A stretch of 64,000 bases of DNA, from the NCBI RefSeq assembly GCF_013266755.1, contig NZ_JABRWJ010000003.1:248001-312000 (forward strand), in the 5' to 3' direction. Below the pieces are notes generated by a model, which saw only the letters and a program-made list of their open reading frames with translations, was not told the DNA's origin and made no database searches. The DNA comes from Pseudaquabacterium terrae (lineage in GTDB: Bacteria > Pseudomonadota > Gammaproteobacteria > Burkholderiales > Burkholderiaceae_C). The position numbers and the translations under genes were made by a program. Shown here one piece after another: positions 1-64,000 of this stretch; position 1 is the first letter of the stretch, and the number at the start of each line of letters is the position of its first letter.

Positions 1-293
1 ACCAGCACGACGCGGTCGAGGCGCAGCGCATCGAGCAGCGCGAGCAGGTCGCGTGCCCTCGCCGCGGGCTGGCCGCTGCGCGGCGTGTCGGCCGAATGGA
101 AGCGCGTGGATCCGCAGCCGCGCACGTGCGGCGCCAGCGCGTGGCGGCCGGCGGTGGCCAGGATCGGGCCGACGCCGCGCCAGGCGCTGGCGTCGTCCGG
201 AAAGCCATGCAGCAGGATCAGCGGCGGCTCCCGGCCTGGCTCGCCATAACGCTCGAAGCCGATGTGCAGCTGGTCGGTGTCGACGTGCTCCAT
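1..293 (-). CDS. alpha/beta hydrolase, N-terminal part (cut by window start)
   Basis: The first 97 codons of a minus-strand gene are present; the rest lies left of the window. The start ATG (293-291) opens MEHVDTDQLHIGFERYG. The text then has LILLHGFPDDASAW, the oxyanion-hole HG motif of alpha/beta hydrolases at about residues 27-40, and a later RDLLALLDALRLDRVVLV stretch, the strand-helix that normally precedes the nucleophile elbow. The nucleophile Ser, Asp and His are outside the window, so the substrate cannot be judged. The family includes haloalkane dehalogenases, epoxide hydrolases and esterases. The fold call is firm; the function is open. Confidence 0.85.
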   Translation of the reverse strand, partial: MEHVDTDQLHIGFERYGEPGREPPLILLHGFPDDASAWRGVGPILATAGRHALAPHVRGCGSTRFHSADTPRSGQPAARARDLLALLDALRLDRVVL

Positions 294-601
294 CAGTGTC
301 CGCCCGGCCGCCCGAAGGACACTGAGCGCCCCTCGGGGGCCGCGAACGAAGTGAGCTGGGGGCTGACCATACGCGGGCTTTTACGTCGATCGCGCCGGCC
401 CCACTGTGAGAAGGCGTGAGCGGCCGGAAAGCCCTGCCGGTGGGTGGGTGGCCGAAGCGCGGCGGGCAAGAACTCCCGCTTCCTCCTCCTTCGTTGCCCG
501 GCATCGCCTCGGCCCCCGGACGGCACTGTGCCGCGCACGGCGGGCCGGCGCCATCGCCCTGAAGGGGGCCCCCGCGAGAGGGATGCCGCGTGGGTACTGG
601 G
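294..601. other. non-coding interval with hairpins
   Basis: 308 nt between the hydrolase start and the HD-protein stop. I see no convincing gene. It holds a 9-bp inverted repeat, TCAGTGTCC (293-301) with GGACACTGA (317-325), and then a GC-rich run at 326-365 with CGCCCCTCGGGGG and GAGCTGGGGGCT that could also fold. The layout resembles the short GC-rich extragenic repeats of Burkholderiales, but there is only one copy in this window, so that is a guess. Confidence 0.4.
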
Positions 602-1036
602 TCACACCCCGTTCTGCTCGGCCAGCAGCAGCGCGCGCACCTGCGCGTAGATCTTCAGCCGGGCGTGGTCGGCTTCGGTGGGCTGCGCGATGCGGCTCAA
701 GTCCATGTTGTCGGTGACGTCGGCGAGCTTGACGGCCCGCGCGATCGGGTTCGCCGCGGCGCGCGCCGCTGCCGCGAGCCGGTCCTCGCCCTTCGTCTTG
801 GTCAGCGCGCGCACGGCCTGAAGCACCTCCTCGGGGAAGCCTTCGCTGCGCAGCTCGTCGAGCGTGACGCTGGTGTCCTCGACCACGTCGTGCAGCACCG
901 CGGCGATGCGTTCGGGCGGCCGCTTCACCGCCAGCATCACGCGCAGCGGATGAAGGATGTAGGGCTGGCCCGCCTTGTCGACCTGGCCGGCGTGCGCGCG
1001 GGCGGCAATCTGAATCGCTCGTTCCAGGGTCGACAT
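602..1036 (-). CDS. small HD-domain hydrolase of the RelA/SpoT hydrolase type
   Basis: 144 residues that consist of an HD phosphohydrolase domain only. The metal-binding pattern is visible in order: AHAGQ with PYILHPL near residues 14-30, AVLHDVVEDT (the HD pair) near residues 45-55, and VKLADVTDNM near residue 105, where RSH enzymes usually have KLAD-RLHNM. Proteins of this size match stand-alone (p)ppGpp hydrolases (small alarmone hydrolases, MESH1-like), which remove the 3'-pyrophosphate of ppGpp. No synthetase or TGS domain follows. The ATG at 1036 is preceded by GAGGAG at good spacing. The divergent neighbour at 1140 is unknown. The HD fold is sure; the substrate is family inference. Confidence 0.85.
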   Translation of the reverse strand: MSTLERAIQIAARAHAGQVDKAGQPYILHPLRVMLAVKRPPERIAAVLHDVVEDTSVTLDELRSEGFPEEVLQAVRALTKTKGEDRLAAAARAAANPIARAVKLADVTDNMDLSRIAQPTEADHARLKIYAQVRALLLAEQNGV

Positions 1037-1139
1037 CGGCGGCTCCTCGGTGCGGCAGCCAGTATGCCCGGCGCGACCGTGCAGTCTTCAGGGTGCGGCA
1101 CGCAGTTTGCCCGCGGCCGTTCTCAACTGGAGAACCGAC

Positions 1140-1394
1140 ATGGAAAAGCGCCTGCACTGGCTGGAGTCCTTCGAAGCCCGCGGCTCCGACGGACAGACTT
1201 ACAAGGTACGCGGCTACGAACACCTTGCGCGCGACGAGTCGATCCCCGACGGCATGGAGCGCTGGGAGCCGACCGGCACGGCCGAGTACCGGCTGGCCGA
1301 CGGGGGGCGTGTCGATGCGCGCGGCGACGGCAGCCTGCGGCTGCCGAGCGGGGTCGTGCTCGAGCGGATGCGCGAAGCGCAGAAGCTGGCCTGA
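1140..1394 (+). CDS. hypothetical protein, 84 residues
   Basis: A short acidic/basic protein starting MEKRLHWLESFEARGSDGQ. The ATG at 1140 has GGAG 9 nt upstream, which fixes this start over upstream in-frame codons. There is no signal peptide, membrane segment or recognised motif. The pattern of aromatic and charged residues, and the segment TAEYRLADGGRVDARGDGSL, suggest a small beta-rich soluble domain. It lies divergent from the HD hydrolase with about 100 nt between them. I do not recognise the family. Confidence 0.7.
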   Translation: MEKRLHWLESFEARGSDGQTYKVRGYEHLARDESIPDGMERWEPTGTAEYRLADGGRVDARGDGSLRLPSGVVLERMREAQKLA

Positions 1395-1413
1395 GGCGCT
1401 GGGCGCCCGGCGC

Positions 1414-1710
1414 TCAGGCCTGCGAGTTCATGTAGCGCAGCATCTGGTTCATGCCGAAGTCGGTCGTCATGCCCATCGCACTGCCGATGTTCTGCTTGTA
1501 GACCATGCTGCCTCGGATCAGGTCGGTGTGGTTCGTCGGCGACTTGGACCAGACGATGAAGTCCTTGCCGACGTGCACGTGCGGGTACTTATTCTGCGAC
1601 GGCACGAAGATGTCCTTGCCCTGAGCGACGTAGGTCGCGACATCGAAGTAGCTGCTGTAGAGGTCATTCGAGGTGACCCATTCCCGTACCATCTTGATCG
1701 TCAGCGTCAT
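1414..1710 (-). CDS. hypothetical protein, 98 residues
   Basis: Starts MTLTIKMVREWVTSNDLY at 1710, chosen because GGAG sits 8 nt upstream; a longer in-frame extension to 1803 has no ribosome site. The protein is rich in Tyr, Asn, Ser and Met (ending MGMTTDFGMNQMLRYMNSQA), unlike the Ala/Arg-rich neighbours, which may point to separate acquisition. There is no signal peptide and I do not recognise the family. The mix of VTYVAQGKDIFVPSQNKYPHVHV and DFIVWSKSP suggests a small beta-sheet protein. It converges with the 1140-1394 gene, leaving 19 nt. Confidence 0.65.
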   Translation of the reverse strand: MTLTIKMVREWVTSNDLYSSYFDVATYVAQGKDIFVPSQNKYPHVHVGKDFIVWSKSPTNHTDLIRGSMVYKQNIGSAMGMTTDFGMNQMLRYMNSQA

Positions 1711-1807
1711 CTGATGCTCCGTAGTGATTTGGATTCGAACGCCGCGCAGCTTAGGCCGCGCGGCGTTCGCACGTCGAGAGACGAAAGCCACATCGCGCGC
1801 CATACAG

Positions 1808-1831
1808 CCTAGGGATGGGCCTAGGGATGGG
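1808..1831 (+). repeat. tandem 12-bp duplication
   Basis: CCTAGGGATGGG occurs twice back to back (1808-1819 and 1820-1831) in the leader of the secreted-protein gene at 1937. Two perfect copies only. Confidence 0.8.
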
Positions 1832-1865
1832 CAGCGCGGGTCCGGGACGATTCAATCCGCGCCCA

Positions 1866-1888
1866 CCGGCGACCCGAGAGGTCGCCGG
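1866..1888 (+). promoter_or_regulatory. 9-bp hairpin in leader of secreted protein
   Basis: CCGGCGACC (1866-1874), loop CGAGA, GGTCGCCGG (1880-1888): a perfect stem about 50 nt before the start codon at 1937. It may be a 5'-leader structure; the following TTCGCTTGTTG is too mixed for a good terminator. Confidence 0.5.
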
Positions 1889-1936
1889 TTCGCTTGTTGT
1901 CACCCCAACCCAAATCCAAACACGGGAGCTTTCCGG

Positions 1937-2479
1937 ATGAACCGAACCCTCACGGCGTTGCGCCGCTTCACCCTCGGTGCCCTCGCGGCCACGCTGCTTT
2001 CAGGCGCCAGCGCCACGGAGGCCGAGAGCACGACCGCCGCCTCCGGCCCGACGAAGCGCTCGTTGTCGCTGCGTGCGCGCGTGACCGAGACCGTGATCTT
2101 CACCGGCGCGCCGCCGTGCTTCGCGATTTCCACCGTGCAGGGCAGCGGCCGCTCGAACGTGCTGGGCCGCTTCACGATGAATGCACAGGATTGCATCAAC
2201 CCGCAAGGCGCCTTCGACCCGGCCGGGCGCAATGCTTTCAACTTTTCGAGCCTGCCGACCACGCTGATCTTCACCGCCGCCAACGGTGATCGCGTGCACG
2301 CCACCTACAGCGGCACCCTGAACCGCCGCGGCCATTTGCGCGGGCACTTCGTGATCACCGGCGGCACCGGCCAGTTCTTCGGTGCCACGGGCGGCGGCAC
2401 GCTGAGCGGCGACCTGGACACATCGCAGATCGTCACCACGCACGGCACCATGGACGCCGACGGCGAGATCGTCTACTGA
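1937..2479 (+). CDS. secreted protein of unknown function, 180 residues
   Basis: The ATG at 1937 follows GGGAG at good spacing. Residues 1-27 form a Sec signal peptide (basic MNRTLTALRR, then hydrophobic FTLGALAATLLSGASA). The mature part is Gly/Thr-rich and beta-strand rich, with FVITGGTGQFFGATGGGTLSGD near the C terminus. This glycine-rich turn pattern resembles small secreted beta-barrel proteins of the allene-oxide-cyclase or dirigent-like type. Two Cys residues (PPCF and QDCI) could form a disulfide. It stands alone, followed by an intrinsic terminator at 2618. The export call is firm; the fold is a guess. Confidence 0.8.
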   Translation: MNRTLTALRRFTLGALAATLLSGASATEAESTTAASGPTKRSLSLRARVTETVIFTGAPPCFAISTVQGSGRSNVLGRFTMNAQDCINPQGAFDPAGRNAFNFSSLPTTLIFTAANGDRVHATYSGTLNRRGHLRGHFVITGGTGQFFGATGGGTLSGDLDTSQIVTTHGTMDADGEIVY

Positions 2480-2617
2480 TCGTGCGGGCCGGCGGGCGGG
2501 TGACGTACGGCGCACACCGTGACCAACAAATGAAACCTCCGGGAACGCCCCACCCGCCCTAGACTGCGGTCCGCCGGTTGCAACCTCCCTCCCTCCCAAT
2601 CCCGCAGCCGGTCTTCT

Positions 2618-2651
2618 CGCCACGCAGCTTCCCTGCGTGGCGATTTTCTTT
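2618..2651 (+). terminator. intrinsic terminator
   Basis: Perfect 10-bp stem CGCCACGCAG (2618-2627) with CTGCGTGGCG (2633-2642), loop CTTCC, then ATTTTCTTT. It ends the secreted-protein transcript and insulates the paa promoter downstream. Confidence 0.85.
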
Positions 2652-2680
2652 GGGCACGTCGACTTGGCGGAATTGCCGAC

Positions 2681-2709
2681 TTGCAGCGGTCCGGGTGGCA
2701 CCCTATCAT
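2681..2709 (+). promoter_or_regulatory. sigma-70-type promoter of the paa operon
   Basis: TTGCAG (2681-2686), a 17-bp spacer, TATCAT (2704-2709). Both hexamers match the consensus well in a region with few other candidates, 65 nt before paaI. The operator at 2709-2728 begins at the -10 element. Confidence 0.7.
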
Positions 2710-2728
2710 CGACCGAACGGTCGGTCGA
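2709..2728 (+). promoter_or_regulatory. palindromic operator, probable PaaR (TetR-type) site
   Basis: TCGACCGA (2709-2716), spacer ACGG, TCGGTCGA (2721-2728): perfect 8-bp arms starting at the last base of the -10 hexamer. ACCGA/TCGGT-type palindromes are used by TetR-family PaaR repressors of betaproteobacterial phenylacetate operons, which release DNA on binding phenylacetyl-CoA. No paaR gene is in the window, so the assignment rests on position and sequence. Confidence 0.65.
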
Positions 2729-2773
2729 ACTCATCCGCCCGCCCGTTTCCCCGTATCGCAGCCCGGAGCCCGC

Positions 2774-3211
2774 ATGCCCGACCGCAGCCCGCAGCAGACC
2801 GCCGAGCTCGTCCGTGACCGGATGTTCGCCGGCGATCGCGCCTCCCGACACCTCGGTTTCGAGGTCACCGAGATCGCACCCGGCCGCGCCACGCTGACGA
2901 TGACGGTGCGCGAGGACATGCTCAACGGCCACGCGCTGTGCCACGGCGGGCTGATCGCCACGCTGGCCGATTCGGCCTTCGCGTTCGCCTGCAATTCGTA
3001 CAACGAGCGCACCGTCGCGTCGGGCTTCGCGATCGACATCCTCGCCCCGGGCCGGCTCGGCGACGTGCTGACGGCCCGCTGCGCCGAAGTGAGCAAGACC
3101 GGCCGCCTCGGCGTCTACGACGTCGAGGTCCACAACCAGCGCGGCGAGCGCATCGCGATGTTCCGCGGCCGCTCGTACACGCAGCGCGGCCAGCCCGCGG
3201 TGACTGCCTGA
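2774..3211 (+). CDS. paaI: hydroxyphenylacetyl-CoA thioesterase PaaI
   Basis: 145-residue single hotdog-fold thioesterase, the usual PaaI length. The hotdog signature [20 protein letters not shown] lies near residues 55-75 and is followed by [16 protein letters not shown]. PaaI hydrolyses dead-end ring-hydroxylated or epoxidised CoA esters and so frees coenzyme A when the phenylacetate pathway stalls. It is first in the operon, just behind the promoter-operator, and its stop is 11 nt before paaA. Of the possible starts, the ATG at 2774 gives [17 protein letters not shown], typical for the family, behind GGAG. Confidence 0.93.
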
Positions 3212-3222
3212 GGTTGAACGCC

Positions 3223-4161
3223 ATGGAGACCGCACAGCTGCAGCAGTCCTTCGACGCCCGCATCGACGCCGGCGACTTCATCGAGGCCAAGGACTGGATG
3301 CCCGAGCACTACCGCAAGACGCTGGTGCGGCAGATCAGCCAGCACGCGCATTCCGAGATCGTCGGCATGCTGCCCGAGGGCAACTGGATCAGCCGCGCGC
3401 CGACGCTCAAGCGCAAGGCGATCCTGCTGGCCAAGGTGCAGGACGAAGCCGGCCACGGCCTTTACCTGTATGCGGCGGCCGAGACGCTGGGCACCTCGCG
3501 CGATGAGATGCTCGATGCGCTGCACACCGGCCGCGCCAAGTACAGCTCGATCTTCAACTACCCGACGCTGAGCTGGGCCGATGTCGGCACGATCGGCTGG
3601 CTGGTCGACGGCGCGGCGATCATGAACCAGGTGCCGCTGTGCCGCTGCTCGTATGCGCCGTATGCGCGGGCGATGATCCGCATCTGCCGCGAAGAGAGCT
3701 TCCACCAGCGCCAGGGCTTCGAGAGCCTGCTGACGATGATGACGCACGGCACCGACGCGCAGCGCGCGATGGTGCAGGACGCGGTGAACCGCTGGTGGTG
3801 GCCGTCGATCATGATGTTCGGCCCGCCCGACGACCAGTCGCCGAACTCGGCGCAATCGATGCGCTGGGGCATCAAGCGCATCAGCAACGACGAGCTGCGG
3901 CAGAAGTTCATCGACGCCACCGTCGAGCAGGCCAAGGTGCTCGGCGTCACGCTGCCGGACCCCGAGCTGAAGTGGAACGAGGCGCGCGGGCACCACGATT
4001 TCGGCGCCATCGACTGGGGCGAGTTCAAGCGCGTGCTGTCCGGCGACGGCCCCTGCAACCGCGAACGCCTGGCCGCGCGCGTGCAGGCCTGGGACGACGG
4101 CGCGTGGGTGCGCGAAGCGGCGATGGCGCATGCCTCGAAACACACGGGAGCATCGCCATGA
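3223..4161 (+). CDS. paaA: phenylacetyl-CoA epoxidase subunit PaaA (catalytic)
   Basis: 312 residues, family length. This is the diiron catalytic subunit of the ring-1,2-epoxidase that converts phenylacetyl-CoA to the 1,2-epoxide with O2 and electrons from PaaE. The ferritin-like four-helix bundle shows its iron ligand motifs: DEAGH at residues 74-78 and REESFH at about 156-161, plus the conserved [11 protein letters not shown] segment. The stop overlaps the paaB start (ATGA), consistent with translational coupling and a fixed A:B:C complex in the cytoplasm. Confidence 0.97.
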
Positions 4162-4457
4162 GCACCGCTCCGTCGACCACTGAATGGCCGCTGTGGGAAG
4201 TATTTGTCCGCAGCAAGGCCGGCCTCGACCACAAACACTGCGGCAGCCTGCATGCGGCGGACCCGAAGATGGCGCTGCAGATGGCGCGCGACGTCTACGC
4301 ACGGCGCCAGGAAGGCGTCAGCCTGTGGGTGGTGCGCTCGGACCAGATCATCGCCAGCGACCCGGGCGACCGCGAGATGCTGTTCGACCCGATGGAAGAC
4401 AAGGTCTACCGGCACCCGACCTTCTACAAGCTGCCGCAGGCCGTCGATCACCTGTGA
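4158..4457 (+). CDS. paaB: phenylacetyl-CoA epoxidase subunit PaaB
   Basis: 99-residue small subunit of the PaaABCE epoxidase. The family pattern is clear: [20 protein letters not shown] at the N terminus, [17 protein letters not shown] in the middle and [17 protein letters not shown] at the end. It has no catalytic metal site; in the known complex it bridges A and C subunits. It starts inside the paaA stop (ATGA) and its own TGA shares one base with the ATG of paaC, so A, B and C should be made in step. Confidence 0.96.
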
Positions 4458-5242
4458 TGGCCGTGATGCAAGCCTCGATCGCGCTTTCGCCCGACGCGAC
4501 ACAGCAATACCTGCTGCGCATCGCCGACACCTGCCTGGTCCTCGCGCAGCGCACCAGCGAATGGTGCGGCCACGGGCCGATCCTCGAGGAGGACATCGCG
4601 CTCGCCAACATGGCGCTCGACCTGATCGGCCAGGCCCGCGCGCTGCTTGCGCATGCGGGCACGCTGGGCGAGACCCGCTACGACGAGGACCAGCTCGCCT
4701 TCCTGCGCGATGAGCGCGACTACCGCAACATCACGCTGGTCGAGCTGCCGCGCGGCGACTTCGCCTTCACTGTCGTGCGCAACGTCTTGGTCGCGAGCTT
4801 CCTGAAGGCGATGTGGGCGCGCCTGGCCACCGAATCGACCGATGCCGAGCTGGCTGCGATCGCCGCCAAGGCGCTGAAGGAAGCGCGCTACCACCAGCAG
4901 CACGCCGCCGACTGGCTGCTGCGCCTGGCCGACGGGACGCCCGAATCGCGCTGCCGCACCGAATCGGCGTTAGGTGCGCTCTGGCCCTACACCGCCGAGC
5001 TGTTCGAGGCCGACGCCATCGACGAGGCGGCCCGCACGACCGGCCTGGGCCCGAGCTGGGGCGAGCTGCGCGAACCGTGGCTCGCCGACATCACGCCGCT
5101 GTTCCAAGCCGCGGCCTTGAGCCGGCCCGCGGCGAGCGCCTTCCGCAGCACCGGCAAGCACGGTCGGCACAGCGAGCACATGGGCTTTCTGCTGGCCGAG
5201 ATGCAGCATCTGCAGCGCGCGTATCCCGGAGGCACGTGGTGA
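4457..5242 (+). CDS. paaC: phenylacetyl-CoA epoxidase subunit PaaC (structural)
   Basis: 261 residues, ferritin-like, the structural partner that forms a heterodimer with PaaA. Visible family traits: LAQRTSEWCGHGPILEEDIA near the N terminus, MALDLIGQARALL, DFAFTVVRNVLVASF, and ALKEARYHQQHAADW in the middle. The C-terminal GKHGRHSEHMGFLLAEMQ is also typical. The start at 4457 overlaps paaB by one base; the next in-frame ATG is three codons later. The stop is followed in the same bases by the GTG of paaD. Confidence 0.95.
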   Translation: MAVMQASIALSPDATQQYLLRIADTCLVLAQRTSEWCGHGPILEEDIALANMALDLIGQARALLAHAGTLGETRYDEDQLAFLRDERDYRNITLVELPRGDFAFTVVRNVLVASFLKAMWARLATESTDAELAAIAAKALKEARYHQQHAADWLLRLADGTPESRCRTESALGALWPYTAELFEADAIDEAARTTGLGPSWGELREPWLADITPLFQAAALSRPAASAFRSTGKHGRHSEHMGFLLAEMQHLQRAYPGGTW

Positions 5243-5751
5243 GCCTCACCGCGACGGCTTCCCGCATCGACGCCGCCTGGCGCGTGCTGGCCGGCGTGCC
5301 CGATCCGGAGGTTCCGGCGCTGTCGGTCTGCGACCTGGGCATCGTGCGGGAAGTCAATGACGACGGCGAGACGCTCGAAGTCGTGCTGACGCCGACCTAT
5401 TCCGGCTGCCCGGCCACCGAGGCGATCGCCGCCGACGTGCTGCAGGCGCTGGGCGCAGCCGGCCTCGGGCCTGCCCGCACGACGCTGCGCCGCGCGCCGG
5501 CCTGGACCAGCGACTGGATCAGCGAAGACGGCCGCCGCAAGCTGCGCGACTACGGCATCGTGCCGCCGGGCCCGGTGGGCGGGGAGCAGCCGATCCACTT
5601 CGCCGCCAACCGTCGCGCCCCGGCGCTCGCCTGCCCGCGCTGCGGCAGTGCACGCACCGAGCGCCTGTCGGCCTTCGGCTCGACCGCCTGCAAGGCGCTG
5701 TACCGCTGCCTCGCGTGCCGCGAACCCTTCGAGCACTTCAAGCCGCTGTGA
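5239..5751 (+). CDS. paaD: PaaD, Fe-S maturation protein for the epoxidase
   Basis: 170 residues. The N-terminal MIP18/DUF59 domain (about residues 1-100) carries SVCDLGIV and the TYSGCPATEAI cysteine motif. The C terminus is a zinc ribbon with Cys132, Cys135, Cys157 and Cys160 (CPRCG ... CLAC). PaaD is related to SufT-type proteins and is thought to help assemble the Fe-S or metal centres of PaaE or the epoxidase. It starts with GTG at 5239, overlapping the paaC stop by 4 nt (GTGA), the only in-frame start that keeps the MIP18 domain and fits the coupling seen along the operon. Confidence 0.92.
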   Translation: MSLTATASRIDAAWRVLAGVPDPEVPALSVCDLGIVREVNDDGETLEVVLTPTYSGCPATEAIAADVLQALGAAGLGPARTTLRRAPAWTSDWISEDGRRKLRDYGIVPPGPVGGEQPIHFAANRRAPALACPRCGSARTERLSAFGSTACKALYRCLACREPFEHFKPL

Positions 5752-6833
5752 CCGCGCTATTCCACCCCCTGCGCGTGCGCTCGATCCGCCCCGACACGAG
5801 CGAGGCGGTGGTGGTCGCCTTCGACGTGCCGCCCGCGCTGCGCGAGGTCTTCGGCTTCACGCAGGGCCAATACCTGACCTTGCGCACGCAGATCGACGGC
5901 CAGGAACTGCGCCGCTCGTACTCCATCTGCGCCGGCATCGACGATGGTGAATTGCGGGTCGGCGTGCGCAAGGTCGCCGGCGGCGTGTTCTCGAACTGGA
6001 TCAACGCCTCGCTGCGCGCCGGCGACGTGATCGACGTGATGGCGCCGCAGGGCCGCTTCTTCGTGCCGCTGGATCCGCTGTCGCGGCGGCATCACGTCGG
6101 CATCGCCGGCGGCAGCGGCATCACGCCGATCCTGTCGATCGCCAAGACCGTGCTGGCGCGCGAGCCGGGCAGCCGTTTCACGCTGGTCTACGGCAACCGG
6201 CGCCTCGCGTCGACGATGTTCAAGGAGGAGCTCGAGGACCTGAAGAACCGCCACATGGCGCGATTCGCGATCCACCACGTCTTCTCGGATGAACACTCCG
6301 ACGCGGCGCCGCTGCTGCACGGCGTGCTCGACCGCGACAAGCTGGCGGCGCTGCTGGCCACGCTGATCCGCGCGCCGAGCATCGACGAAGCCTACATCTG
6401 CGGCCCGTTCGCGATGAACGACGAGGCCGAGGCCGCGCTGCTGGCCGCCGGCGTCGCCGAAGAGCGCATCCACATCGAGCGCTTCGGCATCGCGCCGCAG
6501 ATGGGCAGCGTCGATGCCGTGGTGCATGCCGCGGCGCCGGGTGATGCCGACGAGGCGCGCGTCGTGATCATCCGCGACGGGCTGCAGCGCGAGGTGGTGT
6601 TCCGCCGCGACCAGCCGAGCATCCTCGATTGCGCGTCGGCCGCCGGGCTCGAAGTGCCCTACTCCTGCACCTCGGGCGTCTGCGGCACCTGCCGCGCAAA
6701 GCTGCTCGAAGGCCGCGTGCGCATGGAACGCAACTTCGCGCTCGACAAGCAGGAGGTCGCCGCCGGCTTCGTGCTGACCTGCCAGGCGCATCCGCTGACG
6801 GAGCGGGTGGTGCTGTCGTTCGATGAACGTTAG
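5748..6833 (+). CDS. paaE: phenylacetyl-CoA epoxidase reductase PaaE
   Basis: 361 residues. Domains in order: FAD-binding barrel (RRSYS at 55-59), NAD(P)H-binding domain (GGSGITP at 121-127, YICGPFAMND later) and a C-terminal plant-type [2Fe-2S] ferredoxin with Cys307, Cys312, Cys315 and Cys345. It passes electrons from NADPH to the diiron centre of PaaA. The GTG start at 5748 overlaps paaD (GTGA). It is the last gene of this cluster; paaG, paaZ, paaJ, paaK and paaR are not in the window, so the lower pathway must be elsewhere. Confidence 0.95.
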   Translation: MTALFHPLRVRSIRPDTSEAVVVAFDVPPALREVFGFTQGQYLTLRTQIDGQELRRSYSICAGIDDGELRVGVRKVAGGVFSNWINASLRAGDVIDVMAPQGRFFVPLDPLSRRHHVGIAGGSGITPILSIAKTVLAREPGSRFTLVYGNRRLASTMFKEELEDLKNRHMARFAIHHVFSDEHSDAAPLLHGVLDRDKLAALLATLIRAPSIDEAYICGPFAMNDEAEAALLAAGVAEERIHIERFGIAPQMGSVDAVVHAAAPGDADEARVVIIRDGLQREVVFRRDQPSILDCASAAGLEVPYSCTSGVCGTCRAKLLEGRVRMERNFALDKQEVAAGFVLTCQAHPLTERVVLSFDER

Positions 6834-6938
6834 CGCGCTGCGCTCGACCTTGTAGGAGTTTCGGCAGCGCGACTGTCAAAGTTGCCCGACTACCGGCAAC
6901 CGGCCCGGGGTGTTATTGCTCTCGCCTGCCTTCAACCC

Positions 6939-6959
6939 GAGGCGGCTTGCGACCGCCTC
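6939..6959 (+). promoter_or_regulatory. hairpin just before the GGDEF-EAL start
   Basis: GAGGCGG (6939-6945), 7-nt loop, CCGCCTC (6953-6959), ending 11 nt before the ATG at 6971. No Shine-Dalgarno is visible between stem and start, so the fold could limit initiation. Confidence 0.45.
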
Positions 6960-6970
6960 ACGCCATCGAC

Positions 6971-9694
6971 ATGAAATCCCTGCCCGAGAGCGAAGAGCAC
7001 TTTCGCTTTCTGAACGATCTGGCCAAGGCGACGCGCACGCTGGCCGATCCCGAGCAGATCATGACCGTGATGTCCCGGATGCTGGGCCAGCACCTGCGCG
7101 CCTCGCGCTGCGCCTATGCGGATGTCGAGAGCAATGGCGAGCAGTTCACCATCATCGACGACTACACCGACGGCTGCGCCAGCACCGCGGGCCGCTACCT
7201 GCTCTCCCTGTTCGGCACGCGCGCCGTCGACACGCTCAACAGCGGGCAGACGCTGATCGTCAGCAACGTGGACGTGGAGCTGCCGCCCGGCGATGGCGCG
7301 GACATGTTCAACGCCATCGGCATCAAGGCGATCACCGTCTGCCCGCTGGTCAAGAACGGTTCACTTCGCGCGATGATGGCGGTTCACCAGACGACACCGC
7401 GCTTCTGGACGCCGGGCGAGGTCGCGATCGTGCAGGAAGTCGTCGAGCGGTGCTGGGCCACGATCGAACGCAGGAACGCCGAAGAAAAGCTGCGCAAGAG
7501 CGAAGCGCTGCTGCGCATCGCCGGCCGCACCGCCCGGCTCGGCGGCTGGGCCCTGGACCTGCCGGATCGCATCACCTGGTCGGATGAGGTATGCGCCATT
7601 CACGAGATGCCCACCGGCACGCTGCCGAGCCTCGAGCAGGCGCTCGGCTTCTACACCCCGCCATCGCGCGAGGCCATTGGCAACGCCTTCGAGGCCTGCG
7701 CCCGACGGGGCACGCCCTTCGATCTCGAACTGGAGCTGATCACCCTCAACCGAAGCCGCATCTGGGCGCGCGCCATCGGCGAAGCTCAACGCAATGCGGC
7801 TGGCGCGATCACGCGGATTCAAGGCGCCTTTCAGGACATCACCGAGCGCAAGCGGGCCGAGATCGGGATCAAGCGCCTGAATCGCGTGTATGCGGTGCTC
7901 AGCCAGATCAACGGCCTCATCGTCAGGGTGCGAGACCCCGATGAGCTCTACCGCGAGGCCTGCCGCATTGCGGTCGAGGCGGGTGCATTCCGGATGGCAT
8001 GGGTCGGCGTGATCGACCCGCAGACGCTGGACGGCGAGGTCGTCGCCTGGCATGGCGTCGAACAGGGCTTCATCGACCAGATCCGGCTGACGGCGCGCGA
8101 TGGCACGCCCTGCAGCGACTGGCCTGCCAGCCGCGCATTGCGGCGGTGTTTGCCGGTGATCTGCAACGACCTGGCGACGACCGACACGCAGGTCCCGCTG
8201 CGCGATGAGCTGCTGAGCAGCGGACACCGGTCTGCCGCCTATTTCCCGCTGATGCCGGCAGGCCGGCCCGAGGCGGTGATCGCGCTCTTCGCAGGCGAGC
8301 CCGACATCTTCGATGATCAAGAGACGCGGCTGCTGCTGGAACTGGCCGGGAACATTTCCTTCGCGCTGGATCACATCGAAAAGGAAAAGAAGCTCAACTA
8401 CCTCGCCTACTACGATGCGCTGACCGGTCTCGCCAACCGGAGCCTGTTTCTCGAGCGGCTGGCGCAATACATGCGCATTGCCGACGGCGGCGGGCACAGG
8501 CTCGGCCTCTACCTGATCGATCTGGAGCGGTTCAAGAACATCAACGACAGCCTGGGCCGGCCTGCCGGCGACGAGCTGTTGAAGCAGGTGGCGCAGTGGA
8601 TGACGCGCAATCTGGGCGACACCGACCTGTCGGCGCGCGTGGGTCCCGACCAGTTCGCCCTGGTGCTGCCGCAGGTGAAGCCTGACGGCAATGTGACGCG
8701 GCTGCTCGAGAAGACGATGGAGGCTTTTCTCGAGCACCCGTTCCGCCTGAACGAAGGTTTGTTCCGGATCGCCGCCAAGGTCGGCGTCGCGCTGTTTCCG
8801 GAGGATGGCGTCGACGCAGACACGCTGTTCAAGCACGCCGAGGCGGCGCTGAAGAAGGCCAAGGCCAGTGGCGATCGATACCGGTTCTACACGCAGGCGA
8901 TGACCGCATCGGTGGCCGCCAAGCTCACGCTGGAGAACCAGCTGCGCCAGGCGCTCGACAAGGAAGAGTTCGTTCTTCACTACCAGCCCAAGGTGAGCCT
9001 CGGCAGCGGTCAGCTCACCAGCGCGGAGGCGCTGATCCGCTGGAACGATCCGCGAACCGGCCTGGTGCCGCCGGGCCAGTTCATCCCGGTCCTGGAGGAA
9101 ACCGGGCTGATCCACGATGTCGGGCGCTGGGCCTTGCGCAAGGCTGTCCAGGACTATCTGCGCTGGCGCGCAGCCGGCTTGGCCGCAGTGCGCATCGCGG
9201 TCAACGTGTCTCCGCTGCAGCTGCGCCATCGCGGCTTCATCGCCGAAATCGAGCAGGCCATCGGCATCGATGCGCAGGCGGCGGCCGGCCTCGAGCTCGA
9301 GATCACCGAGAGCCTGATCATGGAAGACGTCAAGCACAGCATTGCCACCCTGCAGGCGATCCGCGCCATGGGCGTGCGCATCGCCATCGACGACTTCGGC
9401 ACCGGCTACTCATCGCTGAGCTACCTGGCCAAGCTCCCCGTGGATACGCTGAAGATCGACCGCTCGTTCGTGGTCGACATGACGAGCGGGCCGCAAGGCC
9501 TGGCGCTCGTATCCACCATCATCCACCTGGCCCATTCGCTCAAGCTCAAGGTGGTCGCAGAAGGGGTAGAGACCGATGAGCAGTCGCGTCTGCTGCAGGT
9601 GCTGAGCTGCGACGAGATGCAGGGCTATCTGTTCAGCAAGCCGTTGCCGGGCGAGGAGTACGAAGCGAGATACCTGGTTGCTCGACCTCGTTGA
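6971..9694 (+). CDS. GAF-PAS-GAF-GGDEF-EAL protein, probable c-di-GMP phosphodiesterase
   Basis: 907 residues, no membrane segments. Order: GAF-like sensor (about 1-170), PAS-like segment (about 180-285, ending in QDITERKRAE), second GAF (about 300-450), GGDEF-like domain (about 460-620), EAL domain (about 640-890). The GGDEF loop reads RVGPDQFALV near residue 557, so the GG(D/E)EF active site is gone and cyclase activity is unlikely. The EAL part keeps SAEALIRW (about 685), EITESLIMED and DDFGTGYSS (about 806), consistent with c-di-GMP hydrolysis. ATG 6971 is preferred to an upstream TTG at 6947, which lies in a hairpin loop. It is convergent with a histidine kinase gene. Domain limits are estimates. 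Confidence 0.9.
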   Translation: MKSLPESEEHFRFLNDLAKATRTLADPEQIMTVMSRMLGQHLRASRCAYADVESNGEQFTIIDDYTDGCASTAGRYLLSLFGTRAVDTLNSGQTLIVSNVDVELPPGDGADMFNAIGIKAITVCPLVKNGSLRAMMAVHQTTPRFWTPGEVAIVQEVVERCWATIERRNAEEKLRKSEALLRIAGRTARLGGWALDLPDRITWSDEVCAIHEMPTGTLPSLEQALGFYTPPSREAIGNAFEACARRGTPFDLELELITLNRSRIWARAIGEAQRNAAGAITRIQGAFQDITERKRAEIGIKRLNRVYAVLSQINGLIVRVRDPDELYREACRIAVEAGAFRMAWVGVIDPQTLDGEVVAWHGVEQGFIDQIRLTARDGTPCSDWPASRALRRCLPVICNDLATTDTQVPLRDELLSSGHRSAAYFPLMPAGRPEAVIALFAGEPDIFDDQETRLLLELAGNISFALDHIEKEKKLNYLAYYDALTGLANRSLFLERLAQYMRIADGGGHRLGLYLIDLERFKNINDSLGRPAGDELLKQVAQWMTRNLGDTDLSARVGPDQFALVLPQVKPDGNVTRLLEKTMEAFLEHPFRLNEGLFRIAAKVGVALFPEDGVDADTLFKHAEAALKKAKASGDRYRFYTQAMTASVAAKLTLENQLRQALDKEEFVLHYQPKVSLGSGQLTSAEALIRWNDPRTGLVPPGQFIPVLEETGLIHDVGRWALRKAVQDYLRWRAAGLAAVRIAVNVSPLQLRHRGFIAEIEQAIGIDAQAAAGLELEITESLIMEDVKHSIATLQAIRAMGVRIAIDDFGTGYSSLSYLAKLPVDTLKIDRSFVVDMTSGPQGLALVSTIIHLAHSLKLKVVAEGVETDEQSRLLQVLSCDEMQGYLFSKPLPGEEYEARYLVARPR

Positions 9695-9698
9695 ATGC

Positions 9699-10421
9699 TC
9701 AGGCCAGGCCGGCGAGCGTGAAGTGGAACGTCGCACCCGGCGACGACGGATGCGCCGCAGCCCACACCCCGCCGCCATGGCGCTCGACCACGCGCTTGAC
9801 CAGGCTCAGGCCGATGCCATGCCCGGCGTATTCCTTGCCGTGCAGGCGCGAGAACGGCTGGAACAGCCCGGCCGCGCGCTGGTCGTCGAAGCCGACGCCG
9901 TTGTCGCGCACGTAGAGCGCACGATGTCCGCCGGCCGCCGCGAAGCCGACCTCGATCAGCGGCGCCGGCACGTGCCGCGTGAACTTCACCGCGTTGCCCA
10001 GCAGGTTGACGAAGACCTGCTGCAGCAGCCCGGGAACACCGTCGACCGTCGGCAGCGCGTGCAGCCGGAACTGTTCCGCCGGCACGTCGAAGGCCAGCCG
10101 GACCTGCTCGATCGCGTTCTGCGCAATGACCGTCAGGTCCACCGGCGCCGGCGCCAGCGGCGCATCACTCGCTTCGGCCAGCGCCAGCAACTCGACGACG
10201 AGCTGGGTCAGCTCCTCGACACGGCCGGCCAAGGCGTTCAACAGCCGGGCCGCCAGCGCCTGGTCGCCGCGCTCGAGCGCCTGCTCGGCCAGGCGCGCGC
10301 AGCCCGCGACTGCACCCAAGGGCCCGCGCAAGTCATGCGCGACGTGGCGATTGAAGCTCGCCAGATCGTCTATTCGATCCAGCAGGCTGGCCGAACCCGT
10401 GCCGTCGAGAACTGCTGACAT
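9699..10421 (-). CDS. orphan cytoplasmic histidine kinase
   Basis: 240 residues consisting only of the dimerisation/phosphoacceptor helices and ATPase domain. The H-box is FNRHVAHDLRGPLGAV near residues 22-37, followed by the N-box VFVNLLGNAVKFT, the G1 box YVRDNGVGFD and GHGIGLSLVKRVVERHGGGV. The SRLHGKEYAGHGIGLSL form is common in phytochrome-type kinases. No sensor domain, membrane segment or adjacent response regulator is present. The start at 10421 (MSAVLDGTG) follows a GGGGG run; an upstream extension to 10532 is possible but poor in kinase-like sequence. Convergent with the EAL gene (4 nt apart). The signal it takes is unknown; it may receive it from a partner protein. Confidence 0.85.
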   Translation of the reverse strand: MSAVLDGTGSASLLDRIDDLASFNRHVAHDLRGPLGAVAGCARLAEQALERGDQALAARLLNALAGRVEELTQLVVELLALAEASDAPLAPAPVDLTVIAQNAIEQVRLAFDVPAEQFRLHALPTVDGVPGLLQQVFVNLLGNAVKFTRHVPAPLIEVGFAAAGGHRALYVRDNGVGFDDQRAAGLFQPFSRLHGKEYAGHGIGLSLVKRVVERHGGGVWAAAHPSSPGATFHFTLAGLA

Positions 10422-10537
10422 GGTGCCCCCGATTCTGAAGACCGATACCGCCCTCCAGATTCCATTTATTGCAAACATAGCGGCACGGCGGGCGCTGCGT
10501 CGATACGCGGCGCGCCAGTTCGCATACGGCAAGGGCG

Positions 10538-10556
10538 GGCGCGCGATCGGCGCGCC
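10538..10556 (-). terminator. possible weak terminator after hemY
   Basis: GGCGCGC (10538-10544), loop GATCG, GCGCGCC (10550-10556), just past the hemY stop on the minus strand. The stem is strong but there is no good U-tract, so it may only stabilise the 3' end. Confidence 0.35.
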
Positions 10557-10570
10557 GCTGAACCGAAGGC

Positions 10571-11812
10571 TCAGTCGATCTCAGCGGCGGCGCGATCGCA
10601 GGCGGCGGCGCGATCCTCGTCGGCTTCCTCGCGCGCCAGCGCGGCCAGCGTGCGCCAGGCGCGGCGGCGCGCGCGCGACTCGAGCGCCGGCTCCTTCGCC
10701 GCCTGCTCCAGCGGCTTGCGCGCCTTGCCCCAGAGCTGGCGCTGGAACAGCACCGCGCCGACAGCGCCCTGCACCGCCGATTCGGTCGGATGGTCGCGCT
10801 GCGCCGCTTCGACGCGCGGCAGCCAGTCGGCCCCGACGCCGGCGACCACCTCGACCAGCGCCAGCGCGACCTGCGCGCGGCCGTCGGTGCCGAGCTCGTC
10901 GAGCCGCTCCCACAGCGGCTTGAGCCACAGGCAGCCGTCCTCCGGATGCCCGAGCACCGCGGCGCGGCGTGCGGCGCGCGCGGCGACGAAGGGGTCGCGC
11001 TGGTCGGCGATGTCGAACTGATGCCAGGCACGGCGCAGCTGGTCGATGTCGTGCGCCTCGTCGAGCACCTCGAAGGCCAGCGAGCGCAGCAGGCCCTGCG
11101 CCGCGATGCTGGAGAAGGCCTGGTGATTGGCAAGCAGGCGCGCGGTGTGCAGCGCTTCCAGCGGCCGGCGCGCCAGGCGCGCGGCCTGCAGCTTCAGCCG
11201 CAGCGCCTGCGTTCGCCGCGCCACGCCCGGCGGCAGCTCGGCCAGCCAGGCCTCGGCCGTCGCCGCATCGCGGTCGTCGAGCGCCCACTCGGCCGCCAGC
11301 AGCCGCGCACCCTCGTCGATCAACGCGTTGACGCGCTGGCCCGGGCGCAGCACGCGCGCCAGCATCTCGTCGCGCCGGCCGCGGTCCTGCAGGCGGTGCA
11401 GGCTGCCCGAGGCCAGCAGGTGCGCCAGCACGCGGAACTCACGCTCCTCGCTCAGGCCCGCGGCGTCGTCGCGGGCGCCCAGCGCGCGCTGCGCGGCCTT
11501 GTAGGCGCGCGTGTAGCGGCCGCCGTAGTACTCGGCCATCGCCTCGCGCAGTGCCGCCTGCGCGGCCCGCTCGACGCGCAGTGCGCGCCATTCGCGCGCG
11601 CGCTCGGGCAGGCCGATCAGCGAATTGATCGCCTGCGCCACAGAGAAGATGATGAAGCCGGTGGCCAGCGCCGCCAGCATGAAGAAGTTCAGCGACATGT
11701 CGAGGCGCCAGGCGCCCCAGTAGAACGACGCGACGCCGTCGTTGTCGCCCAGCGTCAGCGCCGCGACGACGGCGACGACGAACAGCAGGACCAGCCAGAT
11801 GACGCTGCGCAT
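10571..11812 (-). CDS. hemY: HemY, inner-membrane TPR protein of haem synthesis locus
   Basis: 413 residues. Two N-terminal membrane segments (about 4-22, VIWLVLLFVVAVVAALTL, and 40-65, NFFMLAALATGFIIFSVAQ) match the HemY_N domain, followed by an alpha-helical TPR-like body with repeated AYKAAQRAL- and EALHTARLL-type helices. This proteobacterial HemY is distinct from the protoporphyrinogen oxidase once given the same name; its precise role in late haem synthesis is unsettled. It is last in hemC-hemD-hemX-hemY and starts 21 nt after hemX. Confidence 0.93.
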   Translation of the reverse strand: MRSVIWLVLLFVVAVVAALTLGDNDGVASFYWGAWRLDMSLNFFMLAALATGFIIFSVAQAINSLIGLPERAREWRALRVERAAQAALREAMAEYYGGRYTRAYKAAQRALGARDDAAGLSEEREFRVLAHLLASGSLHRLQDRGRRDEMLARVLRPGQRVNALIDEGARLLAAEWALDDRDAATAEAWLAELPPGVARRTQALRLKLQAARLARRPLEALHTARLLANHQAFSSIAAQGLLRSLAFEVLDEAHDIDQLRRAWHQFDIADQRDPFVAARAARRAAVLGHPEDGCLWLKPLWERLDELGTDGRAQVALALVEVVAGVGADWLPRVEAAQRDHPTESAVQGAVGAVLFQRQLWGKARKPLEQAAKEPALESRARRRAWRTLAALAREEADEDRAAACDRAAAEID

Positions 11813-11833
11813 GGCTCGAAAAACCGGGCGTTC

Positions 11834-12979
11834 CTAACGCCCGGCCTGCGCGGCCGCGATCGCGGCCAGCGTCTCGTCGGGCCGCGGCAGGCTCATCTGC
11901 CGCGCCTGCGAGGTGACCTGGCGCACCAGCTCGGTGGCGGTGGTGACGCGACGCGAGCTGCGGTCGAAATAACGGTCGAGCGCCGACTGCACGTCGCGCA
12001 GGTCGCTCTGCGCGGTGTCGAACTGGCGCGACATCAGCGCCAACCGCGCGTTCAGCAGGCGCAGCTTCAGGTTCTCGCGCAGGAACCAGGCCTGCTCGGG
12101 CGCCACCAGCATCGCCTCGGGGTTGTCGATGCGCGTCACGCGCACCAGCGAGCGCACCTCGGACCAGACGCGCCCGGAGACCTTGTCCCAGGTGCCGCTG
12201 ACCAGTTCCCACCAGTCCCGCACGCCGGGACCGAGCGGCTCGCCGTTCTTGCCGACGCGGCCCGCCGGGGCCGAAGCGCCGGCCGCCGCGGCGCGCCGCT
12301 CGGGCTGCGAGAGCAGCGGCAGCTCATCGGCCAGGCGCGCGGCCTCGTCGAGCTTGATCGCCAGCGTCGCGATGTCGGTCAAGGCGACGGCCTTCGCGCG
12401 GTCGATGTCGCGCGACAAGGCGCGGCGCACGCGCTCGGTGCGCGGCTGGTTGATGCGCGCGAGCCGCTCCTCGGCCTGGCGCAGCGCACCGATCAGCGGC
12501 TCGGCGCTGCCGGTGATCGCGCTTTGCTGCACGGCGACGCGGATCGCCGCGTCGACGTCGGCCAGCACGTTCTCGTCGCGCGAGCGCGACAGCTGCTGGA
12601 TCAATTCTTCGAGCTGGCTGCGCTGCAGCGCGGTCTCGGCGACGCGGGCTTCGAGCAGCGCGACCTTGGCCTCGGCGGCGCGGGCGGTTTCCTGCGCTTG
12701 CTTGGCCGCGGCGCGTGCCTCGACCGCCTGGCTCTGGCTGTCGTGCTGGCGCCGCACCAGCTCCTGCTCCAGCGACTTCAGCCGCTGCTGGCTGTAGATC
12801 GCCAGCGTCAGGCTGGCGACCGCCAGCGCGCCGACCAGCGCGGCGGCGGCGAACCAGCCGCGCCGCGACAGGCCAGTGGTCGCGGGGGCGGTGGGAGCGG
12901 CCGGTGCCGAGGTCACCGCAGGCGCTGCCGCGGCGGCGGGCTCGGTGCCACGGTCGAGGGTCGGGGCGGTGTGATTCAC
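11834..12979 (-). CDS. hemX: HemX, putative uroporphyrinogen-III C-methyltransferase-like membrane protein
   Basis: 381 residues: a Pro/Ala-rich cytoplasmic N terminus, one membrane helix at about 40-62 (GWFAAAALVGALAVASLTLA), a coiled coil (about 70-140; many Gln, Glu and Ala, SQAVEARAAAKQAQETARAA) and the conserved HemX periplasmic part with DWWELVSGTWDKVSGRVWSE and AWFLRENLKLRLLNARLALM. The start is GTG at 12979 and overlaps the hemD stop (GTGA). Despite the family name no SAM-methyltransferase motif is visible; a scaffold role with HemY is more likely. Confidence 0.92.
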   Translation of the reverse strand: MNHTAPTLDRGTEPAAAAAPAVTSAPAAPTAPATTGLSRRGWFAAAALVGALAVASLTLAIYSQQRLKSLEQELVRRQHDSQSQAVEARAAAKQAQETARAAEAKVALLEARVAETALQRSQLEELIQQLSRSRDENVLADVDAAIRVAVQQSAITGSAEPLIGALRQAEERLARINQPRTERVRRALSRDIDRAKAVALTDIATLAIKLDEAARLADELPLLSQPERRAAAAGASAPAGRVGKNGEPLGPGVRDWWELVSGTWDKVSGRVWSEVRSLVRVTRIDNPEAMLVAPEQAWFLRENLKLRLLNARLALMSRQFDTAQSDLRDVQSALDRYFDRSSRRVTTATELVRQVTSQARQMSLPRPDETLAAIAAAQAGR

Positions 12980-13761
12980 GGTCGCGGGATTGTATAGAGC
13001 GACCCCAGGCGCTTGGCCACCGCCGCCGGCGCCACGCCGACCTCATCGACCTGCCCGAAGCCGATGCTGCGCGCGGTGTCGACGATGCGTTCGTGGGTCG
13101 CCAGTGCGCGCATCGCCGGCCAGTCGGCCTGCGGCGCCAGCAGGGGCAGCTGGCGCACCGCTTCGCTGCTGCTGAAGAGCCAGCAGAACGCCGATGGCCG
13201 CGCCAGCGCGTCCGCCAGCAGCGCCTGCTGCGCCGGATCGAGCCGCGGCGCGGCGCGGCGGTAGGCTTCGACGAAATGGACCTCCGCTCCCTGCTGCCGC
13301 AGCGTCTCGGCCAGCCAGTCGCGCCCGCCTTCGCCGCGCACGATCAGCACCGAGCGGCCGCGCCAGTCGAGCTGCAGCGCGAGCAGCGCGCGCCACAGCG
13401 CCTCGGAGTCGAAGCGCTGGCGGTGGGCGGGTGGACTGACGATCGCCGCGGCGGGCACGCCGGCCCGCAAGAGCGCGGCCTGCGTGCCGGGGCCGGTGCT
13501 GCCGGCCAGCGGGCCGCTGCCGCCGAACGCGGCGCCCAGGGCCGCATCGGCGCCGGCGAAGAATCGATCGACCGCGCTCGGGCTGACGAACATCACCAGC
13601 GCCTGCCGTCGCGCGGCCTCGCGCGCCTGTTGCAAGGTCGCCGCGTCCGGCGCGTCGCCGATGTGCAGCAGCGGCAGCGCGGCGGCCTCGACACCCAGCG
13701 CTTCGAGCCTCGCCACCCACTCGTCGGCCTGCGGCTGCGGCCGCGTCACCAGCACCCGCAT
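12976..13761 (-). CDS. hemD: uroporphyrinogen-III synthase
   Basis: About 261 residues starting MRVLVTRPQPQADEWVARL, the usual HemD opening (RVLVTRP near the N terminus). It cyclises hydroxymethylbilane to uroporphyrinogen III with ring-D inversion. Sequence is weakly conserved in the family; the visible landmarks are VMFVSPSAVDRFF in the first lobe and CWLFSSSEAVRQL in the second, the two alpha/beta lobes of the fold. An alternative TTG start at 13779 would overlap the hemC stop (TTGA) and add six residues; ATG is preferred on homology. It sits between hemC and hemX. Confidence 0.93.
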   Translation of the reverse strand: MRVLVTRPQPQADEWVARLEALGVEAAALPLLHIGDAPDAATLQQAREAARRQALVMFVSPSAVDRFFAGADAALGAAFGGSGPLAGSTGPGTQAALLRAGVPAAAIVSPPAHRQRFDSEALWRALLALQLDWRGRSVLIVRGEGGRDWLAETLRQQGAEVHFVEAYRRAAPRLDPAQQALLADALARPSAFCWLFSSSEAVRQLPLLAPQADWPAMRALATHERIVDTARSIGFGQVDEVGVAPAAVAKRLGSLYTIPRP

Positions 13762-13775
13762 CGGCGATGCGTGCG

Positions 13776-14708
13776 TCAAGGCGCGGCCAGGTAATCCGCC
13801 GCGCCGGCGTTCTGAAGCTGCGCCGCCGCGGTTTCACCGAGCATCGCTGCCTGGCCGGCGTCCTCGGCCGGCCCTTCGACCTCGGTGCGCAGCAGCGGCC
13901 GCTCGGGCTGATCCGGGTGGCCGAGCGCGGCGACCAGCGTCAGCCGCCCGTCCTGCCACACCGCATGGGCGGCCAGCGGCATGCTGCAGCTGCCGCCGAG
14001 CGCGCGCGACACCGCCCGCTCGGCATGCGCCGCGAGCCAGGTCGGCCGGTGGATCAGCGCCGACATCTGGGCCAGCAGCTCGGGCGGCGCCGACGCCGCC
14101 ATCTCGATGCCGAGCGCCCCCTGGCCGGCCGAGGGGATCATCTGAGCGACCTCGAAGCAGCCGCGGATGCGCGGCGCCAGGCCCAGGCGCTTCAACCCGG
14201 CGGCGGCCAGCACGATCGCGTCGTAGCCGCCCTCGTCGAGCTTGCGCAGGCGCGTGTCCAGGTTGCCCCGCAAGGGCTCGATGCGCAGGTCCGGCCGCAG
14301 GTTCATCAGCTGCACGACGCGGCGCAGGCTCGAGGTGCCGACCACCGCGCCCGGCGGCAGCGCCAGCAGGTGCTCGAAGCGATTCGACACGAAGGCGTCG
14401 CGCGGGTCCTCGCGCTCGAGCACCGCGGCCAGCACGAAGCCGGCCGGCAGCTCCATCGGCACGTCCTTCAGCGAATGCACCGCCAGCTGCGCGTGGCCCG
14501 CTTCGAGCGCGGTCTCGAGCTCCTTGACGAACAAGCCCTTGCCGCCGACCTTCGACAGCGTGCGGTCGAGGATCTGGTCGCCGCGCGTGGTCATGCCCAG
14601 CAGCTCGACGGCCAGGCCGAAGCGTTCGCTGAGCAGCGCGCGCACGTGTTCGGCCTGCCACAGCGCGAGGCGGCTTTCGCGGGTGGCGATCAGGATGGGT
14701 GCAGCCAT
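13776..14708 (-). CDS. hemC: porphobilinogen deaminase (hydroxymethylbilane synthase)
   Basis: 310 residues. It joins four porphobilinogen molecules into hydroxymethylbilane. Visible signatures: [18 protein letters not shown] at the N terminus, [41 protein letters not shown] and [14 protein letters not shown]. The dipyrromethane cofactor Cys is in [13 protein letters not shown] at about residue 240. The start [12 protein letters not shown] at 14708 is favoured over a 14-residue extension, because the family begins just before the ILIATR strand. First gene of the hem operon, divergent from ppc with 85 nt between. Confidence 0.97.
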
Positions 14709-14762
14709 GTGGTGCGGATTATCGGCCGCGGCCGCTGGTACCATCGGCACCGTTGCCGTTTG

Positions 14763-14775
14763 GTAACCCGGTTAC
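14763..14775 (+). promoter_or_regulatory. 13-bp palindrome between hemC and ppc
   Basis: GTAACC-C-GGTTAC, perfect 6-bp arms, 18 nt before the ppc start codon and within the 85-nt divergent intergenic region. It could be an operator for either gene; no regulator is assigned. Confidence 0.4.
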
Positions 14776-14793
14776 ACCGCCAGGAGCCCTCCA

Positions 14794-17640
14794 ATGCCTC
14801 GCCCCGCCCGCCCTGCCCGCCGTCCGAGTCTGCCGAAGTTGAGCGCTCCCAAGCTCGACGCACAGGACGCCGCCGCGAAGAACAAGCCGCTGGTCGACGA
14901 TATCCGGTTACTCGGCCGGATCCTCGGCGACGTGATCCGCGAGCAGGAAGGCAAGGAGGCCTTCGAGCTGATCGAGCGGGTGCGCCAGCTGTCGGTGGGC
15001 TACCGGCTGAAGAAGGACGCCTCCGCCGGCCGCGTGCTCGACCGGCTGCTGAAGAACCTGTCGGGCGACCAGACCGTCAGCGTGATCCGCGCCTTCAGCT
15101 ACTTCTCGCACCTGGCCAACATCGCCGAGGACCGCCACCACGTGCGGCGCCGGCTGCACCACGAGCGCCAGGGCCACCTGCAGGAAGGCTCGCTGGCGCT
15201 GACCTTCGAGCGCCTGCACAAGGCCGACATTCGCGCAGCCGATGTCGCGCAGACGCTGCAGCATTCGTACATCTCGCCGGTGCTGACGGCGCACCCCACC
15301 GAGGTGCAGCGCAAGAGCATCCTCGATGCCGAGCGGGCGATCGCCGAGCTGGTCGGCCAGCGCGACGAGCTGCACACCGAGCGCGAGCTGCGCGACAACG
15401 AGGACGCGATCCGCGCCCGCGTGACGCAGCTGTGGCAGACGCGCATGCTGCGCTACACCAAGCTGACGGTGGCCGACGAGATCGAGAACGCGCTGAGCTA
15501 CTACCCGAGCACCTTCCTGCGCCAGATCCCGCGCCTGTACCGCGAGCTCGAGCAGGCGCTGCACGGCCACCCGGTGCCCTCGTTCCTGCGCATGGGCCAC
15601 TGGATCGGCGGCGACCGAGACGGCAACCCGAACGTCAGCGACGCGACGCTGCGCCAGGCGCTGGCGCGCCAGGCCGAGGTCGCGCTGCGCTTCTACCTGA
15701 CGGAGGTGCACGAGCTCGGCGCCGAGCTGTCGATCAGCAACATGCTGGCGCCGGTGACCGAAGCGATGCACGCGCTGGCCGAACGTTCGCCCGACCGCAA
15801 CGCGCACCGCATGGACGAGCCCTACCGGCGCGCGCTGATCGGCATGTATTCGCGCCTGGCCGCGACGCTGCACGCGCTGACCGGCACCGAGGCGCTGCGC
15901 CATGCGGTGGCGCCGCAGGACGCGTATGCGCGGCCCGACGAGTTCCTCGCCGACCTGCTGGTGATCGAGGACTCGCTGCGCTCGCACCATGCGCAGGCGC
16001 TGATCGGCCCGCGGCTCGCGCCGCTGATGCGCGCGGTGCAGGTGTTCGGCTTCCACCTCGCCACGGTCGACCTGCGGCAGAGCTCGGACAAGCACGAAGC
16101 GGTGATTGCCGAGCTGCTGAAGCTGGCGCGCATCGAGGCCGACTACTCGGGGCTGGATGAGGACGCACGGCAGCAGTTGCTGGTGCGCCTGCTGAACGAC
16201 GCGCGGCCGCTGCGCGTGCGGGGTGCGGCGTATTCGGAGCTGGCGCTGAGCGAGCTGGCGATCTTCGAGGCGGCCGTCGAGATGCAGGCGCGCTTCGGGC
16301 GCGATGCGCTGCGCCACTACATCATCTCGCACACCGAGACCGTCAGCGACCTGCTCGAAGTGCTGCTATTGCAGAAAGAGAGCGGCCTCCTGACCGGCAC
16401 GCTGGACGACGGCGCGACCAATGCGCTGATCGTCGTGCCGCTGTTCGAGACCATTGGCGACCTGCGCCAGGCGGAACCCATCATGCGCGCGTTCTACGCG
16501 CTGCCCGGCATCACCGACCTGATCCGCCGCTCCGGCGGCGAGCAGGACATCATGCTCGGCTACAGCGACAGCAACAAGGACGGCGGCTTCTTCACCAGCA
16601 ACTGGGAGCTGTACCGGGCGGAGCTGGCGCTGGTCGGCTTGTTCGAGCCCTTGTCGGGCGAGAACGGCATCACCTTGCGCCTCTTCCACGGCCGCGGCGG
16701 CACGGTCGGCCGCGGTGGCGGCCCGAGTTACCAGGCGATCCTGGCGCAGCCGCCGGGCACCGTGAAGGGCCAGATCCGGCTCACCGAGCAGGGCGAGGTG
16801 ATCGGCTCGAAGTACGCGCATCCGGAGATCGGCCGCCGCAACCTCGAGACGCTGGTCGCGGCGACGCTGGAGGCCACGCTGCTGCACCGCCCCGGTTCGT
16901 CGTCGAGCAAGAGCGGCGCACCGAAGGCCTTTCTCGATGCCGCGGCGCAGATCAGCGACGCCAGCTTCGCGGCCTACCGCAAGCTGGTCTACGAAACCCC
17001 CGGCTTCACCGACTACTTCTTCGACGCGACGCCGATCCGCGAGATCGCCGAGCTGAACATCGGCTCGCGGCCTGCGTCGCGCAAGGCCACGCGGGCGATC
17101 GAAGACCTGCGCGCGATTCCCTGGGGCTTCTCGTGGGGCCAATGCCGCGTCGCGCTGCCGGGCTGGTGCGGCTTCGGCTCGGCGATCGAGGCCTTCCTCG
17201 GCGACGCCAAGCAGCGCAAGGCCAAGCTGGAGCTGCTGCAGCGCATGTACAAGCAGTGGCCGTTCTTCCGCACGCTGCTGTCGAACCTCGACATGGTGCT
17301 GGCCAAGAGCGACCTGCGCATCGCCGCGCGGTATGTCGAGCTGGTCGAGGACCAGCGTGCCGCCAAGCGCATCTTCAACGCCGTGCGCGCCGAGTGGGAG
17401 AGCACGCAGGCCGCGCTGTCGCTGATCACCGGCGACACCGAGCGCCTGCAGAGCAACCCGGCGCTCGCGCGCTCGATCGAGCACCGCTTCCCCTACCTCG
17501 ACCCGCTGAACCACCTGCAGGTCGAGCTGATGCGGCGCTACCGCCAGCGCAAGGACGACGACCCGGCCAACGAGCGCGTGCAGCGCGGCATCCACATCTC
17601 GATCAACGGCATTGCGGCGGGGCTGCGCAACACGGGCTGA
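14794..17640 (+). CDS. ppc: phosphoenolpyruvate carboxylase
   Basis: 948 residues, full length. It carboxylates PEP with bicarbonate to oxaloacetate, an anaplerotic feed to the TCA genes further on. Active-site segments are intact: [13 protein letters not shown] (catalytic His near residue 170), [30 protein letters not shown] (Lys near 594), [16 protein letters not shown] near 630 and the C-terminal [16 protein letters not shown] lies 9 nt before the ATG at 14794. The first about 30 residues are Pro/Arg/Ala-rich and poorly conserved. No gene is co-transcribed closely; the next is 107 nt away. Confidence 0.98.
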
Positions 17641-17747
17641 ACCATCGGCAGATCAGTGCAAGATTCCACCGAAACAGCGGGTGGACGGTGCCCTGCGCGC
17701 GGGCTAAGCTTCAGCGCACAAAGACCGCTCTGTTGGGACGACCGGAC

Positions 17748-18065
17748 ATGAACCCCCTGCTCGAAGCGCACGGCCACACATCGAACAACCGGCTCGAACT
17801 GGAAGCCAGCAAGCTGTGCGGCTGCTGCAGCTGCATCCAGATCTTCCCGCCGCGCGACATCGTCGCCTGGACCGGCCTGGACATGAGCAACTTCGACAAT
17901 CCCGACACGGCCAGCGCCGAGACCGCCCTCTGCCCCCGCTGCGGCAGCGAAGCACTGATCGGCGACGGGTCGGGCTACAGCATCAACCCGGACTTCCTGA
18001 CCCGCATGAACCAGGCGTGGTTCCAGAAGACGCGGCTGATTCGCAGGCCGGAGACGAAGGCGTAG
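17748..18065 (+). CDS. cysteine-rich zinc-ribbon-like protein, 105 residues
   Basis: Starts MNPLLEAHGHTSNNRLELEA; the ATG follows GGGACGACC. It contains LCGCCSCIQIFPP (residues about 24-37) and ALCPRCGSEALIGDGSGY (about 62-79), then FLTRMNQAWFQKT. The paired Cys clusters suggest one zinc site. The pattern C-x2-C ... ALCPRCG ... IGD-SGY ... DFL-xM-x3-WF is one I recall from widespread small cytoplasmic proteins of unknown role, sometimes near contact-dependent or immunity genes. No partner is visible here. Function unknown. Confidence 0.8.
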   Translation: MNPLLEAHGHTSNNRLELEASKLCGCCSCIQIFPPRDIVAWTGLDMSNFDNPDTASAETALCPRCGSEALIGDGSGYSINPDFLTRMNQAWFQKTRLIRRPETKA

Positions 18066-18098
18066 CCCTTGCAATGGCGGCCGCGGCCGCCCGGCTCG

Positions 18099-18563
18099 TC
18101 AGCCCAGCGCCGCCACCACCTCCGGCGGCGCCTGCACCAGCTCGATCAGCACGCCTTCGCCGCCGATCGGGAACTGATCGTTGCCCTTCGGGTGGATGAA
18201 GCAGATGTCGTGGCCGGCGGCGCCCTTGCGGATGCCGCCGGGGGCGAAACGCACGCCGTTGGCCGTCATCCAGTCGACCGCACGCGGCAGATCGTCGACC
18301 CACAGGCCAACGTGGTTCAGCGGCGTCGTGTGCACCGCCGGCTTCTTGTCGGGATCCAGCGGCTGCATCAGGTCGACCTCGACCGCATGCACGCCCTCGC
18401 CGAGCGCACAGATGTCCTCGTCGACGTTCTCGCGCTCGCTGACGAAGGTGCTTTTGACCTGCAGCCCGAGCAGGTCGACCCACAGCGACTTCAAGCGCTG
18501 CTTGTCCGGCCCGCCGATGGCGATCTGCTGGATGCCCAGGATGCGGAATGGCTTGCCGTTCAC
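18099..18563 (-). CDS. VOC-family protein, candidate methylmalonyl-CoA epimerase
   Basis: 154 residues, two beta-alpha-beta-beta-beta modules of the glyoxalase/VOC fold. It starts with GTG at 18563, overlapping the bioB stop (GTGA), and is the last gene of the propionyl-CoA to succinyl-CoA operon, which otherwise lacks an epimerase for (S)- to (R)-methylmalonyl-CoA. The second half has [11 protein letters not shown] and [11 protein letters not shown], matching the His and Glu ligands of epimerases. The first half reads [11 protein letters not shown] where the family has DHIAIA, so the first metal His is Gln. Context supports epimerase; the substitution argues for caution. Another VOC activity is possible. 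Confidence 0.75.
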
Positions 18564-19573
18564 GCGCCCAGCTCCGACGACACCGGCAGGTCCAGCCGCT
18601 TCAGCAGCGCGCGGTCGTCGACGACGTCCGGGTTGCCGGTCACCAGCAGCTTGTCGCCGTAGAAGATCGAGTTCGCGCCGGCCATGAAGCACAAGGCCTG
18701 GATGCCGTCGCCCAATTCGCGCCGGCCGGCGGACAGCCGTACGCGTGCGGCCGGCATCGTGATGCGCGCGGCGGCGATCACGCGCACCACCTCGAACGGA
18801 TCGACCGGTTCCTGGTCGGCCAGCGGCGTGCCGCCGACCCGCACCAGGTTGTTGATCGGCACCGATTCCGGCGCCGGGTCGAGGTTCGCCAGCTGCGCGA
18901 TCAGCCCGGCGCGCTGCGCACGCGTCTCGCCCATGCCGAGGATGCCGCCGCAGCAGACCTTGATGCCCGCGTCGCGCACGTGCTGCAGCGTGTCGAGCCG
19001 GTCCTGGTAGTCGCGCGTGTGGATCACCTTGTCGTAGAAGTCGGGCGACGAATCGAGGTTGTGGTTGTAGAAGTCGAGGCCGGCGTCCTTCAGCGTCGCC
19101 GCCTGCGTCGGCTTCAGCATGCCGAGCGTCGCGCAGGTCTCGAGGCCGAGGCCGCGTACTTCACGCACCAGCACGGCCACCTTTTCGATGTCGCGGTCGT
19201 TCGGGCTGCGCCACGCCGCGCCCATGCAGAAGCGCGACGCGCCGGCGGCCTGCGCGGCGCGCGCGGCTTCGAGCACGGCGTCGGGCTCCATCATCTTCGT
19301 CGCCTCGACGCCGGTGTCGTAGTGCACCGACTGCGGGCAGTAGCCGCAATCCTCCGGGCAGCCGCCGGTCTTCACCGACAGCAGCGACGCGAGCTCGATG
19401 TCGCCGTTCGGGAAGTGCGCGCGGTGCACCGTGTGGGCGTGGTGCACGAGCTCCATGAAGGGCAGCGCGAGCAGCGCTTCGACACGTTCGGGCCTCCAGG
19501 CGGCGCTCGGCGCGATCGGCGCGACGCGGCGCTGAACGTGGATCGGTTGGGATTCGACGGTGGTGGTGCTCAA
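18560..19573 (-). CDS. bioB: biotin synthase
   Basis: 337 residues. Radical-SAM enzyme that inserts sulfur into dethiobiotin. The SAM cluster motif [13 protein letters not shown] has Cys72, Cys76 and Cys79; later segments [23 protein letters not shown] and [15 protein letters not shown] are typical of BioB, including the Arg for the [2Fe-2S] cluster ([11 protein letters not shown]). The start is TTG at 19573, with GGAG 7 nt upstream; no nearby ATG fits. It sits directly after pccA, whose product needs biotin, 24 nt downstream in the same operon. The other bio genes are not here. Confidence 0.97.
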
Positions 19574-19597
19574 CGAAAAACTCCAGGAAGGGGCGCC

Positions 19598-21655
<2,058 letters not shown>

Positions 21656-21668
21656 GCTCATCGACTTC

Positions 21669-23201
<1,533 letters not shown>

Positions 23202-23224
23202 GGTGGCGGGTCCTTCTTCTCGGA

Positions 23225-24238
23225 TCAGTGAAACAGGTCGAGCAGGCGGCGCGCGGCAACCGACGCGGCGATGCGGCCGGCGCGTACTTCGCGTGATAGC
23301 TCGGGCAGAGCTTCGCGCACCGCGGGGTGATGGCGAAAGCGCGACTTCAGGCCGGCGTCGATGCGCTCCCACATCCAGGCATGGTCCTGGGCGTGGCGGC
23401 GTTCGGTGAGCTTGCCGTTGGCGGTCTGCAGCTCGCGGAAGTGGGTGACGGCGGCCCAGAATTCGTCGAGCCCGCGGCTCTTCAGCGCACTGAGCTGCAG
23501 CACCTGCGGGTGCCAGAGCTTGATGTCGTGGCGGGCGTGCTCGGGGTGGCCATGCTGCCCGAGCAGTCGCAGCGCCGAGGTGATCTGCGCCCGCGCCCTT
23601 GTGGCCGCCGACTCGTCGATGTCGGCCTTGTTGATGACCACCAGGTCGGCCAGCTCCATCACGCCCTTCTTGATCGCCTGCAGGTCGTCGCCGGCGTTCG
23701 GCAGCTGCATCAGCACGAAGAGGTCGGTCATCGCGGCGACGGCGGTCTCGCTCTGGCCGACGCCGACGGTCTCGACGATGACGATGTCGTAACCCGCCGC
23801 TTCGCAGACCAGCAGCGACTCGCGCGTCTTCTCGGCCACGCCGCCGAGCGTGCCGCTGGCCGGACTGGGCCGGATGTAGGCGCGCTCGTGCATCGACAGC
23901 CGCTCCATGCGTGTCTTGTCGCCGAGAATCGAGCCGCCCGACACGCTGGACGACGGGTCGACCGCCAGCACCGCGACACGTTGGCCGCGTTCGATGAGGT
24001 AGAGGCCGAGCGTCTCGATGAAGGTGCTCTTGCCGACGCCCGGCACGCCGGAGATGCCGAGCCGGAACGAGCGGCCGGTGGCCGGCAGCAGCGCATTCAG
24101 CAACTCGTCGGCGCGCGCGCGATGATCATCGCGCGTCGACTCGAGAAGCGTGATCGCCTTGGCGATGGCGCGGCGCTGGCGCGGGCCGGGCGCGCCGGTG
24201 ACTGCGTCGTGCAGGGCCTGGTCGGCGGGGTCGAGCAT
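23225..24238 (-). CDS. meaB: MeaB/ArgK-type GTPase, methylmalonyl-CoA mutase chaperone
   Basis: 337 residues, G3E-family GTPase. P-loop GVPGVGKST at about 64-72; switch region [29 protein letters not shown] (Walker B); NKAD near 202. It protects and reloads adenosylcobalamin in methylmalonyl-CoA mutase. The C-terminal dimerisation helices ([14 protein letters not shown] ... LLDLFH) are intact. The ATG at 24238 lies 15 nt after the mutase stop, the usual pairing. Old databases call this ArgK; the context makes the chaperone role clear. Confidence 0.96.
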
Positions 24239-24253
24239 CGCGCGCTGGAAAGC

Positions 24254-26410
24254 TCAGGCCGCCTGTGCCGCCCGGATCTGCTCGAGCACATCCTTCGCGC
24301 TGACCGGAATCGGCGTGCCCGGCCCGTAGATGCCCTTGACGCCGGCGTCGTAGAGGAAGCCGTAGTCCTGCTGCGGGATCACGCCACCGACGAAGACGAT
24401 GATGTCGTCGGCGCCCTGCTTCTTCAGCTCGTCGATGATCGCCGGCACCAGCGTCTTGTGGCCGGCGGCGAGCGTCGAGATGCCGACCGCGTGCACGTCG
24501 TTCTCGATCGCCTGGCGCGCGCACTCCTCGGGGGTCTGGAACAGCGGGCCCATGTCGACGTCGTAGCCGAGGTCGGCGAACGCGGTGGCGACGACCTTGG
24601 CGCCGCGATCGTGGCCGTCCTGGCCGAGCTTGGCGATCATCACGCGCGGGCGGCGGCCGGCTTCTTCGGCGAAGGTGGCGATCTCGCCCTTCAACTTCTC
24701 CCAGCCTTCGGCCGAGTCGTAGGCCGCGGCGTAGACGCCGGTGACCTTCTGGATGTCGGCGCGGTGGCGGCCGAACACCGATTCGAGCGCATCGCTGATC
24801 TCGCCGACCGTCGCGCGCACGCGCATCGCCTGGATGCTCAGCGCCAAAAGGTTTCCCTGTCCCGTTTGTGCGGCTTCAGTCAGCGCCAGCAGCGCGTCGC
24901 GCACCGCGTCGGCATCACGCACCGCCTTGACCTGCTTCAGCCGCACGATCTGCGAGTCGCGCACCTTGACGTTGTCGACCTCGAGAATGTCGATCGGGTC
25001 TTCCTTGGCCAGCCGGTACTTGTTGACGCCGACGATCACGTCCTTGCCCGAGTCGATGCGCGCCTGCTTCTCGGCGGCACTGGCCTCGATCTTCAGCTTG
25101 GCCCAACCGGAATCGACGGCCTTGGTCATGCCGCCCATCGCCTCGACCTCTTCGATGATCTCCCAGGCCTTGTCGGCCATCTGCTGCGTCAGGCTCTCCA
25201 TCAAGTAGCTGCCCGCCCACGGATCGACGACGCTGGTGATGTGCGTCTCTTCCTGGATGATCAGCTGGGTGTTGCGCGCGATGCGCGAGGAGGTTTCGGT
25301 CGGCAGCGCGATCGCCTCGTCGAAGCTGTTGGTGTGCAGGCTCTGCGTACCGCCAAAGACAGCGGCCATGGCTTCGATCGTCGTGCGCACGACGTTGTTG
25401 TACGGGTCCTGCTCGGTCAGGCTCCATCCCGAGGTCTGGCAGTGCGTGCGCAGCATCAGGCTCTTCGGGTTCTTCGCGCCGAACCCCTTCATGATCCGGC
25501 ACCACAGCAGGCGCGCGGCGCGCATCTTGGCGATCTCGAGATAGAAGTTCATGCCGATCGCCCAGAAGAACGACAGGCGGCCGGCGAACTCGTCGACATC
25601 GAGGCCCTTCGCCATCGCGGTCTTCACGTATTCCTGGCCGTCGGCCAGCGTGAAGGCCAGCTCGAGCGCCTGGTTCGCGCCGGCTTCCTGCATGTGGTAG
25701 CCGGAGATCGAGATCGAGTTGAACTTCGGCATCCTCTGCGCCGTGTACTCGATGATGTCGGCAATGATGCGCATCGAGGGCTCGGGCGGAAAGATGTAGG
25801 TGTTGCGGACCATGAACTCCTTGAGGATGTCGTTCTGGATGGTCCCCGACAGCTGCGCCTGCGGCACGCCCTGCTCCTCGGCCGCCACGACGTAGCCGGC
25901 CAGCACCGGCAGCACCGCGCCGTTCATCGTCATCGACACCGACACCTTGTCGAGCGGGATGCCGTCGAACAGGATCTTCATGTCCTCGACCGAATCGATC
26001 GCCACGCCGGCCTTGCCGACGTCGCCGGTGACGCGTGGATGGTCGCTGTCGTAGCCGCGGTGCGTGGCCAGGTCGAAGGCCACGCTGACGCCCTGTGCGC
26101 CGGCGGCCAGCGCCTGGCGGTAGAAGGCGTTCGACTCCTCGGCGGTCGAGAAGCCGGCGTATTGGCGGATGGTCCACGGCCGCACCGCATACATCGTTGC
26201 CTGCGGGCCGCGCACGAAGGGCTCGAAGCCGGGCAGCGTGTCGGCATGCTGCAGATTCGCGGTGTCGGCCGCGGTGTACAGCGGCTTGACGACGAGGCCT
26301 TCGGGCGTCACCCAGTTCAGCGCGCCGACATCGCCCCCGGGTGCGGACTTGGCGGCCGCCTTGTCCCACTGGGCGAGCGTCGCAGGATTGAATTCAGGGG
26401 CGTTGGACAT
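24254..26410 (-). CDS. mcm: methylmalonyl-CoA mutase (single chain)
   Basis: 718 residues: an N-terminal acyl-CoA TIM barrel ([63 protein letters not shown]) and a C-terminal cobalamin-binding domain with [17 protein letters not shown] (the DxHxxG His, about residue 600) and [10 protein letters not shown]. It rearranges (R)-methylmalonyl-CoA to succinyl-CoA, feeding the TCA cycle. This is the fused catalytic form of ScpA/MutB type, with no separate small subunit in view. The start [15 protein letters not shown] at 26410 is chosen over an upstream extension that would run through the divergent operator. First gene of the six-gene operon. Confidence 0.97.
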
Positions 26411-26451
26411 ACCGGACTCCGCAAGGCGATGCGCGGCAAGGGGTACCGCTG

Positions 26452-26488
26452 TTGCCGCGCATGATACATGATGCATAATTATGAATCA
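26452..26488 (+). promoter_or_regulatory. divergent promoter with palindromic operator (mcm / FCD regulator)
   Basis: TGATGCAT (26469-26476), AATT, ATGAATCA (26481-26488): 8-bp arms with one mismatch, 16 nt before the regulator's ATG and 59 nt before the mcm start. A promoter TTGCCG (26452-26457), 16 bp, CATAAT (26474-26479) reads toward the regulator gene, its -10 inside the palindrome. TGATGCAT-like arms suit FadR/FCD-type GntR proteins. Binding by the adjacent regulator, giving autoregulation and control of mcm, is inference. Confidence 0.6.
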
Positions 26489-26503
26489 TAGAAACCCGCC
26501 GCC

Positions 26504-27148
26504 ATGCTCGCCAATGCTCCCCTGACCCCGCGTGCGCTGTACCAGGACGTCGCCGAGCGGCTGCGCCAGCAGATTTTCGCGCGCGAGCTGGAGCCCGGCA
26601 GCTGGATCGACGAACAAAGGCTCGCCGCCGACTACGGCATCAGCCGCACGCCGCTGCGCGAGGCGCTGAAGGTGCTGGCCGCCGAAGGCCTGGTGACGAT
26701 GAAGGTGCGCCGGGGCGCCTACGTCACGGAGATGTCGGTCGACGACGTGACACAGATCTACCACCTGCTCGGGCTGCTGGAGAGCGACGCCGCGGCCACC
26801 CTCGCCCGCAGCGGCAGCGACGAGCAGATCAAGCGCCTGCGCGCGCTGCACGACAAGCTCGAGAAGCAGGTGCGCCAGCGCGATGCCTTCTTCACGACCA
26901 ACGAGCAGTTCCACCTCGCGCTGCTCGAGCTGTCGGGCAACCGCTGGCTGCAGCAGACGGTGCAGGACCTGCGCAAGGTGATGAAGCTCAATCGCCACCA
27001 CTCGCTGTTCCGCCAGGGCCGCATCGCCGAATCGCTGGCCGAGCACCGCGAGCTGATGCAGGCGATCGAAGACCACGACCCGGCTGCGGCCGAGCGCCTG
27101 ATGCGGCAGCATTTCGACAACGGCCTGGCCGCCGCGGTGCCGCGCTGA
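26504..27148 (+). CDS. GntR-family (FCD subgroup) transcription regulator
   Basis: 214 residues. N-terminal winged helix (about 10-80) with ALYQDVAERLRQQIFARELEPG and YGISRTPLREALKVLAAEGL, the classic GntR recognition helix; C-terminal all-helical FCD domain (about 90-205) with the metal-ligand residues in FFTTNEQFHLALLELSGN and HRELMQAIEDHD. FCD proteins sense carboxylic acids or acyl-CoAs. It is transcribed away from the mcm-meaB-pccBA operon and overlooks the palindrome in between, so it is the likely controller of propionyl-CoA catabolism. The effector is unknown. No clear Shine-Dalgarno is visible. Confidence 0.9.
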   Translation: MLANAPLTPRALYQDVAERLRQQIFARELEPGSWIDEQRLAADYGISRTPLREALKVLAAEGLVTMKVRRGAYVTEMSVDDVTQIYHLLGLLESDAAATLARSGSDEQIKRLRALHDKLEKQVRQRDAFFTTNEQFHLALLELSGNRWLQQTVQDLRKVMKLNRHHSLFRQGRIAESLAEHRELMQAIEDHDPAAAERLMRQHFDNGLAAAVPR

Positions 27149-27176
27149 AGCGGCAAAAGCCGCTAAGCTCGCTCGC

Positions 27177-27542
27177 ATGCCTTTGGATGATGCGAGCAAG
27201 CGAGCCGGCGGCGGCGCCGATCGACGCGAAGCCGTGCGGCGATCATTGCGCTCACCCGCGCTCGTGCTGCTGCCGGGCCAGCCGGGGCGCATCGGCAAGA
27301 CCGTCGACGTGTCTGAGACCGGTGTCTGCCTGATGCTGCCGGAGGGTCTGCCCGGCGGCACTCAATGCATGGTCGGCTTCGAGCTGCCCGACAAGGCAGG
27401 TGCCCGCAAGCGCGTGCAGTCGAAGGCGCGCGTCGTGCACAGCGTGCTGTCGAACCTCGGCGATGGCTTCAAGATCGGCATGCAGTTCCTCGACACGCCG
27501 GGCGAAACGCAGCGGGCGCTGGAGAACTTCATCCGCGAATGA
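27177..27542 (+). CDS. PilZ-domain protein
   Basis: 121 residues, one PilZ domain. The c-di-GMP-binding residues are visible: RREAVRR (RxxxR, about residues 16-22) and DVSETGVCL (DxSxxG, about 44-52), followed by the barrel strands CMVGFELPD and GFKIGMQFLD. It should bind c-di-GMP and act as an effector on an unknown partner. There is no adjacent diguanylate cyclase; the EAL protein at 6971 is 20 kb away. It starts 28 nt after the FCD regulator and may share its transcript. Confidence 0.9.
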   Translation: MPLDDASKRAGGGADRREAVRRSLRSPALVLLPGQPGRIGKTVDVSETGVCLMLPEGLPGGTQCMVGFELPDKAGARKRVQSKARVVHSVLSNLGDGFKIGMQFLDTPGETQRALENFIRE

Positions 27543-27671
27543 GGGGGCCACGGCGAAGCGTGAACGACGTCACGCGGACGCCGCTCAAGGCCGGTGAAGA
27601 ACGGCCGAAGAGGCCTTCAAGCGCACTGCCGAGCTGCCGGCGGGGACCAGCCCGGTGCGCAGGAGCCTGCC

Positions 27672-27872
27672 ATGTCGAAGAAGCCCGATCCGGTTCATCT
27701 CACGTTCGATGGCGCTGCGGCGCAGCCCCGCCCGGCCGAGGCCGCGGCGCTGGCCCTGGAGGCCGCGCGCCGCAGCAGCGCGGCCGAAGCCGCCGAAGCC
27801 GAGCGCCGCGCATTCGCCGACACCGAACCGGCGTTCCTCGACACCATCACCCCCGCGAACGACGAGGAATGA
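27672..27872 (+). CDS. small hypothetical protein, 66 residues
   Basis: Starts MSKKPDPVHLTFDG at 27672, chosen because AGGAG ends 6 nt upstream; an in-frame ATG 26 codons earlier lacks a ribosome site. The middle is a long Ala/Glu/Arg helix (AAALALEAARRSSAAEAAEAERRAF), likely amphipathic or coiled coil, and the end is DTITPANDEE. There is no membrane segment or known domain. It lies 130 nt after the PilZ gene and just before the terminator shared with gltA. Confidence 0.65.
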   Translation: MSKKPDPVHLTFDGAAAQPRPAEAAALALEAARRSSAAEAAEAERRAFADTEPAFLDTITPANDEE

Positions 27873-27883
27873 GACGCGCAGCA

Positions 27884-27911
27884 GCAAAACGGCCGCCCGA
27901 GGGCGGCCGTT
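27884..27911 (-). terminator. intrinsic terminator of the sdh-gltA transcript
   Basis: AACGGCCGCC (27888-27897), loop CGAG, GGCGGCCGTT (27902-27911). Read on the minus strand, the stem is followed by TTTTGC, a fair U-tract, 38 nt after the gltA stop. On the plus strand the tail is TTGCTG, so it works mainly for gltA. Confidence 0.75.
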
Positions 27912-27948
27912 GCTGCTGGTGCCGGCACTTGGCTGCCGGCGTGAAGCT

Positions 27949-29259
27949 TCAGCGTTCGCCGATCGGCTTGACGTTGCGCTGGCTGGCGCCGACGTAGAGC
28001 TGGCGCGGGCGGCCGATCTTGTACTCGGGGTCGCCGATCATCTCGTTGAGCTGCGCAATCCAGCCGACCGTGCGCGCGAGCGCAAAGATCGCGGTGAACA
28101 GCGACACCGGAATGCCGATCGCGCGCTGCACGATGCCCGAATAGAAGTCGACGTTCGGATAGAGCTTGCGGGCGACGAAGTATTCGTCTTCCAGCGCGAT
28201 CTTCTCCAACGCCATCGCCAGCTTGAACAGCGGGTCGTTCTCCAGGCCCAGCGCTTCGAGCACCTCGTGGCAGGTCTCGCGCATCAGCTTGGCGCGCGGG
28301 TCGTAATTCTTGTAGACGCGGTGGCCGAAGCCCATCAGCTTGACCTGCGAGTTCTTGTCCTTGACCTGGCGAATGAACTCGCCGATCTTCTCGACGCCGC
28401 CGTTGCGCTGGATGTCGACCAGCATGCTCAGCGCCGCTTCGTTGGCGCCGCCGTGCGCCGGGCCCCACAGGCAGGCCACGCCGGCGGCGATCGCCGCGAA
28501 CGGGTTGGTGCCCGACGAGCCGCACAGCCGCACCGTCGAGGTCGAGGCGTTCTGCTCATGGTCGGCGTGCAGGATGAAGATGCGGTCGATCGCGCGCACC
28601 AGCACGTCGTTGGTCTCGTACTCCTCGCACGGCGTCGCGAACATCATGCGCATGAAGTTCGCCGAATACGACAGCGAGTTCTTCGGGTAGATGAACGGCT
28701 GGCCGATGCCGTACTTGTAGGCCATCGCCACCAGCGTCGGCATCTTGGCGATCAGGCGGATCGCGGCGATGTCACGATGCTGTGCGTTGTTGATGTCGGT
28801 GCTGTCGTGATAGAAGGCCGACAGCGCGCCGACCAGGCCGGTCATCACCGCCATCGGGTGCGCATCACGGCGGAAACCGCGCAGGAAGAACTGCATCTGC
28901 TCGTTGACCATCGTGTGGTTGGTCACCAGCTTGACGAAGTCGCCCTTCTGCTGCGGGTTGGGCAGGTCGCCCTTGAGCAGCAGGTAGCAGGTCTCGAGGA
29001 AGTCGCACTGCGTCGCCAGCTGCTCGATCGGGTAGCCGCGGTACAGCAGCTCGCCCTTGTCGCCGTCGATGTAGGTGATCGTCGAGTTGCACGAGGCGGT
29101 CGACAGGAAACCGGGGTCGTAGGTGAACTTGCCGGTCTGGCCGTAGAGCTTGCGGATGTCGATCACGTCCGGGCCGATCGAGCCCCGGTAGAGCGGCAGT
29201 TCCATGCTGGGGCTGCCATCGGAGAAGGACAGCGTGGCTTTCACGTCGGACGGAGTCAT
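27949..29259 (-). CDS. gltA: citrate synthase
   Basis: 436 residues, type II (proteobacterial hexameric) citrate synthase. Catalytic residues lie in the segments [29 protein letters not shown] and [18 protein letters not shown] (His, His, then Asp further on). The N-terminal domain of type II enzymes ([19 protein letters not shown]) that carries the NADH-binding site is present. The start at 29259 ([12 protein letters not shown]) has AAGGGA 6 nt upstream; an ATG two codons earlier sits right on the ribosome site. Last gene of gntR-sdhCDAB-sdhE-gltA, followed by a terminator. Confidence 0.97.
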
Positions 29260-29283
29260 GGGCATTCCCTTTCTGAGCAAACT

Positions 29284-29562
29284 CTAGGCGGCCGCGGGTG
29301 TCCGGGCACGCAGCATGGCGAGCACCTCGGTCACCTCGGGGCAATTCAATTCGCCCTCCGGTTCTCGGCGTGCCAACAGCAGATCCAGCAAATCGTTGTC
29401 GGCCAGGTCCATCAGGGCCTGCAGCCCGGTGGCGTGGCGCACGGTCAGCGTCGCTTCATGGCGCTGGAAGAAGCGCTCGACGAAGAGGTCGTTCTCCAGC
29501 AGCCCGCGCCGGCAGCGCCACTTCAGGCGGCTCAACTCGGTGGGGTGCAGCGCGGGTTCCAT
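29284..29562 (-). CDS. sdhE: FAD assembly factor SdhE
   Basis: 92 residues. The signature RRGLLENDL (RGxxE, Arg19-Gly20 to Glu23) is the surface that binds SdhA during covalent flavinylation. The rest is the short helical SdhE fold (FFQRHEATLTVRHATGLQ, LMDLADNDLLDLLL). It sits between sdhB and gltA, 6 nt after the sdhB stop. Related proteins were once annotated as the CptB antitoxin; the sdh context supports flavinylation. Confidence 0.93.
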   Translation of the reverse strand: MEPALHPTELSRLKWRCRRGLLENDLFVERFFQRHEATLTVRHATGLQALMDLADNDLLDLLLARREPEGELNCPEVTEVLAMLRARTPAAA

Positions 29563-29568
29563 GGACCG

Positions 29569-30273
29569 TCAGACCGCCCGGCGGACCATCAGCTCTTTGA
29601 TCTTGCCGATGGCCTTCGTCGGATTCAGGCCCTTCGGGCAGACGTCGACGCAGTTCATGATCGTGTGGCAGCGGAACAGGCGGTACGGGTCCTCGAGGTT
29701 GTCGAGCCGTTCGGCTGTTCCCTGGTCACGGCTGTCGGCAATGAATCGATAGGCCTGCAGCAGGCCAGCCGGGCCGACGAACTTGTCCGGGTTCCACCAG
29801 AAACTCGGGCAGCTGGTCGAACAGCTCGCGCAGAGGATGCACTCGTAGAGGCCGTTCAGCTCGTCGCGCTCTTCGGGCGACTGCAGCCGCTCCTTCTCGG
29901 GCGGCACTTCGTCGTTGACGAGGTACGGCTTGATCGAGTTGTACTGCTTGAAGAACTGCGTCATGTCGACGATCAGGTCGCGGATCACCGGCAGGCCGGG
30001 CAGCGGCTTGAGCACGATCGGATCCTTCAGATCGCGCATGTTCGTCAGGCAGGCGAGGCCGTTCTTGCCGTTGATGTTCATCGCGTCGGAGCCGCAGACG
30101 CCTTCGCGGCACGAGCGCCGGTAGCTGATCGCCGGGTCCAGCGACTTCAGCTTGATCAGCGCGTCCAGCAGCATGCGCTCGGAACCGTCGAGCTCGACCT
30201 CGATGGTCTGCATGTAGGGCTTGGCGTCCTTGTCCGGGTCGTAGCGATAGATCTTGAAAGTGCGTTTTGCCAT
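29569..30273 (-). CDS. sdhB: succinate dehydrogenase iron-sulfur subunit
   Basis: 234 residues. N-terminal [2Fe-2S] ferredoxin domain with Cys55, Cys60, Asp63 and Cys75 (CREGVCGSDAM), the same Asp-containing arrangement as the E. coli subunit. The C-terminal domain carries ECILCASCSTSCPSF for the [4Fe-4S] cluster and CHTIMNCVDVCPKGLNP for the [3Fe-4S] and [4Fe-4S] ligands. It passes electrons from SdhA flavin to quinone at SdhCD. 21 nt after sdhA. Confidence 0.98.
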   Translation of the reverse strand: MAKRTFKIYRYDPDKDAKPYMQTIEVELDGSERMLLDALIKLKSLDPAISYRRSCREGVCGSDAMNINGKNGLACLTNMRDLKDPIVLKPLPGLPVIRDLIVDMTQFFKQYNSIKPYLVNDEVPPEKERLQSPEERDELNGLYECILCASCSTSCPSFWWNPDKFVGPAGLLQAYRFIADSRDQGTAERLDNLEDPYRLFRCHTIMNCVDVCPKGLNPTKAIGKIKELMVRRAV

Positions 30274-30294
30274 TGTCTTGTCTCTATCGCGTGA

Positions 30295-32097
30295 TCAGAA
30301 CGTCCGGACCTTGGGCGGCACGCTGTCCACCGTCAGCGGCTTCAATTGCACCGGCTTGTAGTCGAGACGGTTGCCTTCGGAGTACCACAGCGTGTGCTTC
30401 ATCCACTCGGCGTCGTTGCGGCCGAGCGGGAACTGCGCATCGTCGGCGCCGCGCTCGTAGTCCTTGACCGTGTGCGCACCGCGGCATTCACGGCGGGCGG
30501 CCGCCGATTCGATCGTCGCCTGTGCCGACTCGATCAGGTTCTCGACTTCCAGCGCCTCGATGCGCGCGGTGTTGAAGACCTTGCTCTTGTCCTTCAGCGT
30601 GATGCCGGCAACGCGTTCGCGGATCGCCGCGACCATCTTGGTGCCCTCGTCCATCGCGGCCTGCGTGCGGAACACGCCGGCATGCGTCTGCATCGCGTTG
30701 CGCAGGTCGTTGGCGACGTCCTGCGCATATTCGCCGCCGCTGGAGTTGTCGAGCCGGGCGATGCGGGCGAGCGAGTAGTCGGCCGCGTCCTTCGGCAGGT
30801 CCTTGTGGGCCTTCGGCGACTTGGCCAGGTGGTCGACGATGTGGTCGCCGGCGGCCTTGCCGAACACCAGCAGGTCGAGCAGCGAATTGGTGCCTAGCCG
30901 GTTGGCGCCGTGCACGCTGACGCACGAGCACTCGCCGACGGCATAGAAGCCGTTGACGATGCTCTTGTAGTCACCGCCCTTGGGCACGACGACCTGGCCG
31001 TGGATGTTGGTCGGGATGCCGCCCATCTGGTAGTGGATCGTCGGCACCACCGGGATCGGTTCCTTCGTGATGTCGACGTTGGCGAAGTTGTGGCCGATCT
31101 CGAGCACGCTGGGCAGGCGCTTCATGATCGTCTCGGCGCCGAGGTGGGTCATGTCGAGCTGGATGTAGTCCTTGTTCGGACCGCAACCGCGCCCTTCCTT
31201 GATCTCCTGGTCCATGCAGCGCGAGACGAAGTCGCGTGGCGCCAGGTCCTTCAAGGTCGGCGCGTAGCGCTCCATGAAGCGCTCGCCGTTGATGTTGCGC
31301 AGGATCGCGCCCTCGCCGCGGCAGCCTTCGGTCAGCAGCACGCCGGCACCGGCGACTCCTGTCGGGTGGAATTGCCAGAACTCCATGTCCTCGAGCGGAA
31401 TGCCCGCGCGCGCGGCCATGCCGAGGCCGTCACCGGTATTGATGAAGGCATTCGTCGACGCGGCATAGATGCGGCCGGCGCCACCGGTGGCGAACAGCGT
31501 GACCTTGCCTTCGAGGATGTGCACGTCGCCCGTTTCCATCTCGAGCGCGGTGACGCCGAGCACGTCACCAGACGCGTCGCGAATGAGGTCCAGCGCCATC
31601 CACTCGACGAAGAACTGCGTGCGCGCCTTGACGTTCTGCTGGTACAGCGTGTGCAGCATCGCGTGGCCGGTGCGGTCGGCGGCAGCGCAGGCGCGCTGCA
31701 CCGGCTTCTCGCCATAGTTCGCGGTGTGGCCGCCGAACGGACGCTGGTAGATCGTGCCGTCCGGGTTTCGGTCGAAGGGCATGCCGAAGTGCTCGAGCTC
31801 GTAGACGACCTTCGGCGCCTCGCGGCACATGAACTCGATCGCGTCCTGGTCGCCGAGCCAGTCGGAGCCCTTGACGGTGTCGTAGAAGTGGAAGTGCCAG
31901 TTGTCCTCGCTCATGTTGCCGAGCGAGGCGCCGATGCCGCCCTGCGCGGCAACGGTGTGCGAGCGCGTCGGGAAGACCTTGGTCAGCACCGCGACGTTGA
32001 GGCCCGCGCGGGCCAGTTGAAGCGAGGCGCGCATGCCGGAGCCACCGGCCCCGACGATCACGACATCGAATTTTCGTTTTGCGACGGCAGCAGCCAT
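30295..32097 (-). CDS. sdhA: succinate dehydrogenase flavoprotein subunit
   Basis: 600 residues. The FAD Rossmann motif GAGGSGMRAS is at about 16-25 and RSHTVAAQGGIGASLGN holds the covalent FAD His47. Other landmarks are HPTGVAGAGVLLTEGCRGEG, the substrate-site Arg in RLGTNSLLDLLVFGKAAG, and the C-terminal RRECRGAHTVKDYERGADD. It oxidises succinate to fumarate on the cytoplasmic face of the inner membrane. It begins 3 nt after sdhD, suggesting coupling. Confidence 0.98.
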   Translation of the reverse strand: MAAAVAKRKFDVVIVGAGGSGMRASLQLARAGLNVAVLTKVFPTRSHTVAAQGGIGASLGNMSEDNWHFHFYDTVKGSDWLGDQDAIEFMCREAPKVVYELEHFGMPFDRNPDGTIYQRPFGGHTANYGEKPVQRACAAADRTGHAMLHTLYQQNVKARTQFFVEWMALDLIRDASGDVLGVTALEMETGDVHILEGKVTLFATGGAGRIYAASTNAFINTGDGLGMAARAGIPLEDMEFWQFHPTGVAGAGVLLTEGCRGEGAILRNINGERFMERYAPTLKDLAPRDFVSRCMDQEIKEGRGCGPNKDYIQLDMTHLGAETIMKRLPSVLEIGHNFANVDITKEPIPVVPTIHYQMGGIPTNIHGQVVVPKGGDYKSIVNGFYAVGECSCVSVHGANRLGTNSLLDLLVFGKAAGDHIVDHLAKSPKAHKDLPKDAADYSLARIARLDNSSGGEYAQDVANDLRNAMQTHAGVFRTQAAMDEGTKMVAAIRERVAGITLKDKSKVFNTARIEALEVENLIESAQATIESAAARRECRGAHTVKDYERGADDAQFPLGRNDAEWMKHTLWYSEGNRLDYKPVQLKPLTVDSVPPKVRTF

Positions 32098-32100
32098 TTT

Positions 32101-32463
32101 TTATAGTCTCCAGAGCACCTGCACGGCCCAGCCGGTGCAGCCGACCAGCCAGGCGATCGTGGCCACCTGCGCCACCAGCTTGACGCCGACGGACTGGATG
32201 TAGTCCATCCACACGTCGCGCATGCCGACCCACGCGTGGTACGCGAGCGAGATGATGACGATGAAGGTCAGGAACTTCATCCACTGCTGCGCGAAGATGC
32301 CGGACCAGCGGTCATAGCCCAGCGGCCCGGGCAGCAGCACCTGCACCAGCAGCACCAGCGTGTACAGCGCCATCAGCGCCGCGGTGACGCGCTGGCTCAG
32401 CCAGTCGCGGAATCCGTAGTGCGCGCCAACGACGAGGCGCTTCGAACCGTAATTGCTTGCCAT
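32101..32463 (-). CDS. sdhD: succinate dehydrogenase membrane anchor SdhD
   Basis: 120 residues with three membrane helices (about 25-45, VTAALMALYTLVLLVQVLL; 60-80, FLTFIVIISLAYHAWVG; 95-118). The conserved AYHAWVGMRDVWMDYI holds the haem/quinone-site His and Asp-Tyr region. The N-terminal VVGAHYGFRDWLSQR is typical of betaproteobacterial SdhD. It starts 13 nt after sdhC. Confidence 0.94.
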   Translation of the reverse strand: MASNYGSKRLVVGAHYGFRDWLSQRVTAALMALYTLVLLVQVLLPGPLGYDRWSGIFAQQWMKFLTFIVIISLAYHAWVGMRDVWMDYIQSVGVKLVAQVATIAWLVGCTGWAVQVLWRL

Positions 32464-32476
32464 GTCGCTGCGCTCC

Positions 32477-32902
32477 TCAGTACAGGCCGAAGAGCTTGGC
32501 GCCGAGCAGCACGGTGAGCACCGTGCTTAAGCCCACCGTGACCACGGCCGACGACCGGCCCTGCTGCTTGCTGACGCTGTGCGTCGCATCCATCCACAGG
32601 TGGCGGACGCCGGCGATGGCGTGGAACAGGTAGGCCCAGATCAGCGCCAGCACGATCAGCTTGATGACGACGCCGGGGACCACGCCGATGCCGGCGACGA
32701 AGGCGCTGGCGAAGGTGTCGTACGAAATCTCGGACGTGACGCTCTTGTCGAAGAGCCAGATCACGAAGGGCAGCAGGAAGAACATCAGCATGCCGCTGCC
32801 GCGGTGCAGGATCGACACCACGCCGGCAATCGGTAGCCGGTACTGCAGCGCTTCGATCAAGCGCATGTTCGCGCCGGGCCTTGTTCTCGAGATCTCTGGC
32901 AT
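32477..32902 (-). CDS. sdhC: succinate dehydrogenase cytochrome b556 subunit SdhC
   Basis: 141 residues with three membrane helices. The quinone-site segment is LPIAGVVSILHRGSGMLMF (Ser and Arg of the pocket) and the haem His is in LFHAIAGVRHLWMD. The start MPEISRTRPGANMRL at 32902 has AAAAGAG upstream; a further in-frame extension has no support, and an internal ATG at residue 13 is a weaker choice. First sdh gene, 95 nt after the gntR stop. Whether sdh is read from its own promoter or through from gntR is not clear from the sequence. Confidence 0.95.
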   Translation of the reverse strand: MPEISRTRPGANMRLIEALQYRLPIAGVVSILHRGSGMLMFFLLPFVIWLFDKSVTSEISYDTFASAFVAGIGVVPGVVIKLIVLALIWAYLFHAIAGVRHLWMDATHSVSKQQGRSSAVVTVGLSTVLTVLLGAKLFGLY

Positions 32903-32997
32903 GGGGCTGTCTCTTTTCGTAATCCGGGTGAAACCCTTAGAGTTTATTGCAACGCACAAGGCTTACCGGAAGCTTGGATGCGTATGAACCACAGGCT

Positions 32998-33771
32998 TCA
33001 GCTCAGCGCGTTGCGATAGAAGTGGTGATCGGTGTTGTAGAGGCCGCGGCGCAGTTCGACGGGCTTGTCGCCGTAGGTGAACGACAGCCGCTCGACGCTC
33101 AACAGCGGCGTGCCCTCGCCCACCGCCAGCACGTCGGCGGTCGCCGCATCGGCGGCGACGGCGCGGATCTTTTCTTCGGCGCGGATCATGCGCACGCCGA
33201 ACTCGGTTTCGAACATGCCGTACATCGGACCCTTGTAGTCGGCCAGGCGCTCGGCGGTCAGGCCCTTGAACAGCGTGCCGGGCAGCCAGATCTCGTCGAA
33301 GACCACCGGCTTGGCATTGGCCAGCAGGAGCCGCCGCAGCAGCACCACCGCATCGCCGCTCTTGCAGTCGAGCGCGCGTGCCACCGGTGCCGGCGCGCGC
33401 AGGCGGCTGCAATCGATCAGCCGGCGCTCCATGTCGGGTGTCACGCCATCATCGGCGGTCAGGCGCAGGAAGCGGTACTGCACCTGCTGCTCGGCATGCG
33501 TGGCGACGAAGGTGCCCTTGCCTTGCCGGCGCACCAGCAGGTTGTCGGCGGCCAGCTCGTCGATCGCCTTGCGCACCGTGCCCTGGCTGACCTTGAAGCG
33601 CGCGGCGAGGTCGAGCTCGCTCGGGATCGCCTCGCCCGGCTTCCACAGCCCGGCCTGCAGCTCGCGCATGATCAGCCCCTTGATCTGCTGGTACAGCGGG
33701 CTGAAGGCCGGCGCGGCGTCCGCCGCCGCATCGGCGGCGCTCGGCAGCGTGGGAACGGTCGGCGCGGGCAT
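32998..33771 (-). CDS. GntR-family (HutC subgroup, UTRA domain) regulator of TCA genes
   Basis: 257 residues. Ala/Pro-rich N-terminal tail (1-25), winged helix (about 25-95: YQQIKGLIMRELQAGLWKPGE, RFKVSQGTVRKAIDELAADN, RRQGKGTFVATH) and UTRA ligand-binding domain (about 105-250: DMERRLIDCSRLR, VFDEIWLPGTLFKGL, LLSVERLSFTYGDKPVELRRG, ending RGLYNTDHHFY). It lies between sdhC and mdh, transcribed with the sdh side. The divergent region holds GTCTTATAGAAGAC, and a perfect version lies in the acnB promoter, so this protein is the natural candidate for binding both. The effector is unknown. Confidence 0.9.
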   Translation of the reverse strand: MPAPTVPTLPSAADAAADAAPAFSPLYQQIKGLIMRELQAGLWKPGEAIPSELDLAARFKVSQGTVRKAIDELAADNLLVRRQGKGTFVATHAEQQVQYRFLRLTADDGVTPDMERRLIDCSRLRAPAPVARALDCKSGDAVVLLRRLLLANAKPVVFDEIWLPGTLFKGLTAERLADYKGPMYGMFETEFGVRMIRAEEKIRAVAADAATADVLAVGEGTPLLSVERLSFTYGDKPVELRRGLYNTDHHFYRNALS

Positions 33772-33824
33772 GGCCCGGATTGCAACACAGCGTCACGGGG
33801 GTCGTCCACCAAATGCTGACAGTT

Positions 33825-33845
33825 GTCTTATAGAAGACATAAGAC
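33825..33845 (+). promoter_or_regulatory. operator-like site in the mdh/gntR divergent region
   Basis: GTCTTATAGAAGAC (33825-33838) followed by ATAAGAC (33839-33845). It is a near copy of the perfect palindrome GTCTTATATAAGAC at the acnB promoter; aligned from 33825 and 40792, the two sites share 17 of the first 18 bases. It lies just upstream of the mdh promoter. Confidence 0.7.
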
Positions 33846-33847
33846 CT

Positions 33848-33876
33848 TTGACAGCCTCGGTATCAACCCCTAGACT
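33848..33876 (+). promoter_or_regulatory. sigma-70-type promoter of mdh
   Basis: TTGACA (33848-33853, full consensus), a 17-bp spacer, TAGACT (33871-33876). It lies 111 nt before the mdh start and immediately downstream of the operator-like site, so a bound protein would sit at or just above the -35. Confidence 0.7.
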
Positions 33877-33987
33877 GGCCTACACTCCCGACCTCGTTCC
33901 GGTCCGCGCGCGCCACCTGAGGCCGAGCGCCCCGTCCGCACGTCGTCCGGTCGCCGCTTTTTCTTCACCATCCGCCTGGAGTTCCCC

Positions 33988-34974
33988 ATGAGCAAGAAGC
34001 CCGTCCGCGTGGCCGTCACCGGCGCCGCCGGCCAGATCGGTTATGCCCTGTTGTTCCGCATCGCCTCCGGAGAAATGCTGGGCAAGGACCAGCCGGTGAT
34101 CCTGCAGCTGCTGGAGATCCCGGACGAGAAGGCGCAGAAGGCGCTCAAGGGCGTGATGATGGAACTGGACGACTGCGCCTTCCCGCTGCTGGCCGGCATG
34201 GAAGCGCACGGCGATGCGAACACCGCCTTCAAGGACACCGACTACGCGCTGCTCGTCGGCGCCCGCCCGCGCGGCCCCGGCATGGAACGCGCCGACCTGC
34301 TAGCCGCCAATGCCCAGATCTTCACCGCACAGGGCAAGGCGCTGAACGCCGTGGCTTCGCGCAACGTGCGCGTGCTGGTCGTCGGCAACCCGGCCAACAC
34401 CAATGCCTACATCGCGATGAAGTCGGCGCCGGATCTGCCGCGCAAGAACTTCACCGCCATGCTGCGCCTGGACCACAACCGTGCGCTGAGCCAGATCGCC
34501 GCGAAGACCGGCAAGCCGGTGTCGTCGATCAAGAAGCTGGCCGTCTGGGGCAACCACTCGCCGACGATGTACGCCGACTACCGCTTCGCGACGATCGATG
34601 GCGCCAGCGTCAAGGACATGATCAACGACGACGCCTGGAACCGCGACGTGTTCCTGCCCACCGTCGGCAAGCGCGGCGCGGCGATCATCGAGGCGCGCGG
34701 CCTGTCGTCGGCTGCCTCGGCGGCCAACGCGGCGATCGACCACATGCGCGACTGGGCGCTGGGCACCAACGGCGAATGGGTCACGATGGGCGTGCCGAGC
34801 AACGGCGAATACGGCATCCCGAAGGACATCATGTTCGGCTACCCGGTCACCTGCGAAGGCGGCGAGTACAAGCTGGTCGAAGGCCTGGCCATCGACGAGT
34901 TCTCGCAGCAGTGCATCAACAAGACCCTCGCAGAGTTGCAAGGCGAGCAGGACGGCGTCAAGCACCTGCTGTGA
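33988..34974 (+). CDS. mdh: malate dehydrogenase
   Basis: 328 residues, the LDH-like MDH type of betaproteobacteria. NAD-binding [14 protein letters not shown] at 11-24; substrate loop [22 protein letters not shown]; catalytic His in [14 protein letters not shown] near 188. It oxidises malate to oxaloacetate. CTGGAG lies 6 nt before the ATG at 33988. It is monocistronic: a strong terminator follows 32 nt after the stop. Divergent from gntR-sdh-gltA, so the two halves of the TCA locus share one regulatory region. Confidence 0.98.
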
Positions 34975-35005
34975 TGCTCCCGGGCCGCGGCCCGGCGTAA
35001 GCTCC

Positions 35006-35048
35006 GAAGGGCCGGTCGGCATCGCTGCCACCGGCCCTTCTTCTTTCC
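35006..35048 (+). terminator. intrinsic terminator after mdh
   Basis: GAAGGGCCGGT (35006-35016) with ACCGGCCCTTC (35030-35040), perfect 11 bp, with an inner GGCA/TGCC extension and loop TCGC; tail TTCTTTCC. It ends only 14 nt before the next start codon, so the lyase gene at 35062 must be read through or have a promoter inside mdh. Confidence 0.85.
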
Positions 35049-35061
35049 CCACGACCCGACC

Positions 35062-36066
35062 ATGACCGAATCCGTGCTGCCCCGCGACGTGCTGTTCGAC
35101 GACGGCGACGTCGCCCCCGACCTCCCCGTCTGCGACCACTACTGCGGCGTCGAAGCGCGCATGCACAAGAGCCTGGCGCTGCAAGCCGAGCTCGGGCCGG
35201 TGTTCGACGTGACGCTCGATTGCGAGGACGGCGCACCGGTCGGCGCCGAGCGCGAGCATGCGCAGATGGTCGCCGACATCGTGCTGTCGAACGCGAACAA
35301 CTTCGGCCGTGTCGGCGCACGCGCGCATCCGGTCGAGCACCCGGCCTTCGAAGCCGATCTCGAGACGCTGATCGGCCGCGCCGGCGACCGGCTCGCCTAC
35401 CTGATGATCCCGAAGCCACGCCACCTGGCCGACGCGCAGCGGGCGATCGCCGCCGTCGAGCAGGTGATCGCGCGCAGCGGCCGCGGCGCACGCCTGCCGC
35501 TGCACATGCTGATCGAGACCCACGGCGGGTTGCGCGACGTGATGGCCATTGCCGCGCTGCCGCGCATCGAATCGCTGTCTTTTGGATTGATGGACTTCGT
35601 CTCGGCGCACCGCGGTGCGATACCGCAGACGGCGATGGGCGCGAAGGGCCAGTTCGAGCATCCGCTGGTGGTGCGCGCGAAGCTGGAGATCTCCGCCGCC
35701 TGCCACGCCGCGGCGAAGGTACCGTCGCACTGCGTCGTCACCGAGTTCAAGGATCAGAAGGCGCTGGGCGCCGCGGCCACGCGCGCGGCGCGCGAGTTCG
35801 GCTACACGCGCATGTGGAGCATCCACCCGGCGCAGATCGAGCCGATCATCGAGGCCTTCGCGCCCAGCGTCGCCGAGATCGACGAAGCGATCGAGATCAT
35901 CGCCGCCGCGCAAGCCGCGTTGTGGGCGCCGATCCGCCACCGTGACACCTTGCACGACCGCGCGAGTTACCGCTACTTCTGGCAGGTGCTCGAGCGCGCG
36001 CGCCGCACCGGGCAGCCCTTGCCGGCGCAAGCAGAACAGGCCTTCTTCGGCTCGGCAAGGAACTAA
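35062..36066 (+). CDS. HpcH/HpaI aldolase / CitE-like lyase
   Basis: 334 residues, TIM barrel of the CitE/malyl-CoA lyase family. Landmarks: VFDVTLDCEDGAPVGAE (Mg-binding Glu/Asp), LMIPKPRHLADA, LHMLIETHGGLRDVMAIAALPRI (second acidic ligand), LSFGLMDFVSAH, and MWSIHPAQIEPI near the C terminus. These enzymes cleave or form malyl-CoA, citramalyl-CoA or similar esters. The N-terminal VCDHYCGVEARMHKSLALQ differs from the RSVLFVPG opening of CitE itself and is closer to L-malyl-CoA or beta-methylmalyl-CoA lyases. The place beside mdh suggests a link to malate or glyoxylate, but this is not shown. Confidence 0.88.
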   Translation: MTESVLPRDVLFDDGDVAPDLPVCDHYCGVEARMHKSLALQAELGPVFDVTLDCEDGAPVGAEREHAQMVADIVLSNANNFGRVGARAHPVEHPAFEADLETLIGRAGDRLAYLMIPKPRHLADAQRAIAAVEQVIARSGRGARLPLHMLIETHGGLRDVMAIAALPRIESLSFGLMDFVSAHRGAIPQTAMGAKGQFEHPLVVRAKLEISAACHAAAKVPSHCVVTEFKDQKALGAAATRAAREFGYTRMWSIHPAQIEPIIEAFAPSVAEIDEAIEIIAAAQAALWAPIRHRDTLHDRASYRYFWQVLERARRTGQPLPAQAEQAFFGSARN

Positions 36067-36212
36067 GTCGGTTTTCCACGGTCCCTTGCTGGCCGTTGCA
36101 GTGCTGGCTTTCACTGACACCGGCGGGACCCCCGCACACCTGAGAATGCGGCAACCCCTCGTCCCGCCCGTGCGCGGCTTAACTTGTCCGTTCGAGAGTG
36201 AGCGCTGTCCCG

Positions 36213-36758
36213 ATGATCCGTCTTGCCCCCCGCCTGCCGCGCCCGGCCCTTGCGCTGGTCCTGTCCACCCTGCTGGCCGGCGTCGCGCACGCGGCCGGTG
36301 AAGCGCCGGCCGCCAAGGCACCGGCGAAGAAACCCGCCGCGAAGGCCGAGCAGCACGAGCCCGCCACCGAAGCGCAGCTCGCGGTCGCGATGCGCGTGCT
36401 GACCGGCGACGCCGACTGCGAGTTCAAGCAGACGATCTCGGTGACCCCGATCGAAGGCCATGCCGGCCACTTCAACCTGACCTTCAAGAAGGTCAGCTAC
36501 CGGATGGTCCCGCAGGAAACCACCACCGGTGCCGTGCGGCTCGAGGACAAGAAGGCCGGGATGATCTGGATCCAGATCCCCGCCAAATCGATGCTGATGA
36601 ACGCGAAGATCGGCCAGCGGGTGGTCGACGACTGCACGCATTCCGAACAGCGCGCCGCGGTCGCGGCCGCCGCCGCTGCCGGCCGGTCGCAGCAGGCCGA
36701 GGGGTCGATCGGCATCTCCCCGGCCGCCGCCAGTACCGGCGTGGCACCCCGCAACTGA
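36213..36758 (+). CDS. secreted hypothetical protein, 181 residues
   Basis: Starts MIRLAPRLPRPALALVLSTL at 36213; a GTG at 36198 would add five residues. Sec signal peptide to about residue 24 (ending GVAHA), then an Ala/Lys/Pro-rich linker (AAKAPAKKPAAKAE) and a compact domain with AMRVLTGDADCEFKQTISV and WIQIPAKSMLMNAKIGQRVVDDC. The two Cys residues could pair in the periplasm. The C terminus is Ala-rich and probably disordered. I do not recognise the family beyond a conserved exported protein of Burkholderiales. It starts 146 nt after the lyase gene. Confidence 0.75.
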   Translation: MIRLAPRLPRPALALVLSTLLAGVAHAAGEAPAAKAPAKKPAAKAEQHEPATEAQLAVAMRVLTGDADCEFKQTISVTPIEGHAGHFNLTFKKVSYRMVPQETTTGAVRLEDKKAGMIWIQIPAKSMLMNAKIGQRVVDDCTHSEQRAAVAAAAAAGRSQQAEGSIGISPAAASTGVAPRN

Positions 36759-36850
36759 CGCGCCCACCCGCAGCTGCACCCGTGCGCCGGCGAGAGCCGG
36801 CGTAGGATGGTCCGGCCGGTCACCGCCGGCGCCATCATCGCTCGCACACG

Positions 36851-39800
36851 ATGCAGCCAGCCACCGCTCCCGCGCTGCGCAGCTACCAGCTCAGCGACAA
36901 CCTCGCCGCCACCGAGGACCAGGTCTTCCTCACCGGCACGCAGGCGCTGGTGAAGCTGCTGCTGATGCAGCGCGCGCTCGACAGCGCGCAGGGCCTGCGC
37001 ACCGCCGGTTTCGTCTCCGGCTACCGCGGCAGCCCGCTCGGCATGGTCGACCTGCAGCTGTGGAAAGCCAAGGCGCTGCTCGATGCCGCGGGCGTCGACT
37101 TCCTGCCGGCGATCAACGAAGACCTGGCCGCCACCGCCTGCCTCGGCACGCAGCGCGTCGCGCTCGATCCGCAGCGCCGTGTCGATGGCGTCACCGCGCT
37201 GTGGTACGGCAAGGGCCCCGGCGTCGACCGGTCCGGCGACGCGCTGAAGCACGGCAACGCGTATGGCGCCAGCCCGCAGGGCGGCGTGCTGGTGATTGCC
37301 GGTGACGACCACGGTTGCGTGTCGTCGTCGATGCCGCACCAGTCAGATCTCGCGATGCAGGCCTGGAGCATGCCGGTGCTGCACCCGGCGAACGTCGCCG
37401 AGTACCTCGAATTCGGGCTCTACGGCTGGGCGCTGTCGCGCTTTTCGGGCGCCTGGGTCGGCTTCAAGGCGATCAGCGAGGTCGTCGAGTCCGGCATGAC
37501 GGTCGACCTCGACGCGGTGCCCTTCGACTTCGAGCTGCCGGTGGACTTCAAGCCCGCCGCTTCGCTGCACGTGCGCGCGGTCGACCTGCCCTCGCTGGAC
37601 ATCGAGGCGCGGCTGGCATTGAAGCTCGACGCGGTGCGCGCCTTCGCGCAGCTCAACTCGGTCGACAAGCACATCGTCGCCAGCCCGAGCGCGACGCTGG
37701 GGATCGTCACCGTCGGCAAGGCGCACTTCGATTTCATGGAGGTGCTGCGCCGGCTCGACCTCGACCCGAACGCGCTGGCCGCGGCCGGCGTGCGGGTCTA
37801 CAAGGTCGGCCTGGTGTTCCCGCTCGAACCGACGCGGCTGCGCGAATTCGCACAAGGCCTCGACGAGCTGCTGGTCATCGAGGAGAAGGCACCGCTGGTC
37901 GAGCGCCAGATCAAGGAGCTGCTCTACGAGCTGCCCGATGCGCAGCGCCCGCGCGTGGCGGGCAAGACCGATCCACGCGGCGCGCCGCTGCTGTCCGCGC
38001 TGGGCGAGCTGCGGCCTTCGCGCGTGATGCCGGTGGTCGCCGAATGGCTGGCGCGGCTGAACCCCGCGCTCGACCGCCGCCACCTGGTGATCGACTTCAC
38101 GATGCCGAAGCTGCTGTCGAATCCGGCCGATGCGGTGAAGCGCCAGCCCTACTTCTGCTCCGGCTGCCCGCACAACACCAGCACCCGGGTGCCCGAAGGC
38201 TCGCATGCGCTGGCCGGCATCGGCTGCCACTTCATGGCCAGCTGGATGGAGCGCCGCACCTCGGGGCTGATCCAGATGGGCGCCGAGGGCGTCGACTGGG
38301 TCGCGCACTCGCGCTTCACGAACGATGCGCACGTGTTCCAGAACCTGGGCGACGGCACCTACTACCACTCGGGCTACCTCGCGATCCGCCAGGCCATCGC
38401 CGCCGGCACGACGATCACCTACAAGCTGCTCTACAACGATGCGGTCGCGATGACCGGCGGCCAGCCGGTCGACGGCAAGATCGGCGTGCCGGAGATCGCG
38501 CGCCAGGTCGAGGCCGAAGGCGCGGTGCGGGTGGTGGTGGTCTCCGACGACATCGGCAAGTACCGCGGCCGCGAAGCCGAGTTCCCGCGCGACACCACGT
38601 TCCACGACCGCGCGGCGATGGACAGCGTGCAGCGTGAATTGCGCGAGATCCGCGGCGTCAGCATCCTGATCTACGACCAGACCTGCGCCGCCGAGAAGCG
38701 CCGCCGCCGCAAGAAAGGCGAGCTCGCCGACCCGCCGCGCCGCATCTTCATCAACGAGCAGGTCTGCGAAGGCTGCGGCGACTGCGGCCAGGCCTCGAAC
38801 TGCCTGTCGGTGATTCCGGTCGAGACCGACTGGGGCCGCAAGCGCCAGATCGAGCAGAGCTCGTGCAACAAGGACTACTCCTGCGTCAACGGCTTCTGCC
38901 CGAGCTTCGTGTCGGTCTACGGCGCGGTGCCGAAGAAGCGGGTCGGTGCCGGTGTCGATGCCGACGCGCTGCAGCGCGAGCTGGCGGCCATTCGCCCACC
39001 GGCACCGTGGACCTGGACCGGCCCGTTCGACCTGCTGATCACCGGCGTCGGCGGCACCGGCGTGATCACGATCGGCATGCTGGTGACCATGGCCGCTCAC
39101 CTGGAGCGCAAGCAGGCGTCGATCCTCGACTTCATGGGCTTCGCGCAGAAAGGCGGCGCGGTGCTCAGCTACGTGCGCCTGGCGCCCAGCGCCGACCAGT
39201 TGAACCAGGTGCGCATCGACACCCAGCAGGCCGACGCGATCCTCGCCTGCGACCTGGTCGTCGGCGCGTCGGCCGATGCGCTGGGCACTGTCAAGCACGG
39301 GCGCACCGAGATCCTCGCCAACACGCACGAGCTGGCGACCGCGGCCGCGGTGCGCGATCCGAACGCCGACCTGCATGCCGGCGCGCTGCTCGACAAGATG
39401 CGCTTCGCCGCCGGCGACGATCGCGTGGCGACGATCGATGCGCAGGCGATCGCGCTGAAGCTGCTCGGCGACACGATGCCCTCGAACATGGTGATGCTGG
39501 GCGCCTGCTGGCAGCGTGGGCTGGTGCCGGTCGGCGAAGCGGCGCTGATGCGTGCGCTGGAGCTGAATGCGGTGGCGGTCGAGGACAACAAGACCGCCTT
39601 CGCGCTCGGCCGGCTGGCGGTGGCCGCGCCCGCAGCGCTGCAGCGCCTGGCCGGCGATGCGGCCGCGCCGCCGCCGGCGGCCGGCACGGCGCTCGACGCG
39701 CTGATCGAGCGCCGCGCCGCCTTCCTCACCGCCTACCAGGACGCCGCGTATGCCCGCCGCTACCGCGCGCTGGTCGAACGGGTGCGTGCGGCCGAACGCC

Positions 39801-40360
39801 CACTGAGCGCCGAGCTGCGCCTGACCGAAGCGGTCGCGCGCAGCTACGCCAAGCTGCTGGCGATCAAGGACGAGTACGAGGTCGCGCGGCTGTACACCGA
39901 CGGCCGCTTCGAGGCTTCGCTGCGAGAACAGTTCGAGCACTGGGAGCGCATCGATTTCCACATGGCCCCACCGCTGCTGGCCAAGGCCGGGCCGGACGGA
40001 CGCATCCAGAAGATGCGCTTCGGTCCGTGGCTGATGCGGGCGATGAAGCCGCTGGCGGTGCTGCGCCGGCTGCGTGGCACGCTGCTCGATCCGTTCGGCC
40101 ACACCGCGGAGCGGCGGCTCGAACGGCAGCTGATCGCCGACTACGAGGCGCTGGTCGACGAGTTGCTGCGCGGGCTGACTGCGACCAAGCTGCCGCTGGC
40201 GCTGAAGCTGGCACGGCTGCCCGAAGGCATCCGCGGCTACGGCCACGTGAAGCTGGCCAATGCCGCCAGCGTCAAGGCGCAGTGGACCGACCTGCTGCAG
40301 CGCCTGCGCAGCGGCAGCGAAGCCACCTCGCCGGTCGAACAGCCCGTGCTTTTTCGCTAG
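36851..40360 (+). CDS. indolepyruvate ferredoxin oxidoreductase family protein (fused)
   Basis: 1169 residues. One chain carries the parts of 2-oxoacid:ferredoxin oxidoreductases: N-terminal pyrimidine-binding region (FVSGYRGSPLGMVDLQLW, about 55-75), TPP domain (PYFCSGCPHNTSTRVPEG, about 435-450, then AGIGCHFMASWM), an iron-sulfur segment (VCEGCGDCGQASNC, about 638-651, with more Cys downstream) and a C-terminal gamma domain (ITGVGGTGVITIGMLV, about 730-745, AQKGGAVLSYVRL). It oxidatively decarboxylates aryl or branched-chain 2-oxoacids to acyl-CoA. Aerobic proteobacteria carry this large fused form for aromatic amino acid breakdown, which would feed arylacetyl-CoA to pathways such as paa. 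The link to the paa cluster is inference. Confidence 0.93.
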   Translation: MQPATAPALRSYQLSDNLAATEDQVFLTGTQALVKLLLMQRALDSAQGLRTAGFVSGYRGSPLGMVDLQLWKAKALLDAAGVDFLPAINEDLAATACLGTQRVALDPQRRVDGVTALWYGKGPGVDRSGDALKHGNAYGASPQGGVLVIAGDDHGCVSSSMPHQSDLAMQAWSMPVLHPANVAEYLEFGLYGWALSRFSGAWVGFKAISEVVESGMTVDLDAVPFDFELPVDFKPAASLHVRAVDLPSLDIEARLALKLDAVRAFAQLNSVDKHIVASPSATLGIVTVGKAHFDFMEVLRRLDLDPNALAAAGVRVYKVGLVFPLEPTRLREFAQGLDELLVIEEKAPLVERQIKELLYELPDAQRPRVAGKTDPRGAPLLSALGELRPSRVMPVVAEWLARLNPALDRRHLVIDFTMPKLLSNPADAVKRQPYFCSGCPHNTSTRVPEGSHALAGIGCHFMASWMERRTSGLIQMGAEGVDWVAHSRFTNDAHVFQNLGDGTYYHSGYLAIRQAIAAGTTITYKLLYNDAVAMTGGQPVDGKIGVPEIARQVEAEGAVRVVVVSDDIGKYRGREAEFPRDTTFHDRAAMDSVQRELREIRGVSILIYDQTCAAEKRRRRKKGELADPPRRIFINEQVCEGCGDCGQASNCLSVIPVETDWGRKRQIEQSSCNKDYSCVNGFCPSFVSVYGAVPKKRVGAGVDADALQRELAAIRPPAPWTWTGPFDLLITGVGGTGVITIGMLVTMAAHLERKQASILDFMGFAQKGGAVLSYVRLAPSADQLNQVRIDTQQADAILACDLVVGASADALGTVKHGRTEILANTHELATAAAVRDPNADLHAGALLDKMRFAAGDDRVATIDAQAIALKLLGDTMPSNMVMLGACWQRGLVPVGEAALMRALELNAVAVEDNKTAFALGRLAVAAPAALQRLAGDAAAPPPAAGTALDALIERRAAFLTAYQDAAYARRYRALVERVRAAERPLSAELRLTEAVARSYAKLLAIKDEYEVARLYTDGRFEASLREQFEHWERIDFHMAPPLLAKAGPDGRIQKMRFGPWLMRAMKPLAVLRRLRGTLLDPFGHTAERRLERQLIADYEALVDELLRGLTATKLPLALKLARLPEGIRGYGHVKLANAASVKAQWTDLLQRLRSGSEATSPVEQPVLFR

Positions 40361-40462
40361 CAGCGGCCACCCCTAGCGCAGATCTCCGAGCCTCGCAAGC
40401 CCGACACCCCGGTTCTCCGCCGCAGCGCTGGGTCATTCATCCGTACAAACCCGAAAGCCGAT

Positions 40463-40479
40463 ATGCTGCGCTGCAGCAT
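40463..40479 (+). promoter_or_regulatory. palindrome upstream of small membrane peptide
   Basis: ATGCTGC (40463-40469), GCT, GCAGCAT (40473-40479): perfect 7-bp arms, 41 nt before the start at 40521. It may be a leader hairpin or operator. Confidence 0.4.
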
Positions 40480-40520
40480 CATCCGATGCGCCCCTTCTTC
40501 ACCCATCCCCTCCCCTCAAC

Positions 40521-40655
40521 ATGATCAGCACCGTTCTCGCTCTCGTCCCGCTCGTCTTCGCGACCGGCTGTCTCGTCTGGACCATGACCAGCGGCGCGCA
40601 AGCGCAGGCCCGCTCGGACGAATGGGCCGCCAAGTGGATGCGCGACAACGGCTGA
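40521..40655 (+). CDS. 44-residue single-span membrane peptide
   Basis: An ATG at 40521 opens MISTVLALVPLVFATGCLVW, one hydrophobic helix, followed by a polar C terminus (TSGAQAQARSDEWAAKWMRDNG). The frame is closed at 40655 and followed 24 nt later by an intrinsic terminator that does not belong to any other gene, which supports this as a real short transcript. There is no clear Shine-Dalgarno. The lone Cys in ATGCLVW is not preceded by a canonical basic n-region, so a lipoprotein is less likely than a small inner-membrane peptide. Function unknown. Confidence 0.6.
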   Translation: MISTVLALVPLVFATGCLVWTMTSGAQAQARSDEWAAKWMRDNG

Positions 40656-40679
40656 TCGCCTGAGTCGGTACAAGACATG

Positions 40680-40704
40680 AAGCCCGCCTCGCGCGGGCTT
40701 TTTC
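40680..40704 (+). terminator. intrinsic terminator after the 44-residue gene
   Basis: AAGCCCGC (40680-40687), loop CTCGC, GCGGGCTT (40693-40700), tail TTTTTC. It insulates the acnB promoter downstream. Confidence 0.85.
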
Positions 40705-40784
40705 ATGCCTGGCCGGCAGCCACGCCACGGCTCGCCGCGCCACAATCGCCGCCTGCTTTTCACGCCCCAACGCCCACAAAGTGC

Positions 40785-40812
40785 TTGGCAAGTCTTATAT
40801 AAGACATAAAAT
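40785..40812 (+). promoter_or_regulatory. acnB promoter with palindromic operator
   Basis: TTGGCA (40785-40790), a 16-bp spacer, TAAAAT (40807-40812). The spacer holds GTCTTATATAAGAC (40792-40805), a perfect 14-bp palindrome. A protein bound there would block RNA polymerase. The related site at 33825 suggests the HutC-type GntR regulator. Confidence 0.75.
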
Positions 40813-40844
40813 AGTTGACTGAAACACCCTCAGGAGCCTTCGAG

Positions 40845-43448
40845 ATGCTGACCGCCTATCGCCAACACGCCGCCGAACGCGCCGCCCTCGGCATTCCGCC
40901 GCTGCCGCTGTCGGCGCAACAGACCGCCGAGCTGGTCGAGCTGATCAAGGCCCCGCCGGCGGGTGAAGGCGCGTTCCTCGTCGAGCTGCTGACGCACCGC
41001 GTGCCGCCGGGCGTCGACGACGCCGCCAAGGTCAAGGCGAGCTTCCTGTCGGCCGTCGCGCACGGCGACTTCGCGGTCGGGCTGCTCACCCGCGCGCAGG
41101 CCACCGAGCTGCTCGGCACGATGGTCGGCGGCTACAACGTCAAGCCGCTGATCGACCTGCTCGACGACGCCGAGGTCGCCCCGGTCGCCGCGGCCGCGCT
41201 GAAGAAGACGCTGCTGATGTTCGACTTCTTCCACGACGTCGCCGAGAAGGCCAAGGCCGGCAACACCCACGCCAAGCAGGTGATCGGCAGCTGGGCCGAC
41301 GCCGAGTGGTTCACCTCGCGCCCCGAAGTGGCGCGCAAGATCACCGTCACCGTCTTCAAGGTACCGGGCGAGACCAACACCGACGACCTGTCGCCCGCGC
41401 CCGACGCCTGGAGCCGCCCGGACATCCCGCTGCACTACCTGGCGATGCTGAAGAACACCCGCGACGGCTCGGCCTTCAAGCCCGAGGAAGACGGCAAGCG
41501 CGGCCCGATGCGGTTCATCGACGAGCTGAAGAAGAAGGGCCACGTCGTCGCCTACGTCGGCGACGTCGTCGGCACCGGCTCGAGCCGCAAGAGTGCGACC
41601 AACAGCGTGATCTGGGCCACCGGCGACGACATCCCCTTCGTGCCGAACAAGCGTTTCGGCGGCGTCACGCTCGGCGGCAAGATCGCGCCGATCTTCTTCA
41701 ACACGCAGGAAGACTCTGGTTCGCTGCCGATCGAGGTCGACGTCTCGAAGCTCGAGATGGGCGACGTGGTCGACGTGCTGCCCTACGACGGCAAGCTGGT
41801 GCGCAACGGTGAGACCGTCGCCGAATTCGCGCTGAAGAGCGACGTGCTGCTCGATGAAGTGCGCGCCGGCGGCCGCATCAACCTGATCATCGGCCGCTCG
41901 CTCACCGCCAAGGCGCGTGACTTCCTCGGCCTGCCTGCCTCCACCACCTTCCGTCTGCCGAAGCCGCCGGTCGACTCCGGCAAGGGCTTCACGCTGGCGC
42001 AGAAGATGGTCGGCCGCGCCTGCGGCCTGGCCACCATCAACGGCCAGCAGCAAGGCATCCGCCCGGGCACCTACTGCGAGCCGAAGATGACCACCGTCGG
42101 CAGCCAGGACACCACCGGCCCGATGACGCGCGACGAGCTGAAGGACCTGGCCTGCCTGGGCTTCTCGGCCGACCTCGTGATGCAGAGCTTCTGCCACACC
42201 GCGGCCTATCCGAAGCCGGTCGACGTCAAGACGCACCGCGAGCTGCCGGCCTTCATCTCCAGCCGCGGCGGCGTCTCGCTGCGCCCGGGTGACGGCGTGA
42301 TCCACTCGTGGCTCAACCGCCTGCTGCTGCCCGACACCGTCGGCACCGGCGGCGATTCGCACACCCGCTTCCCGATCGGCATCTCGTTCCCGGCCGGCTC
42401 GGGCCTGGTGGCCTTCGGCGCCGCCACCGGCGTGATGCCGCTGGACATGCCCGAATCGGTGCTGGTGCGCTTCAAGGGCAAGATGCAGCCCGGCATCACG
42501 CTGCGCGATCTCGTGCACGCAATTCCGTACGCCGCGATCCAGAAGGGCCTGCTGACGGTTGCCAAGCAGGGCAAGAAGAACATCTTCTCCGGCCGCATCC
42601 TCGAGATCGAGGGCCTGCCGGACCTGAAGGTGGAACAGGCCTTCGAGCTCTCCGACGCGTCGGCCGAACGCTCGGCCGCCGGCTGCACGGTCAAGCTGAA
42701 TCCGGCCCCGATCATCGAGTACCTCACCAGCAATGTCGTGCTGATGAAGAACATGATCGTCGACGGCTACGCCGACCGCCGCACGCTGGAGCGCCGCATC
42801 AAGGCCGTCGAGGCCTGGATCGCCAACCCGCAGCTGCTCGACGCCGATGCCGACGCCGAGTACGCCGAGGTGATCGAGATCGACCTCGACACGCTGACCG
42901 AGCCGGTGCTGTGCTGCCCCAACGATCCGGACGACGCCAAGCTGCTGTCCGCCGTGCAGGGCGTGAAGATCGACGAGGTCTTCATCGGCTCGTGCATGAC
43001 CAACATCGGCCACTTCCGCGCCGCGTCGAAGCTGCTCGAAGGCAAGCGCGACATCCCCGTCAAGCTGTGGATCGCGCCGCCGACGAAGATGGATGCCAGC
43101 GAGCTGACCAAGGAAGGCCACTACGGCGTCTTCGGCACTGCTGGTGCCCGCACCGAGATGCCCGGCTGCAGCCTGTGCATGGGCAACCAGGCCCAGGTGC
43201 GCGAAGGTGCGACGGTCGTATCGACCAGCACCCGCAACTTCCCGAACCGGCTCGGCAAGAACTCCAACGTCTACCTGGCATCGGCCGAGCTCGCGGCGAT
43301 CGCGTCGAAGCTCGGCCGCATCCCGACCGTCGAGGAGTACCACGCCGACATGGGCGTCATCAACAAGGACGGCGACAAGGTCTACCGCTACATGAACTTC
43401 GACCAGATCGAGGAGTACGCGGAGGCGGCGAAGAGCGTGGCGGCCTGA
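40845..43448 (+). CDS. acnB: aconitase B (bifunctional aconitate hydratase / 2-methylisocitrate dehydratase)
   Basis: 867 residues, the AcnB length and domain order: N-terminal HEAT-like domain ([20 protein letters not shown] to about 160), swivelling domain 4 (about 170-380), then the catalytic domains. The [4Fe-4S] ligands are in [20 protein letters not shown] and [33 protein letters not shown] is also intact. It isomerises citrate to isocitrate. AGGAG lies 8 nt before the ATG at 40845. It stands alone between two terminators with its own operator-bearing promoter. The 2-methylisocitrate activity known for AcnB would also serve a methylcitrate route. Confidence 0.97.
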
Positions 43449-43467
43449 TCCTCCGCGCGCGATGAAG

Positions 43468-43498
43468 AAGGGCCCGCTTCGGCGGGCCCTTTCGTTTG
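43468..43498 (+). terminator. intrinsic terminator after acnB
   Basis: AAGGGCCCGC (43468-43477), tetraloop TTCG, GCGGGCCCTT (43482-43491), tail TCGTTTG. Perfect 10-bp stem with a stable UUCG-type loop. Confidence 0.85.
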
Positions 43499-43540
43499 CG
43501 TACGGTCGGTCCATGAGAGTCGGCGCGGCAGAATCCGACG

Positions 43541-45286
43541 ATGGGCCCCGGCGCGCCTCCTGACCAGCTTCTGTCCGACCTGCTGCGCTTCGTCCATGAC
43601 GAGCAGCTGGCCGGCCAACGCAAGTTGCTCGCGGTCTGGGAGCGCCCCATCGCCTGGAAGCTGCAGAGGGGCTGGTCGCAGCGCATTCTTCGCCTGGAGC
43701 GCACGGACGATCCATCGACCCTGTGGGCCCGCATCGACGGCGGCGAGTCCCGCTTTCGCGAGGGCGACCTGCTCATGCTGCATGCGGGCGATCCGTTGGA
43801 CCAGGCGCTCGGTCGCGGTCTGACGCTGGAGGCCGACATGGAGGATCGCTGGCTGTTGCGCAGCCACAGGGCCGACGCGGTTCTGCGCGCTTGCAGCGAC
43901 GGACCGTGTTATGCCGACCCCGACGCGATCGACCTGACCGTGTTCCACGAGCAGGCCATCGAAGAGATCAGCACCTCGTGGATCGGGCGCGAGATCGTGT
44001 TACCGCTGCTCGGCGGCAGCCTGGACATCACGTTCAGCGGCGAAGCGATGACCCGCGGCGAAGATGCCGCCCGCGCCCGCGGCTTCAATACCCGGCAGGC
44101 GCAAGCCGTGGGGCTGGCGCTCGGCGCCGACCAGATCGCGTGCATCCAGGGCCCGCCCGGCACCGGCAAGAGCTCGGTGCTGGCACTCATCGCGCGGCTG
44201 ATGGTCGAGGACGGAGAGCGCGTTCTCGTCACTTCGCACACGCACATGGCCATCAACAACGCGCTCAACAAGATCCGCGAGGAAGGCGTGCCGGCGATCA
44301 AGGTCGGCCTGCACGCGCAGCGCAAGGGCCTGCGCGACGAGGTGCCTTGCCACGCCGGGTTTGCCGACTGGCACGAGCGTCCGAGCGCGGGCGGGTACGT
44401 GATCGGCGCCACCCCGTTCGCCACCTGCACCTCACGCCTGGAGCACTGCGAGTTCGACACCATCCTCTTCGACGAGGCCAGCCAGATCACCGTGCCGCTG
44501 GCGCTGATGGCGATGCGCAAGGGCCGGCGCTTCGTCTTCGTGGGCGACCAGCAGCAGCTGCCGCCGGTGATGCTGTCACGTTCGGTCCTGGACGAGAGCG
44601 GCATGTCGGCGTTCGCGGCGCTCACCGCCCGCCATGCCGACCACGCAGTGATGCTGCAAGAGACCTACCGCATGAATCGCTGGCTCACCGCCTGGCCAAG
44701 CCGGGCGTACTACCGCGGCGAGCTCAGCGCGGCCGGCGCGAACCGCGAGCGCAGGATGTCACTGCCAGACCTTGCCGAGCCCTATGCCGCCGTGTTCGAT
44801 CCGGCAGCACCCGGTGTATTCATCCCCACCCGCGACCGCACGGCCCGCACGCGCAACGACCGCGACGCGCAGCTCGTGGCGCAGTTGTGCAAAGCCGCCA
44901 TCGCCGGCGGGCTGCCGCCCCGGGAGATCGGCATCGTCACGCCGTACCGGGCGCAGGGCCGCGCGGTACGCAGCTGGCTGAACGAGGTCCTCGGGCGCGC
45001 CGTCGCGCGCGAGGTCGTGGCCGACACCGTCGAGCGCATGCAGGGCCAGGAGCGCGAGCTCGTCATCCTGACGCTCGCCACCGGCGACGAAGTGTTCCTC
45101 GGTGCGGTCGCCGAGTTCTTCTTCCAGCCGCAGCGGCTGAACGTATCGATCACTCGCGCGAAGACCAAACTCGTCGTCATCGGTCCCGAGATTGACGAGG
45201 TACCCGTGCTCGGGCATGAGGACATCCGGCGGTGGGTCGGCGCGTATGCCGACCTGCTCAGGCACCTGCAGCGGATTCCGCTGTAG
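43541..45286 (+). CDS. UPF1-like superfamily 1 helicase
   Basis: 581 residues. The N-terminal region (about 1-180) is not a domain I recognise. Then the SF1B core: FNTRQAQAV (Q motif, 182-190), GPPGTGKSS (Walker A, 204-212), TSHTHMAINNAL (Ia), FDEASQ (Walker B, 310-315), GDQQQLPPVM (III, 335-344), LQETYRMN (IV), ERMQGQERELVILTL (V), RLNVSITRAKTKLVVIG (VI). All motifs are intact, so it should translocate on nucleic acid with ATP. The DEAS form and AAA_11/AAA_12 layout are those of UPF1/COG1112 proteins, a class also found in anti-phage systems such as Mokosh. It starts about 50 nt past the acnB terminator and is followed at 14 nt by a second helicase gene. Confidence 0.9.
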   Translation: MGPGAPPDQLLSDLLRFVHDEQLAGQRKLLAVWERPIAWKLQRGWSQRILRLERTDDPSTLWARIDGGESRFREGDLLMLHAGDPLDQALGRGLTLEADMEDRWLLRSHRADAVLRACSDGPCYADPDAIDLTVFHEQAIEEISTSWIGREIVLPLLGGSLDITFSGEAMTRGEDAARARGFNTRQAQAVGLALGADQIACIQGPPGTGKSSVLALIARLMVEDGERVLVTSHTHMAINNALNKIREEGVPAIKVGLHAQRKGLRDEVPCHAGFADWHERPSAGGYVIGATPFATCTSRLEHCEFDTILFDEASQITVPLALMAMRKGRRFVFVGDQQQLPPVMLSRSVLDESGMSAFAALTARHADHAVMLQETYRMNRWLTAWPSRAYYRGELSAAGANRERRMSLPDLAEPYAAVFDPAAPGVFIPTRDRTARTRNDRDAQLVAQLCKAAIAGGLPPREIGIVTPYRAQGRAVRSWLNEVLGRAVAREVVADTVERMQGQERELVILTLATGDEVFLGAVAEFFFQPQRLNVSITRAKTKLVVIGPEIDEVPVLGHEDIRRWVGAYADLLRHLQRIPL

Positions 45287-45300
45287 CCGGGACGGCAGGC

Positions 45301-47322
45301 ATGGCGATCTTCATACCGGAATGGAGCAAGCTGTCAGGCCGCGATGTGCACCTCAAGCGCGTGCTCGGCGCGCTGGATGACCAGCACGTGATCCGGCGGC
45401 CGGTCCGCCTGGGCTGCCCCGCGGACCTGTTCGTGCAGCACCTTGCGGGGGGCTGGCTGGCGATCGCGGTGTCGACGCTGGAGTTCTCGACCCTCGCTCA
45501 CGCACAGCTCTTCGCGCAGGACGAGCGTACGCGCTTCGAATGGCGCCTCGAACAGCTGCAGCAACTGATGAGCCGGCCTGACGGCGCTGCCGCCGGCTCG
45601 GCGGTTCTGGTCGTGATGTGGGCGTGCTCGTCCGAAGAAGTGCGCGTGCTGGCGCCCGAGTACTTCAGGCGCTACGGTGCGCACCTGGTATCGCGCGAAC
45701 AAGTCGCGCAGCCCGGCGCAGAACAGGTCGTTCAGGACCTGCTGGCTCCACTGCCCGAGCATGCCGAACACGGCCTGCTCGCCGCCTGGTTCCCGGAGGC
45801 GGAGATCCCCGCCGTATGCACGACGCGGCGTTTCTTGCAGCGCGACAACAGCGCCCGCCTGACGCGCTGCTTCCTGGACCATGAACAGGAGTGGGCGAGC
45901 AAGCTCGATCTCGAGCTGCCGCAGGAGCAGCACGCAGCGGCCGCGGACTTCTCCGTCAGGCTGTTGAACGGAGTGGCCGGCAGTGGCAAGACGCTGATCG
46001 CGATCAACCGCGCACTGCTGCTGGCGGAGCTGTTCCCGCGCCAGCGCATCCTGGTGCTGATCCACAACACCCCCATCGTCGCAGACCTGAACGAACGGCT
46101 GTACCAGGTGCGAGGCGGGTTGCCCGGGAACGTCGAGATGCTGACGGTCTTCGCCTGGATCTGCCGGCAATGGCGCCATGTGTTCGGAGCGTTGCCGAAA
46201 ATGCCCGATCGTCGCGCAGTGGATGAGCTGGTCCAGCACCAACGGCTTCGATGGCCCGAGCTGAAGCCTTCGACCGCGCAACTCATCGCCGAACTGGACT
46301 TCATCAACAACGCCCTGATTCCCGACGGACAGGCCTATCTCGCGAGCAGCCGCACCGGTCGGCGATTCGCCTTGGCAGCCGAGGAGCGCACCCAGGTATG
46401 GGCGCTGTACCAGGCCGTCACCAGCACCCTGCGTTGCGCCGGTCAGCACATGTGGAGCGCGCTACCGCGCACGATCTGCCTGGCGCATGAACGCCATCAC
46501 GCACTCGAACGCTACCACCACATCCTGGCGGACGAAGCCCAGTTCTTCGCGCCCTCGTGGTTCGATGTGGTGAAGCTGTCGCTCGCCGCACACGGCCAGC
46601 TCTTCTTGTGCGCCGATCCGAAGCAGGGGTTCCTGAAGAACCGCCAGAGCTGGAAGAGCGCCGGGATCGAAGTGGCCGGTCGTACCAAGAAGCTGCGCCG
46701 CTCGTACCGCACGACGAGTGCGATCCTGGAGGCGGCCACCACGGTCATGGCCGTGCTCGGCCCGGCCGATGGCGATGACAGCGTGGAGCCCGACTACGCC
46801 GGCATGGTGCCCGGGAAGAGGCCTTTGCTTGCTTGCGCCGACACGCCCCAGGACGCGATCGACCGACTCTGCAACGAACTGGCCGGCGCCCACGCGCGCG
46901 GCCTGCCGCTGGGCGCGTTCCTCGTGATCTACGGCGAGCAAGTGAACAGGCGCACCCTGCATGCCTGCCTCGAAAGGCGGGTCGGCGCAGGCAAGGTGTG
47001 GTGGTTCAACGAACAGCGGCAGAAACGGGCGCCTCCGCACGGCCGCGGCCGAGACTATCTGCGCCTGGCCTACCTCGACACTGCCACCGGGCTCGAGGCG
47101 TGCATCGTCTTCCTGATCGGCGTGGAGAACCTGTTCTTCTCCGGCCGCGTGGCCGGCCTGGGCGACGAAGAACGGGCCGAGCGCCGCGAGGAGAACGCCC
47201 GCAGGCTCTACATGGCCATGACCCGCGCCGGGCAGCGCCTGATCCTCGTGTCGGCGCAGAGACTGCCGCCGCAGGTGGAAGCGCTGTTCGACTCGCAGCC
47301 GGACGAACGCAACGGTTCCTGA
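45301..47322 (+). CDS. UvrD/Rep-like superfamily 1 helicase
   Basis: 673 residues. The N terminus (about 1-205) is of unclear type; the stretch CPADLFVQHLAGGWLAIAV looks like the core strands of a NERD/restriction-like fold but lacks the E-x-K catalytic residues. Then an SF1A core: NGVAGSGKTLIA (Walker A, 223-234), ILADEAQFF (Walker B, about 403-411), DPKQGFL (III), LRRSYRTTSAI (IV), and near the end LYMAMTRAGQRLILV (VI). It is probably an ATP-dependent DNA or RNA helicase. The ATG at 45301 lies 14 nt after the first helicase, which suggests one transcript and a joint job. Confidence 0.88.
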   Translation: MAIFIPEWSKLSGRDVHLKRVLGALDDQHVIRRPVRLGCPADLFVQHLAGGWLAIAVSTLEFSTLAHAQLFAQDERTRFEWRLEQLQQLMSRPDGAAAGSAVLVVMWACSSEEVRVLAPEYFRRYGAHLVSREQVAQPGAEQVVQDLLAPLPEHAEHGLLAAWFPEAEIPAVCTTRRFLQRDNSARLTRCFLDHEQEWASKLDLELPQEQHAAAADFSVRLLNGVAGSGKTLIAINRALLLAELFPRQRILVLIHNTPIVADLNERLYQVRGGLPGNVEMLTVFAWICRQWRHVFGALPKMPDRRAVDELVQHQRLRWPELKPSTAQLIAELDFINNALIPDGQAYLASSRTGRRFALAAEERTQVWALYQAVTSTLRCAGQHMWSALPRTICLAHERHHALERYHHILADEAQFFAPSWFDVVKLSLAAHGQLFLCADPKQGFLKNRQSWKSAGIEVAGRTKKLRRSYRTTSAILEAATTVMAVLGPADGDDSVEPDYAGMVPGKRPLLACADTPQDAIDRLCNELAGAHARGLPLGAFLVIYGEQVNRRTLHACLERRVGAGKVWWFNEQRQKRAPPHGRGRDYLRLAYLDTATGLEACIVFLIGVENLFFSGRVAGLGDEERAERREENARRLYMAMTRAGQRLILVSAQRLPPQVEALFDSQPDERNGS

Positions 47323-47387
47323 GCAGCGCGGGTCCGTATTGCGCCAACAGGCTTGGCGGAAACGACGGCCGCGAAGAGAAAGGCGCG

Positions 47388-47585
47388 ATGGAACGAGTGA
47401 TCCACCGCACCCTTCGCGGCACGCAGCAGGCGGCGGACTTGTTGTTCTGGCTGCAGCGGCCGATGGCCGAGCGCATCGCGGCAGTGGAGATCCTGCGCCG
47501 CGAGTGGGAGACCTCCTCGACCGCCCCCGATGCTGAACCGCGACTTCAAAGAGTTTGCCGAGTTGCTCAACGCCGAGGGCGTTGA
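47388..47585 (+). CDS. small antitoxin-like protein paired with a nucleotidyltransferase
   Basis: 65 residues, MERVIHRTLRGTQQAADLLF, ending EPRLQRVCRVAQRRGR. It has a helical body (FWLQRPMAERIAAVEILRREWE). This C-terminal RLQRVCR pattern occurs in short proteins encoded just ahead of small nucleotidyltransferases, in toxin-antitoxin-like pairs; the pairing is from memory of such loci. The gene overlaps the nucleotidyltransferase start at 47530 by 56 nt in another frame. It looks intact. It lies 65 nt after the helicase pair and could be read with it. Confidence 0.7.
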   Translation: MERVIHRTLRGTQQAADLLFWLQRPMAERIAAVEILRREWETSSTAPDAEPRLQRVCRVAQRRGR

Positions 47586-47840
47586 ATACCTCGTGGTCGG
47601 CGGCTACGCGCTGGCCGCCCACGGGCATCCGCGCTACACGGGCGATATCGACTTCTGGGTGCGTCCCACCGCCGACAACATCGGCCGCCTGCTGCGTGCG
47701 CTGCAGTTGTTCGGCTTCGGTTCGCTTGGCCTGGGTCCTGCGGACTTCGGCCCAGAAACCGCCGTTCAGCTCGGCCAGCCACCGCGGCGCATTGACCCCA
47801 CGGACCGGCGTTGACATCGTCCGGCGAGGCCGCTCACATC
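47530..47840 (+). pseudogene. broken nucleotidyltransferase (MNT/AbiEii-like)
   Basis: The ATG at 47530 opens MLNRDFKEFAELLNAEGVEY, followed by VVGGYALAAHGHPRYTGDID, the GG ... DxD active site of minimal nucleotidyltransferases (about residues 23-42). The frame ends at 47814 after RIDPTDRR. In the next frame the bases after that point read TGVDIVRR, which resembles the expected continuation TGVDFDEAW, so a frameshift near 47797 is likely. All of the remaining C-terminal third (normally about 50 more residues) is missing, replaced by the SDR gene on the other strand. Probably a decayed toxin; a truncated but expressed 94-residue protein cannot be excluded. Confidence 0.7.
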
Positions 47841-48433
47841 ACTCGGTAGGTCCGCCCCGTCTGCGCGCCTTCGACGCTGCGCTGATACGCCAGCGCGGCG
47901 CGCTCGGCGCTGACGGTCTCGAAGCCGGGGAAGTACGGCGCGTAGGCGTCGAGCGATTCGGTCAGCAGCGTCGGGCTGATGACGTTGATGCGGATGCCGC
48001 GCGGCAGCTCGATCGCCGCGGCGCTGGCGAAGGCTTCGAGCGCGGCGTTGACCGCGGTGGCGTTGGCGCCGTTGCGGATCGGCTCGATCGCCAGCACGCC
48101 GGCGGTCAGCGTGATCGAGCCGCCGTCGTTCAGGGTGCGCTGGCCGAGCAGCGCGAGCCGCACCTGGCCGAGCAGCTTGTCCTGCAGGCCGAGGTTGAAC
48201 TGCTCCGCGCTCATTTCGCCGATCGGCCCGAAATGCAGGTTGCCGGCGGTGCTGATGATGGCGTCGACGCGGCCGACGGTCTCCAGCAGCGCGGCGACGC
48301 TCGCGTCCTGGGTCAGGTCGACGCGGTGGTCGCCGCTCGAGCGGCCCGCGGTGATCACCTGGTGGCGCGCACCGAGGTTGCGGGCGACGGCCTGGCCGAT
48401 GGTGCCGCTGGCACCGATGAGAAGGATCTTCAT
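47834..48433 (-). CDS. short-chain dehydrogenase-like protein without catalytic Tyr
   Basis: 199 residues. Rossmann NAD(P) motif IGASGTIGQAVARNLG at 6-21; RSSGDHRVDLTQ binds the adenosine ribose side; STAGNLHFGPIGEM replaces the usual NNAG. Where SDRs have Y-x3-K, this has ANATAVNAALEAFASAAAIE, with no Tyr or Lys. This matches the SDR subgroup I recall as PRK07578, where the loss is normal, so it may bind NADPH without classic dehydrogenase chemistry. ATG 48433 is chosen on homology (MKILLIGASG). It is divergent from the LysR gene. Confidence 0.85.
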   Translation of the reverse strand: MKILLIGASGTIGQAVARNLGARHQVITAGRSSGDHRVDLTQDASVAALLETVGRVDAIISTAGNLHFGPIGEMSAEQFNLGLQDKLLGQVRLALLGQRTLNDGGSITLTAGVLAIEPIRNGANATAVNAALEAFASAAAIELPRGIRINVISPTLLTESLDAYAPYFPGFETVSAERAALAYQRSVEGAQTGRTYRVM

Positions 48434-48478
48434 GAGGCGGCTCCTGCTTGAACGCAGCGTGGTTGCAATGGCCGCATT

Positions 48479-48489
48479 GTTTTGAAAAC
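48479..48489 (+). promoter_or_regulatory. palindrome between SDR and LysR genes
   Basis: GTTTTGAAAAC, a perfect 11-bp palindrome in the 119-nt divergent intergenic region, 46 nt from the SDR start. It is a candidate LysR-type site for the divergent pair. Confidence 0.4.
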
Positions 48490-48552
48490 TTCTGATGACA
48501 TAAAGTAGCACCTGGTTCTTGCACTCCGAATCAACGCTTTGGAATCACGCCG

Positions 48553-49524
48553 ATGGACAAGCTGCGCAGCATGGAAGTGATGGTTGCCGTGGTCGAAGCC
48601 GGCAGCTTCGCCGCCGCGGCGGACCAGCTCGAGATCTCCGGCGTGATGGTCGGCAAGCACATCCGCCAGCTCGAGGAGCACCTGGGCGCGCGGCTGCTCG
48701 CGCGCAGCACGCGGCGCCAGAGCCTGACCGAGGTCGGCAGCGCGTTCTACGAGGACTGCAGGCGCGTGCTCGAGCAGGTGCGCTGGGCCGAGTCGGCGGT
48801 CGAACGCAGCCGAGCCGCGCCGCAAGGGCTGCTGCGCATCAGCGCGCCGGTGACCTTGGGCAACCAGGTGATCGCGCCGCTGGTCGCGCAGTTCCTGCAG
48901 CAGCACACGCAGGTGCGCGTCGACCTGCAGCTGACCGACGGCGTCGCCGACCTGACCGGCGAAGGCGTCGATGCGGCCATCCGCATCGGGCGGGTCGTCG
49001 ACGAGAGCCTGGTCGCGCGCCCGCTGCGGCCCTATTGCATGGTCATCGCCGCGGCGCCGGCGTACCTGCGCACGCATGGCAAGCCACGCCGGCCGGCCGA
49101 TCTGGCGCAGCACGTCTGCCTGAGCCATTCGGTGTGGCAACGGCGCGTCGAGTGGACGCTGGACGACGGCGGCGAAGGCGTGCAGTGGCCCGCCAACGCA
49201 CGGCTGGTCTGCAACCACGGCGACGGCTTGCGCCATGCCGCGCTGGCCGGTCTGGGGCTGGTGATGCAGCCGGAAGTGCTGCTCGCCGAAGACCTCGCCG
49301 AAGGCCGGCTGCTTCCGCTGCTGCAGGACTGCCTGCCGCCGCCGCGCCCGGTGCACCTGGTCTACGCGTCCGACCGGCGCCCGCTGCCCAAGCTCGCGCG
49401 CTTCGTCGAGCATGTCGTGCAGGCGCTGGGCGCCCCGCCCATGCCGCCCGCAGCGGCAGCGCGCCCGCTGCGCCGGCACCTACGGGTCGGCACGGGCCGC
49501 GGCAGCCTGCGGCCGAAGGTATAA
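48553..49524 (+). CDS. LysR-family transcription regulator
   Basis: 323 residues. N-terminal winged helix (MDKLRSMEVMVAVVEAGSFA, then EHLGARLLARSTRRQSLTEVG, about 1-65), linker helix, and a periplasmic-binding-like effector domain (about 90-295: LLRISAPVTLGNQVIAPLVA, VDAAIRIGRVVDESLVARPL). The sequence type is that of the DHA2/AaeR-like LysR group often divergent from oxidoreductases. It is transcribed away from the SDR gene and is its likely regulator. The C terminus (about 295-323) is Pro/Arg-rich. CpdB starts 6 nt after its stop. Confidence 0.92.
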   Translation: MDKLRSMEVMVAVVEAGSFAAAADQLEISGVMVGKHIRQLEEHLGARLLARSTRRQSLTEVGSAFYEDCRRVLEQVRWAESAVERSRAAPQGLLRISAPVTLGNQVIAPLVAQFLQQHTQVRVDLQLTDGVADLTGEGVDAAIRIGRVVDESLVARPLRPYCMVIAAAPAYLRTHGKPRRPADLAQHVCLSHSVWQRRVEWTLDDGGEGVQWPANARLVCNHGDGLRHAALAGLGLVMQPEVLLAEDLAEGRLLPLLQDCLPPPRPVHLVYASDRRPLPKLARFVEHVVQALGAPPMPPAAAARPLRRHLRVGTGRGSLRPKV

Positions 49525-49530
49525 ATCTCC

Positions 49531-51471
49531 ATGCCTGCCCTCCCGACACCGCACCGCTCCGCCGTCGCTCTCGTGCTCGCCGCGCTGCTGCCGCTGGCCG
49601 CCTCTGCCGCCGAGCTGAAAGTCCGCATCCTCGAGACCACCGACCTGCACATGAACCTGCTGGCCTGGGACTACTACCAGGACAAGCCGACCACCGACTA
49701 CGGCCTCGCCCGCACCGTCACGCTGATCAAGGCAGCGCGCGCCGAGGCGAAGAACACGCTGCTGTTCGACAACGGCGACCTGATCCAGGGCAGCCCGCTC
49801 GGCGATTACGTCGCGAAGGTCAAGCCGCTGGCCGCCGGCCAGGTGCACCCGGCCTACAAGGTGCTCAATGCGATCGGCGTCGATGCGGCGAACATCGGCA
49901 ACCACGAGTTCAACTACGGGCTGCCGTTCCTGCGCCAGGCGATCGCCGGCGCCACGTTCCCCTACGTCAACTCGAACGTCTACCTCGCCGACAGCGACAA
50001 CGATCCGTCGAACGACAAGAACGCCTTCACGCCCTACGTGATCCTCGAACGCCGCTTCACAGACGACAGCGGCAAGCAGCACCCGCTGAAGATCGGCGTC
50101 ATCGGCTTCGTGCCGCCGCAGATCATGACCTGGGACCAGAAGAACCTGGCCGGCAAGGTGACGGTGCGCGACATCGTCGACTCGGCGCGCCGCTTCGTGC
50201 CGGAGATGAGGGCCTTGGGCGCCGATCTGGTGGTGGCGATCCCGCACTCGGGTTTCGAGAAGGGCGAGACGGTGCTGTTCGCCGAGAACTCGGTGGCCCG
50301 GCTGGCCGAGGTGCCGGGGGTCGACGCGATCCTGTTCGGACATTCGCACGGCGAGTTCCCGGGCCGCTTCTTCGCCGGCCATCCGAAGGTCGACCTGGCG
50401 CGCGGCACGATCAACGGCATTCCCGCGGTGATGCCCGGCCGCTGGGGCGATCACCTCGGGCTCATCGACCTGGTGCTGGACAACAGCTCGGGCGGCTGGA
50501 AGGTCACCGGCAGCCGCGCCGAACTGCGCCCGATCATGGACCGCACGACGCGCAAGCCGCTGGTCGAGGCCGATCCGCAGGTGGCGCAGCTGGTCGAGGC
50601 CGAGCATGCCGGCACGCTGGCCTACGTGCGCAGCGCGGTCGCGCAGACGGCCGCACCGATCATCAGTTATTTCGCGCAGGTCGCCGACGATCCCTCGGTG
50701 CAGATCGTCTCGCAGGCGCAGCTGGCGTACGCGAAGCGTGCGCTGCAGGGCACCGAGTACGAAAAGCTGCCGCTGCTGTCCGCCGCCGCGCCGTTCAAGG
50801 CTGGTGGCCGCCAGGGCTGGAACTACTACACCGACATCCCGGCCGGGCCGCTGGCGGTGCGCAACATCGCTGACCTCTACATCTATCCGAACACCGTCAA
50901 GGCGGTGCGCGTCGACGGCAGGACCGTGCGCGAGTGGCTCGAGATGTCGGCCGGCCAGTTCAAGCGCATCGACCCGGCCGGCGCACCGGAGCAGGACCTG
51001 ATCGACGACGCCTTCCGCACCTACAACTTCGACACGCTCGACGGCGTCAGCTACCGCATCGACGTGACGCAAGCCGCGCGCTACGACCGCGACGGCAAGC
51101 TGGTGGCGCCGACCGCGCGCCGCATCGTCGACCTGCGCCACCAGGGCCAGCCGGTGGACGACGACGCGCGCTTCATCGTCGTCACCAACAACTACCGCGC
51201 CGCCGGCGGCGGCAATTTTCCCGGCCTCGACGGCAAGAGCATCGTCGTCGATGCGCCCGACGAGAACCGCGAGGCGCTGGTGCAGTACCTGCAAGGCGCC
51301 GGCCGCATCGATCCGAGCGCCGACAACAACTGGCGCATCCAGCCGGTGCCGGGCATCAAGCTGCGCTTCACGTCGGGCGCCGGCGGCATTGCGCACCTGG
51401 CGCGTTATCCGCAGATCAAGCTGGTGAAGGACAACGGCGACGGGTCCGCGCTGTACGAGCTGGTGCCGTAG
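49531..51471 (+). CDS. cpdB: 2',3'-cyclic-nucleotide 2'-phosphodiesterase / 3'-nucleotidase
   Basis: 646 residues. Signal peptide to about residue 27 (ALVLAALLPLAASA). N-terminal metallophosphatase domain with RILETTDLHMNLL (D-x-H metal ligands), LLFDNGDLIQGSPLGDY, IGNHEFNYG and ILFGHSHGEFPG; C-terminal 5'-nucleotidase domain (LTA-x15-FPNTVK equivalent at IADLYIYPNTVKAVRV) and YRAAGGGNFPGL. The length and lack of a membrane anchor fit CpdB, which dephosphorylates nucleotides in the periplasm to supply nucleosides and phosphate. It follows the LysR gene by 6 nt, perhaps co-transcribed. Confidence 0.93.
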   Translation: MPALPTPHRSAVALVLAALLPLAASAAELKVRILETTDLHMNLLAWDYYQDKPTTDYGLARTVTLIKAARAEAKNTLLFDNGDLIQGSPLGDYVAKVKPLAAGQVHPAYKVLNAIGVDAANIGNHEFNYGLPFLRQAIAGATFPYVNSNVYLADSDNDPSNDKNAFTPYVILERRFTDDSGKQHPLKIGVIGFVPPQIMTWDQKNLAGKVTVRDIVDSARRFVPEMRALGADLVVAIPHSGFEKGETVLFAENSVARLAEVPGVDAILFGHSHGEFPGRFFAGHPKVDLARGTINGIPAVMPGRWGDHLGLIDLVLDNSSGGWKVTGSRAELRPIMDRTTRKPLVEADPQVAQLVEAEHAGTLAYVRSAVAQTAAPIISYFAQVADDPSVQIVSQAQLAYAKRALQGTEYEKLPLLSAAAPFKAGGRQGWNYYTDIPAGPLAVRNIADLYIYPNTVKAVRVDGRTVREWLEMSAGQFKRIDPAGAPEQDLIDDAFRTYNFDTLDGVSYRIDVTQAARYDRDGKLVAPTARRIVDLRHQGQPVDDDARFIVVTNNYRAAGGGNFPGLDGKSIVVDAPDENREALVQYLQGAGRIDPSADNNWRIQPVPGIKLRFTSGAGGIAHLARYPQIKLVKDNGDGSALYELVP

Positions 51472-51490
51472 GCCGCCTTTCACCCTGCAC

Positions 51491-51519
51491 TTGCCGCGGG
51501 ATGACGTTCACAATATGAT
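51491..51519 (+). promoter_or_regulatory. sigma-70-type promoter of the tetR gene
   Basis: TTGCCG (51491-51496), a 17-bp spacer, TATGAT (51514-51519). The -10 lies in the spacer of the palindrome at 51501-51528. Confidence 0.6.
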
Positions 51520-51528
51520 GAACGTCAT
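51501..51528 (+). promoter_or_regulatory. TetR operator, 10-bp arms
   Basis: ATGACGTTCA (51501-51510), 8-nt spacer, TGAACGTCAT (51519-51528): a perfect inverted repeat that overlaps the -10 of the tetR promoter, 18 nt before its start codon. Autorepression is likely. Confidence 0.8.
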
Positions 51529-51546
51529 ACACAATGCCGACCCGCG

Positions 51547-52128
51547 ATGAACCGCAGCACCCCGACCCGCAAGGAAGCCACGCACGAGCGCATCGTGCAA
51601 GCCGCGGCGCGCGCGATCCGGCGCAGCGGCTACGGCGGCACCGGTGTCGCCGACATCATGAAGGAGGCCGGGCTGACGCATGGCGGCTTCTACGCGCACT
51701 TCGAGTCGCGCGATGCGCTGCTCGCCGAAGCGGCGGACCGCGCCGGCGCCGAAGGAGTCGAGGCGCTCGGCCGGCTCGCGGCGCAAGTGCCGCCCGAGCA
51801 GGCCTTCGCCACGCTGCTGCGCGCCTACCTGTCACGCGCCCACGTCGAGCAGGCGGAAACCGGCTGCCCGGTCGTCGCGCTCGGATCCGAGATGCCGCGC
51901 CAGGCGCCCGAGGTGCGGCGCGCAGCGACCCGGCGCATCAAGGAACTGATCGACCTGGTCGGCCGCCTGCAGCCCGACTGGGGCCAGCCGGGCGCACACG
52001 ACCAGGCGCTGGCGACCCTCGCGACGATGGTCGGCGCGTTGACGATCGCGCGCGCCGTCGACGATCCGAAGCTCTCCGACGCGATCCGCCACGCCGCGCT
52101 CGCGCAGCTGGGCGTGCGGCGCGACTGA
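51547..52128 (+). CDS. TetR-family regulator
   Basis: 193 residues. HTH (about 12-58): HERIVQAAARAIRRSGYGG, GVADIMKEAGLTHGGFYAHF, RDALLAEA. The ligand domain has ETGCPVVALGSEMPRQ, a form seen in regulators of small-molecule efflux or nitroreductase genes. The operator at 51501 covers its own promoter, and a partial copy lies before the hydrolase gene. It likely represses itself and the downstream hydrolase-MFS pair, a usual layout for inducible efflux. The ligand is unknown. Confidence 0.93.
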   Translation: MNRSTPTRKEATHERIVQAAARAIRRSGYGGTGVADIMKEAGLTHGGFYAHFESRDALLAEAADRAGAEGVEALGRLAAQVPPEQAFATLLRAYLSRAHVEQAETGCPVVALGSEMPRQAPEVRRAATRRIKELIDLVGRLQPDWGQPGAHDQALATLATMVGALTIARAVDDPKLSDAIRHAALAQLGVRRD

Positions 52129-52192
52129 GCGCGCACGCCCGCCTCCCCTCCCCTTCACGACCTGCCACCGGAACCGCTCGCGCACGCGCAGG

Positions 52193-52209
52193 AATATGAC
52201 GACCATCAT
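52193..52209 (+). promoter_or_regulatory. second TetR-like site before the hydrolase gene
   Basis: AATATGACGACCATCAT (52193-52209) matches AATATGATGAACGTCAT (51512-51528) of the tetR operator at 14 of 17 positions. It lies 14 nt before the start at 52224, just ahead of GGAG. Confidence 0.5.
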
Positions 52210-52223
52210 CCAACGGAGCCACC

Positions 52224-53030
52224 ATGAGTGATCCCACCGCTGCCGACCTCGACCGCCCCGCGCCCGAGCAGGTGGTCCAGTTCTTCCTGACGCCGCGCCT
52301 GCCGCCACCGGCGCCCGAGTTCCTGCCGCATCCGACCGCGCTGTCGATCGACACGCCGAGCGGCAGCATCGCGCTGCGCCGCAGCGGCCACGGCCCGCGC
52401 GTGCTGCTGCTGCACGGCTGGGAAGGCCAGGCCGCCGATCTGGCCGCCTTCGCGCCGCCGCTGCTCGACGCCGGCTTCGAGGTGATCACGATGGACCTGC
52501 CGGCGCACGGCGCCTCGTCGGGCCGGCAGACCTCGATCCCGCAATCGGCGCGCGCGCTGAAGGCGGTCGGCGACGTGCTCGGCCCGCTGCACGCGGTGAT
52601 CGCGCACTCGGTCGGCTCGGCGGTGCTCGGCGAAGCGCTGCACCACGGCCTGGACGCCGGCCACGCCGTGATGATCGGCGCACCCGCTCACTATGCGGCC
52701 TATGCGCGCCAGGTCGCCGCCTTCGCGGGGCTGGACGAGGAAGGCACGCAGCGCATGCTCGAACTGCTGCGCGAGCCGCTCGGCGTCAACATCCACGAGG
52801 TCTCGCTGCCGGCGCGCGCCGTGCACTTCACGCTGCCGGCGCTCTTCATCCATTCGAGCGACGACCGCATCGTCGCCATCGCCGACAGCCTGGCCTCGGC
52901 CGCCGCCTGGCGCGGCGCGCGCCATCTGCGCGTCGAGGGCCTGGGCCACCGCCGCATCCTCGGCGACGCGAACGTGATCGCCGCGGCGCTCAAGTTCATC
53001 ACCGCCGTGCTCGAGGAGCCCGCGTCATGA
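52224..53030 (+). CDS. alpha/beta hydrolase
   Basis: 268 residues. Fold landmarks: VLLLHGWEGQAADL (oxyanion-hole HG), MDLPAHGASSG (strand 4), nucleophile elbow IAHSVGSAVL (A-x-S-x-G rather than G-x-S-x-G), PALFIHSSDDRIV (Asp) and VEGLGHRRIL (His). The triad Ser, Asp, His is complete. It may be an esterase or carboxylesterase-like hydrolase. ATG at 52224 follows GGAG. Its stop overlaps the MFS start (ATGA), so both are one translational unit under the TetR regulator. The substrate is unknown. Confidence 0.9.
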   Translation: MSDPTAADLDRPAPEQVVQFFLTPRLPPPAPEFLPHPTALSIDTPSGSIALRRSGHGPRVLLLHGWEGQAADLAAFAPPLLDAGFEVITMDLPAHGASSGRQTSIPQSARALKAVGDVLGPLHAVIAHSVGSAVLGEALHHGLDAGHAVMIGAPAHYAAYARQVAAFAGLDEEGTQRMLELLREPLGVNIHEVSLPARAVHFTLPALFIHSSDDRIVAIADSLASAAAWRGARHLRVEGLGHRRILGDANVIAAALKFITAVLEEPAS

Positions 53031-54433
53031 AGACCGCAGCATCCGTCGCGCTGGTGGCCGAGGCCCCGGCGCCCGCCTCGCCGTGGGCCGTCTTCAGCGT
53101 CGCCAGTGTCGCGGTGTTCCTGGTGTCGATCGACACCACGGTGCTGTTCGCGGCCTTCGGCGCGCTGCGCGCCGGTTTCCCCGGCAGCAGCAGCGCCGAT
53201 CTGTCGTGGGTGCTGAATGCCTATACCGTGGTGTACGCGGCCCTGCTGGTACCGGCCGGGCGGCTGGCCGACCAGCATGGGCGCAAGCGCATCTTCCAAT
53301 GGGGGCTGGGCCTGTTCCTGCTGGCCTCGTGGGCCTGCGGTTGGGCGCCGACGGTCGAATGGCTGATCGCCGCACGCGTGCTGCAGGCGGCCGGCGCGGC
53401 GCTGTTGACGCCGTCGTCGCTCGCGCTGGTGCTCGGCGCCTTCCCGGCGCACAAGCGGGCCATCGCCGTCAGCCTGTGGGGCGCCGTCGGCGGGCTGGCC
53501 GCGGCGCTGGGCCCAAGCGTCGGCGCCGGCGTGGTCGATGCGCTCGGCTGGCGCTGGGCCTTCTACCTGAACCTGCCGATCGGTGCCTGGGCGCTGTGGC
53601 GCGGCCGCACGCGGCTCGTCGAATCGCGCAACCCGGACAACGCCGCACCGCTGGACCTGCCCGGCATCGGCCTCTTGATCATCGGCGTCGGCGCGCTGGC
53701 GCTGGGCATCGTGCGCTCCGAAGCGCTCGGCTGGCGTTCCGGCGCGGTGCTCGGCAGCCTGGCCGCCGGTGTGATCGCGCTGCTGGCCTTCGTCGCCTGG
53801 GCGCGGCGCGCGCGCCATCCGGCGATCGACCTGAGCCTCTTTCACAGCCCGACCTACCGCTTCGTGAACCTGGCGACGCTGAGCTTCGGCATCGCCTTCG
53901 CGATGATGTTCTTCGGCTTCTTCTTCTTCATGATGCAGGTCTGGCACTACCCGCTGCCGCTGGCCGGCCTGGCGGTGACGCCGGGGCCGCTGCTGGTGGT
54001 GCCGGTGGCGATCGTCGCCGGCCGTTTCGCGGCACGCATCGGCCACCGGCCGCTGCTGGTCGGCGGCAGCCTGCTGTACGCCGCGGCCGGGCTGTGGTTC
54101 TTCCTGCGCGCCGGCACCACGCCGGACTACCTCGGCACCTGGCTGCCGGGACTGATCATGACCGGCAGTGCCGTCGGCATGGTGCTGCCCTCGCTGGGCG
54201 GCGCGGCGGTCGCCGGGTTGCCGCCGCAGCGCTTCGGCGTCGGCAGCGCGGTGAACCAGGCGATCCGGCAGATCGGCTCCGTGCTCGGCGTCGCGGCGAC
54301 GGTAGCGCTGGTCGGCCATGCGGCGCCCAGCCTCGCCGACTTCCGCTGGCTGTATGGCGCGCACGTCGCGCTGGCGCTGCTGACCGCCGCGCTGTGCCTG
54401 CGCGTGGACACGCGGCCTGCAGCGCCGCGCTGA
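53027..54433 (+). CDS. MFS transporter, DHA2-like (14 helices)
   Basis: 468 residues with about 14 hydrophobic helices. The first helix reads SVASVAVFLVSIDTTVLFAAF (motif D1-like Asp-Thr-Thr), followed by LADQHGRKRIFQWG (motif A, the loop 2-3 signature) and the motif C region GPSVGAGVVDALGWRWAFYLNLPIG. This is the EmrB/QacA drug-proton antiporter subgroup. Coupled to the hydrolase by ATGA and probably induced through the TetR regulator. It is likely an efflux pump for the ligand or a product of the hydrolase; the substrate is not predictable. Convergent with the propeller lipoprotein (3 nt apart). Confidence 0.93.
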   Translation: MKTAASVALVAEAPAPASPWAVFSVASVAVFLVSIDTTVLFAAFGALRAGFPGSSSADLSWVLNAYTVVYAALLVPAGRLADQHGRKRIFQWGLGLFLLASWACGWAPTVEWLIAARVLQAAGAALLTPSSLALVLGAFPAHKRAIAVSLWGAVGGLAAALGPSVGAGVVDALGWRWAFYLNLPIGAWALWRGRTRLVESRNPDNAAPLDLPGIGLLIIGVGALALGIVRSEALGWRSGAVLGSLAAGVIALLAFVAWARRARHPAIDLSLFHSPTYRFVNLATLSFGIAFAMMFFGFFFFMMQVWHYPLPLAGLAVTPGPLLVVPVAIVAGRFAARIGHRPLLVGGSLLYAAAGLWFFLRAGTTPDYLGTWLPGLIMTGSAVGMVLPSLGGAAVAGLPPQRFGVGSAVNQAIRQIGSVLGVAATVALVGHAAPSLADFRWLYGAHVALALLTAALCLRVDTRPAAPR

Positions 54434-54436
54434 ACG

Positions 54437-56938
54437 TCAGCGTCCGCCGGTCGCGGTGGCGAGCACGGCGCCGTTGGTGCCGCCCACCCAGGCGGTCCCG
54501 CGGTCGATGGCGAAGAGTGCCCCGTGGTGCTGGGCGCTCGGGGCGGCCTGGCGGGTCCAGGTCGCGCCGCCGTCGGTCGTGCCCAGCACCAGCCCGTCGC
54601 TGCCGACCACCCAGCCATGCTGTGCATCGGCAAATCGGATGGCCAGCGGAAACTCGCGGCTGCCGCGCGTGGGCCGCGTGCCGGTTGCCCAGGTCTGCCC
54701 GCCATCGACGGTGCGCAGGATCTCGCCGCGGCGAATCAGCCAGCCCCTTTGCGCGTTGATGAAGTGCAGCGGCCCGCCTTGCGTCGCGAAGGCCGTGGGC
54801 ACGGCCGCATCCGCGGCCGCTGCCGTCCAGGTCCGGCCGTCGTCGGTCGAGCGCCAGATCGCCCCCGCGCCATCGAGCGCCAGCGCCAGCCCGGCGACCG
54901 GGCGGCGCAGCATCGAACAGTCGCCGCTGAATCGGGTCGTCTGCGCAGCCCAGGTGGCACCCCCGTCCTCGGTGGCGTAGAGCGCCGAGCGGTCGCAGAC
55001 CAGGCGTCCGCCCGAGAACGGCGGACTGGTCCATCGCTCGGTGCGCAGCCATGCGCGCTGGTCGTCGATGAAGTGCAGATCGGTCGTGTCCAACAGCTCG
55101 GGCAGACCGGTCACCCCCTGCCAGGTGCGGCCCCCGTCGGTCGACTTGTGCAGCCCGCCGCCTGCCTGGCGCCAGCCCGTGCCGTTGGGCGTGAACTGCA
55201 GCATCGACGTCAGCGCGCCCGCGTCGGATCGGCACGGGACCGACGCGGCACGCGGCCGCCAGTTCAGCCCGCCATCGTCGGTGTCCAGCAGCTGACCGCA
55301 GCCGGTGACCGCCAGCCCGCGCCGGGCATCGAAGAACCACAGGGCCGTGATCGCCGCCTGATCGCCGTCGGCCGTGCGTCCGCCGCCGATCGGCCGCATC
55401 GTCGCGCCGCCATCGGTGGACCGGTACAGGCGGCTGTCGAAGCGCAGCAGCAGGCCGCCCCGGTTGTCGCGTTCGACGCTGTCGGCGCGAGCCCCCTCCA
55501 GCGCGTGGGCCAGCGCGCGCCAGTTGCGGCCACCGTCCACGGTGAGGCGGCTCGTGCCGCCGTGCACGTGATGAGCCACGTCGGCATCGATCAGCCGACT
55601 GCCGCCGGTGCTGAAATCCTCCAGCTCGAACGGCCTGCCCAGGTCCACCGTGCGCCAGCTGCGGCCCCAGTCCTCGGTGCGCACCAGCCCGGTGTCGATC
55701 AGCACGCCCCAGCCAGCGCCACGCGCCGAGAACTCCACACCCAGGAACGACGCGTCCGGCCGCGAGCGGCCGTCGACCTGCGGCACCGCGGATTGCCAGC
55801 TGCGGCCGGAGTCGGTCGTGCGCCAGAACATCGTCTGTTCGCGATTCGGCGTGCCGGGGCTGCCCGTCCACCACAGCAGCAGCACGTCGTCGCCGAGGAT
55901 GCGCGTCAATCCGGGACCCGGCGTCGGATGGGACAGTCCCGGCACCGTCGTCAGGCCGAGGTCATCGGAACGCAGCAGGGTCTCGAGCGGCTCGAAGGTC
56001 CACATGCGGCCGGACGGCAATGCGGCGTTGGGCCGCATCGGCGGATCGCGCCAGTTCTGGCCGCCGTCGGTGCTGACGCGCGCGGCATAGGTGAAGATGC
56101 TGCCGGACACGGAAGAGGCGCTGACGAAGACGGTTTGCGGCCCCAGCGCCGCCAGTTCGTTCCAGCTCTGGTAGGGGGAATCTGCCGGCGGCGGCGCCAG
56201 CGATGTCTCGGTCCAGGTGGCGCCGCCGTCGACGCTGCGGACGAGCCTGCCCCCGGCCGTCAGCGCATAGCCGTGCAGCGCATCGGCAAAGCGCACCTTC
56301 ATCAGCGTCGCATCACCGCCCGAGCGCTGGTTGATGCGCTGCCACTGCGCGCCGCCGTCGGTGGTGCGCAGTACCTGGCCCGCATCACCGACCGCCCAGC
56401 CCAGCAGCGCATCGTGGAACTGCACGTCGCGAACGACGTTGCCGTCGGGCAGTGGCCGCTGCCAGCACCAGCCGCCGCTGCCGGCCCCGCTGCAGAGGCG
56501 TTCCTGCACCATCGCATAGCGCCCGATGCGCACGGTGGCGCGCGCGCCGATGCTCTGCCCGCTGCCGTTGGCGACCGTCAGCCGCACCTCGTAGTCCCCA
56601 GGCTGCGCGAAGGCATGGGTCGGGCGCGCGAGCGTGCTGGTGGTCTCGTCGCCGAAGTCCCAGGTGGTGCTCAGGCCATCGACGCCGTCGGCGAGGTTCG
56701 ACGCGAAGCTCACCGGCTGCGCGACGTCGGCCTGCGGCGGCATGTTGATCTGCACGCTCGAAGGCAGCGGTGCAGGCGCGGGCGGCGCCGGTGCTGGTGC
56801 GGGTGCGGGTGCGGGTGCTGGCCCAGGCGTCACGGTGGGCGCCGCGCCACCGCTGCCGCCGCCACCGCATCCCGCCAGCACGGCGAACCCGACCGTCGCC
56901 ACGAACAAGCGCAGCCGCGCCGTCGCCTTCCGACTCAT
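54437..56938 (-). CDS. lipoprotein with PKD domain and BNR/YCF48-like beta-propeller
   Basis: 833 residues. Lipoprotein signal peptide (FVATVGFAVLAGCGG; lipobox LAGC at about residues 21-24), a Pro/Ala linker, a PKD domain (about 55-150; TTWDFGDETTST and HAFAQPGDYEVRLTV), and then a long series of propeller strands of YCF48/BNR form: DGGAQWQR, DGGATWTE, DGGQNWRD, DGGRTWQG, DGGATWTRQ, each about every 40-60 residues. Such propellers, first seen in photosystem II factor Ycf48, are common in exported bacterial proteins and bind peptides or glycans. It is anchored on the outer or inner membrane surface. No partner gene is evident. Confidence 0.88.
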   Translation of the reverse strand: MSRKATARLRLFVATVGFAVLAGCGGGGSGGAAPTVTPGPAPAPAPAPAPAPPAPAPLPSSVQINMPPQADVAQPVSFASNLADGVDGLSTTWDFGDETTSTLARPTHAFAQPGDYEVRLTVANGSGQSIGARATVRIGRYAMVQERLCSGAGSGGWCWQRPLPDGNVVRDVQFHDALLGWAVGDAGQVLRTTDGGAQWQRINQRSGGDATLMKVRFADALHGYALTAGGRLVRSVDGGATWTETSLAPPPADSPYQSWNELAALGPQTVFVSASSVSGSIFTYAARVSTDGGQNWRDPPMRPNAALPSGRMWTFEPLETLLRSDDLGLTTVPGLSHPTPGPGLTRILGDDVLLLWWTGSPGTPNREQTMFWRTTDSGRSWQSAVPQVDGRSRPDASFLGVEFSARGAGWGVLIDTGLVRTEDWGRSWRTVDLGRPFELEDFSTGGSRLIDADVAHHVHGGTSRLTVDGGRNWRALAHALEGARADSVERDNRGGLLLRFDSRLYRSTDGGATMRPIGGGRTADGDQAAITALWFFDARRGLAVTGCGQLLDTDDGGLNWRPRAASVPCRSDAGALTSMLQFTPNGTGWRQAGGGLHKSTDGGRTWQGVTGLPELLDTTDLHFIDDQRAWLRTERWTSPPFSGGRLVCDRSALYATEDGGATWAAQTTRFSGDCSMLRRPVAGLALALDGAGAIWRSTDDGRTWTAAAADAAVPTAFATQGGPLHFINAQRGWLIRRGEILRTVDGGQTWATGTRPTRGSREFPLAIRFADAQHGWVVGSDGLVLGTTDGGATWTRQAAPSAQHHGALFAIDRGTAWVGGTNGAVLATATGGR

Positions 56939-57092
56939 GAGCTGCCCTGGATATGACTTGGAATGGCGGCGATTGTCATGGTCTGCGCCCGGGCCGCAGT
57001 GCGCTGCATCACATGCCGACCACTTGCAATTCCCTGTTGCCATCGCGGCGCGCGTGGTGCGAGGCTGCGCCCTTCACCGATCGGAGAACCGC

Positions 57093-58562
57093 ATGGCCGC
57101 TCGCTCGTCATGGCCGCTCCTCGCCACAGGCATCGGCCTGCTGCTCGCGGGCTGCGCCAGCACCACACCGGATCCGCAGACCGTCCTGCGCCAGGCCGAT
57201 CAGGCGCTCGGCGCCAGCCAGCTGAAGACGCTGCAGTTCAGCGGCCGCGGCAGCGGTGCCACCTTCGGCCAGGCCTGGCAGCCCGAGATCGGCTGGCCGC
57301 AGCTGAACTACTCGGTGCTGACGCGCACGCTCGACTACGACAAGGGCGCGCTGCGCGAAGAGTTCGGCCGCAGCCGTGCTGAGGAGAAGGGCGGCGGCGG
57401 CATCCCGCTGCTGGGCCAGGGCGAGCAGCGCGCGACCGGCTTCGTGCTCGGCGAGCACGCGTGGAACACCACGCCCACCGGCCCCGTCGCGGCGCCGGTC
57501 ACCGTCGACGCCCGCATCCACGACCTGTGGACCACGCCGCACGGCGCGATCAAGGCCGCGCAGCGCCATGGTGCGACCACCGGCACGCGCAGCGACGGCG
57601 GCCAGTCCTATTCGACCTTCAGCTACCGCGTGCCGGGCCGGCTCGACGCCACCGCCTGGGTCGACGCGCAGGGCCAGATCACGCGCATCGATTCACGCCA
57701 GCCGCATCCGGTGATGGGCGACACCGAGGTCACGACGCTGTACAGCGACTACCGCGCCTTCGGCGCGATCCGCTTTCCGATGCGCATCCGCCAGAGCCAG
57801 GGCGGCCACCCGGTGTTCGACCTGCAGGTGCAGGACGTGCAGCCGAATGCGGCGGTCGACATCGCGCTGCCCGACAACGTGCGCACCGCCACCGAGCGCG
57901 TGCTGTCCGAGCAGGTGGCGCCGGGCGTCTGGTTCCTGTTCGGCGGCTCGCACAACAGCGTGGCGATCGAGATGAGCAACCACGTCGTGCTGGTCGAGGC
58001 GCCGCTGTACGAGGGCCGCACGGCTGCGGTGTTCGCCGAGGTCAGGAAGCTGCTGCCGACGAAGCCGATCCGCACGGTGATCAACTCGCACCACCACTTC
58101 GACCATGCCGGCGGCCTGCGCGCCGCGGCCGCCGAAGGCGCGGCGCTGGTGACCAGCCAGGCGGCCAAGCCCTACTTCGAGCGGGTCTTCGCCAAGCCGC
58201 AGCAGATCCGGCCCGACCGCCTGGCGCAGTCCGGCCGCAGCCCCGAGATCCTGGGCGTGACGACCCGGCGCCAGTTCGTCGACGGCGACCTGCGCTTCGA
58301 AGTGCACGAGATCCAGGGCAGCGTGCACGCCCAGGGCTTCCTGATGGTCTACCTGCCGAAGGAGAAGCTGCTGATCGAGGCCGACGCCTACACGCCGGCC
58401 GCGCCGAACAGCGGGCCGCCGCCGGTGCCCAACGCCAACCACGTGAACCTGGTGCAGAACATCGAGCGGCTCGGCCTTCAGGTCGAGCGCATCCTGCCGC
58501 TGCACGGGCGCGTGGTGCCGATCGGCGAGCTGTATGCGGGGATCGGGCGCGCGCGGCCCTGA
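57093..58562 (+). CDS. metallo-beta-lactamase-fold lipoprotein
   Basis: 489 residues. Lipoprotein signal (SSWPLLATGIGLLLAGCAS), a domain of about 200 residues with lipocalin/outer-membrane-like traits (LKTLQFSGRGSGATFGQAW, MRIRQSQGGHPVFDLQVQD), then an MBL domain (about 270-489) with INSHHHFDHAGGL (H-x-H-x-D-H), GSVHAQGFLMVYLP, and LIEADAY and LPLHGRVVPI carrying the further metal ligands. It is an exported hydrolase, substrate unknown; the N-terminal half recalls proteins acting with quinoprotein or alkyl-sulfatase-type MBL enzymes. The ATG at 57093 follows GGAGA. Divergent from the propeller lipoprotein. Confidence 0.88.
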   Translation: MAARSSWPLLATGIGLLLAGCASTTPDPQTVLRQADQALGASQLKTLQFSGRGSGATFGQAWQPEIGWPQLNYSVLTRTLDYDKGALREEFGRSRAEEKGGGGIPLLGQGEQRATGFVLGEHAWNTTPTGPVAAPVTVDARIHDLWTTPHGAIKAAQRHGATTGTRSDGGQSYSTFSYRVPGRLDATAWVDAQGQITRIDSRQPHPVMGDTEVTTLYSDYRAFGAIRFPMRIRQSQGGHPVFDLQVQDVQPNAAVDIALPDNVRTATERVLSEQVAPGVWFLFGGSHNSVAIEMSNHVVLVEAPLYEGRTAAVFAEVRKLLPTKPIRTVINSHHHFDHAGGLRAAAAEGAALVTSQAAKPYFERVFAKPQQIRPDRLAQSGRSPEILGVTTRRQFVDGDLRFEVHEIQGSVHAQGFLMVYLPKEKLLIEADAYTPAAPNSGPPPVPNANHVNLVQNIERLGLQVERILPLHGRVVPIGELYAGIGRARP

Positions 58563-58575
58563 GCTGCGCAGTTCG

Positions 58576-59586
58576 TCAGCGCTCGAACGAAGCCAGCAAC
58601 GCGGCTTCGCGCTCGGGCGCCAGCCCGGCCTTGGTGAACGCCTGCTGATCCGGCGGCAGGCCGCGCCACCAGGCCAGCGTATCGGCGACCGTCTCCGCCA
58701 GCGGCCGGATGCGCAGGCCGGCCGCCTCGCCCTTGGCCGTCACCATCGCCATGAACGCCGCGTACTCGCCGCTGGCCGGCATCCACAGCGGCAGCTCGTT
58801 CCAAGGCTTCAGCCCGGCGCGCAGCAGCGCGGCCTCGTCGATCCAGCGCAGCAGCGGCTCGGTCGCACCGGCCGCGCGCGCGCATTCGTCGAGCAGCCCG
58901 GCCATGGTCGTGAAGCCCGGCGGCGAGATGACGTTGAACGTACCGCGTACTTCACGGTCCAGCGCCTGCAGCACGAAACCGGCCAGGTCGCGCGCATCGA
59001 TGAACTGCAGCGGCCGCAGCGGTGCGCCGGGCACCAGCACCGGTTGCCGGTCGAGCGCCGCGCGCGCCAAGCGCGCCGGCCACCAGGTGAAGCGCTGCGT
59101 CGGATCGTGCGGGCCGACGACCAGGCCGGGCCGGATCACCAGGCGCCGCGCCGGCTCGATGCGCTGCGCCAGCGCCGCCTCGCAGAAGGCCTTCAGCGGG
59201 CCGTAGGTGCGGCTGTCGACCACGTCGGTGTCGCCATCGTCGATGCGGCCGAGCGGCGACGTCTCGTCGTTCGGCCGCGTCGCGTCGGCATAGGCCGTGA
59301 CGGTGGAGATGAATGCATAACATCCGATGCGATCGGCCAGGTGCTGGGCCAGGTGCGCCACCTCGCCGGGCAGGTAGCCGCAGCAGTCGATCACTGCGTC
59401 CCAGCGCCGATCGGCCAACGCCGACAGGTCCTTGCGCCGGTCGCCGCGAAGACGCGCGACCTGTAGCGGCAGTTCATCCGGCGTCAGGCCGCGGTTGAAA
59501 ACCGTGACGCGGTCGCCGCGCCGGCAGGCCGCTTCGACGAGATGGCGGCCGACGAACTGCGTGCCGCCGATGATCAGCAAATCCAT
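58576..59586 (-). CDS. NAD-dependent epimerase/dehydratase-like protein
   Basis: 336 residues, extended SDR. N-terminal GGTQFVGRHLVEAACRRG (G-x2-G-x2-G form) at 7-24, FNRGLTPDELP, DVVIDCCGYLPGEV, and the catalytic YGPLKAFCE (Y-x3-K) at about 122-130. The RGLTP and the substrate part (WMPASGEYAAFMAMV) match the isoflavone-reductase/CSP41-like branch of atypical SDRs rather than sugar-nucleotide epimerases. Convergent with the MBL gene (14 nt apart) and divergent from the aminotransferase at 59662. Confidence 0.85.
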   Translation of the reverse strand: MDLLIIGGTQFVGRHLVEAACRRGDRVTVFNRGLTPDELPLQVARLRGDRRKDLSALADRRWDAVIDCCGYLPGEVAHLAQHLADRIGCYAFISTVTAYADATRPNDETSPLGRIDDGDTDVVDSRTYGPLKAFCEAALAQRIEPARRLVIRPGLVVGPHDPTQRFTWWPARLARAALDRQPVLVPGAPLRPLQFIDARDLAGFVLQALDREVRGTFNVISPPGFTTMAGLLDECARAAGATEPLLRWIDEAALLRAGLKPWNELPLWMPASGEYAAFMAMVTAKGEAAGLRIRPLAETVADTLAWWRGLPPDQQAFTKAGLAPEREAALLASFER

Positions 59587-59661
59587 GGCAGACGAGTATC
59601 GGCGACACCAGCGCCGCGCTGCTGCACACTCGTCGTCCCGAGCCCGCCTCCGCGTTCAACC

Positions 59662-60594
59662 ATGTCCCAGAGCATCCAGGACTTCCACGACGACCCGCGC
59701 AATGCGTCGATCCGCATCTGGGTCAATGGCGAGCTGAAGCCGCGCGCCGAGGCCGTGGTCTCGGTCTTCGACTCGGGCTTCGTGCTCGGCGACGGCGTGT
59801 GGGAGGGCCTGAGGGTCGTCGGCGGCCACCCGGTGTTCCTCGACGCGCATCTCGACCGGCTTGACGAAGGCGCGAAGGCGCTGATGATCGACATCGGCCT
59901 CGACCGTGCGGCGCTGAAGCGCGCGCTCTACGACACCCTCGCGGCCAACGCCATGCGCGATGGCGTGCATATCCGGCTGATGGTCACGCGCGGCGTCAAG
60001 CGCACGCCGTACCAGGATCCGCGCGTCACCGTCGGCCCGGCGACCATCGCCATCATCGCCGAGTGGAAGGAGGCCAAGCCCGAGACGCTGCAGCGCGGGC
60101 TGAACCTGTTCACCGTGCACGTGCGGCGCGGCTTCCCCGACGTGCAGGACCCCAAGCTCAACAGCCACAGCAAGCTCAACTGCATCACCGCCTGCATCCA
60201 GGCCACGCAGGCCGGCGCCGACGAGGCGCTGATGCTCGACCCGCACGGCTTCGTCGCGACCTGCAATTCGACGCACTTCTTCATCGTCCGCCGCGGCGAG
60301 GTCTGGACCTCGTCGGGCGACTACTGCCTCGGCGGCATCACGCGCGCCAACGTGCTGGCGCTGTGCCACGAGGCCGGCATCCCGGTGCGCGAGAAGAACT
60401 TCAGCCTGACCGAGGTCTACTCCGCCGACGAAGCCTTCTGCACCGGCACCTTCGCCGGCCTGGCGCCGGTGCGCGCGATCGACGGCCGCACGATCGGCGA
60501 GACGCTGCCCGGCCCGATGGTGCAGCGGCTGCAGGCGCTGTACCGCGAACTGATCGTCCGCGACGTCGCCGCGCGCGCCGCCGGCGGGAGCTGA
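59662..60594 (+). CDS. class IV aminotransferase (branched-chain or D-amino acid type)
   Basis: 310 residues, fold type IV PLP enzyme. The N-terminal IWVNGELKPRAEAVVSVFDS and GVWEGLRV, the catalytic Lys in LNSHSKLNCITACIQA (about residue 170-176), EALMLDPHGFVATCNSTHFF and GGITRANVLALC near the PLP phosphate site are all present. Family members transaminate branched-chain amino acids, D-alanine or release 4-amino-4-deoxychorismate-type products. The VWEGLRV and ITACIQATQAG text is closer to BCAT-like proteins. Its stop overlaps the start of a sulfotransferase-like gene, so the pair acts together. Confidence 0.9.
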   Translation: MSQSIQDFHDDPRNASIRIWVNGELKPRAEAVVSVFDSGFVLGDGVWEGLRVVGGHPVFLDAHLDRLDEGAKALMIDIGLDRAALKRALYDTLAANAMRDGVHIRLMVTRGVKRTPYQDPRVTVGPATIAIIAEWKEAKPETLQRGLNLFTVHVRRGFPDVQDPKLNSHSKLNCITACIQATQAGADEALMLDPHGFVATCNSTHFFIVRRGEVWTSSGDYCLGGITRANVLALCHEAGIPVREKNFSLTEVYSADEAFCTGTFAGLAPVRAIDGRTIGETLPGPMVQRLQALYRELIVRDVAARAAGGS

Positions 60595-61322
60595 TGGCCA
60601 TGCACCTGGCCATGTGGAGCGGCCCGCGCAACATCTCGACGGCGATGATGCGGGCCTTCGAGAACCGGCCCGATTGCGTGGTGATCGACGAGCCGCTGTA
60701 CGCGGCCTACCTCGCCGCCACCGGGCTCGACCATCCGGCGCGCGACGAGGTCATTGCCGCCGGCGACACCGACTGGCGCCGCGTCGTCGAGCGGCTCGCC
60801 GGCCCGATTCCCGATGGCCGCGCGCTGTGGTACCAGAAGCACATGGCGCACCACCTGCTGCCGGACATGGCGCGCGACTGGGTGCACACGCTCACCAACG
60901 TCTTCCTGATCCGCGACCCGGCGGCGGTGGTCGATTCCTACCTCAAGTCACGCGCGACGATAACGCCCGAAGACATCGGCTTGCAGCAGCAGGTCGAGCT
61001 GTTCGATGCGGTGGCCGAGCGGCTCGGGCGGGCGCCGCCGGTGCTCGACGCCGATGAATTCCTGCAGGCTCCCGAGGCGCAGTTGCGCGCCCTTTGCAAG
61101 CGACTGGGCATCTCGTTCAGCGAATGCATGCTGTCGTGGCCGGCCGGCCCGCGCGCCAGTGATGGCGTCTGGGCGCCGCACTGGTACGACGCGGTCTGGC
61201 GCTCGACCGGTTTCGAGCCGTGGCGGCCGCGCACCCCTCATCTGAGTGGCCCCGGCGCGCGGGTCGCCGAAGCCTGCCGCCCGGCGTACGAGCGCCTTCG
61301 CACGTGGCGTTTGCGTGTCTGA
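60594..61322 (+). CDS. sulfotransferase-like P-loop protein
   Basis: 242 residues starting MAMHLAMWSGPRNISTAMMR; the P-loop-like WSGPRNISTA (residues 8-17) is the PAPS 5'-phosphosulfate loop and NVFLIRDPAAVVDSYLKS (about 101-118) is the 3'-phosphate-binding RDP motif. The Ser/Arg pair of sulfotransferases is intact. The ATG shares its first base with the TGA of the aminotransferase (TGATG), strict coupling. Fusions and pairs of BCAT-like aminotransferases with this P-loop family are known, but the substrate is not established. The product is a possible sulfated or sulfonated metabolite. Confidence 0.85.
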   Translation: MAMHLAMWSGPRNISTAMMRAFENRPDCVVIDEPLYAAYLAATGLDHPARDEVIAAGDTDWRRVVERLAGPIPDGRALWYQKHMAHHLLPDMARDWVHTLTNVFLIRDPAAVVDSYLKSRATITPEDIGLQQQVELFDAVAERLGRAPPVLDADEFLQAPEAQLRALCKRLGISFSECMLSWPAGPRASDGVWAPHWYDAVWRSTGFEPWRPRTPHLSGPGARVAEACRPAYERLRTWRLRV

Positions 61323-61373
61323 AGATTGCTGAATAGCGCTTGATTGAAACAAGCATCCCGATACGAATCTTCA
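61320..61373 (+). other. nested inverted repeat after the sulfotransferase gene
   Basis: TGAAGATT (61320-61327) pairs with AATCTTCA (61366-61373), and inside is GCTTG (61338-61342) with CAAGC (61350-61354). It ends about 75 nt before the DUF1800 start. It could be a 3' stabiliser for the upstream gene or a leader element; no U-tract. Confidence 0.4.
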
Positions 61374-61448
61374 CGCGTTGTTCTAGGGGGTATTCGTAGA
61401 CTGCTTTGCACAGGCCACCGCTTCCGGGGGCCACCTGCCGAGCCCCCG

Positions 61449-63758
61449 ATGAACATCTTCAGGCCCTTGTTGCGCCTGTTACTGCTGTTGCTCGCCTGTA
61501 GCAGCGCGGTGGCACAAACGATCACCGTCTACGGTGTCGGTCACATCGAGATCAATGCGACGCGACAGCTGACGGCCAACGTGCCGATGACGCCGAACAC
61601 CGTGACCTGGAGCGTCAACGGCGTCGTCGGCGGCGACATGGTCTACGGCACGGTCAGTCCGAGCGGCCTGTACCGGGCGCCCGCCGCCGTGCCCAGTGCC
61701 AACGCGGTGAAGGTGCGGGCAACCAGCACCGCCTATCCGACGCGCTACGGCGAAGTCACGCTGACCGTGTCGCGCATGAAGCCGCGCTTGACCAGCACGA
61801 TGCCGGCGAACGTTGCGGTCGGCGCATTCACGCTGAACCTGAGCGGCGAATACTTCACGCCCGACCTGATCGCGAAGTTCGACAACCTCCTCGTCAAGAC
61901 GACCTTCGTCTCGTCGACCGCGTTGCAGGTCAGCGGCACGGCCACCAGCGCACAGGTGGGCCGGTCGGTGCCGCTGCTGGTGGCCCAGGTCGGCCATGGC
62001 GCGCGCAGCAGCGACACGCTGCTGGTGCCGGTCACCGGCACCGCGCCGCCACCGCCGCCGGTCACCGTGGCTGTCGCACCGACCAGCGTGACGCTGGCGC
62101 CGCTGGCCACGCAGACCTTCACGGCCAATGTGAGCGGCAGCAGCAACACCGCCGTCAGCTGGTCGGTCAACGGCATCGCCGGCGGCAATGCGACCTTCGG
62201 CACGGTCAGCGCGGCCGGTCTCTACACCGCGCCGGCTGTGGTGCCGTCGCCGGCTGCGGTGACGGTGCGAGCCACCTCGGCCGCCAGCGCCAGCGCCTTT
62301 GCCCAGGCCACCGTGACCGTCGTCGCCGGCAGCGGCGGCGGCACGGCAGACCTCGCTGCCGCGCGGCTGCTGGAGCAGGCCGCCTTCGGCCCGTCGCCGG
62401 CCGCGCTGGCGCGCGTCAAGCAGATCGGCGTCGACGCCTGGCTGAACGAGCAGTTCGCGATGCCCGAGACGGCGATTCCCGTTCCCGCCAGCGACAACCG
62501 GGCCGCGCAGTCGCATTACCTGAACCGGCTGTCCGCGGCACCCGACCAATTGCGCCAGCGCGTGGCTTATGCGCTGTCGCAGGTCATCGTGGTGTCGATC
62601 AACAAGAACAACTACCCGGACCAGATCGTCCCGTACCTGCAGATCCTGAGTCGCAATGCCTTCGGCAACTACCGCACGCTGCTCGGCGAGATCACGGTCA
62701 GCCCGCAGATGGGCAAGTACCTCGACCTGGCGCGCAGCACCAAGCCCAGCGCCGGCGGCGCAGCGAACGAGAACTATGCGCGCGAGCTGCTGCAGCTGTT
62801 CACGCTCGGCCTCGTGCGGCTGAATCCCGATGGCTCGGCGCAGATGGGCGGCAACGGCATGCCGCTGCCCACCTACACGCAGGACGAGGTCCAGCAGCTC
62901 GCGCGGGCGCTGACCGGCTGGGTCTACGTCAACAACGAATGGGAGAACTTCTCCGGGCCGATGATCCCGCGCGAGGTCAACCATGACACGCAGGCGAAGA
63001 ACTTCCTCGGCTGCGGCCTGGCCGCCGGCCAGACGACGCAGCAAGACACCCACGCCGCGCTCGACTGCATCTTCGCGCACCCCAACGTCGGCCCGTTCAT
63101 CGCCACGCGGCTGATCCGCAGCCTGGTAACGAGCAACCCGTCGCCGGCCTACGTGCAGCGCATCACCGGCGTCTTCAACAACAACGGCAGCGGCGTGCGC
63201 GGCGACCTGCGCGCCACCGTGCGCGCGATCCTGCTCGATGCCGAGGCGCGCAACGACGCCGCGCTGCCGACCAGCGGCCGGCTGAAGGATCCGATCTTCC
63301 ACATCCTGTCGATCGCGCGCGCGCTCGGTGGCTCGATCAGCGCGACCAACCAGCAGGCCTGGTCCTTCAGCCGCACGGGGCAGACGCCGCTCGCGCCGCC
63401 ATCGGTCTTCGGCTTCTATTCGCCGATGTTCCGCGTGCCGCAGTCCGCGCTGTACGGGCCCGAGTTCCAGATCTACTCGCCCACCGAGGCGGTGCTGCGC
63501 GGCAATTTCATCTGGCAGATCCTGTCGAATCCGGGCGGCGACTTCCCCGTGGACATCCAGCGCTTCGTCAACCTCGGCGGCAACGTCAACGGGCTGATCG
63601 ACGCCTGCGACCAGACCTTCCTCTACGGCCGCATGCCGGCGGCGATGAAGCAGAGCATCAGCGCCGCCGTCACGGCGCAGCAGGGTGACAACCGCACCAA
63701 GGCGCTGACCGCGCTGTACCTGACGCTGCTGTCCGGTCAGCACGCGATCCAATATTGA
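61449..63758 (+). CDS. secreted DUF1800 protein with two Ig-like repeats
   Basis: 769 residues. Signal peptide MNIFRPLLRLLLLLLACSSAVAQ (cut near residue 23). Two Ig-like segments: residues about 50-95 (VTWSVNGVVGGDMVYGTVSP) and about 235-285 (VSWSVNGIAGGNATFGTVSA), clearly related to each other, with an IPT-like segment between. From about 300 on is DUF1800 (AARLLEQAAFGPSP, RVAYALSQVIVV, ENYARELLQLFTLGL, ARALTGWVYV, SVFGFYSPMFRVP). Its partner DUF1501 gene follows at 11 nt, the usual arrangement. The function of this secreted pair is not known. Confidence 0.9.
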   Translation: MNIFRPLLRLLLLLLACSSAVAQTITVYGVGHIEINATRQLTANVPMTPNTVTWSVNGVVGGDMVYGTVSPSGLYRAPAAVPSANAVKVRATSTAYPTRYGEVTLTVSRMKPRLTSTMPANVAVGAFTLNLSGEYFTPDLIAKFDNLLVKTTFVSSTALQVSGTATSAQVGRSVPLLVAQVGHGARSSDTLLVPVTGTAPPPPPVTVAVAPTSVTLAPLATQTFTANVSGSSNTAVSWSVNGIAGGNATFGTVSAAGLYTAPAVVPSPAAVTVRATSAASASAFAQATVTVVAGSGGGTADLAAARLLEQAAFGPSPAALARVKQIGVDAWLNEQFAMPETAIPVPASDNRAAQSHYLNRLSAAPDQLRQRVAYALSQVIVVSINKNNYPDQIVPYLQILSRNAFGNYRTLLGEITVSPQMGKYLDLARSTKPSAGGAANENYARELLQLFTLGLVRLNPDGSAQMGGNGMPLPTYTQDEVQQLARALTGWVYVNNEWENFSGPMIPREVNHDTQAKNFLGCGLAAGQTTQQDTHAALDCIFAHPNVGPFIATRLIRSLVTSNPSPAYVQRITGVFNNNGSGVRGDLRATVRAILLDAEARNDAALPTSGRLKDPIFHILSIARALGGSISATNQQAWSFSRTGQTPLAPPSVFGFYSPMFRVPQSALYGPEFQIYSPTEAVLRGNFIWQILSNPGGDFPVDIQRFVNLGGNVNGLIDACDQTFLYGRMPAAMKQSISAAVTAQQGDNRTKALTALYLTLLSGQHAIQY

Positions 63759-63769
63759 AGGGCGCCGCA

Positions 63770-64000
63770 ATGACGAACCATCACCACTTCCCGCAGCGCT
63801 CGCGCCGGCGCTTCCTGCTCGATGCCAGCGCGCTGCTCGGCGCGGCCAGCCTCGGCACTGCAGCGCACGCGCAGAGCCCCGGCTACAAGGCGCTGGTCTG
63901 CGTCTTCATGCTCGGCGGCAACGACGGCCACAACATGGTCGTGCCGCTGTCGACCGCCGCCAACAACGCCTACCGCGCGATCCGCGGCGGCCTCGCGCTG
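63770..64000 (+). CDS. DUF1501 protein, N-terminal part (cut by window end)
   Basis: The first 77 codons. MTNHHHFPQRSRRRFLLDAS is a twin-arginine (Tat) signal (SRRRFLL), cut after AAHA near residue 33. The mature start YKALVCVFMLGGNDGHNMVVPLS is the DUF1501 opening (GGNDG-x-N), related to the sulfatase/phosphatase superfamily. Export through Tat suggests a folded metal- or cofactor-bearing protein. It forms the pair with the DUF1800 gene. The rest lies beyond the window. Confidence 0.9.
   Translation, partial: MTNHHHFPQRSRRRFLLDASALLGAASLGTAAHAQSPGYKALVCVFMLGGNDGHNMVVPLSTAANNAYRAIRGGLAL

What the first reader, a model, noticed from the sequence alone, without database searches (positions are those of the whole stretch)
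33825..33845. One operator word shared by mdh/gntR and acnB suggests a local TCA regulon
GTCTTATAGAAGACATAAGAC lies between mdh and gntR-sdhCDAB-gltA, and GTCTTATATAAGAC followed by ATAA lies in the acnB promoter 7 kb away. From 33825 and 40792 the two share 17 of 18 leading bases. I found no third copy by eye. The only fitting regulator here is the HutC-type GntR gene at 32998-33771, whose relatives bind such palindromes. One regulator would then set citrate synthase, SDH, malate dehydrogenase and aconitase together.
Basis: partly seen in the sequence, partly recalled or inferred. Interest (0 to 1): 0.72.

Follow-up and report, generated by a model that had tools for sequence, protein, structure and literature searches.

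The report
SdhR operators controlling TCA-cycle genes
A DNA word that sits in front of several energy-metabolism genes is very probably the landing site of a neighbouring regulator protein called SdhR, a system already predicted by others, and here its layout suggests that the protein switches these genes off by sitting on their promoters.

Summary
In detail: two near-identical words lie at 33825-33845 and 40792-40812, with 0.10 matches expected by chance in the window. The genome holds one further copy, in front of isocitrate lyase aceA. The word follows the HutC-type GntR gene: 79 of 80 named loci carry it within 400 bp upstream of that gene. In 16 of 16 genomes whose protein is only 31-42% identical, a word lies between divergent mdh and that gene. 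It is present in 111 of 129 genomes with a strong orthologue, against 9 of 109 without (61 intermediate or special genomes are counted apart in the report). The system is not new: the motif is in print as that of SdhR, HutC subfamily (PMC4494728). Added here: the site at mdh/sdhR is three 7-bp half-sites with fixed polarity towards mdh (122 of 123 loci). The acnB operator fills the -35/-10 spacer, which argues for repression. The acnB arm is lineage-specific (7 of 37 named loci with acnB). Binding, direction of control and ligand are unproven.

The parts
33825..33845 (+). SdhR operator between sdhR and mdh: three half-sites GTCTTAT-AGAAGAC-ATAAGAC, third half-site on the mdh side
32998..33771 (-). 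sdhR: GntR-family regulator, HutC subfamily (GntR + UTRA domains)
   Evidence: Pfam; orthologues; PDB 3cnv effector domain, E 4.2e-56
33848..33876 (+). mdh promoter-like TTGACA-17-TAGACT; -35 begins 2 bp after the third half-site
   Evidence: TTGAC at operator positions 24-27 in 67 of 123 loci
33988..34974 (+). mdh, malate dehydrogenase
32477..32902 (-). sdhC
32101..32463 (-). sdhD
30295..32097 (-). sdhA
29569..30273 (-). sdhB
29284..29562 (-). sdhE-like small ORF of 92 aa in the operon (name recalled, not tested)
27949..29280 (-). gltA, citrate synthase (start codon not settled)
40792..40812 (+). SdhR operator at acnB: GTCTTAT-ATAAGAC-ATAAAAT; the third half-site doubles as the -10 box
40785..40812 (+). 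acnB promoter-like TTGGCA-16-TAAAAT with the operator core filling the spacer
   Evidence: conserved in most acnB promoters of the lineage
40845..43448 (+). acnB, bifunctional aconitase B / 2-methylisocitrate dehydratase

Best explanation
The word is the operator of SdhR, the HutC-subfamily GntR protein encoded next to it. In this genome SdhR has three operator places. They serve mdh together with sdhR-sdhCDAB-(sdhE)-gltA, acnB, and aceA. An SdhR dimer most likely binds the central palindrome and a further subunit binds the 7-bp-phased third half-site. At acnB the bound protein fills the spacer between -35 and -10 and so blocks RNA polymerase; at mdh it sits directly upstream of -35. SdhR would thus repress the shared limb of the TCA and glyoxylate cycles and its own gene until a ligand, presumably a carboxylate or related intermediate of that pathway, binds the UTRA domain. 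Shown here: the words, their count, their co-occurrence and synteny with sdhR, their polarity and their promoter geometry. Inferred: binding, repression, autoregulation, operon read-through to gltA, and ligand type.
For: Two copies in the window against 0.10 expected. Three places in 8 Mb. Site within 400 bp upstream of sdhR at <=2 mismatches in 79 of 80 named loci. In 16 of 16 hand-picked genomes of diverged families a word lies between divergent mdh and a 31-42% identical HutC protein. Word at <=1 mismatch in 111 of 129 strong-orthologue genomes, 38 of 38 genomes of five diverged families, 9 of 109 others; Fisher 1.3e-36 for strong versus others, and 1.5e-20 if the 38 are counted as lacking the protein; neither is corrected for phylogeny. 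Third half-site on the mdh side in 122 of 123. Operator inside the acnB promoter spacer; TTGAC right after the operator on the mdh strand in 67 of 123. Same protein subfamily and motif in print as SdhR (PMC4494728).
Against: No binding or expression data. At mdh the operator is upstream of -35, a position also used by activators. No sigma-70-like promoter for sdhR was found on its strand and one search did not settle one, so autorepression is inferred. 18 of 129 strong-orthologue genomes have no word at <=1 mismatch. L024, a same-genus locus, has only a 3-mismatch word upstream of sdhR, and L085 has none at <=3. The spacing differs from the usual HutC-subfamily consensus, as PMC4494728 itself notes.
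Confidence: 0.82

Rival explanations
1. SdhR binds these words but is a dual regulator: it activates mdh from the site upstream of -35 and represses acnB from the site in the spacer.
For: Different operator positions exist: -35 at +24 to +27 for mdh (67 of 123) and at +24/+25 for acnB in other families (8 of 13), but at -6 to -8 for most acnB sites of this lineage.
Against: Opposite control of enzymes of one cycle is hard to rationalise. Doubled aceA operators put copies at both positions in one promoter, which fits joint repression better. acnB itself uses either position in different families.
Confidence: 0.2
2. Another protein (for example the FCD-type GntR at 26504-27148) binds the word.
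For: It is the only other GntR-family gene of the neighbourhood that was examined here.
Against: The word sits next to the HutC gene in 79 of 80 named loci and 16 of 16 diverged genomes. No comparable test was made for the FCD gene. The published motif belongs to a HutC-subfamily protein.
Confidence: 0.03
3. The two words are a chance or purely promoter-sequence resemblance (TATAA-rich promoters).
For: TATAAG and TAAAAT inside the words resemble -10 boxes; a 10-of-12 promoter match overlaps the acnB word.
Against: Chance 0.10 in the window. Near-invariant TCTT and AAGA units over 119 distinct core sites. The reversed control word does not follow sdhR: 22 of 129 genomes with the protein, 34 of 109 without.
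Confidence: 0.01

Closest known systems
SdhR (GntR family, HutC subfamily), predicted regulator; PMC4494728, which cites Suvorova, Ravcheev and Gelfand 2012 J Bacteriol (not held; not read)
   Same: HutC subfamily; the printed motif TCTTATGTCTTATATAAGACATAAGA covers both window words (0-1 mismatches in the central 14 bp); the name implies sdh control.
   Different: Printed as a palindrome with additional symmetry. Here the site at sdhR-mdh is polar, with the fourth box within one mismatch in only 10 of 123 loci. 'sdh' occurs once in its main text, so regulon members and promoter geometry of SdhR are not given there.
DasR / NagR (YvoA), HutC-subfamily repressors
   Same: Both are PDB matches to the window protein over both domains (E 5e-22 and 8e-21).
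   Different: Most HutC-subfamily sites have GT and AC 4 nt apart (PMC4494728 passage); this operator has TCTT/AAGA units in a 7-bp phase. Their amino-sugar targets are recalled, not looked up.
HutC and PhnF equivalog families (NCBIfam)
   Same: Significant HMM similarity.
   Different: Below both curated cut-offs: 119.4 against 220 and 117.8 against 156.8 bits.
PDB 3cnv, 'putative GntR-family transcriptional regulator' (162 residues)
   Same: Best PDB match; it aligns to the UTRA part of the window protein, residues 97-256, E 4.2e-56.
   Different: No function in its name; its ligand was not looked up.

Membership tests
SdhR regulog | GntR DNA-binding domain plus UTRA domain (HutC subfamily) | tested here: met
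SdhR regulog | Operator matches TCTTATGTCTTATATAAGACATAAGA | tested here: met
   Central 14 bp with 0-1 mismatches plus the right-hand box (exact at mdh, one mismatch at acnB); the left-hand box is absent at both window sites
SdhR regulog | Gene next to sdhCDAB, operator next to the gene (taken from the name and from the loci, not from a printed definition) | tested here: met
SdhR regulog | Protein binds the operator | not testable with these tools
   needs gel shift
HutC (histidine utilisation repressor equivalog TIGR02018) | Score above curated cut-off 220 bits | tested here: not met
   119.4 bits
PhnF (TIGR02325) | Score above curated cut-off 156.8 bits | tested here: not met
   117.8 bits
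HutC-subfamily canonical operator | GT and AC separated by 4 nt | tested here: not met
   sequence of the sites; PMC4494728 lists SdhR as an exception

The most novel reading that the evidence does not exclude
SdhR reads a polar operator of three 7-bp-phased half-sites, so an odd subunit or a second dimer must join. It works mainly from two positions about three helical turns (30 bp) apart relative to the promoter: just upstream of -35, and inside the -35/-10 spacer. The operator has been placed independently in front of unrelated or only distantly related enzymes of the same step (two isocitrate lyase types, dimeric and monomeric isocitrate dehydrogenase, AcnA and AcnB), so that control follows the metabolic step rather than the gene. 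(Odds lowered from 0.40 to 0.35 on the recount: 5 of 13 acnB sites of other families use further positions.)
Probability: 0.35. Interest if true: 0.55.

Novelty: new member of a known kind. Interest (0 to 1): 0.4.

Why it matters
It gives a predicted regulator of central carbon metabolism in Burkholderiales a conserved operator anatomy, a promoter geometry that predicts repression, and a list of targets that differs by lineage and can be tested in non-pathogenic laboratory species. A solved effector-domain structure of a relative (3cnv) makes the ligand question approachable.

Tried and rejected

A group of regulon members that I first called prpB (methylisocitrate lyase) from weak similarity to AceA is the second type of isocitrate lyase; one of the three was tested (NF005074). 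The prpB label is wrong.

A sigma-70-like promoter for sdhR was sought on its strand and not settled. The aceA promoter of this genome was not settled either (best 8 of 12, with the operator downstream of its -35 and overlapping its -10).

Promoter positions that do not fit the two main ones: acnB of other families has -35 overlapping the core at +5 in 4 of 13 and at +17 in 1 of 13; 1 of 20 acnB sites of this lineage (L061) has no match; two acnA sites have -35 at -15; none of 6 icd sites has a match at either main position; most single aceA sites gave no clear promoter.

The third half-site is not always on the gene side. Gene-side better: core 122 of 123, acnB of this lineage 20 of 20, acnB of other families 9 of 13, aceA 19 of 25, acnA 4 of 4. 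For the other isocitrate lyase it is 0 of 3, icd 3 of 6, monomeric icd 1 of 5, argD/argF 0 of 4.

I considered that the word might belong to the FCD GntR at 26504-27148; nothing supports it, but it was not tested across genomes. An RNA explanation was checked: no Rfam family at gathering score in 26000-44000.

Genomes with many 14-mer words: with the 24-bp profile at E<=0.05, G099 (11 words at <=1 mismatch) keeps three places (acnB, aceA, mdh-sdhR). The remaining words there were not examined. G211, one of the 16 diverged genomes, has a second word that is not next to sdhR (L220).

Literature: 9 searches. By listing, the 14-base word occurs in one paper, PMC4494728. SdhR together with GntR occurs in that paper and in a Staphylococcus aureus paper (PMC8396210, listing only, not read); SdhR with succinate dehydrogenase occurs in two further papers (listing only, not read). 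The six-term search found none. I saw no experimental study of this regulator in these listings; subscription journals are mostly not held. The 2012 J Bacteriol paper that PMC4494728 cites is not held.

Full report
OBSERVATION. GTCTTATAGAAGACATAAGAC is at 33825-33845 and GTCTTATATAAGACATAAAAT at 40792-40812. In the 64-kb window the 14-base palindrome with up to 3 mismatches occurs only at these two places; shuffles give 0.10 on average and none of 100 had two. In the whole genome (8,039,486 bases) there are three places at <=2 mismatches, against one for the reversed control word. The third, G000:C54:110262-110275, lies about 100 bp upstream of a gene on the minus strand whose product is isocitrate lyase AceA. 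A 24-bp sequence profile made from 58 sites (it includes the three own sites) finds the same three places and nothing else at E<=10.

THE REGULATOR. The gene at 32998-33771 encodes a GntR domain followed by a UTRA domain, the HutC build. It scores below the curated cut-offs of the true HutC and PhnF families. The nearest solved structure by sequence is 3cnv, which covers the effector part and is named only 'putative GntR-family transcriptional regulator' (E 4.2e-56).

PROTEIN AND WORD TRAVEL TOGETHER. In 60 relatives, 51 have a protein match at E<=1e-20 and 48 have the word at <=1 mismatch. In 299 genomes drawn from the order (completeness 95 or more asked for; protein, word) I cross-tabulated the two. 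Genomes with a strong orthologue (E<=1e-60, own genome included): 111 of 129 have the word (reversed control word 22 of 129). Genomes with no match at E<=1e-40 and outside five special families: 9 of 109 have it (control word 34 of 109). Fisher p is 1.3e-36, without correction for shared ancestry. Left out of that test are 23 genomes with intermediate matches (6 with the word; 4 of 4 in family f33, 2 of 19 elsewhere) and 38 genomes of families f5, f14, f22, f28 and f50. All 38 of those have the word (42 words in all; control word in 10) although they lack a match at E<=1e-40. Setting those five families apart was done after seeing the counts; if the 38 are put with the genomes lacking the protein, the comparison is 111 of 129 against 47 of 147, Fisher 1.5e-20.

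THE SPECIAL FAMILIES. I took 19 genomes with the word, chosen by hand (14 from those five families, 2 from f33, 3 others), and located word and protein. In 16 of 16 genomes of these six families a word sits between a divergent mdh and a HutC-type gene of 31-42% identity, with sdhC seen downstream in 12 of 16 three-kb loci. G211 has a second word elsewhere (L220). G184, fetched later, shows the same arrangement. So the arrangement was checked in 15 of the 38 genomes; the other 23 were not looked at. In the three other genomes (G069, G076, G128) no mdh, sdh or sdhR match lies in the 3-kb locus around the word.

NAMED LOCI. In 80 named loci from GTDB genomes (the best 80 of 576 candidates), 79 have the word at <=2 mismatches within 400 bp upstream of sdhR, 79 have divergent mdh (the contig of L070 ends before it) and 72 show sdhC or sdhA downstream. 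L085 lacks the word even at 3 mismatches.

OPERATOR ANATOMY. 126 loci were pooled (30 relatives, 80 named, 16 diverged); L070 (no mdh) and L085 (no word) drop out, giving 124, of which 119 are distinct over 64 bp; L024 has only a 3-mismatch word and drops out of the later counts, giving 123. Oriented with mdh to the right, the strongly conserved letters are TCTT(A/C)TA(T/G)AAGA(C/T)ATAAGA, that is GTCTTAT-ATAAGAC-ATAAGAC, three half-sites at 7-bp phase. The third half-site is the better flank on the mdh side in 122 of 123 loci and within one mismatch in 118; the opposite flank is within one mismatch in 10. PMC4494728 prints a symmetric motif for SdhR; at this locus the site is polar. At other targets polarity varies (counts in Tried and rejected).

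PROMOTER GEOMETRY. On the mdh strand a TTGAC starts at operator positions 24-27 in 67 of 123 loci. TTGAC occurs within positions 21-42 in 68 of 123, within the control window 61-82 in 3, and in the mirrored window on the sdhR strand in 8. In this genome the mdh promoter match is TTGACA-17-TAGACT at 33848-33876, just after the operator. At acnB it is TTGGCA-16-TAAAAT at 40785-40812 and the operator core fills the spacer. Among the 20 acnB sites of this lineage, TTGGCA is exact in 13 and TAAAAT in 19 at that spacing. In other families acnB mostly has the operator upstream of -35 instead, with -35 at +24/+25 in 8 of 13; 4 of 13 have -35 inside the core (+5) and 1 at +17. The two main positions differ by about 30 bp. 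Six genomes of different genera have two operators at aceA spaced exactly 30 bp (L035, L036, L040, L042, L045; L213). In five of the six (not L040) a moderate promoter match, 8-9 of 12, puts the distal copy upstream of -35 and the proximal one in the spacer. A protein sitting in a normal 16-17-bp spacer is most simply a repressor; this is inference.

REGULON. I fetched 60 regions around words in other genomes, picked by hand from capped lists. The gene beside the word could be assigned in 49 of 60: aceA 13, a second type of isocitrate lyase 3, acnB 13, dimeric icd 6, monomeric icd 5, acnA 4, argD 3, argF 1, mdh-sdhR 1. The other 11 lie near other genes and were not judged. In this genome only mdh/sdhR-sdh-gltA, acnB and aceA carry the word. 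The acnB arm is patchy: 7 of 37 named loci with acnB have it, and those 37 loci show no site other than at mdh-sdhR and acnB at E<=2. Control of sdhCDAB-gltA rests on short gaps between the genes and on the absence of a promoter-like match on their strand; the name sdhE is recalled.

WHAT IS KNOWN. PMC4494728 (I read the abstract and outline, passages, the section on additional half-sites and the second part of the reference list) names SdhR of the HutC subfamily with motif TCTTATGTCTTATATAAGACATAAGA and cites a 2012 J Bacteriol paper that is not held. It also reports extra half-sites near many GntR-family sites. PMC5343134 (passages only) has no 'SdhR' in its main text. The finding is therefore a genome-specific instance of a known prediction, with added anatomy. 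Whether the added anatomy or the target list is recorded in RegPrecise or the 2012 paper I could not check.

VERDICT. Observation confirmed; interpretation supported with corrections; kind already known. The parts that I have not seen in print are the fixed polarity, the two main promoter positions and the lineage-specific acnB arm. Binding, direction and ligand need experiments.

Noticed in passing
window 24254-27148: An FCD-type GntR gene (26504-27148) lies divergent from a methylmalonyl-CoA mutase-like gene (24254-26476; name by recall), possibly its own local regulator pair.
   Followed up: no
window 36851-40360: A 1169-aa ORF that looks like an indolepyruvate ferredoxin oxidoreductase (name by recall) lies between mdh and acnB.
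   Followed up: no
L035, L036, L040, L042, L045, L213: aceA promoters of six genera carry two SdhR-type words exactly 30 bp apart, start to start.
   Followed up: partly
aceA loci such as L037, L040, L044, L046, L047, L213: A TTGATT-like element recurs some 20-30 bp upstream of the aceA operators (seen by eye); it may be a -35 box or another regulator's site.
   Followed up: no
L207, L210, L215, L165: The word also lies upstream of argD (three genomes) and argF (one), outside the TCA cycle.
   Followed up: partly
L177, L179, L182: A variant word GTCTTATACAAGAC / GTCTTGTATAAGAC lies between an rplM-like and an osmC-like gene (names by recall) in three small genomes of one genus.
   Followed up: no
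G099: This genome has 11 copies of the 14-mer at <=1 mismatch but only three places by the 24-bp profile at E<=0.05; the rest may be an unrelated repeat.
   Followed up: partly
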